DNA from: Channallabes apus
Lineage: Eukaryota; Chordata; Actinopteri; Siluriformes; Clariidae
NCBI GenBank assembly: GCA_030522415.1
Contig: CM060108.1
Location: 40,632,756-40,696,755, forward strand
Length of the DNA: 64,000 bases
Reading direction: 5' to 3'
Part shown: piece after piece, positions 1-64,000 of the stretch
Layout: every line of letters begins with the position of its first letter
How positions within the stretch are numbered: the first letter of the stretch is position 1
Program-made: the position numbers and the translations under genes
Notes under the pieces: generated by a model
The model's database searches: none
What the model was told of the DNA's origin: nothing
What the model saw: only the letters and a program-made list of their open reading frames with translations

Positions 1-330
1 AAACCCAAACGCGGAAAGAAGCGAGCAGGCAGGATAACCACGCGATTTAGTTTTAGGACTCTCACAAAAACGGAGCAAGGGAAAAACACAAATTTAACCC
101 GCGTCCTAGAAATACACACACAATAGCAAAAGACAACGGAACCAACATGTGAGTACTCACGGTTTGCTGAAACGACAACTGGAGCTGACATGGGCCGAAC
201 TCAATGACTGAGCGGTAAGCCATCGTTTGTTTACCTCTTTTATACTTCCTGGTTTTGCGCCCGTCTTACTTCCGGGTCCTAGTGCCGGGCGCAGATTGCG
301 TGTGCATGACAGATACAGAGTTCTGTGGAG
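1..330 (-). repeat. possible LTR fragment at window edge
   Basis: Read on the minus strand, this GC-richer stretch has a TATAAAAG-like box (complement of about 237-245) followed by non-coding sequence running off the left edge, as in an LTR promoter. The short open frames on both strands show no recognisable domain. No terminal repeat or target duplication is visible because the element is cut by the window end. This is a weak call; it could also be a host promoter. Confidence 0.22.
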
Positions 331-619
331 GAGAAACATATTAATGATAAAGTTCTGTAAAATGAACTGTGTTTTTTCCAAATTAAGGGTTATCAGTTCA
401 TTAGTTCTTTTTTGGATTCCAAGTTCTATTTTTGGATCAGATTAGTTGTAAAGTATTTGTAAATTATACAATTAAACTTTTCAGTATGCTTCAGTGCAGG
501 AATTTTGTACCTTCTCAGCTTTTAAAGTTCTTTTTATCAGACACACTAATACTAATACACATTCATTACTTTTATTTACTCAACCACAATGACAGTTTTA
601 CCTCCATACCTCCTGGCTT

Positions 620-900
620 TAGGGTTTTGCATTTGCTGGCTTTACGACGCTAAGTGGCGCTATGACTATAGACTGAGGCCTCAGGCCTTTGTTCATTCTT
701 GCAAGGATTAATGAGCCGCAGTTCTTTATAATAGATAATATTTTCTTATAATAAAACACAATCATAGTACTAAAATTACAATACAAATTTAGAATTTAAA
801 TGAAATGTAGCTTTTTTTTATTTACATCAAATTTACACAACATAAACGTCATAGAAAATCTATGAGTGTCAATCGGGTTTTGTGTCATTCATATACTGTA
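620..900. repeat. dispersed repeat, copy shared with 32850-33160
   Basis: The stretch beginning near 'tttgctggctttacgacgc' matches 32850-33160 with many scattered substitutions, including the shared 'gactatagactga' and 'acattacagtacaaattta'-like blocks. Further pieces of the same family occur at 3470-3600 (resembling 33185-33300). It has no coding content. The family is unnamed here. Confidence 0.6.
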
Positions 901-937
901 CTTTGTGTTGTTTTATTTTGTAGTAGATTTATCTAAA

Positions 938-1271
938 GGCAGCACGGTGGTGTAGTGGTTAGCACTGTCGCCTTGCACAGGTTCGATTCCCGTCTCTGTG
1001 TGCATGTAGTTTACATGTTCCCCCCGTGCTTGGTGGGTTTCCTCCAGGTACTCCGGTTTCCTCCCATAGTTCAATGACATGTAGGTTAGGTTAATTGGTG
1101 TTCTCAAATTGCCCATAGTGTGTGTCTGTGTATGTGTGTATGTCTGTGTGCCCTCCGATGGATTGTCGCCCTGTCCAGTGTGTACCTCGCCTCGTGCCCT
1201 TAGTCTCCTGAGCTAGGCTCCAGGCCCCCGTGACCCTTAAATACAGGATTAAGTGGTACTGATGATGAGTG
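938..1271 (+). mobile_element. tRNA-derived SINE with target-site duplication
   Basis: The head has an A-box-like TGGTGTAGTGG and a B-box GGTTCGATTCC, the two internal RNA polymerase III promoter elements of a tRNA-derived SINE. The body ('ttggtgggtttcctcc' ... 'cctgtccagtgtgtacctcg') is a widespread fish repeat. It is flanked by a 16-base direct repeat, agtagatttatctRaa, at 922-937 and 1272-1287, which is what target-primed insertion leaves. Related shorter copies lie at about 50166, 51500, 53077 and 54432. Confidence 0.8.
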
Positions 1272-1288
1272 AGTAGATTTATCTGAAA

Positions 1289-2400
1289 TATAACTGAAAT
1301 AATATCGCAGTTGGTTTAATGAACTTGTTTGTGGTGAAAATAATAAGTCTTATTTCCAAAACATTTATTGCCAAATAAATAATTAATTTAATGGTAAAAA
1401 TAAAAAACATACATATGTCAGAGTCTCGTCTCCTCACACGGCAGAGCCCCGCCCCCGCTTCACATGCAAGTTTTATATAAATGACTCTATTCAGAGGTAA
1501 ATGCTATTTGCTGTGTAGTTTGGTGGAGTGACATGCTGATTCATGCTCGTGTCCAACAGAAAAACAAAGCCTTGAATGAAGAAACAAAAATCCTCAATGT
1601 TGAATTTTTCCCTGAAAATGGCTGGTTGCATAAATTCACATGAAGCGCTTCAGATTTATTTCAAATAATAGTAATCATCATGCTTTTTCTGCTATGTGTC
1701 CAGCATTGAATAATTATTTGACCACGAATGTCTGAAATGTGGTTGTGAAATTATGACTGAAAGAAAGGTGATCTAACATATTTACATCAGCCACATTATG
1801 AAAGCCCAGTTTCTGCTCTATGTAAGACCTATTGACATCTGGCTCAGGTGCCACCGAGTTTCCCCAGGACTCTTATTGATGTCTCAGCTTTTCACACCTA
1901 TACATTCAGATTTCTCACACAAAAACAAGGTTCACTGAGGCCAGGAAGAGGAACGAAAAATAAAGCACGGTTTGTGCAATTTTTACGCACACTAACAATC
2001 TATACAGAAGAATATTTTACATCAGATCTGCACATATTTTGGCACAGGTCTTACGCCAGATGCAGCTCACATTTCATGTTGAGTTGAAACTTATTATATT
2101 TTTATTGTGATTAAACTTTTTGGAAAGAAACCCGTTTGTGTAGATATTTTTTCAGGGTTGTAATTTCTTTTACCTCAGAGGATTAAATGAAGCATGCATT
2201 GTCCTGCTTGGAAGCTCAGTTGTGAGCACAGGAAGCAGAAAACGAAATACAGTGTAGCCTTCCTCGTCCCAGGAGCTGACTGGAGTAATCTTAAAGGGGG
2301 AATTTTGTATTTGAAAATTTAATGAATGTTGTCTGACATTGCGAAGCACACACCGAGAAATGTACTGATTCTGCTTGGATCAAACAGATTAATAATAATA
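1289..2400. other. no gene recognised
   Basis: AT-rich sequence with no convincing exon. A short block near 1475-1505 ('aaatgactctattcagagg') resembles the repeat unit at 33712-33745, so this is probably a diverged copy of the repeat family that is tandemly duplicated at 33-38 kb. Confidence 0.4.
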
Positions 2401-3200
2401 ATTCATTCAATTCAATTTTATTTGTATAGCGCCTTTAACAATTGTCATTGTTGCAAACAGCTTCACACAATCAAAATAATTATTTAAGTTTAATTATTTA
2501 AGTTGTGGTGAGCAAGCCGAGGGCGACAGTGGCAAGGAAAAACTCCCTGAGATGGTAATAGGAAGAAACCTTGAGAGGAACCAGACTCAACAGGGAACCC
2601 ATCCTCATCTGGGTGAAACAGATAGCAGGAAATGATCTGCATTTATACAGTGTGTGAGGTGGCAGGCTGTTCAGCTATAATAGTTGATGTTAATTGATGT
2701 TAAAATGGAGTCCAGGTAGTTATTGGAGACTCAGGTAGACTTGTAGGACATTCCAGTCTTGAACTATCGAGCAACTGCAGCCAAGTCAGGTCCTCAGAGA
2801 AACAGCTGTCAACACCAGTCGAGGCCAGAACCGTCTTCATAGTAGAGTGAAATCATCCCCAGACACCAGACGCATCCCAAAGAGACAGAAAGAGGGCAGA
2901 GGGAGTCTGGATCACTGGCAGCTCAGGAACGACATGTGTAGCTCGACAGAGAGAGAGAAAGAGAGAGAGGGGGAGAGAGGGAAGAGAAAGAGGGGGAGAA
3001 AGAGAAGAAGAGGAGAGATGGCAGTTAGGTATGGTCACAGTCACATAATGTCTAATGTGAATGTATATTTAGTGTAGAGTGCAAGCAGGGACTCCGGCAG
3101 GACTAACTATGACAGCATAACTAAAAGGGAGAGCCAGAAGGAAACACAAACATGAGGGCTCCCTGAGATGTAAAGCAAACAATCACCTCATCGTCAACAA
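2401..3200. repeat. dispersed fish repeat ('tttatttgtatagcgc' family)
   Basis: Starts with the hallmark 'caattttatttgtatagcgc' and continues through 'gcaagccgagggcgacagtg' and 'tgagaggaaccagactcaac'. The same family appears at 44817-44880 and in reverse orientation at 49958-50070 and 53735-53985. It contains a purine-rich (GAGA)n tract at 2948-3018. The open frames on both strands here come from that simple sequence and are not genes. Confidence 0.7.
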
Positions 3201-3469
3201 TCTTGACACATGTAAGACTTATTATTATTATTATTATACAGGCACATCCAATCACTCACCTGTCAATAACTCACCTCAAATATGGATAATCATCTGAAAC
3301 ATGCAACTTTACATGGCCACTTGCTCGAAGGTTAACCCAGAAAATTGTTTAAGTGTTTATGCCAAGTGTGAGTGTGTACTGAATGCTCACTGCGTTACAG
3401 GTGTGATTACTTGCACTAATAATATGCCGTCATTTTTGGTCACACAGACAAGAATTATACATCTTTCGG

Positions 3470-3600
3470 ATGTCTAAAGAAACGTTTATTTAACTGCACT
3501 CACAATGACGACAAAATGTTATGATTTTGTAAAATAATAAAAATAAACAGGATGCGCTATTCTGATATTTTGTGATCTTGAGCGTGGGAAAAAATGAACT
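3470..3600. repeat. fragment of the 33-37 kb repeat family
   Basis: The run containing 'actcacaatgacgacaaaat' and 'tgatcttgagcgtgggaaaa' aligns by eye with the repeat start at 33185-33270, 33900-34005 and 35640-35740. It has no coding content. Confidence 0.55.
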
Positions 3601-3768
3601 AAAACTCATGTCAAGTAGGCTTTTATTGTCATTTCAACCATATACAGTTTAGTACACAGTGAAGCGAAACAACGTTCCTCCAGGATCAAAGTGCTACATA
3701 TGTACATACAGTACATGCAACAACATAAATTAACAACACAACTCTACTGGAACTAGCTAGCTAACTAA

Positions 3769-4336
3769 TGGCGCTTTTCCACTGCATAGTACGGCACGGC
3801 ACGGTTCAGTACAGCTCACTTTTGAGGGGTTTTCCACTGGGAACAGTACCTGGTTCTTTTTTAGTACCACCTCAGCCGAGGTTCCAAGCGCGCCGAACCG
3901 TTAACAAAACGTGATGTGTAAACTCTGCTGGTCACTGATTGCCCGGAGAAAATTACTCAGTGACGTCATTACTGCGTCACTGAACTAGCAACACGAGACA
4001 CAACAGAACCACTATATTTAGAACAGCCAGAGAAGGATCGGATGCACCTTTTTGTATTAACCAAAAATTTTCTTTGGCTGCCATCAGCCTCTTTTGAAAA
4101 AAACTCCTTCGTCTTGCTGTTAAAAACATCCACATGCCGAGAATGAAGAACAACATTCCGTCGATATGCTTCATTGTTGTGTGTTTGTTTGTGGCGCGTT
4201 TACAATGATGTCACGGCAGTAGAGGCGGCGCATATAACGACAAGTGAATAATCCCGCAAACCGAGCCGAACCGAGTCGAACCGAAGTGAGCTGTACTGAA
4301 CCGTGCTGTGCCGTACTATGCAGTGGAAAAGCGCCA
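3769..4336. mobile_element. PIF/Harbinger-like MITE with 50-bp TIRs and TAA duplication
   Basis: The ends are near-perfect inverted repeats of about 50 bases, beginning TGGCGCTTTTCCACTGCATA on both strands. The flanks are TAA at 3766-3768 and TAA at 4337-4339, the 3-bp target duplication typical of PIF/Harbinger. At 568 bp with no transposase it must be non-autonomous. It is inserted in the 3' part of the minus-strand LINE, so it is younger than that LINE. Confidence 0.85.
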
Positions 4337-4839
4337 TAAGAGATCTAATTAGCTGACTAGCTTAGATATGACAGATTTACTTTTCTTTTTAAGGTAACCT
4401 AAAAAAAAGAAAAAATCTATTTCTATACAAAAGAGAGACAACAATAGACAACAGACAACAAAGTGCAGGTGCAAATGTGCAAACAAAGAGCTACAAAGTG
4501 AGAAACACAACAACGCAACACGTTTCAGTACTTTTTGTAGTGATGAGGTATGAGTTGAGGTAGTGGGAGGAGAAACAGTAAACATTAGACCTACCTGTCA
4601 GCAATGAAATAAAAATACTGTTTGCAAATAGCAAGTAAAAATAAACATTGTGCAAATATTTGCAAGTTCAGGTAGGTATGAACAAATTGTGAGATGGTTG
4701 TAGATCAGAGTGTTTGTGCATGTGTGTGTTTGTGTCAGTTTAGTCCTGATGTTATTTAGTTCGTCTGAGTGATTTATGTATGTGTGTGTGTGTGTCTGTG
4801 TGTGTGCATGTGTGTGTGTTTATCAATCCAGTCCCTTTC

Positions 4840-6173
4840 CGTTGAGGAGATGGATGGCTTGTGGGTAAAAACTGTAACATAGTCTGGATGTGAGTGCCCG
4901 AATGCTTCGGTAACTTTTTCCAGATGGCAGGAGGGTGAACCCCGATGATCTCAGCTGTCCTCACTATCCGCTGTAGGGTCTTGCAGTCCGATATGGGACA
5001 ATTCCCGAACCAGACAGTGATGCAGCTGCTCAAGATGCTCTCGATTGTCCCTTTATAGAAGGTGGTGACGTCATTGGTGCATTTGTTGATGTAGCTGGTC
5101 ACTGATGACATGTACTCCTCCAAGTCGGTGAAGTCACAGCCTCCCTAAACATGTTCCAGTCTGTGCTTTCAAAACAGTCCTGAAGAGCAGAGATGGCTCC
5201 TGCTGGCCAGGTTTTCACCAGTTTTAGAACCGGTATTGAGCGCCTGACGAGTGGTCTGTATGCTGTATGCTGGAAGCATAGCAAAGATGTGGTCTGAGTA
5301 GCCGAGGTGGGGGCTCTGCCCGATATGCACCGGGGATGTTTGTGTAAGCAAGATCCAGCGTATTTTCCCCTCTTGTTGCAAAGTCCACATACTGATGGAA
5401 TCTAGGAAGTACTGACTTGAGATTTGCATGGTAGAAATCTCCAGCCACAATAAACTGTCCATCGGGGTGTGTGTTCTGCAGATTACTGATCGTTGCATAC
5501 AGTTCACAGAGCGCCTCATTAGCATTAGCGTAGTTGGGATGTACACTCCGATAATGAAAACAGTGGGTAATTCCTGTGGTAAATTAAAAGGTCTACATCA
5601 AACAGTCACAATCTCCAGCAACGATGAGCAAAAACTAACTAGCACAGAGTTCTTACATCATTCAGTGTTGATGTAAACACACAAGCCACTGCCGCGAGTC
5701 TTACCGCACAGAGCTGCATTTCTGTCAGCACAAAACGAGGCTAGCCCGTCTAATTGAATGGCGTCAACTGGAACTCTGTCGCCGAGCCATGTCTCCGTGA
5801 AAACAAACACGCAGCAGTCCCTAATCTCATGCTGTGTGGTCTGTTGGAGTCAGATGTAGTCCAGTTTATTGTCCAGGGAGCAGACGTTTGATAAGATGAT
5901 GGACGGAAGAGCTGGCCAGCTAGGGTTTGTTTTTAGCCTAGCACAGACTCCCACCCGCTTTCCGCGCTTATGCTTCCTCGCACACCGCTTACGATGTCCC
6001 CTCCTCCGGCCACCGGCATCAGGCAACACAGAGGATTGAAGGTCTGGTTCTCGAAGCAAGCCGAAGTCGTGTAGCTTCTCACGCAGCTCATATTGAATTA
6101 CTTTTACCAGGTTATTGAGTTCTAAAAGTGTCTGGCGGTGGTAAATACGAACACCGGTTGCGCCGGTGTCCAT
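4840..6173 (-). pseudogene. L2-type LINE ORF2 remnant (endonuclease plus RT tail)
   Basis: Minus-strand reading. About 6173-5850 is the basic N-terminal part with the [18 protein letters not shown] motif. About 5840-5225 is the AP-endonuclease core, with [25 protein letters not shown] and [11 protein letters not shown] motifs. About 5130-4900 is the RT C-terminal tail with SCITVWFGNC and LQRIVRTAE. The frame is broken by several stops and shifts. At about 5075-5095 the text jumps from the linker ([10 protein letters not shown]) straight to the RT tail, so the catalytic RT core is deleted. It cannot be active. Confidence 0.75.
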
Positions 6174-6175
6174 AT

Positions 6176-7321
6176 ACAGTATAAAATTTACGCGCTACGA
6201 CACAAAGTAAACAAAGTAGCACCATTTTGGCTCCGGAGTGGCCGAAAGCGAAATGTTTGCTTTTACATAAACTAATGGAAAACAAATTTCAGATGATGAA
6301 AATCATAAGTGAATATACTGTAGGTGCTGAGTTTCAGCTCTTTTGCAAAATGTCCCTTTGGGCCACCTGGGTGTCATTTCAGGGATGCCTTTGAAATTCG
6401 AATGATTGAACAAAGGTTCACAGTTATAAAGACATTTAATTTACATGACAGGAAGTAGGTAAAAAATATCTATTAATTATAAACTTATGCCATAATAAAC
6501 GCAACAACCGAAGAAAATATAAAAAGGAGTTAATCAGAAACAGGTCATCAGAATGGTTTCGCATGCAAAAGCACAAGCCAATCATAATTTACCACGAGAT
6601 TTGGCGCAGTGATTACGTTTCCAATCTTTTTGCGCGATGAAACGGCGCATGTAGAAGGAGCTCGAGCAGGTTAATGGCTGATCTGGGAGGATTGTTCATG
6701 GTTTTAGAGCAAGCAGGGGCCGATAACAGAAGAATCAGAGAGAGCGAGAAATAACGCTGGAATATTGGGCATGGAAGGGAACTCACACTATATGGCGATG
6801 CGGTGTTGTCTGAGTTAAATAGGAGGTAGAGGTGATTAGATATCGGGAACAAGTGTACAGAGAGCAGTGACTGAGGCGGTGAAAAGCAATAAGTGGGGGG
6901 ATTCTGGAGCAGGAGAGAGCGGGTGATCATGGGGGATTGCTGGACGAGGGCGTGGCTTGTCATGATCATACAAGTTAAAAGTTATATCTAGTTATATTCT
7001 TCATCTTTTTCTTGTTTTCTTGCTGACACTCAGTGCTCGTAAAAATGAGAATAATCAGGAAAACAGGAGAGTGAAATCATTAGTATTAAAGATCTACATT
7101 TAGAGAACAGTAACATGATTATTTATCACTGAGTCAGTTTTACACAATGTGATCTTCATTATTATTAGTGATTGTTAAAATGTCTCAGTCCACCTCTGAC
7201 AGCTTCATCATTTACATCTGAGCAGATACACTGTATTCCACTTTAATATGTTACTAAAAGTTTAAATAATGCTGCAAGGAATTAATTAATTAATTAAAAG
7301 GGGTGTTTTTTTCCCTTCCAG
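6176..7321. other. no exon recognised upstream of the first Ig exon
   Basis: Contains a repeat (about 6455-6640) shared with 28790-28960 and partly with 38290-38340 ('ggtttcgcatgcaaaagcac', 'cagtgattacgtttcc'). I searched for a signal-peptide exon in front of the Ig exon at 7322 and found no convincing ATG with a hydrophobic run and a phase-1 donor. It may lie upstream of the window or be too short to recognise. Confidence 0.4.
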
Positions 7322-7573
7322 CAAGTCCTAAACCTGTGGTGAATATAAAGCCTCATACACAGGTGTTCAGAGGAGAGAGAGTGACTTTCAGGTGTGACAT
7401 ACAGACAGAAGGAGTCACTGAGTGGACATACAGCTGGTATAGAGACAATAGCCGAGTCAACCCAGGCATCAACTTAGTTAGAGACACTGACGGGGGTAAA
7501 TACACCTGCAGAGGGACGAGGAGAGACTCTCAGCTCTCACAGATCAGTGCTCCTGTTACACTCTCTGTATCAG
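7322..7573 (+). CDS. Ig-like domain exon 1 (A-type)
   Basis: 252-base exon, 84 codons, phase 1 at both ends. Acceptor 'cccttccag' (AG at 7320-7321), donor gtcagt at 7574. It encodes SPKPVV..., the B-strand VTFRCD cysteine, the YSWYRD tryptophan and the F-strand DGGKYTC cysteine, ending in VTLSVS. The C'-to-E region is about six residues shorter than in the related exon at 27391. It differs from exon 22274-22525 by about four residues (N/T, V/D, N/D, G/D) and two silent changes. Confidence 0.8.
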
Positions 7574-9574
7574 GTCAGTGTGTGAGTGTGTTATAACTGT
7601 TTGTTATTACAGATGTTGTTAGTTTTTATTATGGGTTTTCATAACTAAAACACATATTTTCAGCTTTTAATGTTTGTTACAGCTTTTTCATTGCACTCCA
7701 CTGTAACTGAGTTTCTTTATAATGACGTTGCAGTTTCCTTCTGTTTACTTTTTATTTTCACTTTTATATCTTAAAGCATCTAATTGCGTTAATAACTGGT
7801 TACTATAGGAATAATCACAATCCTTCCAGTCATCACAACATCCAAGAATTATGGCTAAATGAGGCATTGCTGTATTATATCTGCATTAAATGATGGTTAT
7901 ATTAAATGTGTAAATAAGCAGGTGACTGAGGGAGATTATTAAATACAGAATGTTAATTAAACCTCCTACTGAGTGCAGATTTCTATTTACTGCACTGTGT
8001 TCATATCATTTGAATGTTGTACAGTTATTTGCTTGTTTGTTTGCTGTGAGCTGGTAATACTTCTTAATTTAATGTTAAGATGTTAAAATAAAACACAAAA
8101 TGTGAAAAAATAAAATACCAGACCATTTCTTGATCCAGATGTGTAGTTGTTCATTTTCCAAAGTAATCTTTAGACTAAACTCCCATGAAGATAAAGTGAT
8201 ATAGAGAGAGAGAGATTAAAGACTTGCTTCATCACACAGCAGATATTTTCTGACTCTCACCGTAATCACAGTGAAGCTTTATATTTAATATCCTTTTATT
8301 TTTTTTATCATCACATCTAAATGTAAATTCTACAACAGTTTAAAGTCAGTCATGAGTTATTTTGCTTCATCACAGAGAGAATATTACTGTTTTACTGTAG
8401 AAGTTATTAGTGTAATAAAGACTACTTCACAATTTATAATTGTATTTCATTTCTAACAGAAAAACCTAAACCTGTGATCACATCAAGTCCTGAAGGAGAC
8501 GTCCTGACAGGAAACTCAGTGACTCTGACCTGTACACTGACACCACAGTCTACTGGATGGAAGTTTTACTGGGAGAAAGACAGCCAATCTAAGACTGAGA
8601 CTGATACACACACCTACACCATCAACCCAAGTAGTGTTTATGATAGAGATTATTACAGGTGCACAGCTGGAAGAGGAAACCCAGTCTACTACACAGACTA
8701 CAGTGATGCACTCTGGGTAAATGTTATTGGTGAGTAAGAGACTTTCAAAACCTGTAAAACTCTTTTAATAAGCTGCTGAGAGGCTGTTTAATGGTCTTCA
8801 TAAAGTTACTGCTTCAGAAACATCAGCATGTTCGAGTGGAGAGTCTGAGTGTGAATGAGTGAAGAGGACGAGGCTCGAGATTTTATACTGAAACACTGAG
8901 TGTAAGAGACTGTAGAGTCTGAGAGAGTGAGAGAGATTAGAGAGGGAGTGTGTGTATGAGGAGTTATGGAATCAGCCGGAGTGCCCTGCATGCGCACTAC
9001 ACACTCTGTGTAAGGCCCCGCAAATTACGACAAGCCCCGCCTCTTTCTCATCTCTCATCCGACACTGACTATTAATTAAATATTGAATTTGAAATGTTAA
9101 TTAACTACACAGTAAAATTAGCAGTGTTAAATTAACACCATAAAGAATTTATACAGCTCCAGTTGTACTGAGTTTCACTGAAACTAAATCAACACTGATA
9201 AGCCATATCACATGAGTTTTATATTCTTCCCGGTCCTATGTAGCCAAAAGGTGAGGAGAATAAACCATGGAGGTGGTGGACAGTCCTGTAAATCTTCCCA
9301 GATAGCAAGGTGACATTGATTCAATGTTGAAATTTCATCAGAATCATCATTTTGGTTGAGGTTGATTTTTCAATGATAAATAATGTTGAATCAATGTTGA
9401 TAATTCAATGCTTTTCTGTGTTGAAAAGACCAACATTGAATCAATGTTGAGTTTTGGTTTTGTAAGGCAAATTAAATTAACTAAGTGCATTTCTATAAAA
9501 ATGTGTATGCATGCATGTATGTAAAACAGGTTAAAAAATTGACTACGAGAGATTTGCCATGGTGCTTATAAAAA

Positions 9575-9650
<76 letters not shown>

Positions 9651-10408
9651 TTAGGGTTGTTCCGATTCCGATATTGGTATCGGAAATGCTGCCGATACCA
9701 CAAAAAAAGCTGGCATCGGAATCGGCGAGTATTTGAGTCCACGTACCGATCCGATACCATTTTCCTGAACATAACCTATTTATGCCCGCTAGCTTTGCTA
9801 GCTTAGCTTACTTACAGAGTGTCACGGCGTGCACCTGTGATGGGCGTGCGCCCAAATTGATATCGCACCTCGCTCACTAGTTAGGCGGCCTCCCCACCCT
9901 TTAGGTATGTGAAGTAGCAGGGCCGCAGAATCAGGCAACGGCCCATGAGCTATCGGCGCTATAAAACACAGCGGGGAGTGTAGCTCGGGGTCTGACTTTT
10001 GGGAAGCTGGACTTTGCGACGCAGTGGATTTTATGAGAGACAGTGGCACAAGAGCGGGGTGATGTGATGCGCCCCAGAGACTTTAAAAAGGGGGGCGCCT
10101 TTAATCTCCGCGAGAGGAGCGCGTGAACGAGCTGCACGAGCTGCGCAAGCTCCCGCGGCACCTTCACTTCCGCGTAGAGCCCGCCTTCGCATCCCTGCCG
10201 CAGAAGGGGAAAAGGCCGCAGAGAGCCTTTAACCCTTTCCTTCCCCATTTTTCTAAATAAATGACCCTTTTTCCTGTAAGACCTCGCCTCGTGTCCGTGT
10301 TTCATGGTGTCGCCGTGCACTTAGGGTCGAACCCGTTACACAGGGCTAGTAGTATTTTACTTAAAAAAGAAATTATATATTTATTTTATATATATATAGA
10401 TATAGATA

Positions 10409-10480
<72 letters not shown>

Positions 10481-13400
10481 CACACACACACACACACACA
10501 GTACAGATACACACCCAGGTATCGGATCGGTACTCGGTATCGGCTGATACCCTGAGCCCAAGTATCGGAATCGGTATCGGGAGGGAAAAAATGGTATCGG
10601 AACATCTCTAATAGTTATTGAGGAAAAAAAATAATTTGACGGTAAGTTTTGTGTATTTACCTTGCTGTCTAGTTTACTCACTTGAGAGCTTAATTCCTGT
10701 TTGCCGTTCAAAAGTACTCAATTTTCGGCTCGCATTTAACATCGGAGGGTGTTTTTACACTGTCGCCACGTCATTATAATACACTCTACAGGCATGAGAA
10801 TTCAATATGTTGTAATCTGGAAGTTCCTGCCACTCACGGTGAAAGAATTTTGTCAATGCGACCTACGGTATTCTGTTGGGAAGCATTTGTTTGAGAGCTT
10901 AGTTCCTGTTTCCCGTTGTCTGTGTCTGACCCAGAGCAGTGTGCGTGCCCCACATGGAAAGAACCTATATGAGGATATATGCGCATATATGAAACCTATA
11001 TGCAGTATAGGTGCGCATATATCCGGGCATATACAGGCCATATAGGTCTCCTGTATTGCTTCTTTATATCCACATATAAGCCCTATATGTACATACAAGA
11101 TATGTCTCCTATGGCAGGATCTGGTCATTTTAGCTCATATCTCACTTTGGCAACTGTCATACATGATGCCTAGCTCATATTTTCTATTATCAAGGCAATA
11201 GCTAAGAACTAACAAAAAAAATGCAAAAAAACTAATCCTAATTGGCCACATACAGTATATGAGGATATATGCACATATATGAAACCTCAGTCTCCGTGAA
11301 AATCTTTTTGAAACACGTCACTAAAATTAACTGAAATGAGAAATATATCTATATAAAGCTTAAAGTGTCTACTTTTAAATGATGCAAGTCACATTGAAAA
11401 CAATTATTCTCAGTTTATGTAATCCATATAAACCAAGGAGAGGCACAGAATTTCTGTCACACTTATATGCTAATGACCCGAGGCAGGACACGCCCACGCG
11501 CCAATCACACGGAAATCAGTCCGGGTAATTTACATACTTGACCACGCCCCCGGACACCCGTATGAAAAACGAACACAGAGAGACAGGTTTGAAAATACTC
11601 CGATTCAGTGAGTTTTCTGCACGTTTTGGAAGATGGCACGCGCTTACACATCCGAGGAAACTCTTCAGAATGTTCTGGAAAGTTTACATTTACCTCAGAA
11701 GAAGACTGTGTGACTCCGACGACGAACGGGAGCATTTTGAACAGAGAATAGACCCATGCTACACTGGGTAAGTTATTAAGTCTTATATAACTCTTATTCT
11801 GATAATATTAAACTAATATTAGTAAATATTTTCCTCACTACAGCTAGCTCTTGTCAGCTTGTGTGACACATTGGCTTTCAATGCCATTTATATAGTTTAG
11901 GTAAATCATGCTAACATGCTGCCTCATGTAGCACAAACATGATATTTCCCGGTGGCTAAGCTAATGCCTTATGGAGTTTACAGATGTTTATATTCACCTT
12001 GTTTTGGATAGCTTTAGATTATGGTTGCTAATGTGTATTTGGCTCCATTTTGGTTAGCTTATAACACGGCTATCGGTAATGTTATTTAGCACAAACAAGC
12101 TAGTTGCAGGTGGCTAAAATACTGCCTTACGTAGGACATTTCCATGTCCTGTGACTGCTTACAACCAGCACATGGAGAGTTGATCACTATGATCAGCTAT
12201 TACAATACTATACTACACAGCACAAAACAATGAAGTCGTACAGAAATATTTCTCTACACTGCTTGGACATTGCTCCCACCAATGCTTACCCTGCATGTAT
12301 GTTTTGTACAGGTTTTTTTTTATCTTGCACTGTTTTACTCTGAATGTCCGTCTTTTTTCAGTTTTTATTTTGTACTGTTCCTGTTGCAGTTTTACCCTGC
12401 ATGTATCTTTATCATTAATCTGCATTTATACATAAAATCCATTACATTAACTACATTAACTATTAAATACATTAACTATTGGGAAGCTAAACATAAGAAT
12501 CAGTATGATCAGTTGTTTCCTTATCACTTCTTGTGTGCGTTTGGCTGTAGCTTGCACACCAGACCGAGTTGTTGGCGATTCATCCTATTGTAAAGTCATG
12601 CAGTGTGTAATCTCCTGTCGCCAATTCATTGTGCAGTGTGAACACAGCAGCAACTAAATGCTACCACAGATAGTACAGTGTGAAAACAATGGTGATCCGA
12701 TGACTTTGAAAATCATGCCGTGTGAGTTTGAGGAGAAGGTAAAAAGCAATACAAAACAAATAATGTACAGTTTATGTTGTCATTACTTTGCTCTCAAACT
12801 AAATGCAATGTATGGAGCGATATCGCGGACAATATTCAAATGCAATTGCAAATTGCATTTGCAATTGCGTTCCCCATATGTGGACGCACAAAGTGTGCCA
12901 TAATTCAAATGCAATTGCAAACTTTGCATTACCGTTTGCTGATTCGCCTTTGCGAGCGCACACTGACTGCCAAATTTCAAATGAAAAAACAAAGTCCATT
13001 TGCATCTGTATTTCCCAGGTCTTACACGTCATGAACCTGTCATATTTAAATAGCAAAATCAATCACCACGTTTGCTTTTTCACTTTCTCTGCGCCGCGCG
13101 TCAAGCCGGCCAAAATTCAAACGCAATCGCTAATCCATTTGCAATTGCATTTCCAACACGTTACACAGAAACCTGTCAATCAGCGTCAAGGGCGGGTCTA
13201 TACTGTGGGGCGGGATTGTATGGGGAGTGACGGCACTCGCACTCGCCGACCAAGAGGGGGATATTTTTTGCAATGGAGGTGAACCGAGATTATCTCATTT
13301 GTTTATCAAGAAATAAATACACAAAAATGACAAATCGCATATTTTCTTGCTCCGGAGTGGACAGAGAAGTTTTTACAAATAAAAATATTTTTAGATCTTC

Positions 13401-16400
13401 TCCTGTTACAGCCTGCTGGAGCTAAATCTTTCAGAAACGCTGCGTACCGGTGTTATGCGCTAAAAAGCCTCCCTGCCACGGATTGCCCCCCCTCCCCAAC
13501 ATAACCTCTATCAAATATTATGTTACAATATAAATTAATAGGTTTATGATTTAAAAATTGCACCAAACGAATTTGATTATAAAATAATCTATATAAAAAA
13601 AAAACACATGTACAGTAGTATAGGGGGAAAATGTATTAATTATATATTATTTTCATATACAACCCCTGGCAAAAATTCTGGAATCACCCCTCTCAGAAGA
13701 TGTTCATTCAAATGTTTAATTGTGTAGAAAAAAAACAAGCACATACATGCCACAAAACTATTTTCACTCAACAATCCAAACTTCTGGCTGTATAAAACAC
13801 TTAAAAAAAAAAACAAAGAAAGATAACTATAGTCAATGACAATTGTTTTAACAACTCAAACAGAGGAAAAAAATATGGAATCACCAAATAAAAACACTAC
13901 TTGTACTTTGTTGCACCACCTCTGGCTTTTATAACAGCTTGGATTTAACTAATGTCAAACAGTATACTTCATCAGTCTGTTACCAGCTTTGTCTTATTGC
14001 AGTTGCCAGATCAGCTTTGCAGGTTGGAGCCCTGTCGTGGACCATTTTCTTTCATTTCCACCACAGATTTTCAATTGGATTAAGGTCCGGACTATTTGCA
14101 GGCCATGCCATTGACATTATATGTATTTCCTGTAGGAATGTTTTCACAGATTTTGCATTATCATCCTGAAAAATGATGCTACCATCACCAAACATCCTTT
14201 CAATTGATGGAATAAGAAAAGTGTCCAAAATCTCAACATAAACTTGTGCATTTATAGAAGATGTAATGACTGTCATGTCTCCCATACCTTTACCTGACAT
14301 ACAACCCCATATCAATAATGATTGTGGAAATTTGCATGTTTTCTTCAGGCAGTTGTCTTTATAAATTTCATTGGAACGGCACCAAACAAAAGTTCCAGCA
14401 TCATCACCCTGCGCAATGCAGATTCGTGAATCATCACTGAATCTAACTCTCATCCAGTCATCCGCAGTCCAAGATTGTCTTTCTTTAGCCCACTGAACCC
14501 TTGTTTTTTTCTGTTTAGATGTTAATGATGGTTTTCTTTTGGCTTTTCTGTATGTAAATCCCATTTCTTTTAGGCGATTTCTTACTGTCCAGTCACAGAC
14601 ATTGACTCCACTTTCTGCCCATTTGTTCCTCATTTGTTTTGTTGTGCATTTTCTGTTTTCAAGGCATATTGCTTTAAGTTTTCTGTCTTGGCGCTTTGAT
14701 GTCTTTCTTGGTCTACCAGTACGCTTCCCTTTTACAACCTTTCCATTTGATTTGTACTTGGTCCAGATTTTAGACACAGCTGACTGGGAACAACCAACAT
14801 CTTTTGCAACATTCCATGAAGATTTACCTTCTTCAAGAAGTTTGATAATTCTCTCCTTTGTTTCAACTGACATCTCTCGTGTTGGAGCTATGAGTTATGT
14901 CAATCATCTTGGTTCAACACATCCCTAATGTGTGCAAGCACTCTTTTTTAACTGTAGACTAATTAGCAGTTGTAGAAATGCAAAGTGCATGGTGATTCCA
15001 TATTTTTTTCCTCTGTTTGAGCTGTTAAAACAGTTGTCGTTGACTATAGTTATCTTTCTTTGTTTTGTTTTTTAAGTGTTTTATACAGCCAGAAGTTTGG
15101 ATTGTTGAGTGAAAATAGTTTTGTGGCATGTATGTGCTTGTTTTTTTTCTACACAATTAAACATTTGAATGAACATCTTCTGAGAGGGATGATTCCAGAA
15201 TTTTTGCCAGGGGTTGTACATGTATATTTTTATATTTCTTATTTATAATAAAAATCGCTTCGTGATAATACTCATATATTATATTTGATAATAATAATAT
15301 GAATATTTGATTGTGATGTCCTCATATATTTGACAGAGATTTTGTGGGGGTGCAATCAGTGGCAGGGAGGCATTTTAGCGCATAACACCGGTACGCAGCG
15401 TTTCTGAAAGATTTAGCTCCAGCAGGCTGTAACAGGAGAAGATCTAAAAATATTTTTATTTGTAAAAACTTCTCTGTCCACTCCGGAGCAAGAAAATATG
15501 CGATTTGTCATTTTTGTGTGTTTATTTCTTGATAAACAAATGAGATAATCTCGGTTCACCTCCATTGCTCAAATATCCCCCTCTTGGTCGGCGAGTGCGA
15601 GTGCCGTCACTCCCCATACAAAACCACAGTATAGACCCGCCCCTGACGCTGATTGACAGGTTTCTGTGTAACGTGTTGGAAATGCAATTGCAAATGGATT
15701 AGCGATTGCGTTTGAATTTTGGCCGGCTTGACGCGCGGCGCAGAGAAAGTGAAAAAGCAAACGTGGTGATTGATTTTGCTATTTAAATATGACAGGTTCA
15801 TGACGTGTAAGACCTGGGAAATACAAATGCAAATGGACTTTGTTTTTTCATTTGAAATTTGGCAGTCAGTGTGCGCTCGCAAAGGCGAATCAGCAAACGG
15901 TAATGCAAAGTTTGCAATTGCATTTGAATTATGGCACACTTTGTGCGTCCACATATGGGAAACGCAATTGCAAATTTGCAATTGCATTTGAATATTGTCC
16001 GCGATATCGTTCCATAGCAATGTAATAATAGGCGTTATTTAATAATAACATTAACAGCAGCATGCATCTAACTCTGGGTAAAAAGCTTATAATAAAATCA
16101 CCAAAATAAGTCTTCATGTTAAGAATAAATATGCAAACAGTACGGTATCTGAGCATACGGATTGGAAATTTGTGCATACAGTTTGTTAATCCGTGGCCAC
16201 GATTTGTTAAACTGAGGGAACAGTTTAAGTATTTGTGAGTGTGGGGGACAAATTGCAAAACCGTCGCCACGGATTGAGTTTTTATTTATTTATTTTTTTG
16301 GTCCTACAGGTTTTTTTTTTTTTTTTTTTGCACATAACAGACTACATTGTTACATTAAGTATATTTGTAGGACAACGTTTGCAGATTGTGAAATAACACA

Positions 16401-19400
16401 TACTGTACAGGTCCTTCTCAAAAAATTAGCATATTGTGATGAAGTTCATTATTTTCTGTAATGTACTGATAAACATTAGACTTTCATATATTTTAGATTC
16501 ATTATACACAACTGAAGTACATGTAGTTCAAGCCTTTTATTGTTTTAATATTGATGATTGTGGCATACAGCTCATGAAAAATCAAAATCCCTATCTCAAA
16601 AAATTAGCTTATCATGAAAAGGTTCTCTAAACGAGCTATTAACCTAATCATCTGAATCAACTAATTAACTCTAAACACCTGCAAAAGATTCCTGAGGCTT
16701 TTAAAAACTCACAGCCTGGTTCATTACTCAAAACCGCAATCATGGGTAAGACTGCCGACCTGACTGCTGTCCAGAAGGCCATCATTGACACCCTCAAGCA
16801 AGAGGCTAAGACACAGAAAGACATTTCTGAAGGAATAGGCTGTTCCCAGAGTGCTGTATCAAGGCACCTCAGTGGGAAGTCTGTGGGAAGGAAAAAGTGT
16901 AGCAGAAAACGCTGCACAACGAGAAGAGGTGGCCGGGCCCTGAGGAAGATTGTGGAGAAGGACCGATTCCAGACCTTGGGGGACCTGCGGAGTCTGGAGT
17001 AGAAACATCCAGAGCCACCATGTACAGGCGTGTGCAGGAAATGGGCTACAGGTTGCAAATTTTGCATGTCATTCGGAAATCAAGGTGCCAGAGTCTGGAG
17101 GAAGACTGGGGAGAGGGAAATGCCAAAATGCCTGAAGTCCAGTGTCAAGTACCCACAGTCAGTGATGGTCTGGGGTGCCATGTCAGCTGCTGGTGTTGGT
17201 CCACTGTGTTTTATCAAGGGCAGGGTCAATGCAGCTAGCTATCAGGAGATTTTGGAGCACTTCATGCTTCCATCTTCTGAAAAGCTTTATGGAGATGAAG
17301 ATTTCATTTTTCAGCATGACCTGGCACCTGCTCACAGTGCCAAAACCACTGGTAAATGGTTTACTGACCATGGTATTACTGTGCTCAATTGGCCTGCCAA
17401 CTCTCCTGACCTGAACCCCATAGAGAATCTGTGGGATATTGTGAAGAGAAAGTTGAGACACAAGACACAAGTACCTGCAAAAGGATTCCCGACCAAGTAT
17501 TGAGTGCAGAACTGAACATAATTATTTGAAGGTTGACTTTTTTTGTATTAAAAACACTTTTCTTTTATTGGTCGGATGAAATATGCTAATTTTTTGAGAT
17601 AGGGATTTGGGGATTTCATGAGCTGTATGCCACAATCATCAATATTAAAACAATAAAAGGCTTGAACTACTTCAGTTGTGTGTAATGAATCTAAAATATA
17701 TGAAAGTCTAATGTTTATCAGTACATTACAGAAAATAATGAACTTTATCACAATATGCAAATTTTTTGAGAAGGACCTGTATATAAAAAAAAATCTAATG
17801 TGTGCATTGTATCTATGGAAGATTGTAGGACATTTCAAAACGTATGTTGCATATTTGTACATTTGTAAAAGTCACATTTCCAAAAATTTAGGACCCACCT
17901 TTTGTCATTCATAAACAATTACCTCTCCAAGTTTTTAGAGCATTGTATACAGTGGTGTGAAAAACTATTTGCCCCCCTCCTGATTTCTTATTCTTTTGCA
18001 TGTTTGTCACACAAAATGTTTCTGATCATCAAACACATTTAACTATTAGTCAAAGATAACACAAGTAAACACAAAATGCAGTTTTTAAATGAGGGGTTTT
18101 ATTATTTAGGGAGAAAAAAAAAATCCAAACCTACATGGCCCTGTGTGAAAAAGTAATTGCCCCCTGAACCTAATAACTGGTTGGGCCACCCTTAGCAGCA
18201 ATAACTGCAATCAAGTGTTTGCGATAACTTGCAACGAGTCTTTTACAGCGCTCTGGAGGAATTTTGGCCCACTCATCTTTGCAGAATTGTTGTAATTCAG
18301 CTTTATTTGAGGGTTTTCTAGCATGAACCGCCTTTTTAAGGTCATGCCACAACATCTCAATAGGATTCAGGTCAGGACTTTGACTAGGCCACTCCAAAGC
18401 CTTCATTTTGTTTTTCTTCAGCCATTCAGTGGTGGATTTGCTGGTGTGTTTTGGGTCATTGTCCTGCTGCAGCACCCAAGATCGCTTCAGCTTGAGTTGG
18501 CGAACAGATGGCCGGACATTCTCCTTCAGGATTTTTTTGGTAGACAGTAGAATTCATGGTTCCATCTATCACAGCAAGCCTTCCAGGTCCTGAAGCAGCA
18601 AAACAACCCCAGACCATCACACTACCACCACCATATTTTACTGTTGGTATGATGTTCTTTTTCTGAAATGCTGTGTTACTTTTATGCCATATGCACTTTC
18701 CAAAAAGTTCAACTTTTGTCTCGTCGGTCCACAAGGTATTTTCCCAAAAGTCTTGGCAATCATTGAGATGTTTTTTTAGCAAAATTGAGACGAGCCTTAA
18801 TGTTCTTTTTGCTTAAAAGTGGTTTGCGCCTTGGAAATCTGCCATGCAGGCCGTTTTTGCCCAGTCTCTTTCTTATGGTGGAGTCGTGAACACTGACCTT
18901 AATTGAGGCAAGTGAGGCCTGCAGTTCTTTAGATGTTGTCCTGGAGTCTTTTGTGGCCTCTCGGATAAGTCGTCTCTGCGCTCTTGGGGTAATTTTGGTC
19001 GGCCGGCCACTCCTGGGAAGGTTCACCACTGTTCCATGTTTTTGCCATTTGTGGATAATGGCTCTCACTGTGGTTCGCTGGAGTCCCAAAGCTTTAGAAA
19101 TGGCTTTATAACCTTTACCAGACTGATAGATCTCAATTACTTTTGTTCTCATTTGTTCCTGAATTTCTTTGGATCTTGGCATGATGTCCAGCTTTTGAGG
19201 TGCTTTTGGTCTATTTCTCTGTGTCAGGTAGCTCCTATTTAAGTGATTTCTTGATTGAAACAGGTGTGGCAGTAATCAGGCCTGGGGGTGACTACAGAAA
19301 TTGAACTCAGGTGTGATAAACCACAGTTAAGTTATTTTTAACAAGGGGGGCAATCACTTTTTCACACAGGGCCATGTAGATTTGGAGTTTTTTTTCTCCC

Positions 19401-21977
19401 TTAATAACGTAAACCTTCATTTAAAAACTGCATTTTGTGTTCAATTATGTTATCTTTGACTAATAGTTAAATGTGTTTGATGATCAGAAACATTTTGTGT
19501 GACAAACATGCAAAAGAATAAGAAATCAGGAGGGGGTCAAATAGTTTTTCACACCACTGTAGTTCTAACCTTTTGTTTGTTTTTCATTCTTTAGATGCAC
19601 TACAACAACAACAGCTGAAAGCTGAAAAAAAGGAGGCCAGAGAGTTTCTTTGTTTCAACAGTTCAGAAATGGCTTCGTTATGCCCCAGAACGGCTGGGGG
19701 GAATTGCTCGTGGTGGAAAACCATAAGTTCAGACTCATGTCTTATTATCTGTTTTGCTGAGTAAATACATTTCAACTTACGAATAATGTTTCAGTCATCT
19801 GTTGTGTTTCTGTCTTGGTTGTTTCTATTTGCATTTGACTGAATTTTGCTGAGGCAGACTGCCATTTTTATATTATGGTTTTCCAGTCTCTTATCTTGGC
19901 AGTTAGATTCTGTTTTATGAATTCAGAATTAACAATCTCTTCTAATAGTTCTCTTCTAAAAAGTCATTTTGTCATCCAGTTTATAATAATTTGTATGTAA
20001 GTTGTAGTGTGTTTTATTATACACAGTAGTTGTTTTATTGTAATTGTGATGTTACTTCCTGTTTAAATGGGTATGGAGCATAAATAAATAAATACGTTTA
20101 CATGTAAACTGAAGGATGTTGAGTTACTGACTTTTTGTTTAAAAAAAAAAAAAGCTTTTCAGCCCTACATGGTCTCTGATTTAAAGAAATAAATCAAAAT
20201 GGACATAATTTACTGTCATAGAATCTTGCTGTTCATAAAGCAAGACTAAACTATAATTGTTTCAATGTTGATTCAATGTTGATTCAATGTAAAATAAGTG
20301 ATTGAATTTACGTTGAACAAACATTGATTTTATGCCCATCTTGATCTATTTTTCGTCATTGAAATAACATTATTTCAAGGTGCAAACCTGATGAAAAATC
20401 AACATTTAACATTGAAATTTCAACATTGATTCAATGACAAGTTGGTTGATCCTTTAATGTTGATTCAACGATGATTCAATGTTGTTCAGCTATCTGGGTT
20501 CTATCTTTCTATTTAAATTTTCATGTTATTTACAATATCTGCTCAGTTAACGTCTGGGTTTCAGGCTGAATCCCAAAGAGTGTTAAATTGAAAGCTAATG
20601 CACTATGTAGTGTGTACAGTCCACTGGTTAAACACACCATGTAGTGCCCTTGATTAGAGGTTAGAGAGGGATTAGGAATTCAGTCTTTAGTTTAGGCGCT
20701 ATAGAGAGACATACAGTATCGTTATTTCAGTCGATTCCACTAATTATTATTTACAGACCCTCAGGGCCGGACTCTGAATTTATTTCTGAACTTTGTGGAT
20801 TTCCTCTCAAACCTGGTCGTTCCTGTAGACAAAGCATTAATTACTGGAGACATCTATATACATAAAAGAAAGGTTTTGTCTGTACATTGGTCATAATTCG
20901 CTCTTTTGGTAATATCTTCATGTTTCATACACTGGAAGATCAGAAACCAGTCTCAGAAAATTCATCTGTCCGTCACGCTGTGTTTGATGAATTTACTGAA
21001 GTGTTGTCCTGCACCATAAACTAAATCAAAATGTTGAATAGAAAGGACTTTGAGTTAGGAGTCAGATTTTATAATCTTTTATAATGTCAGAGCTTATTTG
21101 GATGAATACAGAGGCTTGTTTCTCACTATGCCGAGATAAAACACAGGTCGTTAGAGCAAACATATCCACAACAGTCTGAGGTGAGGGTGTGTAATATACC
21201 CAAACTGAGAATGCAGTGTTGTGTGGTAACATGTTGAGTAAAAGTGATATTGTCATGATCTCTGGCTTATTCAAGAAGGACGCAAGATGCAGGTTCAAGT
21301 TCAAACTCAAGTTCACGTTTTATTTTCTCTTTTCATTAAAGTTCTTTTCTTTTAAAGATAGTCTTGGTTGAAAACGAAACTCAAACAAAATCACAAGCAC
21401 GTAAAAAAAAAAAAAACAACGAAACAAAACAGGGACGCTCCTTAGGGAACCTCCTCAGGCTGGGTCTGCAGGCGGGCACAGTTACACACAAGCACAGTCC
21501 TTTACTTCCAATAAAAACACAGTAGTAGTCACATGAGATAATGGCGCTCGCGCCTCACGTCTCAGCCTTAACTTTGATCCACAATACCTGTAATGACAGG
21601 TCTTACCCCGACCCTGCAGACTCTGCTCAATCCTGAGGAGGAGACACGCACACACAGAGGGAGGAGATGACACAAAACAACATAACGTGAAGACAACAGT
21701 GAACGGACAAACGTGTCCGGGTTCGACTGGCTTTTATAGAGACACACAGGGGAGAGACACAGGTGCATATCATTCTGTTAATGGGGAAGACATACCATGT
21801 TCACACACTAGGGGGGGACAAGGTGCGGCTCAGTAGTCCGGAGACCCAGATCTTATTTCCCTGGACAGTGGTGGCACAGATGTGACAGATATGAACCAGA
21901 TGTCATGTGCCAGATGTAATAATCTAATTACTGTAAACTGGGAGTGTATTTGGCTGATGTACTATACATACAACAAT

Positions 21978-22014
<37 letters not shown>

Positions 22015-24145
22015 TATGCGGGTCAAACTGACCATATGAAGGATGTAAATGTGTGTTGTATAGTAGCATGAGTGTTAATGAGTAAGATGGAATTTTTATA
22101 CTGAAACCACTGAGTGTAAGATGCTGTAAAGTCTGGAAGAATGAGATTATACAGTCAAAGTGTAGATATACCGTATTTTATTTTACATATACTGTATTTT
22201 ATGTTGATTTGTTACTAAATGATGCTGTTGGGAATTAATTAATTCAATAAAAGTGAATTTTTCTTTCTCACAGTGAGTCCTAAACCTGTGGTGACTATAA
22301 AGCCTCATACACAGGTGTTCAGAGGAGAGAGAGTGACTTTCAGGTGTGACATACAGACAGAAGGAGACACTGAGTGGACATACAGCTGGTATAGAGACAA
22401 TAGCCGAGTCGACCCAGACATCAACTTAGTTAGAGACACTGACGGGGGTAAATACACCTGCAGAGGAACGAGAAGAGACTCTCAGCTCTCACAGATCAGT
22501 GCTCCTGTTACACTCTCTGTATCAGGTCAGTGTGTGAGTGTGTTATAACTGTTTGTTATTACAGATGTTGTTAATTTTTATTATGGGTTTTCATATATAA
22601 AACACATATTTTCAGCTTTTAATGTTTGTTGCAGCTTTTTCATTGCACTCCACTGTAACTGAGTTTCTTTATAATGACTTTACAGTTTCCTTCTGTTTAC
22701 TTTTTATTTTCACTTTTATATCTTAAAGCATCTAATTGCATTAATAACTGGTTACTATAGGAATAATCACAATCCTTCCAGTCATCACAACATCCAAGAA
22801 TTATGGCTAAATGCGGCATTACTGTATTATATGTGCATTAAATGATGGTTATATTAAATGTGTAAATAAGCAGGTGACTGAGGGAGATTATTAAATACAG
22901 AATGTTAATTAAACCTCCTACTGAGTGCAGATTTCTATTTACTGCACTGTGTTCATATCATTTGAATGTTGTACAGTTATTTGCTTGTTTGTTTGCTGTG
23001 AGCTGGTAATACTTCTTAATTTAATGTTAAGATGTTAAAATAAAACACAAAATGTGAAAAAAGAAAATACCAGACCATTTCTGGATCCAGATGTGTAGTT
23101 GTTCATTTTCCAGAGTAATCTTTAGACTAAACTCCCATAAAGATAAAGTGATATATAGAGAGAGATTAAAGACTTGCTTCATCACACAGCAGATATTTTC
23201 TGACTCTCACCGTAATCACAGTGAAGCTTTATATTTAATATCCTTTTATTATTTTCATCACATCTAAATGTAAATTCTACAACAGTTTAAAGTCAGTCAT
23301 GAGTTATTTTGCTTCATCACAGAGAGAATATTACTGTTTTACTGTAGAAGTTATTAGTGTAATAAAGACTACTTCACAATTTATTATTGTATTTCATTTC
23401 TAACAGAAAAACCTAAACCTGTGATCACATCAAGTCCTGAAGGAGACGTCCTGACCGGAAACCCAGTGACTCTGACCTGTACACTGACACCACAGTCTAC
23501 TGGATGGACGTTTTACTGGTATAAAGACGGCCGATACCATAAGACTGAGACTGAAACAAACTCCTACAACATCACATCAGTTAGTGTTTCTGATGGAGGT
23601 AAATACAAGTGCTATGCTGCAAGAGGAGTCTACACCACACACTACAGTAATAAACTCCAGTTAGACGTTACTGGTGAGTAAGAGACTTTCTCTCATGTGA
23701 TTCTGTACAACACTGAACATATAAACACCATGTGATCAGCATCACAATACAGTAACATTTACACAGTTAGACACAGAGAAGTGTTTCCTGTAGATGATTG
23801 TATTAAAGTTAAAGAGAGACAGTGTGAGCACGGCTGAGCAGCGCCGGTGTGAGCTGAGCTGGAAATCAAGTGGAGCAACACCAGTTTAGATTTAGTGGAA
23901 AATGTCACAAAAACCTGTAAAACTCTTTTAATAAGCTGCTGAGAGGCTGTTTAATGGTCTTCATAAAGTTACTGCTTCAGAAACATCAGCATGTTCGAGT
24001 GGAGAGTCTGAGTGTGAATGAGTGAAGAGGACGAGGCTCGAGATTTTATACTGAAACACTGAGTGTAACAGACTGTAGAGATTAGAGAGGGAGTGTGAGG
24101 AGTTATGGAATAATAACAGGTGTTTGTGTGTGTCTGTGTGTGTGT

Positions 24146-24213
<68 letters not shown>

Positions 24214-27200
24214 ATGCCTGGAAGCATATGCATATAGACTTTCAGTGATCAGTATTAAACATAAACTAAAACAGCCAAATAACTCACCAGATTTAGATCA
24301 GAATAATGAAAATGGTGAAAGTGACTCGCTAGCTTAACGTGTGTGTGTGTTGTGATTAGTGGGAAATATTTCCCGTATAGTGAGCTGGCCAATCAGAGAC
24401 CACATGCCGTGGCAAATGGTGGGCAGTTAGTAATGTCTTTTCTGTCAGATTAAACATGATTATTGAAGTTATTTAATGAGAAATGAAGGTGAGTAATTCC
24501 GTCTCATATCAACCAGTAGAAAATAAATTTTCCACCATCATTTCTCAGAATTTGCTGATTTATTTTCACCAATTGTTGGTATTGGCATGAATCATATGTC
24601 TAACACTATGTCTCTGTTAATCTTCTCTCTCCATGCTCCTATGTGTTATCTCCATGCTACATGTCTGTTAAAATGATGGACAAAAGAAAGTAAATCTCAA
24701 CTTCTGATCTTAGTGAATTGATCGTGTGTCTAACTAAAAGCTAAAACCGAACAAGTGGTTTAGCGTCTCAGAAACAGTAAAAACATTTAATTCTGGAAGT
24801 CATTAGTTGGGTAAAGACAACCGGACATCTTTAACTGTGTTTCCTTTTTACAGAAAAAACTAAACGTGAACTCACGTCAGACCTTAAAGGAGCTGATTCA
24901 ACTTGTCAGCAACATTAATTATGTATAACGTGTTACATGTGCAGCTCTCCTTATTTCATGTCATATTTTATTGCCATGGATTGTTTTTTCACAGACAAAT
25001 CAAAGTCAAAGTGGCTTTAATTGTCATTTTAACCACATACAGTAGGATACAGTACATAGTGAAAATAAACAAAACTAGAACTAACACAGAACTACACAAG
25101 ACCTCACATATAAAAATTATTCTAACAGAAGATTATAGTACACAGTGAGCACGAGTGCTGCAGCCGTAACGCAGATCAATAAATTACTGCATGTTTAACC
25201 TTTTAGCAACCAGATAAAGAGACTAAAATAGAGTAGTATCCAGCTAGGCGTGTGTGTGTTCGTCCCCCATTTCCTGGGTGTTGAAGTCTGATGTCTTGTC
25301 TTGTGGCAAGAAACTGGTTCTGTGGTCCTGAGCGCTTGATTACCAATTTCCAGATGGCAGAATTATACAGAGTGTATGTAGGGGCGGGCGATATACCGGT
25401 ATACACGGTTAACTGGTAGAAATTTGTCAACCGATAGAGATTTTGGTCTATCGTCTTAATCGCGGATGAGATCACGTGACATTGCACGTTACATAACCAC
25501 GCAATACACATTCACTTCTATGGGAAGCCAAACACATCTAAAGTGGAACGAAACCAGCGTGGGCAGACCAAATATCCAGACCCGGTGGATCACGCAGCGC
25601 AGACCAACTTGAGCAGCGCTGCTCGAATCACAAACCTGCGCAACGCTGATAGAAATAGACCGCGCCCACCATCAAAATACATTTTACCCCGCTGGGTCGC
25701 GCACGTACAAACCAGGCATGGCAAGGCGGAAACAATATTAAACAGTCCTGACATTTGAAATAAATTGTTTTTAAATAAAAAACAGTGAGTCACGCAGGTT
25801 TGTGATTCGAGCGGCGCTGCTCAAGTTAATCCGTGCTGCGCGATCCACCGGGCTGTGCGAATAAACCAGGTCATCTCTGCGCTATCCAGATAGTCGCGCT
25901 GCGCTGTCCACTGGGCCGTGCAGATATTTGGTTCAATCGGGTGCCACGGTTTCGTCCCACTTTTTGATGTGTTTGGCTTCACATACACTTCGACAATGGA
26001 AGAAGACGGTGCAGCAGCAGTGAGCAGCATCGTCTGTGGTGTGGAATTGGTTTGGGTATAAGAAAAGTGATACGAATGAGACGAACGTGATTTGGAAGGT
26101 ACACAAGTGGTGGAAACATGTCAAACCTTTTCTATCATCTGAAATCCAAGCATCCAAACGAATATGGCCAAAGTAAAAAAATGCGGCAAACCTCAGCAAT
26201 TCACAGTTTAAATAAAATTACATTATTTAAAACAGTTTCTTTGTGTTTGATTTTTTTTTAAATGCATTTTCAGATACAAATTGCTATATTTTGATATATA
26301 TCGTTATCGAGGTAGAAAATAGCTTCTACCGTGATAGAAGATTTTGGTTATATCGCCCACCCTTACAGTAAGTGTATGTAAACACACACCACAATGCTGG
26401 GGTTTATTTGCCAATGCAGTGTGTGTTGTAAATATTTGTGACGGAGGGAAAAGAGACACCGATGAGCCTCGCTGTCCTCATTGTCTGCTCCTGCTTGTGG
26501 TCTGAGACAAACCAGGCAGTGATGTGAGGTGGGAGATGAGCTCTCAGCAGCTCAGTAAGTCGTGTCATACTGTGTACTGTAGGTGTGTCTCTGACTCTGT
26601 ATTCTCTCTACACAGACAGTGACACTGCTGAGACGCTCTCGTCCTCACTGCAAAGTCTTCAAAAAACTTTTGTGGTTGAGTTGGACTGAATGAATGATGC
26701 AAAAAACTTAGTTGCATTATTTAGATGACACTGTACTGTATTAAAAAAATATAAACAGTGCATTACAAAAAAGTTTTAAAAAAATAATTTTAAAAGTCTT
26801 ATAATTAAGCTTTTGTAGTTAAAGAATGTTCTTTATTTTGTATTTTTAGTGGATTGAAATTGGGTTCAGTGAAGCATAATCAACAACTGCACATAAATCT
26901 TATTGAAATAACATGTTTAATAGCAACCAGGTCAGGCTCATGTAGCAGAGAATAACGGATTAAACAGTGTTTATGTAATATGATATAAACATTCTCATTC
27001 CCTCTATGAACATTAAACCCCCTCATTGTGTTTCCTGACTCCTTATGTAGTGACACTTCCTACAGCTCGTATCCAGATGTTTATACATCAAACAGCTCGA
27101 GACTGCTGGAAGCTTTTTATATAAAACTGAACAATTTAGACACTTTTCCTCTTAAACCTAACAAGATGTGAATTGTCAGTACAGTGAGATGATTATTTAG

Positions 27201-27350
27201 TGTCGAGTCTGTATTTAAAGTTGTGATCTACATTTACTTCATCAGTAGTGATTGTAGTGTGACGGAGTTTAATCATTTACATTTGAACAGATTTACTGAA
27301 TCTACAGTCTCAGTGGTTATGTACATTATTTCATGATTGATAATTTTTTG

Positions 27351-27388
<38 letters not shown>

Positions 27389-27660
27389 AGGGAGTCCTAA
27401 ACCTGTGGTGATTATAAATCCTCATACACATGTGTACAGAGGAGAGACAGTGACTTTCAGGTGTGACAGGACAGGAGGAGACACTGAGTGGACATACAGC
27501 TGGTATAGGAATAATAACACACAGCTACACGACACAACACAGGAGTTCAACATCAGCTCAGTTAGAGACACTGACGGGGGTAAATACACCTGCAGAGGGA
27601 CGAGAAGAAGTGACGCTCAGAACTCACAGTTCAGTCATCCTGTTACACTCTCTGTATCAG

Positions 27661-27692
<32 letters not shown>

Positions 27693-30600
27693 TTACTTAT
27701 GAATGTAAATTATATATATAAATTTAATTACATTTAAAATGTCTCATTACAGTGATTGAGCAGATTCTTATTGTCTGTTTACTTTTCATTTTCATGTTAT
27801 TTTAATGTAACCAATACATTTGATTTGTAACAAATTACTACAACGTATTAGCTGTTCTGATTGGTGTGACAATTTCCTTATATTTAAATTGTAAAAAAAA
27901 AATAATTATATTAATATTCTTCTCTGTAATAGAGGAACTATTCTTCTTCACCTAGTAAAACTATTCTGTGCTTTTACAGTAAAGATTTAAAAGACTGAAG
28001 TAAATGAACCGAAGACTCTGTTATTAACTCACTGTAATGAAACTTTGAGCTTAACCAGGAATATTCTGGAAAAAACTAATAAATGAAAAAAAAAATCAAT
28101 AATAAAAAAGTTTACTTTTGTGTTTTAAATTATAATAATATTCACTAGGAAAATATTTTTTTTAATTAGATCATCATTTACCTACGTATAATAAAGCTCA
28201 GTGAGAGTTTCTGATTCTCTCTCTTTCTTCCAACAAAAAAAACATTGATTGCATTTAAAAAAAAAAGTGTTGTCTGCACAGAACTCTCTTGTATCAAAAT
28301 AAAAGTCACATTACCCTATTTTAATGTAAAACAAATGTGAAACGTTAAGCATCAATAGAATATTAGCAATAATGCATAAAAATGTCTAATAAGTACCATT
28401 TGTGCATTTTGGACATTCGGACAACTACAGAACTTCGTCAGTGTGGTTATATTATTATTATTATTATTATTATTATTGTTGTTATTATATTAGCATAAGG
28501 TAAATGTAACATTGTTAGGTAGTTTGGTATTAAATACATAGTTTACAGTATAAAGTTTATTGTTGTCAAAAGGTTTATTGCTCTTAACACACTTCCAGTA
28601 AACTCCTCTGCAGCTTTCACTCTGAGTCTCTGTGTAACAACTCGAATCAACACGCCAGCTTTAATTATCTACTACTTTAAGTTATAACCCAATTAGAACT
28701 GCATGTGTCTGTCTCTGATCAAACAGTAGTGTGTATTAAATTTTTTAACGTGTGTGTGTGAGAGAGACATTTACAATATGATGATAAAAATAAAACTGAT
28801 GCATAATCTATTAATTATAAACTTATGCCATGATAAACACTAAAACCGAAGAAAATGTAACAGAAACATGTCATCAGAATGGTTTCGCATGCAAAAGCAC
28901 GGGTCAATCGTAATTCACCACGAGTTTGGATGCAGTGATTACGCTTCCAATGTTTCTGAGCAAAAAAGTAAAATTTTTGGCCTGTTCTCGCGGACAGTCA
29001 CAGCGCGAGTCAAACCACATGGGTAAGATAATAAAATCAGTGCAAAACAGTTTTTGGCATGAAAATGACAGCATGCTAAAAAAAAAAAACAGCAAAAAAA
29101 AAACAACTCCAGATTAGCGGTTAGCATGTTTAGCTTCGCCTCCTTATTACACGTCATGTGAGTGACAGCGGAACTCTGTAAATGAGGAAGAGAGAGGAGA
29201 AGTGAAATCATTTGTTAATCTCTGGCCTAATTTATAATTTAATAGTGTTATGTTTTACACTGTTTGTGTGAAACCAGTGACCTCGACTGATGGTGTAAAC
29301 TTGGTGTTTACTCACTCAAGTAAATAAGTGAACTCTAGTTTCGTGCAGCTCTAGTTTTTATAGACGGCTGTATCTCCATCAATTTTGCATGAAACTTGTA
29401 TCAATATTGGTCTCCAGAGTGGGGAAAAAATAATGAAAGGCACTCGTGGCTCAGTGTTACTGTAGGTGTCTCGTCTGCAGTGCAGAAGGCCTGAGTTCGA
29501 TTCCCAGCCAATGCCCAAAACCCCAGTCACCGGATGCAGTGTCGGTCCCAAGCCCTGATAAAATGGAAAGGACATCCGGCGTAAAACCTGTGCCAAGCTT
29601 ATTTGTGCGGAATGGATGATCCGCTGTGGCGACCCCTTGCCGGGAGCAACCGAAAGACCGACAACAACGAGTGGGGAGAAAATCACAGTTATAAAGTTAT
29701 GAGGATTAGATTGGGATTTGTACCAAACCGCTTTGCTTCATTAAAATGCAGAGTTCTCACTCTGATGATGCTCTCACAAACTACAAACAGCTAAGCTGTA
29801 GGTAAAGCGGTGCTGTCAAAGTCAGGAGAGAGGAAAGGCCAGTAAAATTAACTCACTACACACTACAAAAAAAGAAGGTTAAACACTACAGATATTGACT
29901 CTTTGCGTAAACTTGATATAAATGTCAATAAAGCCTTCTACACTTATGTAATGCTTGTAATTATACTTCTGCTTAATATCTGACAAAAAGATCTAAAAAC
30001 ACTGAAGCAGGAGACTCTGTGAAAATTAATTTTTGTGTCATTCTCAAAACTTTTGGCCCTGGCTTTAGTCTTATTGTTTAGCTTATGACACATACACCCA
30101 AATGTTTTTATTATTATTATTATTATTATTTGTAGTAGTAGTAGTATTTTAAAAATAGTATAATAGTATCTTTTTGTATTTATTTTGACGAACTGATTAG
30201 TGCGGTAATAGTTACATTTCTCCTGAACTGTCTGTCTTATTTCTAACAGAAAAACCTAAACCTGAACTTACATCAGACCTTAAAGGAGCTGCACTGACAG
30301 GAAACCCAGTGACTCTGACCTGTACACTGAAGCTGCAGTCTGCTGGATGGAAGTTTTACTGGATTAAAGACACACAGAGCAACGAGACTGAGCCTGAAAC
30401 ATTTCACTACTTCATCAGATCAGTTAGTGTCTCTGATGGAGGTCAGTACAGGTGCAGAGCTGGAAGAGGAAACCCAGTCTACTACACAAACAGCAGTGAT
30501 GCACTCTGGGTAAACGTGACTGGTGAGTAAGAGATGCTCAGAGATGATTATCACACCAAACATTTTCGCAGCTACATTAAAGAAGAAGTAGAATTTCTCA

Positions 30601-31378
30601 TCATTGGTGTGTTAAGTCATGACCAGCCTGAGAGTGAATGAAGGCAGAGAAGCATCAACAACATGTTTGTAATGATGATGTCAAGCCTGAAAGCCTAAGA
30701 AAGATTAGAGAGTGCTCCGTGATCTGAAAACAGTATAATCAGAACAAAATATTCCCATTGGGGGCCTCATGCACACCAACACACACTCTTAACTCTAATA
30801 ACAGCATGGTCAGTTTCAGCTAGGCGCTTTGCCAACAACCTTGTAGTGACACACAGAGGAAATCTCTAGCAATATTTATAAATCCAGTGTTTTAATCCCA
30901 TCCATCATGATCTGTTTTACAAACATATGCTAATTTTTGTAGGGTTTCAGCTCCGGGTTAGAGGTGAATCGAATCTTTCGAAGGATTCGGGTTAATTTTA
31001 TTAAACTGAATAAAATTTATGACATACACATCATCATCTATCTGTCCAGCGTTTAGCACAGTTTAGTGTATCTTACCAATTCTGCTTATCACGTGCATGG
31101 CAATTGATGATAACAAAAATCCCAATCCAAATGGAAAAGTGAGGCTACAGGGAGCAGAGGTAAAGAAAGTGCAGAACTTTAAGCACTGAAGGTCAACGGT
31201 CCAGCGTAACGGTGAGTGTGGAAAGGAGGTGAAGAAGCGTGTACAGGCAGGTTGGAACAGGTGGAGAAAAGTGTCAGTGTTATGTGATAAAGGAGTATCA
31301 GCAAGAATGAAAGGAAAGGTGTTCAAGACAGTGGTGAGACCAGCGATGTTTGGAGAATCAAAATCCTTTATAAATCCT

Positions 31379-31417
<39 letters not shown>

Positions 31418-32470
31418 GGACAAAGGATTACCCATATGTATAAAATTTTATTGTAACCATGTTTGCTGCTGTATCTATGGCTTGTGCTGATTATTAGCGT
31501 TTAAGTCCAATTGACTTTTGTTGCAGCAAAAATGTCGTTGAAGTTCTCTTTGGACAAGTTGTCTCTCAGTGGAAAGGTGCAGAGTCTGTAGAGCATTTCT
31601 TTTGTCACTGTGGAGCAGATACACTTTTTAATGAGGTTAATTTTCCTGAATTCCCTGCAAACATTTTTTCAATGTTGTCTTGAAAACATGAGTCCATGCA
31701 ATTGCATTACTACGGTTGTATGATAATAAAAAAAAAAGACGTAAAATATTGACCAACTATTGACAGAAGCACTGAGACTTCTTTACATCCAGTCTCATTT
31801 CAGGCCTTTCACTAATGATGGGTGGATCAATAACAAAGAATTGATACTTCTGATCCTGATGAGTCTGATTTGAGAATCAAGCATCACATAAAAAAAACAT
31901 GATAGTAGACATTTGTCTTTAAGTAGTGATCTTATTGTATAAATTTTACTCATTATTGTTTTAAAATTGCTGTGAGTGTACTGTATATGAAACGTTAGTT
32001 AACACACCGAACTTGGGTCGAATTGAATTTTAGAGAAATACATTTTCTCTCATTAACATTGTATTCGTTTATTAGCAGATCTTGACCACTCCAATATGGA
32101 AGCACTTTCGGAAAGCACATTTGATAATGTTATGTCATCTTAAAAAAAAAAACACTTTCCCTGTTTAGTAATCACTACTGAATCATCTAAATTGTGCTGA
32201 TGGCTAATGTGGTAAAAAGTTAACTATCTTCTAACACAAGTCTGAATCTCAAATCCCTCTTAACCCCTGATTAAGTGCACTACTTGGTGTGAGGAACAAG
32301 GTGTTGTAAACTTGCACCCTCCATAGTGCACTAGCTTTACATCGCTATCTGAGATTTAACCCTGGAAAATCTGGAAGTAAATCTCATAATTTTTTCAGGA
32401 CTGTTCACTGCCTTCCTGTTTTATTCTCTTCTCCTTCTGGCTGTGGGACGTATTTTCATGTTTTGTAGAA
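7322..32470 (+). CDS. LITR / Fc-receptor-like Ig receptor gene, partial (7 exons)
   Basis: Candidate gene made of exons 7322-7573, 8460-8729, 22274-22525, 23407-23673, 27391-27660, 30250-30522 and 32399-32470. Each Ig exon has an AG acceptor, a GT donor and phase 1 on both sides, and encodes one Ig-like domain with two cysteines and the core tryptophan. The order is A-type, B-type, three times, then a membrane-spanning exon. Such receptors sit on leukocyte surfaces; fish LITR and FcR-like proteins bind MHC class I or immunoglobulin and signal through tail motifs or adaptors (family knowledge). No signal-peptide exon was found and no tail exon beyond 32470. It could instead be two or three two-domain genes, or share a transcript with the receptor at 43312-60313. 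Confidence 0.55.
8460..8729 (+). CDS. Ig-like domain exon 2 (B-type), mosaic
   Basis: 270-base exon, phase 1 at both ends. Acceptor 'tttctaacag' ending 8459, donor gtgagt at 8730. Encodes [36 protein letters not shown] and ends [10 protein letters not shown]. The first half is nearly identical to exon 23407-23673; the second half ([10 protein letters not shown]...DALWVNV) matches exon 30250-30522 instead. That pattern suggests gene conversion or an unequal crossover between copies. Confidence 0.8.
9570..9643. repeat. (A)n(TA)n microsatellite
   Basis: A run of about 22 A followed by about 25 TA dinucleotides, directly against the target duplication of the hAT-like element at 9652. Confidence 0.9.
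9652..10610. mobile_element. hAT-like non-autonomous element, 8-bp target duplication
   Basis: Inverted termini TAGGGTTGTTCCGAT at the left and ATCGGAACATCTCTA at the right (one is the approximate reverse complement of the other). Both ends are rich in 'tatcgg' words. It is flanked by a perfect 8-base duplication, atagttat, at 9644-9651 and 10611-10618, the hAT signature. No transposase is present. A solo LTR (9820-10340) and a long (TA)n tract (about 10418-10475) lie inside. Confidence 0.8.
9820..10340 (+). mobile_element. solo LTR nested in the hAT-like element
   Basis: Begins TGTCACGGCG and ends GTTACA, a TG...CA structure of 521 bp. It has a TATAAAA box at about 9960 and an AATAAA polyadenylation signal at about 10256, in the order expected for a + strand LTR. 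The flanks cagag (9815-9819) and caggg (10341-10345) are probably a 5-bp duplication with one substitution. A shorter, reversed relative lies at 48803-49182. No internal gag-pol region is present. Confidence 0.7.
10930..11290. repeat. palindromic 'catatatgaggatatatg' repeat cluster
   Basis: Several copies of words such as 'tatgaggatatatgcgcata' and their near reverse complements occur within 360 bases, belonging to the interior of the large element at 9297-20498. Function unknown; they may be binding sites of its transposase, but that is a guess. Confidence 0.5.
11633..11771 (+). pseudogene. coding-like patch inside the large transposon
   Basis: An ATG at 11633 opens [17 protein letters not shown] and then stops. 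The +1 frame continues with [20 protein letters not shown], an acidic stretch ending at an in-frame stop that overlaps a GTAAG at 11769. It looks like a first coding exon with a small frameshift. An acidic N-terminus of this kind is seen in some transposase genes, but I cannot assign a family. Confidence 0.3.
13660..15216 (-). mobile_element. Tc1-like transposon A, flanked by TA
   Basis: 1557 bp with long inverted ends starting CAACCCCTGGCAAAAATTCT, flanked by TA at 13658-13659 and 15217-15218. The internal terminal repeats extend over at least 200 bases on each side, giving an IR/DR-like layout. It sits at the centre of the foldback element. Its transposase (14052-14873) is broken. Confidence 0.85.
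14052..14873 (-). pseudogene. Tc1-like transposase, inactive
   Basis: 273 residues remain of a usual 340 or so. The helix-turn-helix region ([20 protein letters not shown]) and the GRPRKTSKR linker are present, followed by the catalytic motifs: first Asp in VRFSDDSRI, second Asp in IIFQDDNA, Glu in [12 protein letters not shown]. Only 29 residues separate the second Asp and the Glu, instead of the 34 of DD34E elements, from a five-codon loss after QDDNA. A stop follows LWWK, and the C-terminal part beyond it has further stops. Confidence 0.8.
16408..17779 (+). mobile_element. Tc1-like transposon B, internally deleted
   Basis: 1372 bp. Inverted ends CAGGTCCTTCTCAAAAAATT are flanked by TA (16406-16407, 17780-17781). 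The repeats extend about 200 bases inward. A diverged 3' end of the same kind lies at 58230-58570. It is inserted in the large 9297-20498 element. Confidence 0.85.
16742..17503 (+). pseudogene. Tc1-like transposase remnant of element B
   Basis: The N-terminal DNA-binding region ([20 protein letters not shown] ... [15 protein letters not shown]) stops at 17000. After a frameshift the C-terminal half resumes with [30 protein letters not shown] and [12 protein letters not shown]. The stretch that should carry the first catalytic Asp (FSDES) is deleted near 17060, and the C-terminus is cut short. It cannot be active. Confidence 0.8.
17950..19559 (-). mobile_element. Tc1-like transposon C, nearly complete
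   Basis: 1610 bp. Inverted ends CAGTGGTGTGAAAAACTATT are flanked by TA (17948-17949, 19560-19561). The terminal repeats run about 200 bases. The transposase lies on the minus strand with all catalytic parts present but two small frameshifts. Confidence 0.88.
18170..19182 (-). pseudogene. Tc1-like transposase of element C, two frameshifts
   Basis: Starts [20 protein letters not shown] at 19182. It runs through the paired helix-turn-helix domains and GRPTK hook, the first Asp in [12 protein letters not shown], the second in [12 protein letters not shown], and the Glu in [10 protein letters not shown], ending GGPTSY. Exactly 34 residues separate the last two acidic residues, as in DD34E enzymes. 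The frame breaks twice, near 18771-18777 and 18532-18538, each in a run of seven A (sense strand) where six would keep the frame. This is the least damaged transposase here. Confidence 0.82.
19590..19763 (+). pseudogene. possible last-exon relic of the large transposon
   Basis: After an acceptor-like 'ttctttag' the sequence stays open in more than one frame ([17 protein letters not shown] in one, [20 protein letters not shown] in another) and stops soon after. An AATAAA-rich stretch follows at about 20083-20095. It may be the 3' end of a gene of the 9297-20498 element. Weak call. Confidence 0.25.
20499..21250. other. no gene recognised
   Basis: Unique-looking AT-rich intronic sequence between the large transposon and the solo LTR. 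Nothing supportable seen on either strand. Confidence 0.5.
21251..21887 (-). mobile_element. solo LTR with perfect 5-bp duplication
   Basis: 637 bp starting TGTCATGATC and ending TGTGACA (TGTCA...TGACA ends), flanked by gatat at 21246-21250 and 21888-21892. On the minus strand there is a TATAAAAG box near 21736 and an AATAAA near 21320, so the LTR is in minus orientation. No internal region is present, which fits LTR-LTR recombination. Confidence 0.8.
21978..22012. repeat. (GT)n microsatellite
   Basis: About 17 GT repeats. Confidence 0.9.
22274..22525 (+). CDS. Ig-like domain exon 3 (A-type), duplicate of exon 1
   Basis: 252-base exon, phase 1 at both ends. Acceptor 'tttctcacag' (AG 22272-22273), donor gtcagt at 22526. 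Same length and layout as exon 7322-7573, with SPKPVV, VTFRCD, YSWYRD and DGGKYTC. Its following intron (881 bp) is nearly identical to the intron after exon 1 (886 bp), so the whole Ig pair was duplicated recently. Confidence 0.8.
23407..23673 (+). CDS. Ig-like domain exon 4 (B-type)
   Basis: 267-base exon, phase 1 at both ends. Acceptor 'tttctaacag' ending 23406, donor gtgagt at 23674. Encodes [41 protein letters not shown] and ends LQLDVTG. The first half matches exon 2; from TGW onward it is clearly different. Confidence 0.8.
24120..24212. repeat. (GT)n microsatellite
   Basis: Long, slightly interrupted (GT)n tract in the intron after Ig exon 4. It produces cysteine/valine and histidine/threonine shadow frames that are not genes. 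Confidence 0.9.
24854..24903 (+). pseudogene. truncated relic of a B-type Ig exon
   Basis: After an intact acceptor ('cctttttacag', AG at 24852-24853) about 45 bases closely match the start of exon 30250 ('ctcacgtcagaccttaaagg'), encoding a [17 protein letters not shown] start. The match then ends and a stop follows. No rest of the domain is present, so this is a dead exon from a further pair. Confidence 0.65.
24997..26560 (-). mobile_element. L2-type LINE 3' fragment, split by a hAT-like MITE
   Basis: 'gtggctttaattgtcatttt' at 25013 is the reversed LINE tail seen at 3620. Minus-strand coding remnants of the RT tail appear at about 26560-26460 (SCITVWF/RIVRTAE-like, diverged). A MITE occupies about 25379-26370. 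Confidence 0.5.
25379..26370. mobile_element. hAT-like MITE with inner foldback
   Basis: The ends resemble each other inverted (AGGGGCGGGCGATATACC and GGTTATATCGCCCACCCTTA) and 'agtgtatgta' occurs on both sides (25371-25380, 26371-26380), fitting an 8-10 base duplication. Inside, about 25552-25640 and 25792-25960 are inverted copies around 'ttgagcagcgctgctcgaat', with the right arm matching twice. No transposase. Confidence 0.6.
26561..27355. other. intron, nothing further seen
   Basis: AT-rich. The last 250 bases resemble the sequence upstream of the Ig exon at 7322 ('tcatttacatttgaacagat'-like words), as expected for a duplicated Ig unit. Confidence 0.4.
27356..27386. repeat. (GT)n forming the 3' splice-site tract of Ig exon 5
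   Basis: About 15 GT repeats run to within four bases of the acceptor AG (27389-27390), replacing a normal pyrimidine tract. Confidence 0.85.
27391..27660 (+). CDS. Ig-like domain exon 5 (A-type)
   Basis: 270-base exon, phase 1 at both ends. Acceptor 'gtgtgtacag', donor gtgagt at 27661. Encodes [41 protein letters not shown] and ends VTLSVSG. The C'-E region is longer than in exons 1 and 3 ([15 protein letters not shown]). It is bounded on both sides by (GT)n tracts. Confidence 0.8.
27665..27690. repeat. (GT)n directly after the exon 5 donor
   Basis: The donor gtgagt merges into about 13 GT repeats. Confidence 0.85.
28447..28480. repeat. (TTA)n microsatellite
   Basis: About ten ATT/TTA units in the intron after Ig exon 5. 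Confidence 0.85.
28790..29010. repeat. dispersed repeat shared with 6455-6640
   Basis: 'aattataaacttatgcca' and 'ggtttcgcatgcaaaagcac' occur at both places with the same spacing; the end also resembles the terminus of the foldback element at 38288. Probably one family of non-autonomous DNA elements. Confidence 0.55.
29433..29665 (+). mobile_element. SINE-like fish repeat ('catccggcgtaaaacctgtg')
   Basis: A tRNA-like head with a B-box-like GAGTTCGATTCCC, then the widespread fish words 'catccggcgtaaaacctgtg' and 'gatccgctgtggcgacccct', ending in an (AAC)-rich tail. A diverged copy of the same kind in reverse lies at 62785-62975. Confidence 0.6.
30250..30522 (+). CDS. Ig-like domain exon 6 (B-type)
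   Basis: 273-base exon, phase 1 at both ends. Acceptor 'tttctaacag' ending 30249, donor gtgagt at 30523. Encodes [41 protein letters not shown] and ends [10 protein letters not shown]. Splicing to the next membrane exon joins in frame. Confidence 0.8.
31090..31365 (+). pseudogene. LINE reverse-transcriptase C-terminal fragment
   Basis: Encodes the stretch [20 protein letters not shown], then [17 protein letters not shown], a hallmark of the C-terminal part of a fish non-LTR retrotransposon (RTE/Expander-like, from memory). It is preceded by KVQNFKH in a broken frame and cut off by an (AAT)n tract at 31378-31417. A truncated fragment only. Confidence 0.6.
31378..31417. repeat. (AAT)n microsatellite
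   Basis: About 13 AAT units at the truncated end of the LINE fragment. Confidence 0.9.
32399..32470 (+). CDS. candidate transmembrane exon of the first receptor
   Basis: After 'attttttcag' (AG 32397-32398) the phase-1 frame reads [20 protein letters not shown], then FCR: a hydrophobic span with an arginine near its inner end. A GTGACG at 32471 gives a phase-1 donor. If not spliced there, the frame stays open to a stop at about 32647, but that extension looks like repeat sequence. No tail motif follows. In the FcR/LITR family a basic residue in the membrane segment pairs with ITAM adaptors; whether this Arg lies deep enough is unclear. Confidence 0.45.
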
Positions 32471-32849
32471 GTGACGTTCTAACACATCCCTATGATCTAG
32501 ACCAGAGTTTCTCAAAGTCTGAACTCCGGTCCAGATTTGGGCCACACGGCAGGTCAATCCAGACCCAGCCCACCTCAAATACAATAATACAGTTGAATAA
32601 AGTCTATGTTTCTTACTTTAAAATAGAAACATGTTGTACTTATTAATAAATTGTTAGTTTTGTGGCCTGAGATTAAGGCTAAATGTAATCACTTCATGGC
32701 AACATTAATAGCCAGCGAGTGTATGAGAGCGTTCATGGTCGGCTAACAGATGCGCGTTCTAAAATGAGCGAGTTAGCTCTTACAGTGGGTGCACAGGCAG
32801 TATGCGACTTCTACCGTCGCAGCGTATGGCGTCAGCATTTGGGTTTGTG

Positions 32850-33160
32850 CGTTTGCTGGCTTTTACCACTGAGTGGCGCTATATAACTATAGACTGACGC
32901 CTCAGGCATCAGTTCGTTCTCTCCAGGCTTAATGAGGCGCAGGTCGTCCACAGCTGCACGTCGTTGCAGATAAAATAAAGTGAAACATTGTAAATAAACG
33001 AATTCATAATCACAGTAGTAACATTACAGTACAAATTTATAATTAAAATTAAATTCAGTTTTTTAGGATCGAATTTAAGCAACGTAAACGTTGTAAACTG
33101 TGTAATTATAGTAGAAAGGCTACATGTAGGGTCTTGTGTCATCTTAGAGCTTTCATAAGA
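32850..33160. repeat. dispersed repeat, second copy of 620-900
   Basis: Shares 'gagtggcgctatataactat', 'taatgaggcgcag' and 'acattacagtacaaattta' blocks with 620-900. It leads directly into the tandem block that starts at 33163. Confidence 0.6.
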
Positions 33161-33162
33161 CT

Positions 33163-36100
33163 CATAAGACTCTACTTTTATTTAGGTGCACACACAATGA
33201 CGAAAAACTTTATGATTTTGTTAAATAAATAAAGTAAACGGGGTTCTGTATTGATTTTGGTGCGTCAGAAAATGAACCCAAACTCCGTGTATACTCGCCT
33301 CACAGACGTGAAAAATATATACTTATAGAAAGAGAAATATCTGCTTTAATATAAACTAATGAAAAAAAAATATTAGATTATGTCATTCGTATGAGAAGTG
33401 AATTATAGGCGCGCTCGCTGACGACGAGATGACATGATCAGCACAGCCAAAGGAATCACTACCTTATCAATTAATTATTAAAATGGTCAGAGTGAATTTC
33501 CCCCGCTGTTTTAACAAATATTTGAAGTAGATAACAGTAGCCCACATTTATAAAAGCATTTTTATTTATATAAAACTATAAATAAAAATAATAATAATAA
33601 TCCGGCATTTATTATTAGGTGTGCCCGCTGCCAAAGTTCTTCAGTAACAAACCTATAAAACATGTACATCTGTATGAATAAATTGTTTAAATGTGATCAG
33701 TGATTTATGTAAATGACTCAGTTTAGATGTAAGTAAATGCTAGGGACTGACATCGGCGTGCGTTTCTCCCAGCGCCGCATAGCGCTTATTTAACACCATT
33801 AAAATGTGTTTGCTGAAAGAGATATCTAATCTCTCATATCGGCGCGCGCGTTCATCTGACTTTAGATCAAAACTCGGCAAAGACTCTACTTTTATTTAGG
33901 TGCACTCACAATGACGAAAAAACTTTATGATTTTGTTAAATAAATAAAGTAAACGGGGTTCTGTATTGATTTTGGTGAACTTGAGCGCGTCAGAAAATGA
34001 ACCCAAAGTTCTTCAGTAACAAACCTATAAAACATGTACATCTGTATGAATAAATTGTTTAAATGTGATCAGTGATTTATGTAAATGACTCAGTTTAGAT
34101 GTAAGTAAATGCTCCTTGCTATAGGGACTGACATCGGCGTGCTGAAAGATCTAATCTCTCATATCGGCGCGCGCGTTCATCTGACTTTAGATCAAAGTTA
34201 AAGAGCGCACACGCAGGATCATGCAAACGAAAATGTAAAAAATGAACAATCCGACACGAGCAGATTTGTTTCAGTCAGAATATTTATCAATCATAAAGAG
34301 AGGCGACATATACTTGCTGATTAAACACTGCATTTTTAAAGTGAAAGCGCGCGATGTGAGCAGCTTTAATTATTGATAATTAAATCATTATTAATTGGTG
34401 GACATAAAAAGCAAAAAGAATAATAATATTATTTTGATTATTATTATCATGTTCTTTTGCTGTTTGAGCGTCTGTGGATTCCAAAATTGACATTTTTACC
34501 GTTTTTTAATCACTGAAATGGAAGAGATACTGTACTGTAGAAAGGTTCCTTATCATAACGTGCCTTGTATTGTTTTTTAATCGCTCGATACACGACCCAT
34601 CATTTTTAATGCTATTTTACAAAGGGTAAATACACATGGAATAATTTTATTTGGTTTGTTTATTTATAAATAAAATTAAAAGTAATTAAAAACAGTGTAG
34701 AGTGATTAATAACACTATATGTTATGGTAAGAAAAATCTCATTCTTGCTCATTCTAGTTTCTCCGAGTGTATACTGTAGATGAGAACAGCTATTCACCCT
34801 TAGGGGGGTGTATAATTTGCATGTGTCTGACTTTGCAAAGCACACCTGTAAAACCTGTTTAAATGTAAATGCTCCTCGCTGCGCTGTTTGGGGGAGGGGC
34901 ACGCTAATGACGATTTGGTCAGCTGTGTGAACGCTCGCCCTTTAGATGTTGCGCGCACTACACGGCAAAAAATATGTTAGTATATCATGACTGAAATCAT
35001 GACTGAAATATATGTTAGTATATCATGACTGAAAAAAGGTTATGTAATTTGTATAAAACGTGGATTACTACAGCGCATCCACTCACAGCCGAAACCAAAG
35101 ACATCAACGGCTCTGCCTATTCAGAGGCTCTGCCTATTCAGTAAAGAAAAACACTACTGTTATTATTTCAATTCATACTGTACAGCTGTGAGAATTGGGG
35201 CAGGGATATTATGCCAATATTAAATATTATATACGATATTAAATTTCAAGTGAGTTGGGAGTTTGCAAGGCAGAGAAGGATGCTCTTCGGAGTGAGTTGC
35301 GAGTTTGATGAGACGGCATAAATATTTAATACAGCAAATTAAATATTTTGGTTTATATTTTGGTTTATATTATATGGTTAATGTATTTTGGTTTATATTG
35401 CAAACGAATAACGAATCAAGAGTCCGTGATTATATTGCATAAATATTATTTTGTACAGACAAATATCTGAATTTTTATTTATTTATTTTTTAGATTTCTT
35501 TTTAAAACAAATCTCTCAAAAATAGTAAGATGTATTTTGGTTTTATACTGCAAACGAAAAACGAATCCAGGGTCTTGTGTCATCTTATATTTTGTGTTCT
35601 TTAAATTTGTAGCTTTTATAAGACTCTACTTTTATTTAGGTGCACACACAATGACGAAAAAACTTTATGATTTTGTTAAATAAATAAAGTAAACGGGGTT
35701 CTGTATTGATTTTGGTGAACTTGAGCGCGTCAGAAAATGAACCCAAACTCCGTGTATACTCGCCTCACAGACGTGAAAAATATATACTTATAGAAAGAGA
35801 AATATCTGCTTTAATATAAACTAATGAAAAAAAATATTAGATTATGTAATTCGTATGAGAAGTGAATTACTGTATAGGCGCGCTCACTGACGACGAGATG
35901 ACATGATCAGCACAGCCAAAGGAATCACTAACTTATCAATGAATTATTAAAATGGTCAGAGTGAGTTTCCTGGCTGTTTTAACAAATATTTGAAGTAGAT
36001 AACAGTAGCCCACATTTATAAAAGCATTTTTATTTATATAAAACTATAAATAAAAAAAATAATAATAATCCGGCATTTATTATTAGGTGTGCCCGCTGCC

Positions 36101-37735
36101 AAAGTTCTTCAGTAACAAACCTATAAAACATGTACATCTGTATGAATAAATTGTTTAAATGTGATCAGTGATTTATGTAAATGACTCAGTTTAGATGTAA
36201 GTAAATGCTCCTTGCTATAGGGACTGACATCGGCGTGCTGAAAGATCTAATCTCTCATATCGGCGCGCGCGTTCATCTGACTTTAGATCAAAGTTAAAGG
36301 CGCACACGTGGGATCATGCAAACGTTTCCCCTCCTCTTTCATAAAAAATGAACAATCCGACACGAGCAGATTTGTTTCAGTCAGAATATTTATCAATCAT
36401 AAAGAGAGGCGACATATACTTGCTGATTAAACACTGCATTTTTAAAGTGAAAGCGCGCGATGTGAGCAGCTTTAATTATTGATAATTAAATCATTATTAA
36501 ATGGTGGACATAAAAAGCAAAAAGAATAATAATATTATTTTGATTATTATTATCATGTTCTTTTGCTGTTTGAGCGTCTGTGGATTCCAAAATTGACATT
36601 TTTACCGTTTTTTAATCACTGAAATGGAAGAGATACTGTACTGTAGAAAGGTTCCTTATCATAACGTGCCTTGTATTGTTTTTTAATCACTCGATACACG
36701 ACCCATCATTTTTAATGCTATTTTACAAAGGGTAAATACACATGGAATAATTTTATTTGGTTTGTTTATTTATAAATAAAATTAAAAGTAATTAAAAACA
36801 GTGTAGAGTGATTAATAACACTACATGTTATGGTAAGAAAAATCTCATTCTTGCTCATTCTAGTTTCTCCGAGTGTATACTGTAGGTGAGAACAGCTATT
36901 CACCCTTAGGGGGGTGTATCATTTGCATGTGTCTGACTTTGCAAAGCACACCTGTAAAACCTGTTTAAATGTAAATGCTCCTCGCTGCGCTGTTTGGGGG
37001 AGGGGCACGCTAATGACGATTTGGTCAGCTGTGTGAACGCTCGCCCTTTAGATGTTGCGCGCGCACTACACGGCAAAAAATATGTTAGTATATCATGACT
37101 GAAATCATGACTGAAATATATGTTAGTATATCATGACTGAAAAAAGGTTATGTAATTTGTATAAAACGTGGATTACTACAGCGCATCCACTCACAGCCGA
37201 AACCAAAGACATCAACGGCTCTGCCTATTCAGAGGCTCTGCCTATTCAGTAAAGAAAAACACTACTGTTATTATTTCAATTCATACTGTACAGCTGTGAG
37301 AATTGGGGCAGGGATATTATGCCAATATTAAATATTATATACGATATTAAATTTCAAGTGAGTTGGGAGTTTGCAAGGCAGAGAAGGATGCTCTTCGGAG
37401 TGAGTTGCGAGTTTGATGAGACGGCATAAATATTTAATACAGCAAATTAAATATTTTGGTTTATATTTTGGTTTATATTATATGGTTAATGTATTTTGGT
37501 TTATATTGCAAACGAATAACGAATCAAGAGTCCGTGATTATATTGCATAAATATTATTTTGTACAGACAAATATCTGAAAAAAAAAAAAACAGTTTTCTT
37601 TTTACGACGAATCTCTCAAAAATAGTAAGATGTATTTTGGTTTTATACTGCAAACGAAAAACGAATCCAGAGCCTGTAATTATATTGCATAACTATTATT
37701 TTGCACAAATACTGTAAATCTCTGAATAAAACAAT
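33163..37735. repeat. tandemly duplicated repeat block, three units
   Basis: The landmark 'gactctacttttatttaggt' recurs at about 33170, 33882 and 35624. Unit 1 (33163-33880) stops early. Unit 2 (33881-35612) lacks an internal stretch between 'atgaacccaaa' and 'gttcttcag'. Unit 3 (35613 to about 37735) is the fullest, about 2.1 kb. Units 2 and 3 differ by only scattered substitutions and small indels over about 1.6 kb. No coding potential. CpG-bearing words such as 'atatcggcgcgcgcgttcat' recur in all three. Confidence 0.8.
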
Positions 37736-38287
37736 GATATTTTATTCACAAATGTAAGATTGATGTCTTGATGTCTTAAACTCTAAGTATTGTCGAAATA
37801 AATTTTTTTAAAGCCCTAGTGCTGTTGTTTGCGCTGTTTTCTTTAATAATAACACGGGTCCTGAATTAGCGGACATCGGTGGCTCAGGAATCGATTTTTC
37901 ACTCCTTTTGCATGACAGCGTTAAGAAAGATGGCACTTTCTATACAAATTAAACATTGCACTAAATTATTTTAATAGCGTTTATTTCGACATGGGTTAAC
38001 TTAACAATAACATGCCATAACAGACAAATATATAAATTAATATAAAATTAATATAAATTAATTAATTAATATCGCTAATATTTTCATGTAACATGTGGCC
38101 GTGAAACGAACCGGGTTTACAATCATAGTTGATGGACAAACAGCTGATACACTCTTCACCAGCTTCAGAAACAATGTGAAGTGTCAGTTGTTGGGGTTGT
38201 ATAGCACACTTATGGAATGAATACGATGAGATGACAGAGTGGATGTTTAATACCTCTATCTCACACGCGGGGCCGTAAGTGCGGTTC

Positions 38288-38593
38288 ATTATGATTCAGC
38301 GCGAGTTTTGATGCTGTTATTACGTTTCCATCTTACCACGCAAAAAAAATAAACATGTTTAACATGTGGAAGCTCGCGGACCTTGCAGATCTTCGCGGAC
38401 CGTCGGGCGGCCACTCGAGGCGGATCACGATGCCTAATACCCCTCTCTCACCTGTGTGGCCGGACTCATCTCCGTGAGCTGCCGCGATTGCCCACGACGT
38501 TCCTTTAACGTTCCGCGAAAAACTAAACGTGGAATTTTTCACGCGGAAAGATGGAAACGTAATCACAGCGCAAAAACTCGGGGTGAATCATGA
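38288..38593. mobile_element. short foldback element with inverted ends
   Basis: About 45-base ends are inverted copies ('atgattcagcgcgagttttg ... attacgtttccat' and 'atggaaacgtaat ... aaaactcggggtgaatcat'). The interior is CG-rich and non-coding; a minus-strand open frame at 38333-38566 has no recognisable features. Related ends occur near 6600 and 28920. Confidence 0.6.
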
Positions 38594-39264
38594 TCAAGCC
38601 TGCGGCCACAGCGCGAGCCCGTGCAGGTGAGATAGGGGTATAACACACTGCATCTCACAGCGAGCCAAACCGCATAAGTGAATACTGTAGGGGTATTAAA
38701 CATTACAATCACCCAGAAACATGAATGGATGCGGGGTTTGAAACTCCCATGGTTATTTTCTCATTTAACTAAATCAAATTTCATAAAAATACAACGTGTC
38801 AAAAGAAAAACCCATAAAGTCATGGATAATGGCTAATGATCAATGAAACATATTTTAAACAGAAAGCAGAGAGCAGCTGGACATCGGGACGGGGAGTGTA
38901 CAGTAAGTACGACGCGTTGGTCTGGCACGTGCAGGTCTGAGCAGCTCAAGAAGCTCCATAATCTGTTGCCTTGGAAGGCAAAACTTTTATTTAAATATAT
39001 TTATTAATAACGACCACGGGGAAAATATGAAAAGGGCTGAAGTTTTGTCTAAAGGAAACATGTACATGACCCACACGGCTCCACGGACCGCGCCGTCTTT
39101 AGTTTAACACAACACCACGCTGTATCGCTGCCTAATTGTTCGCCACCTGTTTAATATTAATAGTGATTGGCAATTTTAATGCATTAGTAACATTATGAAA
39201 TAGGCTAATTAAAAGTCACTCTATTAGTTCTGATATCAAATAAAATAAAATTCTTAAACAGGTC

Positions 39265-40290
39265 TAATGTAATGAGAGGCCCCGATTATACTGCATACAT
39301 CTTTTTTATTGATTTATTTTTTTATTATCTATTCTGGAAGTTTGCTCTATTTGTTTTAGTTATTTCTATATTTAAATCTTGATGTCTTAAACTCTAACAA
39401 CTGTAAGTATTGTCGAAATAATTTTTTTTAAAGCCCTAGTGCTGTTGTTTGCGCTGTTTTCTTTAATAATAACACTAAACAGATAAAAACAGAGAGTCTG
39501 TCTAAACAAAATAAAACCAATGTTTTCTAACTCATATTTTTTTTAATATACAGTAAACATACAGTAAAACATCATTCATCATTAAAACATCACACAACTG
39601 AATCGCAGAAAAAAATCAGCAAAAATATTATTTAGTACAAGGCAATCTTTGGATCCTTGATGAGACGGCATAAATATTTAATACAGCAAATTAAATATTT
39701 TGGTTTATATTTTGGTTTATATTATATGGTTAATGTATTTTGGTTTATATTGCAAACGAATAACGAATCAAGAGCCCGTGATTATATTGCATAAATATTA
39801 TTTTACGACGAATCTCTCAAAAATAGTAAGATGTATTTTGGTTTTATACTGCAAACGAAAAACGAATCCAGAGCCTGTAATTATATTTATATTTAATTAT
39901 GTCATAACTATTATTTTGCACAAATACTGTAAATCTCTGAATAAAACAATGATATTTTATTCACAAATGTAAGACAATATTAGCTCGCACTTCGTCTGGC
40001 ACTGAACCAAAATATAATGTAATGAGAGGCCCCGATTATACTGCATACATCTTTTTTATTGATTTATTTTTTATTATCTATTCTGGAAGTTTGCTCTATT
40101 TGTTTTAGTTATTTCTATATTTAAATCTTGATGTCTTAAACTCTAACAACTGTAAGTATTGTCGAAATAATTTTTTTGAAAGCCCTAGTGCTGTTGTTTG
40201 CGTTGTTTTCTTTAATAATAACACTAAACAGATAAAAACAGAGAGTCTGTCTAAACAAAATAAAACCAATGTTTTCTAACTCATATTTTT
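39265..40290. repeat. second tandem duplication, period about 750
   Basis: 'taatgtaatgagaggcccc' starts at 39265 and again at 40015, followed by the same sequence through 'gagagtctgtctaaacaaaa'. The interval 39656-39975 is also a copy of the end of the large tandem block (37410-37740), so both duplications involve the same repeat family. Confidence 0.75.
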
Positions 40291-41925
40291 TATATTTATA
40301 GTTTTACATGTTTGTTGGATGTGTAAATTATCATAATTGTAGTATTACTTCGCTACAACATATTGTTTTGACTTTATTATGACTTAAGCTCTGAATATAT
40401 TTAAAAACCGATACGACGGAAAATGTCAATTTGCGCCACCTGGCGGTCATTTCACGAATTATTTTGAAATGCTCCTGGTTTATTTCGGCCGCTGCCGCGT
40501 TTCCACGGCGGTGAGTGCGACGGTAATGAGCAGTCTGGTTGTCACACCACTGTACATTATGGCCCTTTACGGTAAGGATGTCAAACATACAAAGAAAAGG
40601 TCAGTGTCCCCGTCTAGTGACCACACCTTTTTCTGTGAGGTTAAGGCAGCTGATTGATGCCAGACTTTACCATTTCTCACTCTGGAAAGAAGTAGAAAGC
40701 GACGTGGATGGTGTTTTATACACTTTTTACATGTGACGTGAACACTTAGGGCACCATGTAACTTTTTACTTCAAAATCATTTTGGTAGTACAGTGTTGTG
40801 TTGTCCCTTATGGTCAGTTTGTTACAGTGCAAATAACTGTAGTGTGCATCACATATGACTAGAGATTTCTTTTTTTTAATGTCTCTTTGTATGATATATA
40901 ATACACAGTACAAGATATGTCAGTAGTGCAAATAACAGTAATGTGTGTCACTCATGGGGATGAAGTGATGACTGACCGTTCTTCCAATACAGTATTTTAT
41001 GGTTTAAGGTTAATCATAATTATATATTAGTCTAATATGATGAAGTTATTATTTAACAAATTGGGTGTAACATGGTTATACTTTTAGCCAGTAAAATGTT
41101 ATTTCCAAATGTTATTGATGAGACAGAAGAGCAACCCTCCTTCGTTTTTTTTTTTTAATTACGAGTACTTGCTTTCATATCCACACATTTTCTGTGAATC
41201 TCTTTCTGGCTCAATAGCCAAGACTTGTGTGATTTTACTTCTGTCATTTTATGTCAAGGAGATTATATTTTATTTCATTTTACCTAAAGAGGTTTTTAAG
41301 TAGTAAGCCTTTGATCTTCAGCATGCTGAGGATAGGCATTCATCAGTTCAGAGGTCAGACGAGCATGGCACTTGGTCAAGAAGATCTGCCCAGAATAAGT
41401 ATAAAGTTATGATCAAATTATTACTGGGAGACTGAAAACCAAATTTATCCCAGCAGGAACAGCTCAATCTGTTGTGTTCACCCAGAATCCATTGTTATAA
41501 TTAATTTCTGGCAGCTGCTGACCAATATATGATGCTGAACAGATTTGCATGAATTTCATGGATGAATTACGTATATGCCATGTAAAGTTTACTGAGTAAT
41601 GATGAGCAAAACAGTAAGTGTATATGCTAGTAATTGTCACTGTAAAATGCAACATTTCAAACAAAAAAGATTTCGTTTGAATAAATCGTTATTGATAGCA
41701 TATGATCCTCTCGTATTTTTTTTCAAACAAAAAAGAAATATTGAGTTTATAGAATTGAGTGAGACAAATATAAGCCAGATATATTTTACTCCAAACTGCA
41801 TAACAGCACAAAAATTGTTATAGTTTGGTAAAAGACAAAAAAACAAAAAGTAGTGTCTCCGATCTTATTCAAAATGATACAGAATTCTTTCACCTCTAAG
41901 AAATTAATGGTCTTTTCTTGGTTTT
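40291..41925. other. no gene recognised
   Basis: AT-rich. Small open frames (for example the one at 40469) have no recognisable domain, no splice-competent signal peptide and poor composition. I looked here for a signal-peptide exon for the receptor at 43312 and found none. Confidence 0.4.
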
Positions 41926-41929
41926 ATCT

Positions 41930-43140
41930 TAAGCAAGAGTCTTCTTTTTTGTGAATTGAACCTCTTTGGTTTTGACTTCAGCAAAATCCTTAACTATATC
42001 CTTCATGTTCAGGGATCTTCTGATTCTTTTTTCATTAGAAATCTTTGCCATTCAGTTGTTCTTGAGACATTGTGGACCGCAGGTAAGATTGAATTTGCTG
42101 TGAACTGAAGAAAGTGGAGAAGTCTTCTCTCTCCTGAGAGTGATAGACAATGTCAACAGTAAACACAAGTCAATGCTTAAATTGCCATAAAGGTCCAAGA
42201 GATTCTCCTTGTAGCTGTAATCTAACACTTCTGCAGGTATAGATACTGTATGTGATCTAGAAAAACATGAACAGCTGCCCTCACTTCAAGAATCATGTCC
42301 TGACTGTCAGTGTCTCCCAGCATCTGCTCCAGATTCTTACATCATGACCGAAATCCACTACTGCAAAGTGAAGAGGTGCTTCCCCTTTCAAAGAGCTTAC
42401 AACAGATACAGCACACAGAATCACTACTGACTGAATAAACTAACCGATTTCTCAGCATTTTCTCCTCTTTTTTTAATTTTAACAGTCCACAGTGAAACGA
42501 CGAGGAATTTTGTCAGTTTTGAGGAAAATCTGAATCCATTATTTGAACTGGTCCCCTTTTGACAATGCTGCATCTTTGTTGGTCAGAGATGCAGCAGACT
42601 CAGGCCAAAGTGCTGAGTCATCAGAAAGCATGATTTCGCTTATCAGTAGATTATGGGGTGGGGCTGGGTATCAGAGACACGGCACTCATCTACGCTGCCG
42701 GCAAAAGTAGAGACGGGTGCGGCCAGAGCTTGTTCAGTTGGTGGCTTAGCTGGGTCTTCCTCCTCTTCAGATATTTCCTATTGATTTTTAGGTGAAATAA
42801 ATGTTGTACGCTTTGGCAAGCTTTCAGTGTTTGATTTCTTTTGTTTTCTTTCCTTTGGATCGCCATTGGGTAAGCACGCTTTATGGTTGATTCTTTCTAT
42901 ATGTCTTGGCCATAAATGATGTCAAAAGCAATCATTAAATCAGTTAACCACTTGTGGCCAGTAAGAGGCCTCCACGTCTGCCGGGTCCCATGCAACTGCG
43001 TGCTTTGCCTGGTGGATAAACACGCTACTGGTGAGGTTTAACACTCCCCTACAGGCTGGGCATTCAGCTGGTACACAGATGTTCTCTACAAAGACAGGCA
43101 GGGTTCCATCAGGTACAGCAGATAAATAAGCCGGTAGCAT
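41930..43140 (-). pseudogene. decayed hAT / ZMYM-type (DUF4371-like) gene remnant
   Basis: On the minus strand about 43140-42940 reads as protein-like (ENICVPAECPACRGVLNLTS, DPADVEASYWPQVVN). About 42075-41930 reads LRSTMSQEQLNG and, one frame over, ISNEKRIRRSLNMKDIVKDF before a stop. That ending resembles the C-terminus of hAT-derived ZMYM1/DUF4371 proteins, from memory. Several stops and shifts interrupt it. A dead element, not a host gene. Confidence 0.45.
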
Positions 43141-43154
43141 AAAAAATACAGCTG

Positions 43155-43157
<3 letters not shown>

Positions 43158-43192
<35 letters not shown>

Positions 43193-43203
43193 TACTATTA
43201 TTA
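43158..43203. repeat. (ATT)n microsatellite
   Basis: About 13 ATT units, 110 bases upstream of the Ig exon at 43312. Confidence 0.85.
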
Positions 43204-43311
43204 GGATTTAAAGGATTAAAACAATCTATCTATCTGTTTGTCTGTCTATTGTTAATTAATTACATCATACATGTTTAATCTGTTCTGTTCACAAATATTT
43301 TTGTGTTTCAG

Positions 43312-43578
43312 ATGAATCTCCTTCAGTGTCTCTAAACATCAGTCCCAGCAGAACTCAACACTTTACTGCTGACTCTCTCTCACTGAGCTGTGAGGACCAG
43401 AGAGACTCTACTGGATGGACAGTGAGAGGACACACACACAGTGAGACACTGTACAATTGTTCATCAGTTTCAGGATCTACATGTAACATCAGCTCCCTCT
43501 CTACATCACACACTGGAGTTTACTGGTGTCAGTCTGAATCTGGAGGACGCAGTAATTCTCTTTACATCACAGTGCATG
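43312..43578 (+). CDS. Ig-like domain exon (FcR-like D1)
   Basis: 267-base exon, phase 1 both ends. Acceptor 'ttgtgtttcag' (AG 43310-43311), donor gtgagt at 43579. Encodes DESPSVSLNISPSRTQ, LSLSCEDQ, STGWTVRG, SSVSGSTCNISSLS and TGVYWCQS, ending LYITVHG. It has four cysteines (two extra besides the core pair) and NIS/NCS glycosylation sites. It matches the recurring fish FcR-like membrane-distal domain and differs from the A and B types at 7-31 kb. Confidence 0.82.
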
Positions 43579-44115
43579 GTGAGTATTTAATTGTCTTATC
43601 AGTAATATATTCATATACATACCTTGACAACATAAAAAAAATAGAGTAAAAACCTTGGATTGCAAGCACAACTTGTTCCGGATCATGCTCGTAATCCAAA
43701 TCACTCATATATATCAAAAACATTAATTTCTCCATAGGAAATAATGGAAAGTTTGATGATTTGTTTCACAACCCAAAAAAATTTATATAAAATAAGTGAT
43801 ACAAAATATAAAGTAAAAATAAAACTAATTATTTTGTAGGATGACTTTCACACACACACACAAACTAACACTAACAGAACTGCTGTCATCTAAACTGGAA
43901 TCTTTTTCTTTTTGTGTGACTTTAACAAGGAACCTATCCAATAACACTTGCTTTTGCCTCCTTTCGAGGGTTTTGTGGAAATGCGACATTGTATTGTTGT
44001 TAAACCAAATCATCTCCTGCACTGCACAGTATTTTTTATGTTTTTTCTTCACAGGGAGCTTTGTTGCAGTACAGTCACTAAAGAACAGTTACTACACTTG
44101 GACACAAAATAATGC

Positions 44116-44172
<57 letters not shown>

Positions 44173-47100
44173 TCACAATGCTGTATTAACCAGTGCACAT
44201 GTGTGCACAGATGTTAACTATACAAATGACGCACACACACTGAGCATGGGAAATGATTACCCACAATCCCCCACCGCATGAGTGAGGAGAATCATTGGCT
44301 CAGTTGTGATCACGTGACACTCAACAGTCAAAGCGCATACATACTAATCAAAACTATAACTAAAACTAACTAACTAACTAAAAAAACTAACTATACTAAA
44401 ACTATCAAATTAAAATTAATAAAAAATTTTTTGCTTGTCTTGCAAAACACTCGCAAACTAATTTACTCAGCAATCCAAGGATTTACTGTATTGTAAAGAA
44501 ACATATGGTATGGCATATGGTTCCAGACCCATTGTTCTGTGTCACATAACTTAATTTATGATCATAGACAACACATACACACAACAAACTGTGTGTGTGT
44601 GTTTCTTGTAGCTGTCATAATTATTTACATACCATATCATTACATGACAGACGCTCTCATCCAGAGCGACATAAAAGCTGCTTACTGTAAGTCTCTGTCA
44701 TTAATATTATCCAGTCTGCATAGACATGACAAAATAAACTAGTAACAGACAGATGTATTTAATCCATGATTTAACTTTCACCTGGGCAAACTTAGATGCC
44801 TTTAATATATTCAATTCAATTTTATTTGTATAGCACTTTTAACAATTGACATTGTCTCAAAACAGCTTTACATATATAAAGAATATACAGTAACCTAACA
44901 AACTCACACTGCCACATCTCAGCACATGGACATGATAGATAAATAAATAAATAAATAAATTTGGTATCAAAATGGAGCTTTTTTTGAACTAGAAATCTAA
45001 AAAAATATTTATAACAAAAATCATCCAAAATGTGAATTAATAACACATTTGACGGGTAATTTTTACTGCTCATCTGTCAATTCTCCCAAAAACTTCTTTT
45101 GGTTATAGATATGGCAGTGTGGTTGTACTCTAACGTCACATACTACAGATCAGTCGAGGTCTTTATGCTACAATTATATTTGTATTTGAGCCACTCTATG
45201 CTTTCAATGTTCTCTTCCCTACAGATGGTGATGTGATCCTGGAGAGTCCTGTCCATCCTGTAACTGAGGGAAATCCTCTGACTTTACGCTGTTTATATCG
45301 CAACACAAACATCTCAGACTCTGGTGCTGATTTCTATAAAGATGATTCAGTTCTCCAGAAGCAGACTACAGGAGAGATGACCATCAGTAGTGTCTCAAAG
45401 TCAGATGAAGGTTTCTACCGCTGTATACACCCAGAGAGAGGAGAGTCACGGAAAAGCTGGCTTTCAGTCAGAGGTGAGGAAACCACGTCTACAGTACTTA
45501 CTTGTGTTAGATTTGTAACAATGTGATTTCTAAATTCCGTGTTTAAATGCATATCTGGGTTCTTTTCTTTTTCTAGTTTCAGCTTTTGGATTCATTTATG
45601 TAATTATAGCACTGAGTTTGGCCTTCGCACTGTTTTTCTTAATGATCTTACTGATCGTGCTGGTGCGCTCCAAGAAGAAAAAAGGTTTGATAATCAGCTC
45701 TCTATGTCTATAACATGTTTAATATGTTCAAAGACAATTGTGCACTTGCTATTTTTTTTTTTTAAACAAGGTCATGTTTCACCAAATATATTACTGCTTT
45801 ACTCTGTTGAGAAGGTGTAGAATATCAGACTCCTTCTGCAGTAATTCAGGACACCAGTCAGCCTGCAGGTCAGTCTGTGTTAACAATAAACACACCATGT
45901 ATTTTTGACATTAGTTATCTTTCTCCTCTAAAGTCTTTTTGTTCCTATTTAAAAGATGGTGAGAATGTCTATGAAAATACTGATACCAAGACCACAGGTA
46001 AAGTTTAGATAAATATTTTAACATTTTTCACCATGCCATTATTTATTTAACATATACAGTATGAAGCCTATAAAAAAATCAAGGCAAAAAAAATAATCAT
46101 GTGGCCAATACTAAGTACAGTACGTCATGTTTCGATAGCTTGTAGATCAAACTTTAGCAGCAATAACTTGAAATAATCTTTTCCTGTATGATTTTACCTT
46201 TTTGGGAAGATTGGCAACCATTTTGAATGCCTTCCACTTGGGAATAATCTTTCTCACTGTCAAAATAGTTTGGAAATGTTTTTTTTTTAAACTATTTTCA
46301 GATTGATGCGAAGCAATTCTTGGCTTCTGTAAGACCGTTGTTTGTCTTTCACTCTTGGCATTGTGTTAGCACACACACCTGAATGCACTAGAACAGCAAG
46401 CTGGCAAAACATCTGCTTGTATAGAGGTTCCACAGCTACTGATGATTAGCAACACCTGGCTGAAACTTACCATCTTAAATCCTGTAGATGCAGCAGATGC
46501 TACTTAGTATAGGCATACTTTTTTAATTATTATTATTATTTGTATACTTTATATATATTAAAAATCTCAGATTCTGGGAAACTGTTATACAGATAGCTAA
46601 GGGAGCAAAACAGTGTGATTAAATCAGTAAACACCTAGAGGTATTACTGTGCAATAGGCATCTTTACCAGCTGGTGCAATTAGAACTTGATGCGTGAACC
46701 AGTGAGAAACAGGTGCAGATGATGATACAGTAGATGATCGGGCCAGTGATTAGTGTGTGTGTGTGTATATATATATATGTCACAGTAAAGCACTTGTTTC
46801 CATTTCTTTAATTTAATCTACATCATTTAGTTAAATTTTGTATGAAGAAATGAGAGTTGGCTCAACAAATAAGGTGTGTCTATATCCTTTTATAGATGCT
46901 GCCGCTGAACCAGGAAATGTGACTTATGCTGAAATTGAACTAAAAAAAATAAAGAAACCAAAGAAAAAGCCAGGTGGGATTAATTCTTTCAATTTAATAA
47001 CAGAATTGCAACCTTTTTGGATTTCATATTACCCTTTTGTGTATTTATCTTAAAATGACTGATTTGAATAATTCAGTAATAAAAATGATAAGATAATATA

Positions 47101-47943
47101 TGTACATGCTGTAGTTATGGACATTTATGTGGTGTATCTTAGTGAATGCTAACTGACTGTCTGTTGCCCACTAGGAAAGAGCAGTAAGGGAGATGAGACT
47201 GTGTACTCAGAACTAAAGCAGGACACAGATAAAGGTAAGATGAGCTAAAATTGTACACACAATCTCTCCAGTGAACACTATTGCTTAAACAAAGAGAGAG
47301 ATTTACCCTACAGTTACTAAATGTGGCAGTTTCTCTAATAGTGATGTACAGATGAAGTCACATCAATACACATCACTCAGAGAACCAGCAAGGATTAATG
47401 GAAATCAGAACTGGTAGATAAGCACCATGAATCCAAGGGATTTAGGAATTTATTTGGTAGTTTTTTAATAATCTCTTTTACTTTCATCAAATTTTTTCTA
47501 TTATTCAAACCAAATACTGTAGATATGGCTTGATGGTGTGGTTTAGGGTTTGAGTGATTGGCCACAGCTAAATTTCCACCACATCCAATTGGTAATAGTG
47601 TTTATTTGTTTTTATATGATCAAATAACATCAATATCTCCTCCTTGGTTTTCCCTACAATGAAGGTAGTTTAATTAAATAATACAAAAAGGCATTGTTGA
47701 TGCACTGATAAACAGTTTTGAGATCATCTAATATCTTTGAAAGTTTGTACCAAAGATTTACTGTATTGACAACTTTGACCGTTCTGTAGCATAATGTGAT
47801 TTTCTGTAAGCCATTTTAACAGACACTCTGAGAAGGTTTTGTTTCACCACCATGCCTATGATTCCATCACAACTGTGCTGATATTTATCACAACAGCACT
47901 CCCTGTCATTTGATATTGCTTAATTATCACATTCCTGCTGTTT

Positions 47944-47974
<31 letters not shown>

Positions 47975-50900
47975 GTCTCAAACACACACACGCGCGCGTG
48001 CACACACACACACACACACACACACACTACTTTGACTTGATACAGGTTTATTTTGAGTAACATTCATACTGAGATATGTGTATTTACCTTGAATTTGTCT
48101 CTTAAACACAACCTTTTATCTTTGAGATGCTTTAAATGTGTTCGATATTCACTGTGTATTTACACATTCTTATGGCAGTAAATACAAATCACAAAAAAAA
48201 CCTGGAAATGCTTTTTCACATTTTTAAATGTAACACAGAAATAAAATATTTCTTAAATAAAGATAGAGAAAAGTACAGAAACACTTGTTTATTTAAAATG
48301 AAAAAGAATACATTTATTGCATAATCAATGTGCGTCTCGAATGAGCAACCCAAAAGTGATGGTGCACAAGGAACATGCATGAGGGGGATATGAGAAAGAA
48401 ATGTGAAAATGGTCAAAATTGCAAATTCAATTAGTCTCTCATTGTCCCTGATTGTCTCTGGTGGGTAAGTCGACGGCGACAAGAAAAAACTCCTTGAAAT
48501 ATTATAAATCGAGTTGCATTTCAGTGAGTAAAATAAGTATTTGATCCCCTACAAACCAACAATAATTCTGCCTCCCACAGACTGGTGATGTGCTCATGTG
48601 TAACACAGATTAATTTAAGAAGCTGCTCCTAACAACTCATTATGTATATAAAAGCCACCTGTCCACAGAATCTCTTCTATTTCATTTGTAGCTTGTCGCC
48701 AGAAAAACATTTGTTTCCATTTCTCTAATTTAATCTACATTATTTAATTTAATGACATTGTTGTATAAAGAAATGAGAGGCGGCTCAAGATGTTTGTACA
48801 ACTGTAACGGGTTTGACCCTATGTGCACGGGCGACACAATGAAACACGGACACGAGGCGAGGTCTTACAGGAAAATGGGTAATTTATTTAGAAAAATGGG
48901 GGGAAGGAAATGGTTAAAGGCGGGAGGACGGAAAGAAAGGGAAGGGAAGGATGATGCACATGCAGGTCTGGTTGACAGTGCCCCGCTGGCATGCGGGCAC
49001 AGGCTGGTGAGTGGTGGTGGCGGCAGGCAGAGTGGCAACTTTGGAGCACGCAGAGGTAGCGCTCCTACACGCTCCCATGATGGCGACCTCTCCCACTGAA
49101 CGCGAGCCAAGACCGGCTCCTCACAAGTGAGCGAGGAGCAATAGTAATTTGGGCGCACGCCCATCACAGGTGCACGCTGTGAAAAAAACTGTGTAGTTAG
49201 GTTGTACAGCATTGGTGGTTAAGGGAATGAAGGTACTTACGATTCTGTAACCTTTTATAGATGCTGTTGCTGGACCGAGTGATGTGACTTATGCTGAAAT
49301 TGTACTAAAAAAACAAAAGAAACCAAAGAAAAAGCCAGGTAGGAAATCTTTTTTTCAATTTACTAACAGAATTGCAACATTTTTATATTTCATATTACCC
49401 ATTTGTGTATTTATCTTTAAATAACTGTAATTTATCTTAGTCAATGCTTAATCAGTAACTGTTGCCCACTAGGAAAGAGCAGTAAGGGAGATGAGACTGT
49501 GTACTCAGAACTGAAGCAGGACACAGATAAAGGTAAGATGAGCTAAAATCCTTTTTTTTTTTACTTAAACAAAACTAAAGAAACCAAAGAAAAATGAAGG
49601 TATTATTATTAATTATTATTATACAGACGTTAATAGAGGTAAATGTACTATAGTTCTGGACATTTAAGTGGTAAGCAGAATGGTGTGTGTTTCTTAGTGA
49701 ATGCTAATTCAGTGACTGTTACTCACTAGGAAAGAGAAATGAGGGAGATGATAATTTGTACTCAGAAGTGAAGAAGAACCCAAATAAAGGTAAGAAGAGC
49801 TAAAAGTGTACACACAATCTCTCTACACAACAGTATTGTTTTGACAAAAAGAAATATTTACACTTTATCTACCATATCCATTAATATGGCTGATGTTCTT
49901 ACAGAGGCTTACTTGTGATCATCAGAAACAGTAGTTTGTACTACTCATTATCATTTTGATTCATACACATTCGCATTTCATATAAACTTAAATAAATCTT
50001 TTGATTGTGTGAAGCTGCTTTGCGACAATGTCAATTGTTAAAAGCGCTATACAAATAAAATTGAATTGAATCAAATAGTTTGTACTGTATATTTAGAGTG
50101 TAATGTGATTTGTGCCAAAATGGACTGAACAACAATAAAAGAATCAACAAGAAATACATTGACAATGGTGGCACAGTGGTGTAGTAGGTAGCATTTACAT
50201 CTCCAGGGTTGCGGGGTCGATTACGGGCTCGGGTCTATGTGCATTGAGCTTACCCTTTGGTGGTTTTTCTCTGGTTACTCCACTATGTGTGTGTGCTTGT
50301 GCCCTGTGATTGATTGGTACCCTGTCCAGGGTGTATCCTTCCTGGGACCCTGAGTCCTCTAATCTACAGGCCTCCTGTGACCCTGTACTGGATAAGCCGT
50401 ATAGATAATCAGTCAGTAAATAAACTGAAAGTGAATTAAAAATTGCAAACCATAGAAACTGATATAAACTTAATATTAACTTGTACTGAGAATGTGTTGG
50501 AGATTTAAACATCTGGCCAATAAAAATGCAGTCCTGTAACACCCATCCTACAGCAGCTGGCCAATGAGGAAGGAGCTCTGTAACACGGGGGTGTCAGAAA
50601 TGCAAACGTACAAATCAGCAACATAACTGAAGTGTTGAGGAAGAAACGTGCGAAACTCAGCAGCAAAACATTTAACATTTTTGCATTTAATTTTAGATTT
50701 CTCTTTTTTTTTTTTTTGGAGGGGGGGGGTGGTCTTGCAATTACTTTTTATTGACTTTCAATTTAACTGATAGTTGATATTAAAATATCAATAGTTGAAA
50801 ATAAAAATAAGAAAATAAAGCTATAAATCTGTAATCTTTTATACAGTAGATGCTGTCCCTGGACCTGTACCGGATGCTCCTCCTGTACCAAGTGATGTGA

Positions 50901-53900
50901 CTTGTGTTAAACCTGAACTGATAAAGCTAAAGGATCCAAAGGAAAATCAAGGTGGGATTTTTTTTTTCAGGATTTTTTTCTGAACCCCTTAAACCATTTT
51001 TCATATGTTCTAATCTTAACACATAGTGTTCTGTAACTGATCAGAATCATTCAGTAACTAAAATGACAATGATAGAAGTTAATAGAGGTAAATGTAGTGT
51101 AGTTCTGGAAGTTTAAGTGGTAAACAGAATGGCGTGTGTTTCTTAGTGGATGTTAATTCAATAACTGTTACTCACTAGGAAAGAGCAGTGAGGGAGACGG
51201 CAATTTGTACTCAGAAGTGAAGAAGAACACAGATAAAGGTAAGATGCACTAAAAGTGAACACAATCTCTCTACACAACTATTGTTTTAACAAACAGAGAT
51301 ATTTACACTGTATTTACTACAGTCAGTAATATGTCTGATGTTCTTAAAGAGAGTTACAAATGTGTTGTTTTTACTGCATTATCCAGTGTATAATTGTGAT
51401 CAGCAGAAATAGCCGTGTGTACTGTGTGTATTCAGTATAGAATATTTGTTCCAAAAATGATTGAACAAAAATAAAAGAAGCAACAAAAAATACATTGACA
51501 ATGGTGGCGCAGTGGTGTAGTAGTTAGCACAGGCCTTGCACCTCCAGTGTTGTGGGTTCGATTCCCAGCTCAGGTCTGTGTGCGTGAAGCTTACGATTTG
51601 CTTGGTGCATTTTCTCTGGGGACTTTAGTTTCCTACCAAAGGCAAAAGGCGTGTGCTCTGCGCTGGACTGGCATCCTGTCCAGGGTTTACAGTATTCTTT
51701 CTGGTGCCCTGAGTCTCCTGGGCTCCAGCCCTCCTCTGACCCTGTACAGGATAAGCAGTATAGATAATTAGTGAGTGAGTAAATAAATTGAAAGTGAATA
51801 AATTGCAAACGAAAAAGCTGAAATTAAACTTGATATTAACTTGTAAGTTTAATTTCAAACAAAGCTTAATTTAGACATTTACTTTGTCCTGAATGTAGTA
51901 AAGATTTAAGCTGCTGGCCAATGAGGATGCAGTTCTGTAATTCCTATCATATAGCAACTGGCCAATGAGGAAGCAGCTCTGTAACACCCACCCACACGGT
52001 ATATTTGTGTCAGAAATGCAAAGGTACAAATCAGAAGGAAAACTGAATAATTGAGGAAGGAACGTGAAAAAAACTGAGAAGCAAAACATTTAACATTTTT
52101 GCATTTCATTTTACTTTTTTTTTGCAATTGCTTTTTATTCACCTTTAATTTAACATTAGTTGATATTCAAATATAAATAAAGTGAGAAATAAAGCTATAA
52201 ATCTGTAATCTTTCATAGATGTTGTCCCTGGACCAAGTGATGTGACTTGTGTTAAACCTGAACTGATAAAACTAACGGATCCAAAGGAAAATCCAGGTGG
52301 GATTCTTTTTATTTTCCATTTCATTATTATTTTTAATGACTATTTCTGGATTTCATTTAAAGAACCTTAACCATTTTTGCCCATTACTAATCTTAACACA
52401 TATAGTGTTCTGTAACTGATCAGAAACATTCAGTAACTAAAATGAAAATGATAGAAGTTAATAGAGGTAAATGTACTGTAGTTCTGGAAGTTTAAGTGAT
52501 AAACAAAATGGTGTGTGTTTCTTAGTGAATGTTAATTCAGTAACTGTTACTCACTAGGAAAGAGCAGTGAGGGAGATGGCAATTTGTACTCAGAAGTGAA
52601 GAAGAAAACAGATAAAGGTAAGATGCACCAAAATTGTACACGCAATCTCTCTACACAACTAGAGGTGCATGCCAAAAACTCAAGTCAGAAAAAAATGTCG
52701 CTCCGCCCCCTCCATCCTCGCGCAGGTTTCACACGCTTGAGCTGTTATCACGCATCTGCCCATCAAAGACAAAGCATGTCAGTGGTATGAAAGTATTTTA
52801 AAGATGAGGACACTGAAGTTGAAATATCCAACATTTCAGCATTGCCCAAACCGCAGCGGTGTTAGAACAAGCACAGCCACACAGCAACTAGAGACTTATC
52901 TAGCTGAACTACCCATTCCCAGAAGCAACAATCCCTTTGACTACTGGCGCTCGAACAAAGACCGCTTTCCATTGCTTGCAGGGGTTGCAAGCAGGTATTT
53001 ATCTGCCCCAAGCACCAGGAATAAACTAGAAGGAATGTACAAAAATAAAAGAATCAACAAAAATACATTGATAATGGTGGCACAGTGGTGTAGTAGTTAG
53101 CACTGTGGCCTTACACCTCCAGAGTTGTGGGTTTGATTCCCAGCTTGCGTCTACGTGCATACAGCATAGAATGTGGTGGAGATTTAAACAGCTGGCCAAT
53201 AAGAATGCAGTCCTGTAAGTCCCATCCGACAGCAGCTGGCCAATGAGGAAGCAGCTCTGTAACACACACCCATACGGTATAATTGTGTCAGAAATGCAAA
53301 AGTAAAAAAAAACTGAAACATTTAGGAAGAAACCTAGAAAACTCAGCTGTAAAGCATTATTATTAACATAATTTATTATATTTTGTTTATCTTTAATTTA
53401 ATATCAACTAAAATTCAAATGTGAATAATGAGAATTTATTCTGTCAAAGACTGAATTAATTGCCATTTCAAAGTGTGTGTTTATGCTTGTGCCCTCTGAT
53501 GGACTAGCATCCTGTCCAGGGTGTATTCTTCCTGGAGTCCTGAGTCCCCTGAGCTAAAACCCTCCTGTGATGCTTACAGGATAAGCAGTATAGATAATTA
53601 GAAATCTGGTCAGCTAGCCAATGAGAAAGCAGCTCTGTAACACCCACCCACATGGTATATTTATGTCAGAAATGCAAACGTAAAAATCAACAGCAAAACT
53701 GAACAATTGAGGAAGAAACATGGGGAAAAATTGTTTCACCCAGATGAGGATGGGTTCCCTGTTGAGTCTGGTTCCTCTCAAGGTTTCTTCCTATTACCAT
53801 CTCAGGGAGTTTTTCCTTGCCACTGTCGCCCTCGGCTTGCTCACCAGGGACTATCTGACCATTTTGATTCATACACATTCACATTCCATACAGACTTAGA

Positions 53901-56900
53901 TAATTCCTTTGATTGTGTAAAGCTGCATTGCGACAATGACAACTGTTAAAAGCGCTATACAAATAAAATTGAATTGAATTGAAAACTCAGGGCCAAAACA
54001 TTTATCATTTTTGCATTTAATTTATTTATTTATTTCTTTTTGGGAGGGGGGGGGATTCTTGCAATTACTTTTTATTTACCATCAGTTGATATTCAAATAT
54101 GAATATTGAAAAATTAAGAAAATAAAACTATACATCTGTAATATTTTATAGAGGCTGTCCCTGGACCTCCTCCTTTACCAAGTGATTTGACTTGTGTTAA
54201 ACCTGAACTGATAAAGCTAAAGGATCCAAAGAAAAATCAAGGTGGGATTTTTTTTGTTTCATTATTATTGTTTTTTATGTCTATTTCTAAATTTCGTTTA
54301 ACTCCATAAACATATTTTTTTTATTACTAATCTTAACACAGTAGTTTGTACTGTATAGTCAGTATAGAATGTGATTTGTGCCAAAAAGAACTGAACAAAA
54401 ATAAAAGAAGCAACAAAAAATACATTGGCAATGATGTCACAGTGGTGTAGTAGTTAGCGCTGTTGCTTTACACCTCCAGGGTTGAGGGTTCGATTCCTGG
54501 CTCGGGTCTGTGTGCGTGGAGCTTACACTTTGGTGGGGTTTTTTTTAACATGTGAACATCAGAAACAGTAGGCAGTCAGGTTTGTAGACCTTCTTGCTCG
54601 CACTCGCCTTTTCAGTGCCCACAAATTTTCTATGGGATTGAGATCAGGGCTTTGTGATGCCACTCCAATACCTTGACTTTGTTGTCCTTAAGCCACTTTG
54701 TAACTAATTTGGAGGTATGCTTGCGGTCATTGTGCATTTGCAAGAACCATTTGCACCAAAGCGTTAACTTCCTGGCTGATGTCTTCAGATGTTGCTTTAA
54801 TATATCCACATCGTTTTCTTTTCTCATAATGCCACCTATTTTGTGAAGTGCACCAGTCCTTTCTGCAGCAAAGCAGCCACACAACATTATACTACTGTAC
54901 CACCTCCACACTTCAAAGTTGTGTGAGACTTCAAAGCTTCGCCCTTTTACCCCCGCATATACTGTTTATCATTATGGCCGAACAGTTACATTTTTGTGTC
55001 GTCAGACCACAGGACATGTATCCAAGATTTTTGTCCCCATGTGCAGTTGCAAACTGTAGTCTGCCTTTTTTATGGTGTTTCTGAAGTAATGTCTCTCTCC
55101 TCCCAGAGTAACTTTTGAGATCATGGTGGTACAGGGCTAATTTTTACTGTGGATAATAACACCAGTTTCAGCCAGCATCTTCACAAGGTCTTTTGCTGTT
55201 GTCCTGGGGTTGATTTGCACATTTTGTCCTCTCTGGGACTCCGTCCCCTTCATGAGCGGTATGCTGTTTGTACATTCCCATGTTTTTTATACTTGCATAT
55301 TATTGTCTGAATGGATGAACGTGGACCTTCAGGCATCTGGAAATTGCTCCTAAGGAGTCACACTTGTGTAGGTCCACAATTCTTTTCCTGATGTCTTTGG
55401 TTGATTTCTCTTGATTTTTCTCCCTAATGTCAAAGAAAGGGGTCTGTGTTTGAGATGTCCCTTTACTGACTATGCATCCACAGGTGTGCCATCAATTAAT
55501 TCAAATGGAATCAATTAACCTATTAGAAGCTTCTTAAGCTCAGAATGGAATCATCTGGAGTTTTCTTTTTGTTTGAAGACTCAATAAACTTAGTGTATGT
55601 ATACTTCTGACTTGAAAGTGAAGCATGGCAATGAAAATAAAAAACATAATTAATGAAATTCATATAGCATAAAAAAATCCCCCAAAAAGTATTTTAATAT
55701 TTATTGATCTGAAACAGAAAAAGTTTACTCTGATTTAATGTTTGACTTAATGTTTTAATGTTTGAAAAAAGGTCTTTGTGTTTTTTCTGGTGTATGTAAA
55801 TATCTGGTTTCAACTGTATTTGTGTCAGAAATGTTTTCAAAATCAGTTGCAAAACTGAAACATTGAGGAAGAAACATGTAAAAATGTGTAAAAACATTTT
55901 GCATTTAATTTGCAATTATTTTTATTCACTTTTAACATCAGCTAAAATTCAAATATGAATAGTGAGAAAAATATATAAATATGTAATCTTTTCTAGGTGT
56001 TGCTCCTGGACCAAGTGATGCGACTTGTGTTAAACCTGAAGTGATGAAGAAACCAAAGAAAAATCAAGGTGGGAAAAAAAAAAAATTTAGGACAATTTCT
56101 GAATGTCATTTAACCCCTTAAACCATTTTCTTTCCCAATTACTTATTTTAATGCATAGTGTTTGGTAACTGATTTAAGTTAATAGAGTTAAATATACTGT
56201 AGTAATGGAAGTTAAGACATTTCTAGAAATTATGATTTTTAATTATGAATTTAGAAACTATGTTAAAGTTATGAGTAGTTATTTTGCTCTTCCAATACAT
56301 ATCCTTCCATGAATGGCAGGATTGACTTTAAGATGGTGACCGGCGACCTACATGTACAGTTAGTGAAATTAACAGTGGTGAATTTTTTAAAATACCTTTT
56401 AGAACTATGGAACCAAAATGTGAGGATGATAAACCTGTTATTAATCTCATGAATTTCTTTATATTTTCACTTTAGAATATCAGCTCCATTAATGCCTGGG
56501 TTCCAGGGTTAAGTTCCAAATAGCATAAAATGGAAAGATATTGAGCTATGTAGGATGTACAATCCCTTTCACACAAGACTTAGTGCTCTTGTTCAGGGGT
56601 TAGAGAGGGAGTTGGGATTCAGCCTTATGTTAGCTTGTGCTTATTAGTTTTGTAGCTCATGCTATGAACAAAAAACAGGTATGGTTTAGAGGAAGTTTGA
56701 AATGATTTTAAACCAATTATTAAGGAGACAAAGTGTTGTTTAAGATGTGTTTTCTTGCTAAAAGAGCTTACATGACTGATTTTGGTTTTGATTGTGGGTT
56801 TTGACAGGCAGCTGCCGTCTCTTCAGTACTGCAGACTGTACTGACCTACATTAACGCAGGCTGGTGACTGACAGTGTAGTTACTGTAATGATCGTTAGAA

Positions 56901-57193
56901 CACCTGTGATGCAAAATGATGCATATAGTTAAACATTCTAGTGCTGTTACTATCTATTATCATCACTCAGAATTCCACTCATCCAGTCAGATTATTCTGT
57001 CAGAACGAACTGTTGTATAATCTTTCATAGATGATTCATCATGTTGAATCTTTCATAGATGCTGCCCCTGGACCAAGAAATGTGCCTAAAACTGAACTGA
57101 AAAAACTAAATCCAGGTGATATAATACGGCCCAAATTTTATAATTTAAGTTTTTCAACCCTTTTATTTTTTGTTGCCATGTATTTGTGTTAAA

Positions 57194-57261
<68 letters not shown>

Positions 57262-60200
57262 TTTTTTTTTTTTCCTCTCCATAAAATACTACTGCAACAC
57301 GTTACCACTGGGCCCCACCCTGCTGGTGCCGAGCCCTGACCTGCCATGCTTCTTTGCACAGGTGGAAGGAAACTAAGATAATTTCCGAGTACACTTCACC
57401 CCAAAGTCTGGTGGAATTTGATCAATGAGAAGACCATAGTTACAGGCTATCTTCAAGAGTTGGGCATAGTTCTTTGTACTTGTCCACAGATCAAATCACA
57501 TATGGAAGCTTTTATAGATGTGTATTGATGTTTAGATGCGATGTCAGTGCCGTGTGTCTCCACCGAAATCTGTGCACGCATGTAGCATGTCAGTCTCATC
57601 TTTTGACCTACACAGCAATAGTTGATAAAGTAGGAAGGCATAAGAGAGCATTGCTCTTGACATTTTTTCTTCTCTTATGTTTAACAGTGGTTCACAAACC
57701 AAGTAGGTGCATACTGCCACCTGCTGTATCAGAGAGTGTAACTACCGAAATGTACCCGAGTACGGAGAACAAAAATAATGTGAAAACTGACCAGCAGGTG
57801 AGCGCTGAGGGGAAGCAATCATTTCTGGGCATGGTACAAATCAATCGTGCCTAATGTGAAAACACCCTAAAAACATTTACTTTGCTACCATACTTCAGTA
57901 CCGTTTTCACCTATTTGTACTTTATTTAAGTAGTTTTTATTAGTGGGTACTTTTCACTTGTACTTCACTACATCCTTTCACAAATGTGTAATTTTTATGT
58001 CATTACATTTCTGTATGGCATTGCATTAGATCATCACAGTTAGATGTGTAGCATTTAAAGCAGTAATATCACTATCTGATGTAATTGCATGATTTTCATT
58101 TTCTCCATGAAATGCTCAGTCATATACTGTAGCAGGTCTTTGAAATCAGAAATGGATATGGTTTCAGCCAGTAACTAAATAGCTACTTTACAGTCTGGAA
58201 GCAGAGAGAGATCGAGAGTTTTTTAAATACTTTTTTATGATGACCCAAGGCTTATTTTCATATATTTTAAGATTCATAACGCGTCACATGAAATATTTCA
58301 AGCGTTTATGTTTAAATTTCAATGATCACCACTTACAGCTCATGAAAATCAAAGAAATATTTACAATACCGAAATACTTAAAAATTGTGTTAATTCATGC
58401 ACCCAATACTTGGTTGAGGCTCCAGATTTCTGCATCAAGGCGATCAGACTATGGCACTGCTGAGGTGTTATTGAAGACTGGGATGTTTGATAGCAACCTT
58501 CAGCTCATCTGTACTATTTGGGGCAGGTGTTTCACATCTTCCTCTTCACAGTGACCCATAGATTGTCCCATAGAACCGTAGACTTGATTCTGAGCTTGGA
58601 CAATACGAGTGTACAGTATGCAGGGGCCTTCATACATTACACATTATATTGTGTCTTTTTGTTGGATTCTCTCTTAATCAAGGTTATTATCCCCTGAACA
58701 TTCTCGTGAATATAAATACTGATGCACTGTATTGTGTCTGATTAAACTCAATGCAGATATTGTAATTTTCTCTGTCCTCCTACTAACCTGAGGCATGCAG
58801 TGTATGGTTAGTGTTAGACAAAATGGCTGAAAATGCACGGTGGGAGCATTGTGTGAGTGAATGTGCCAACCTTAATGCCCTTATTTTAAAAATCTTAAGC
58901 CTTTTTGAAAAGTTGTCAGCTTTGCCACATATATGTTAGAAATGAAAATCATATGGTAAATTCGTCATTAGACTTTATTATATTAAAATATTTTATTTTA
59001 AATATTTTATTAAAATATTTTTGTAGTGCATTGTATTTTACCAAATAATATCTCTTTCAATTATATGTTTAATCATCATTATATTCCTTAAAATGTATGA
59101 ACATGTAATGAGGCGATAAAAACCGATAACAACGTCACAAATGTGTGGTACAAACTCGATAATGACTTGATAACAGCACATCATGTAAATCAATCGAATC
59201 ATTTTCGATAAGTTATAAATGTTTCAATACGTTATATATTTTATAATGGTATTAGTTTTTGTTTCAATAAATATTCTATTTTTAATATCAGCAGCGTAAT
59301 ATTTCCACAGCAGCAGCGACAGGTATCCGAGGTGCTTATGTTACCATACCGGAAAAGTTAAGTTGTTCAGTTTGTGGTAGATCTGATTTATTCAAACACA
59401 ATAATAAAGTTTTATATCCTCAGGAGGGTCATTACATTGTTTTAGCGATAATTTCACGGAAGCGAGTTCAGAACTAATCTAAAGCACTGTCACACTAAAA
59501 AAACATCCGAAAAGTTCAGAAGCTTCAAATAGAATGAACAAAATAATAAATTTTCTTAAAACGTTATAAAATTAAGTGGAGATTTAGTGACTCCCCTTAG
59601 AAACTCTGTAGTAGGTTTTCTCAGTTGAATATGAAAAAAATAAAATACCACTGATGATCAACGCGGGAATGAACGGCGCATTGTCCAAGTGCAAGTTGAT
59701 CTTGGAGCTAAACTATTTGCTTTGGGTGAAAGCGCCATCTAGCGATCATTGTGTGTCAGCAACAGCTTCCCATTCAAAACAATAGGCAGTCAAAATGACC
59801 GTGAACCGCGTTATAAGTAGGTCACACTGGCCCTGCACTTCTAGTGTTAAGCATCGATACCATGGCGTTACAGAGGCATTATTTCCTTCCTCTTAATGAC
59901 TTGAACAAACACGACAGAATTCACATTGAGCCCAAAGGAGGCTGTAAGAAGTCGTTACAGACCTCTACCGAGCTTCCCAGAGGTTGTATGAAATTTGCAT
60001 ACTAAGGATGACTCGTTTCCACACAAAAGAATGGAGATTAATCATTTAAGGTTAGTGACTACCTGCTAATCCAAACAGATTATCTGTTACCCTCATCACC
60101 TGTTTGCAAATCCAGCTCTGATTTATCCCTGTGTGAAAGTCATTTGATGTGAGTAGTTTAGCACACACATGTACAACTTTTGAGATACGGAACATTTTCA

Positions 60201-60313
60201 CTGTAAATAAATGGGAGTAATTTTTCTGTACCCAACTAGGAAAGAGCAGTGACGGAGCTGGTGACATGTTCTCAGAACTGAAGCGGGCCATGGAGAAAAG
60301 TAAGATGAACTAA
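43312..60313 (+). CDS. Fc-receptor-like inhibitory receptor with expanded ITIM tail, partial
   Basis: Candidate gene of 18 exons: two Ig domains (43312-43578, 45225-45473), a membrane segment (45577-45684), two short tail exons and 13 exons of an A/B array ending at 60240-60313. All junctions are phase 1. Similar fish proteins are annotated as low-affinity IgG Fc receptor-like (family recollection). ITIM tyrosines, once phosphorylated, recruit SHP-type phosphatases and dampen leukocyte activation. Splicing everything would give roughly 170 extracellular and over 300 tail residues with nine tail tyrosines: two VTYAEI, two TVYSEL, three NLYSEV, one YENT and one EYQTP. The signal-peptide exon is missing. 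Downstream array exons may be skipped or dead. Confidence 0.6.
43649..44488. mobile_element. Tc1/mariner-type MITE ('accttggattgc' ends)
   Basis: Inverted ends (left 'aaaaccttggattgcaagca', right 'gcaatccaaggatttactg') with TA at 43647-43648 and 44489-44490. Same family as the element at 61569. It contains a long (AC)n tract at 44119-44170. No transposase. Confidence 0.65.
44817..44880. repeat. fragment of the 'tttatttgtatagcgc' repeat
   Basis: 'caattttatttgtatagcac' and 'aacaattgacattgt' match the repeat at 2401. Confidence 0.65.
45225..45473 (+). CDS. Ig-like domain exon (FcR-like D2, membrane-proximal)
   Basis: 249-base exon, phase 1 both ends. Acceptor 'ttccctacag' ending 45224, donor gtgagg at 45474. 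Encodes DGDVILESPVHPVTEGNPL, LTLRCLY, SGADFYKDDS, SKSDEGFYRC and ends KSWLSVRG. Two core cysteines; the core tryptophan is replaced by the DFYKD pattern usual in this domain. One N-glycosylation site (NIS). Confidence 0.82.
45577..45684 (+). CDS. transmembrane exon
   Basis: 108-base exon, phase 1 both ends, acceptor 'ctttttctag', donor gtttga (weak) at 45685. Encodes AFGFIYVIIALSLAFALFFL and a further hydrophobic stretch, then the stop-transfer RSKKKK. No charged residue in the span, so no adaptor pairing is expected. A second AG six bases on (45581-45582) would remove two codons in frame, a possible tandem acceptor. Confidence 0.78.
45821..45868 (+). CDS. tail exon C1 (EYQTP)
   Basis: 48-base exon, phase 1 both ends, acceptor 'ggtgtag', donor gtcagt. 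Encodes EYQTPSAVIQDTSQPA; one tyrosine in EYQTPS, not an ITIM. Confidence 0.65.
45956..45997 (+). CDS. tail exon C2 (VYENT)
   Basis: 42-base exon, phase 1 both ends, acceptor 'tatttaaaag', donor gtaaag. Encodes DGENVYENTDTKTT. YEN fits the YxN pattern bound by Grb2-type SH2 domains (family knowledge). Confidence 0.68.
46073..46510. repeat. transposon-derived fragment in the tail intron
   Basis: Phrases such as 'tttagcagcaataactt' and 'ctttcactcttggcattgtg' match a dispersed fish DNA-element type that I recognise only generally. No open frame. Confidence 0.4.
46750..46780. repeat. (GT)n(AT)n microsatellite
   Basis: Short compound tract upstream of exon A1. Confidence 0.8.
46896..46973 (+). 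CDS. tail exon A1, ITIM VTYAEI
   Basis: 78-base exon, phase 1 both ends, acceptor 'ccttttatag', donor gtggga. Encodes DAAAEPGNVTYAEIEL and then a lysine/proline-rich end (KKIKKPKKKP). VTYAEI is a canonical ITIM (V-x-Y-x-x-I). Confidence 0.75.
47175..47234 (+). CDS. tail exon B1, TVYSEL
   Basis: 60-base exon, phase 1 both ends, acceptor 'gcccactag', donor gtaaga. Encodes GKSSKGDETVYSELKQDTDK. TVYSEL is ITIM/ITSM-like (T-x-Y-x-x-L). Reading through the donor meets an in-frame stop after four codons (GKMS), so intron retention here would end the protein. Confidence 0.75.
47235..47940. other. intron, nothing further seen
   Basis: AT-rich sequence between B1 and the CT/CA microsatellite; no exon of either array type found. 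Confidence 0.45.
47943..48027. repeat. (CT)n(CA)n compound microsatellite
   Basis: CT repeats followed by CA/CG repeats. Confidence 0.9.
48515..48700. mobile_element. Tc1-like 5' end fragment
   Basis: 'gtaaaataagtatttgatcc', 'ctgcctcccacagactgg' and 'aaaagccacctgtccacaga' are the terminal and leader words of a common fish Tc1 family. The rest is absent. Confidence 0.55.
48803..49182 (-). mobile_element. solo LTR remnant, relative of 9820-10340
   Basis: Begins 'tgtaacgggtttgaccctat' and ends 'catcacaggtgcacgctgtg', the reverse complement of the LTR ends at 9820-10340, but shorter by about 140 bases. It splits the intron region just upstream of exon A2; the corresponding A1 region (about 46845-46890) is uninterrupted. 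Open frames on both strands are not genes. Confidence 0.7.
49261..49338 (+). CDS. tail exon A2, ITIM VTYAEI
   Basis: 78-base exon, phase 1 both ends, acceptor 'ccttttatag', donor gtagga. Encodes DAVAGPSDVTYAEIVL and a lysine-rich end. A clear duplicate of A1, including upstream intron ('gtttccatttctctaattta' at 48714). Confidence 0.75.
49473..49532 (+). CDS. tail exon B2, TVYSEL
   Basis: 60-base exon, phase 1 both ends, donor gtaaga. Encodes the same 20 residues as B1; the nucleotide sequence is almost identical, pointing to recent duplication of the A-B pair. In-frame stop just past the donor as in B1. Confidence 0.75.
49572..49598 (+). pseudogene. relic 3' end of an A exon
   Basis: 'actaaagaaaccaaagaaaa' followed by a gtatta donor-like end matches the lysine-rich end of A exons, but no 5' half or acceptor exists. 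It sits exactly where an A exon should precede B3. Confidence 0.5.
49730..49789 (+). CDS. tail exon B3, NLYSEV
   Basis: 60-base exon, phase 1 both ends, acceptor 'ctcactag', donor gtaaga. Encodes GKRNEGDDNLYSEVKKNPNK. The -2 residue is Asn, so NLYSEV is not a strict ITIM though YxxV is kept. Confidence 0.7.
49958..50070. repeat. reversed 'tttatttgtatagcgc' repeat
   Basis: Ends 'aaagcgctatacaaataaaa', the reverse complement of the 2401 repeat start. Confidence 0.7.
50166..50410 (+). mobile_element. SINE copy 1 of the tail-exon tandem unit
   Basis: 'gtggcacagtggtgtagtag' head, weakened B-box, 'cctgtccagggtgtatcctt' body. It is preceded by 'atacattgacaatgg', the same flank as the copies at 51500, 53077 and 54432, so it was duplicated with the exons and not inserted four times. 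Confidence 0.7.
50850..50951 (+). CDS. tail exon A3, VTCVKPEL (Tyr lost)
   Basis: 102-base exon, phase 1 both ends, acceptor 'atacagtag', donor gtggga. It has a proline-rich start longer than in A1 (VPGPVPDAPPVPSD), then VTCVKPEL where A1 has VTYAEIEL: the tyrosine codon tat is tgt. No ITIM. Confidence 0.65.
51179..51238 (+). CDS. tail exon B4, NLYSEV
   Basis: 60-base exon, phase 1 both ends, donor gtaaga. Encodes GKSSEGDGNLYSEVKKNTDK. In-frame stop five codons into the intron. Confidence 0.68.
51500..51775 (+). mobile_element. SINE copy 2 of the tandem unit
   Basis: Same flank 'atacattgacaatggtggc', A-box-like head and GGTTCGATTCC B-box; the body ends 'ctgtacaggataagcagtat'. Confidence 0.7.
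52219..52296 (+). CDS. tail exon A4, VTCVKPEL (Tyr lost)
   Basis: 78-base exon, phase 1 both ends, acceptor 'tctttcatag', donor gtggga. Encodes DVVPGPSDVTCVKPELIKL. Cysteine in place of the ITIM tyrosine, as in A3. Confidence 0.65.
52558..52617 (+). CDS. tail exon B5, NLYSEV
   Basis: 60-base exon, phase 1 both ends, donor gtaaga. Encodes GKSSEGDGNLYSEVKKKTDK. Unlike the other B copies, the read-through frame here stays open for about 50 codons into the hAT fragment. Confidence 0.68.
52640..53045 (+). pseudogene. hAT transposase C-terminal (dimerisation) fragment
   Basis: The frame at 52804 gives ETYLAELPIPRSNNPFDYWR, then RFPLLAGVASRYLSAPST, matching the hATC pattern (YW, RFP L, A..YL..P). 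The following SERxFS part is absent. It replaces part of the repeated unit after exon B5. Confidence 0.65.
53077..53165 (+). mobile_element. SINE copy 3 of the tandem unit (truncated)
   Basis: 'ataatggtggcacagtggtg' with head and B-box-like GGTTTGATTCCC; the body resumes at about 53488-53600 after intervening unit sequence. Confidence 0.6.
53735..53985. repeat. reversed 'tttatttgtatagcgc' repeat, longer copy
   Basis: 'cacccagatgaggatgggtt' through 'aaagcgctatacaaataaaa' is the reverse complement of 2401-2630. Confidence 0.75.
54152..54241 (+). CDS. tail exon A5, LTCVKPEL (Tyr lost)
   Basis: 90-base exon, phase 1 both ends, acceptor 'attttatag', donor gtggga. Proline-rich start (EAVPGPPPLPSD), then LTCVKPELIKL. 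Its partner B exon is missing: the following intron jumps from 'aatcttaacaca' to the SINE-side flank. Confidence 0.6.
54432..54545 (+). mobile_element. SINE copy 4 of the tandem unit (truncated)
   Basis: Head and GGTTCGATTCC B-box present; the tail is replaced by Tc1 sequence. Confidence 0.6.
54577..55816 (-). mobile_element. Tdr2/Sleeping-Beauty-like Tc1 fragment
   Basis: The right end has two direct motifs ('gtatgtaaatatctggtttc' at the tip and 'gtatgtatacttctgacttg' about 200 bases inside), an IR/DR arrangement, with TA at 55817-55818. A minus-strand transposase remnant lies at 54630-54911. The left end is lost. Confidence 0.7.
54630..54911 (-). pseudogene. Tc1-like transposase fragment
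   Basis: Contains SIMLCGCFAAERTGALHKIG, VDILKQHLKTS and a degraded second-Asp motif (QMHNDRKHTSKLVTKWLKDN, where D is H). The catalytic ends are missing or mutated. Confidence 0.7.
55997..56068 (+). CDS. tail exon A6, ATCVKPEV (Tyr lost)
   Basis: 72-base exon, phase 1 both ends, acceptor 'tcttttctag', donor gtggga. Encodes GVAPGPSDATCVKPEV and KKPKKNQ. Cysteine replaces tyrosine. Confidence 0.58.
56069..57058. other. intron, nothing further seen
   Basis: No array exon found between A6 and A7. A duplicate acceptor-like 'tctttcatagatg' occurs at 57021-57033, 30 bases before the A7 acceptor. Confidence 0.45.
57059..57115 (+). CDS. tail exon A7, motif lost
   Basis: 57-base exon, phase 1 both ends, acceptor 'tctttcatag', donor gtgata. 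Encodes DAAPGPRNVPKTELKKLNP: no tyrosine or cysteine where the ITIM stood. The lysine-rich end is shortened. Confidence 0.5.
57196..57272. repeat. (TA)n then (T)n
   Basis: About 30 TA units followed by a run of T. Confidence 0.9.
58230..58570 (-). mobile_element. diverged Tc1-like 3' end, relative of element B
   Basis: On the minus strand it reads '...aaccaagtattgggtgcatg ... catgagctgtaagtgg ... cttgaaatatttcatgtg', the same order of words as the 3' end of the element at 16408-17779. The open frame on the + strand (58237) is a shadow. Confidence 0.5.
58571..60239. other. no gene recognised
   Basis: AT-rich to about 59700, then mixed composition. No A or B exon seen before 60240. Confidence 0.4.
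60240..60313 (+). CDS. tail exon B6, DMFSEL (Tyr to Phe), possible last exon
   Basis: Acceptor 'cccaactag' ending 60239. Encodes GKSSDGAGDMFSELKRAMEK: the tyrosine codon tac is ttc. A gtaaga still follows 60299 in phase 1, but the base before it is A, not G, and reading on gives SKMN then a stop at 60311-60313. I take it as the terminal exon. It might instead splice further. Confidence 0.5.
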
Positions 60314-60415
60314 AGTGAAGTATTTGGAGAACAGTATTGTTATGACAAAGAGAGATTTACACAAAATATACAACATTTACAAATCAAATCTAATAATTTT
60401 TTTATTTGTCACATA

Positions 60416-60872
60416 TAGGGCTGAACGATATTAGGAAAATATGCGATATGCAATATTGTTGTTGAATATTGCGATATAACATTTCCCTAGAGAAATGCAT
60501 TTTTTATTATTATTATTGGCTATTTTTTTTTAAATCATTTACTTGCCGTATTTCTGACGTACCGTTATTTTTAGGCAGAAGTTCTTCGCTGCTGTCATTT
60601 TCTTCGCTTGTCTCTACTCCTGCCATATTTATTTTTCATTCTCTGCTCTGAGCCGCTAGGTTCACTTTTGGCCCGGTCTAGCCAATAGCATTGTATCACC
60701 TACTTGGGAGGCGGGTATAAAGATAGTAAGGGCCCATCTGATTGGTCAAATTTGGACACACAAATGCTTGGCACATAAATTTAATTTAATTTATCGCAAC
60801 TCTTTGCGATACAGATATCGTGTATACCATTATCGCGATAACGATATTTTTTCTATATATCGTGCAGCCCTA
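60416..60872. mobile_element. hAT-like MITE with perfect 8-bp duplication
   Basis: Inverted ends TAGGGCTGAACGATAT and ATATCGTGCAGCCCTA; gtcacata at 60408-60415 and 60873-60880. 457 bp, no transposase. Confidence 0.85.
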
Positions 60873-61568
60873 GTCACATACACAACCATACACATTATGA
60901 AATGCTTACAGAACTATTATATTTTAACTGTATTATAGTCCAAAAGACATTTTTAATTTTGAAGACAGAATCAAAATGTACTGTAATTGGTGACCTGGAT
61001 TATAACCTTGCACTTGATTGTGCTGTGTAAATAATGTGTTTCGGTTTGGCTAAAAGAAATACCCACAAATTTATTTCATAAAAGCACTGAGTAATAGCTA
61101 GAAGAAGATAATAACTAAATATATATACTGTATATTTTTTTGCATATTACCATGAAGAGAGTCAAATGTCTTCACTCAAGAAATGATGAAACAGCTGAAG
61201 AACATGGTAAATACAACTGTTTTGGAGCAGTTTGTATTTTCTAAAAAGGTTGTGTTTTGCTTAAGGCAAAGTTAAGTATTGTACAATCGTTTAGGGATGA
61301 TCAAAGAGCAAAAGGAAGGTTAAAACAATTATTTAAAAAATATTATTTCTATGTCTCAGAATGAGCTTTAGCTTTATCCAAGTTAAGTGCTCAGATTTTA
61401 TTCCCCGCATCAGAATAATATACAAGTTTGTTGGCAGTGAGATGTTCACTAGTATATTTTAATACTGAAAAAAAAAGTATTTTTGAATGTTTATTTTTTA
61501 TTTGTGCATTAGATTATTCAAGTTAAGATTAATTAATGTGTTTTAATTTTTTTATTTATTTTATACTA
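60873..61568. other. no gene recognised
   Basis: AT-rich. A short frame from 61152 with a GTAAAT donor-like site at 61207 has no support as an exon. Confidence 0.4.
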
Positions 61569-61972
61569 CAGTTTAACCTTGGATCACATGCATAATTAGT
61601 TCCCGGAAGCATGGTTGTACATCAACGCACTCATATAAGAAAAACTCAGATGATACGTTCCACAACCCAAACATATCCATGTAAAAATTATTAATACAAA
61701 ATATAAAGTAAAAATAAAATAAATTAACTGGCAGTTTACCTTTAAAAAGAATCGTAACTGTAGTGATTGAGGCCAGAGAGAGCAGAGGATGAGGAATGGG
61801 GAGCTACTGTGTAGACAACTTCCGCACACACACCAAACATGGGAGACAATTACCCACAATACTGGCCATATTTCAGAACGTTGCTTGTTTCCCCAAGTTA
61901 AAATTTATTTATAATTTCCTCGTCTTGCAAAACACTCACAGACAAAGGTATTCGCAATCCAAGGTTTTACTG
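61569..61972. mobile_element. Tc1/mariner-type MITE, second copy
   Basis: Left end 'cagtttaaccttggatcaca', right end 'gcaatccaaggttttactg', TA at 61567-61568 and 61973-61974. Same family as 43649-44488. Confidence 0.7.
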
Positions 61973-61974
61973 TA

Positions 61975-62784
61975 TTTACTTATTACAAATTAGTGTTTTT
62001 GTGGCATGTAATTTTTTTAATTTCTTATATATATTTTTTTTTATTATTCATACTGTATATACCTTTGTAGATCGCTAGGTCAATTCGCGGCTGATGCTGT
62101 AGCTTCCTGCAGCCAGGGGCCCTGGAGAGAGCTGATTGGCTGAGCTCTCCCAGAGGGGTTTTTGATTGCGATGTGATTGTTGTGACTATATACAGTACAT
62201 GCTTTTAGAAAAGCTTTGAAATAACAATTATGCATTGCAAAAATATTATGGTATTTTTAAGATTGTACTTTCATTATTTTACTTTTGTTTTATTATTCTG
62301 TTCTATTATTTTCCAAACTATGTATTTAGTATTTTAGACTATACAATTAATTATAAACTTGGGTTAATCATAAAGTCTTAATTTGCGTCTTCAACAAATG
62401 GTAAAATGTCAATGTCAATACATTGTATTTGGTTCACTTAATTTGGTTTATTTTAGATTGCTCAATAATCTTTGAATGCATAATTAGTCATTTTAGTTTA
62501 AATTTTCAAGCAATTTAAACGGTACATAATGAATTCATGCTTGTTTTTGAAAGCATTACTGTATGTCTGCTCTTAGCAAAAAATAAATATATTTTAAAAC
62601 AGCAGGTTGTATGTTTCGTTTTATATTTCTATAATTTCTCTTCATTATCAGAGATGATTGAGGTTTAATCAGTGCTTGTTGGCTGAATGTAAAATTTGAA
62701 ACCCATGCTCACTTTCAATTCAGATAGCGAAGTGAATTACTTTGTTTTTGTCATTGGAAGTTTATATATTACTTACGTACTTTT
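61975..62784. other. no gene recognised
   Basis: AT-rich, no supportable feature. Confidence 0.45.
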
Positions 62785-62975
62785 GGCTGCTCCCACAAGG
62801 GGACACCACAGCAGATTATCCGATCTGCGCACAACTTTGGCACAGGCTTTTACAGTACACCAGATCCGCTTCCTGACACAACCCTCCCATTTTAACCAGG
62901 CTTCAGACCGGCACTGCATGCTGTGGCTGGGTATTATTGGGTGTGGCAACTACTGCCTGAGCTACCCCTCCCCTT
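62785..62975 (-). mobile_element. SINE-like fish repeat, reversed
   Basis: 'ctttggcacaggcttttac', 'cttcctgacacaaccctccc' and 'gaccggcactgcatgctgtg' are the reversed words of the fish repeat family seen at 29433. Confidence 0.5.
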
Positions 62976-63599
62976 GAAGTTTATCTATTACCTTCTAATA
63001 TATCTTTGTCTATAATTTCTTTAAATGTCAGGGGGTAAAGCTTTATGGTTTATGGCGGTTGTCAAATAAAGGTGCATTACTGCCACCTACTGGAATGGAG
63101 TGTGATCCTACTAGTAGTGAGTTAAAAAAAATAACAAGTAGCGGGAGGGGGGGTGGGGGAGCACTTACCTGATAGTCCTTAGTGCTGACCTCTATACTCC
63201 CGATTCCTTCCCTACTAGGCATCTCATAATATTTAAAGCCTTTTTATTTATTTATTTTTTGTCAGCAATTTTTTGTATTTGGACATCCTATGTTGAGTTT
63301 CTTATCAAACCATATTCTTAAGAATTTGGAACCTTTTCACCATCTCTGAGTTTTCATGATATAGATACTGTATATGTAAATATTTTTACTTGCTCTTTTC
63401 TTTGAAAAAAATCTGTTTTTGTCCACTGAAAACCCAAAACCCCACTTAAATTATCATTCTTTTTTCAAAATTTCTCCATCATCAAAAAGGGAAACTTCTA
63501 TCTCTTTTTCAAATAAAAGGTAAATGCCATTTATCATTATGGAGAAAAGTAAAGGACTCACTATATTTCCCTGTATGGAGTGATATCCCGGATATTTTT

Positions 63600-63960
63600 C
63601 AAAAGGTATCCGGGTACCACTCATCTCCACTACAAATAGGAAAAAGAGGCTACAATTTGCATGAGCTCACCAAAATTGGACAGTTGAAGACCCCTCAGTG
63701 CCATTGTTTAAATGCCATGGGCTACCTGAGCATTGTTTCTGACCATGTCCATGCCTTTATGACCACCATGTACCCATCCACTGATGGCTACTTCCAGCAG
63801 GATAATGCACCATGTCACAAAGCTCGAATCATTTCAAATTGGTTTCTTGAACATGACAATGAGTTCACTGTACTAAAATGGCCCCCACAAATCTCAACCC
63901 AATAGAGCTTCTTTGGGATGTGGTGGAACGGGAGCTTCATGCCCATTTTAAGTGAAAATG
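63600..63960 (+). pseudogene. Tc1-like transposase C-terminal fragment
   Basis: Encodes SIVSDHVHAFMTTMYPSTDG, then YFQQDNAPCHKARIISNWFL with the second catalytic Asp, and VLKWPPQ. A small deletion near 63887 removes part of the SPDLNP motif and shifts the frame before the Glu (IELLWDVVE in another frame). The N-terminal half is absent. Confidence 0.7.
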
Positions 63961-64000
63961 TAATTCAAGCATTTAAAATTCAATGCAAAAATATTTAAAG

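Follow-up and report, generated by a model that had tools for sequence, protein, structure and literature searches.

What signalling tail does a catfish immunoglobulin (Ig)-superfamily receptor gene encode when small exons 3' of its membrane exon are repeated over and over, and how did such an array come about? We addressed this in Channallabes apus, in a 64 kb stretch of CM060108.1 (positions 40632756-40696755, on the chromosome labelled C5; the whole stretch is hereafter the window), of which 42.5-64 kb was scanned for symmetric phase-1 exons. A first-pass annotation had claimed 13 exons after the membrane exon, with canonical splice sites and phase 1 on both sides, and all of them were present in the scan: seven of one kind (A) and six of another (B), every one with an AG acceptor, a GT donor, a length divisible by three, phase 1/1 and no stop. 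The parts of the gene, in window positions, are listed below; P-numbers denote fish proteins from the survey described further on.

27393-27659, + strand: Ig-like domain exon SPKPVVII... (tblastn limits; probable ectodomain part; P0002 and P0121 of C. magur have the same order)
30252-30521, + strand: Ig-like domain exon KPKPELTSD... (tblastn limits; probable ectodomain part)
43312-43578, + strand: Ig-like domain exon ESPSVSLNIS...
45225-45473, + strand: membrane-proximal Ig-like domain exon GDVILESPVH...
45577-45684, + strand: transmembrane (TM) exon, 86% identical to C. magur P0121
45815-45868, + strand: tail exon C1 (VEYQTPSAVIQDTSQPA); one of three possible acceptors, chosen because it yields KKKKGVEYQTP, as in P0145
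45956-45997, + strand: tail exon C2 (GENVYENTDTKTT), with YEN, presumably a GRB2-type site
46896-46973, + strand: A1, VTYAEI, strict ITIM
47175-47234, + strand: B1, TVYSEL
49261-49338, + strand: A2, VTYAEI, strict ITIM
49473-49532, + strand: B2, TVYSEL
49569-49602, + strand: A-exon relic comprising the 3' half, between B2 and B3 (E = 2.4e-4)
49730-49789, + strand: B3, NLYSEV
50850-50951, + strand: A3, VTCVKP, without tyrosine, proline-rich; a second possible acceptor would start it at 50847
51179-51238, + strand: B4, NLYSEV
52219-52296, + strand: A4, VTCVKP, without tyrosine
52558-52617, + strand: B5, NLYSEV
54152-54241, + strand: A5, LTCVKP, without tyrosine, PPPLP
55997-56068, + strand: A6, ATCVKP, without tyrosine
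57059-57115, + strand: A7, shortened, VPKTEL, without tyrosine
60240-60299, + strand: B6, DMFSEL, tyrosine replaced by phenylalanine
61158-61186, + strand: terminal coding exon, SQMSSLKK-stop, after AG; residues as at the end of P0145

The motif counts first reported (two VTYAEI, two TVYSEL, three NLYSEV) were reproduced, and the described alternation of A and B exons held in part: the order is A1 B1 A2 B2 B3 A3 B4 A4 B5 A5 A6 A7 B6, broken at B2-B3 and at A5-A6-A7. As literally written, the earlier A motif matches 0/7 A exons; read directly with three residues before E, it fits A1 and A3-A6. Tyrosine is kept in seven of the 13 modules (A1, A2 and B1-B5) and absent from the other six, namely A3-A6, which have cysteine in a (V/L/A)TCVKP core, A7 and B6. 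A strict ITIM, (S/I/V/L)xYxx(I/V/L), is found after the TM exon in two modules rather than in each of the 13, both times as VTYAEI, and this pattern alone is common by chance; NLYSEV and TVYSEL fit YxxPhi and not the strict form. Calling this an 'inhibitory' tail with an 'ITIM-exon array' is overstated, given 2/13 strict motifs and 6/13 modules without tyrosine. The tail after the membrane exon has about 345 residues and nine tyrosines, seven of them inside the array, with tyrosine-to-tyrosine gaps from A1 on of 26, 20, 26, 20, 54 and 46 residues. Divergence between copies ranges widely: B1 and B2 differ at 1/60 bases and encode an identical peptide, and B3 and B6 differ at 20/60.

As a chance control, symmetric B-type exons were counted at 46.0-61.0 kb: there were six on the + strand and none on the - strand, with a shuffle mean of 0.05 (n = 20). 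One A pattern, which matches A3-A6 only and misses VTYAEI, gave four and none in the same interval (shuffle mean 0.05, n = 20). The strict ITIM pattern alone was not above chance at 46.0-61.0 kb (11 on +, 12 on -; shuffle mean 5.85, maximum 11), and we dropped strict-ITIM enrichment as evidence, since shuffles and the other strand give comparable counts. A profile search with the A and B copies over both strands of the whole window returned as full copies the same 7 A and 6 B. Its further A matches were fragments, at 50822-50865 (E = 3.1e-5, the 5' side of A3), at the relic and at 50100-50145 (E = 0.025), plus weaker ones; further B copies were limited to a single extra match with an E of 8 in the window.

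The 3' limit first given for the array, 60313, did not stand: this position is 14 bases beyond the donor of B6, close to the stop reached by reading through that intron, and coding continues to 61158-61186. The exon there encodes the same residues as the C-terminus (...DMFSELKRAMEKKSQMSSLKK) of P0145, a 1155-residue protein of Clarias gariepinus deposited as sialoadhesin-like, and each of the 13 array exons joins it in frame. P0145 also matches the window in the same order through A5 (28/30 residues identical), A6 (22/24), A7 (18/19), B6 (20/20) and the terminal exon (9/9), so another gene model contains recognisable counterparts of the distal exons. Under intron retention, five of the six B exons (B1-B4 and B6) meet a stop four residues past the donor (GKMS, GKMS, GKKS, GKMH and SKMN, respectively), and the B5 read-through runs 57 residues. 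A C-terminus made in this way is a possibility, and we favour the separate terminal exon because P0145 and both long sister arrays (see below) have it. The terminal exon (GDFTETxDVTYAQV) and SSNTIYSQV-type middle exons of other catfish were also considered as candidates and rejected; in tblastn against the window (E <= 1) they matched only A2, through an SSNTIYSQV-type query.

Joined as a single query, four window Ig exons matched Pfam Ig_3 (6.6e-34), and the best chain among solved structures was FCRL5 (9loc, E = 3.5e-37), with FcgRI at 8.9e-14. An ectodomain relative, P0086, bears the name leukocyte immune-type receptor 3 precursor (E = 2.7e-88; 69%, with 60% of the query covered). Judged by these similarities, the ectodomain is FCRL-like and near this LITR-named catfish protein. 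With AG/GT borders, the TM exon and the two Ig exons nearest to it are of phase 1; a phase-1 rule for domain exons of the Fc receptor/FCRL family is given in PMC2413239. Direct reading of the transmembrane stretch revealed no charge of the type found in activating receptors. A signal peptide was sought in the window with three queries and a pattern, none of which had a convincing match, and the 5' end of the gene probably lies upstream of it. Four further Ig-like exons are present upstream on the + strand (7324-7572, 8459-8728, 22276-22524 and 23403-23672); they may be part of the same long receptor or of a neighbour, and similarity to the known TM exon gave no convincing second one in the window. 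A decayed Ig exon fragment with a stop (EV-stop-HSPTGWAFSWYTDVLYKD), matching Hemibagrus P0006, lies at 43033-43095.

Self-comparison of the window shows that exons were copied together with their flanking introns (for example, 50078-51280 against 51415-52661, 73% over 1326), and copies of an interspersed repeat sit between the array units. Elsewhere in the window, 34.9-39.8 kb holds large repeated segments with short identical repeats about 2.1 kb apart (at 34982 and 37090; at 35343, 37451 and 39695), and 54560-55600 and 63600-64000 hold transposon-like remains, which we take to resemble a Tc1-type transposon. The central claim of the first-pass annotation, namely that an Ig-superfamily receptor had a module of its tail amplified at the level of exons, is upheld by the duplicated segments, by similar tails in Clarias and by three sister arrays.

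These sister arrays came from a search of the genome (1.16 Gb, 93 contigs) with an A2-B2 query (E <= 0.001, 29 candidates scored). The query gave 11 matches, all on the window's chromosome, where three more A/B arrays are found:

C5 39484934-39486128: short array, 2A+2B
C5 40323528-40343977: 18-module array, 9A+9B
C5 40563235-40586426: 22-module array, 11A+11B

The 13-, 18- and 22-module arrays represent three genes within about 370 kb. Open modules number 13/13 in the window, 17/18 and 19/22 in the long sister arrays and 3/4 in the short one, that is, 5/57 are broken with limits set by one script, and the one scored broken in the 18-module array is open if another donor is used. Runs of N (756 and 245) in stretches near that array could hide modules. 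Both long sister arrays finish with DMFSEL followed by a homologous terminal exon in the acceptor context ccatgaag, differing from that of the window at 2/29 bases. Ig, TM and C1 exons precede the array in the 18-module gene. In the 22-module gene (C5:40561038-40587292), the TM, C1 and terminal exons are present; a membrane-proximal Ig exon was not found in the 21 kb upstream, and this gene may be rearranged. The two long sister arrays share collinear blocks of 87-94% identity, so they probably stem from a recent gene duplication.

To place the array among other fish receptors, we gathered 165 proteins (the best 120 of 992 matches, plus 36/36 and 42/42 from further searches). This is a survey of tails and not a census: a crude rule placed a TM segment in 125 of them and left a tail of at least 40 residues in 103. 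Counted by a simple pattern in these 103 tails, A-B pairs numbered one in 65, none in 31, two in six and four in one. Tyrosine-less A modules (A') occur in at least four of the 165 proteins listed, all from Clarias (P0001, P0113, P0121 and P0145), and NLYSEV accompanies them in three of these four. P0145, whose tail is the nearest among those annotated, has eight array modules (hand-cut) versus 13 in the window. The tail of C. magur P0001 has 7A+6B, and its A' types alternate between serine and cysteine, which suggests further amplification in the C. magur lineage; one C. magur B module is without tyrosine. Outside Clarias, Pangasianodon hypophthalmus P0149 carries four near-identical NMLYSEVV modules, an independent amplification of another ITIM-type module. 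There are four A-type modules in the tail of Salminus P0158, ten YxxPhi motifs in that of Serrasalmus P0039 and, by eye, three pairs in that of Umbra P0127; P0039, P0161, P0165 and P0158, which we take to be characiform receptors, have 8-10 YxxPhi motifs each. The statement that relatives usually carry few such motifs is correct for most of these proteins, and fails for those four and for P0149. Repeated ITIM-type modules in other fish indicate that amplification of tail modules is recurrent in fish, and make the window tail an extreme form of a tail type already known. Among the proteins compared, array length and tyrosine loss are its distinctive features. Among the matches listed by a full-text literature search, no paper described arrays of ITIM exons for Clarias or LITR. 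In one further protein, Hemibagrus guttatus P0123, the gene model fuses PF01498 and PF13358, presumably transposase domains, to an Ig-TM-ITIM tail, and this is probably a prediction artefact.

The order of events was approached with unrooted FastTree module trees of 30 A and 27 B modules, cut by hand (A7 omitted). Seventeen A' modules split from 13 other A modules with a local support of 0.996, and ten NLYSEV-type modules (B') from 17 other B modules with 0.806, in trees that are weak given peptides of 18-34 residues; both groups mix window and Clarias sequences. As the tyrosine-less A modules form one group, tyrosine was probably lost once, before most of the copying, and both groupings agree with a single ancestral change followed by amplification. 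We propose that a small symmetric pair of tail exons, A (VTYAEI) and B (TVYSEL), would have been copied in tandem with its introns; that in one copy the A tyrosine would have become cysteine and B would have become NLYSEV; and that the altered A'B' unit may then have been the source of most later copies.

The evidence that the array has been kept by selection is mixed. It bears on the view that repeat-driven segmental duplication produced the distal part largely as a weakly constrained by-product and that transcripts use mainly the proximal A and B exons; the array would then be open because it is young and phase-symmetric. This view draws on the six tyrosine-free modules, the truncated A relic, the lack of any B after A5 or A6, the 5/57 broken modules, the interspersed-repeat copies between units and a dN/dS of about 1 in two of three array-to-array comparisons. 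Those comparisons used 10, 7 and 13 exons, omitting gapped or out-of-block ones, and were preferred to MAFFT flank alignments, which misalign at intervening repeats. Between the window and the 22-module array (nine modules plus terminal exon), 34/597 exon and 897/6566 non-exon positions changed (Fisher p = 1.7e-9), with a dN/dS of 0.38. Between the window and the 18-module array (six modules plus terminal exon), the counts were 22/408 and 747/5521 (p = 3.5e-7), with a dN/dS of 0.95. The 18- and 22-module arrays gave a dN/dS of 1.02 and no significant difference between exon and non-exon change (p = 0.066). In both comparisons that involve the window, exons show about 2.4-fold less change than the DNA around them, which speaks against the by-product view, as do the 13/13 open exons of the window, the near-identity of A5-A7, B6 and the terminal exon in C. 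gariepinus and the almost invariant NLYSEVK core of the B' modules. In 21 such modules, 2/147 cells of this core changed versus 52/252 at other positions, for a core drawn after seeing the columns and with cells of related copies that are not independent. The count omitted two 18-residue B' and three broken B modules, and in the C. magur NLSSV module the gap position was set manually. The own-genome B' set was chosen by NLYSEV; the other nine of 25 open B modules are all of TVYSEL or DMFSEL types, so no module with a lost core was dropped among the open ones. Across the four arrays, tyrosine is retained in 22/25 open B modules (the three exceptions being terminal DMFSEL) and in 7/27 open A modules. 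In a neutral-decay simulation, illustrative given its guessed rates, an outcome with nine open distal exons was improbable for 0.10 per site (2.8e-3) and not as improbable for 0.05 (5.2e-2). When copies within the window are compared with one another, pN/pS often reaches 1 or more, based on a very small number of synonymous sites. Gaps were multiples of three in 6/6 cases in exons versus 3/18 in flanks; we do not claim the corresponding Fisher value (6e-4), because the six gaps are about two events counted repeatedly. On balance, we regard the by-product view as unlikely.

The reading we favour, and consider reasonably probable on sequence grounds, is that the window holds the 3' part of an FCRL/LITR-type catfish receptor gene, in which an A/B exon pair was copied in tandem and an altered A'B' unit was amplified, with arrays of 13, 18 and 22 modules. 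The tail layout is best read as two proximal tandem ITIM-like pairs followed by distal single YSEV sites between tyrosine-free spacers. Most array exons would be spliced into a single tail, in which A1-B1 and A2-B2, with tyrosines 26 residues apart, could act as tandem docking pairs for SHP-1/SHP-2; by analogy, this spacing would fit a use of the two phosphatases like that of channel catfish IpLITR 1.1b. VTYAEI has alanine at pY+1, a residue type described as favouring SHP1 (PMC8631942). The distal B' modules would provide weaker, single YSEV docking points, 46-54 residues apart on tyrosine-free spacers, and may in this way raise the valency and reach of an inhibitory receptor.

An alternative that we also rate as unlikely treats the array as a bank of cassette exons, from which any subset could be spliced because every exon is phase 1/1, yielding receptors with graded numbers of docking sites. 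All 13 exons are indeed symmetric and in frame with the terminal exon, the deposited Clarias tails vary in module order and number, and skipping of an ITIM exon alters ITIM number in primate LILRB1 (PMC12827074). However, plain tandem duplication of a phase-1 exon also gives such symmetry, and the deposited Clarias proteins are different genes and gene models, whose differences need not be due to splicing. Less plausible still is a role of the distal YxxPhi sites in endocytosis, or with an activating adaptor, instead of inhibition. NLYSEV and TVYSEL do fit that motif, and the related IpLITR 1.1b is stimulatory as well as inhibitory (PMC4810170), but the proximal VTYAEI motifs are strict ITIMs and the TM stretch is free of an activating-type charge. 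Finally, while such repeats can be misassembled, a false array made by collapse or expansion of repeated reads is highly improbable, as divergence between copies reaches a third of the exon bases (B3/B6), the units have distinct introns, gene models from two Clarias species show tails of this kind and the two other long arrays have locations of their own.

A further-reaching reading, which we consider less probable than not, is that at least three clustered catfish receptor genes carry fast-turning banks of 13-22 symmetric signalling exons. There, a tandem ITIM pair would have been remade into a tyrosine-free A' (conserved VTCVKPEL core) and a single NLYSEV, and copy number and splicing might adjust how many phosphatase docking sites there are and how far apart they lie. 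If true, these banks would mirror, on the side of the tail, the diversification usual for ectodomains. How strongly an inhibitory receptor acts is generally taken to depend on the number and spacing of its ITIMs, and natural series that vary mainly in these properties are, to our knowledge, rare. Related genes of a single genome here carry 13-, 18- and 22-module tails, with shorter ones in other species, and the tyrosine-free versions of the same module would be built-in controls, so that the question of ITIM dose becomes testable with natural sequences. They also suggest that the signalling tail, besides the ectodomain, can diversify through exon copying.

Among known systems, the closest are the Clarias models P0145, P0113, P0001 and P0121, which share with the window gene the membrane-proximal Ig, TM and C1 exons, the A/B modules and tyrosine-less A'. 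These FCRL5-like and sialoadhesin-like models differ from it in the number and order of modules, and P0145 also has A7, B6 and the terminal exon as in the window. Mammalian FCRL5 gave the best match to the Ig domains among solved structures (9loc); its tail has few motifs and is not known to have an A/B exon array. CEACAM1 has a single motif pair, within about one exon, and is not known to have undergone tandem amplification. An ITIM/ITIM or ITIM/ITSM pair in its cytoplasmic exon works like one A-B pair (PMC2832619). The IpLITRs of channel catfish have a related ectodomain (P0086), and IpLITR 1.1b is described as having ITIM tyrosines 22 residues apart that recruit SHP-1/SHP-2 (PMC4810170), an ITIM region that inhibits NK killing and is also needed for inhibition of phagocytosis (PMC4810170, PMC7404264), and stimulatory plus inhibitory actions (PMC4810170). 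IpLITR 1.1b differs in having six tail tyrosines and, within the available part of PMC4810170, no repeated exon array is described. The tails of P0149, P0158, P0039 and P0127 are likewise built of tandem small tyrosine modules, but these are other modules, in about 3-5 copies by eye, and they retain their tyrosines.
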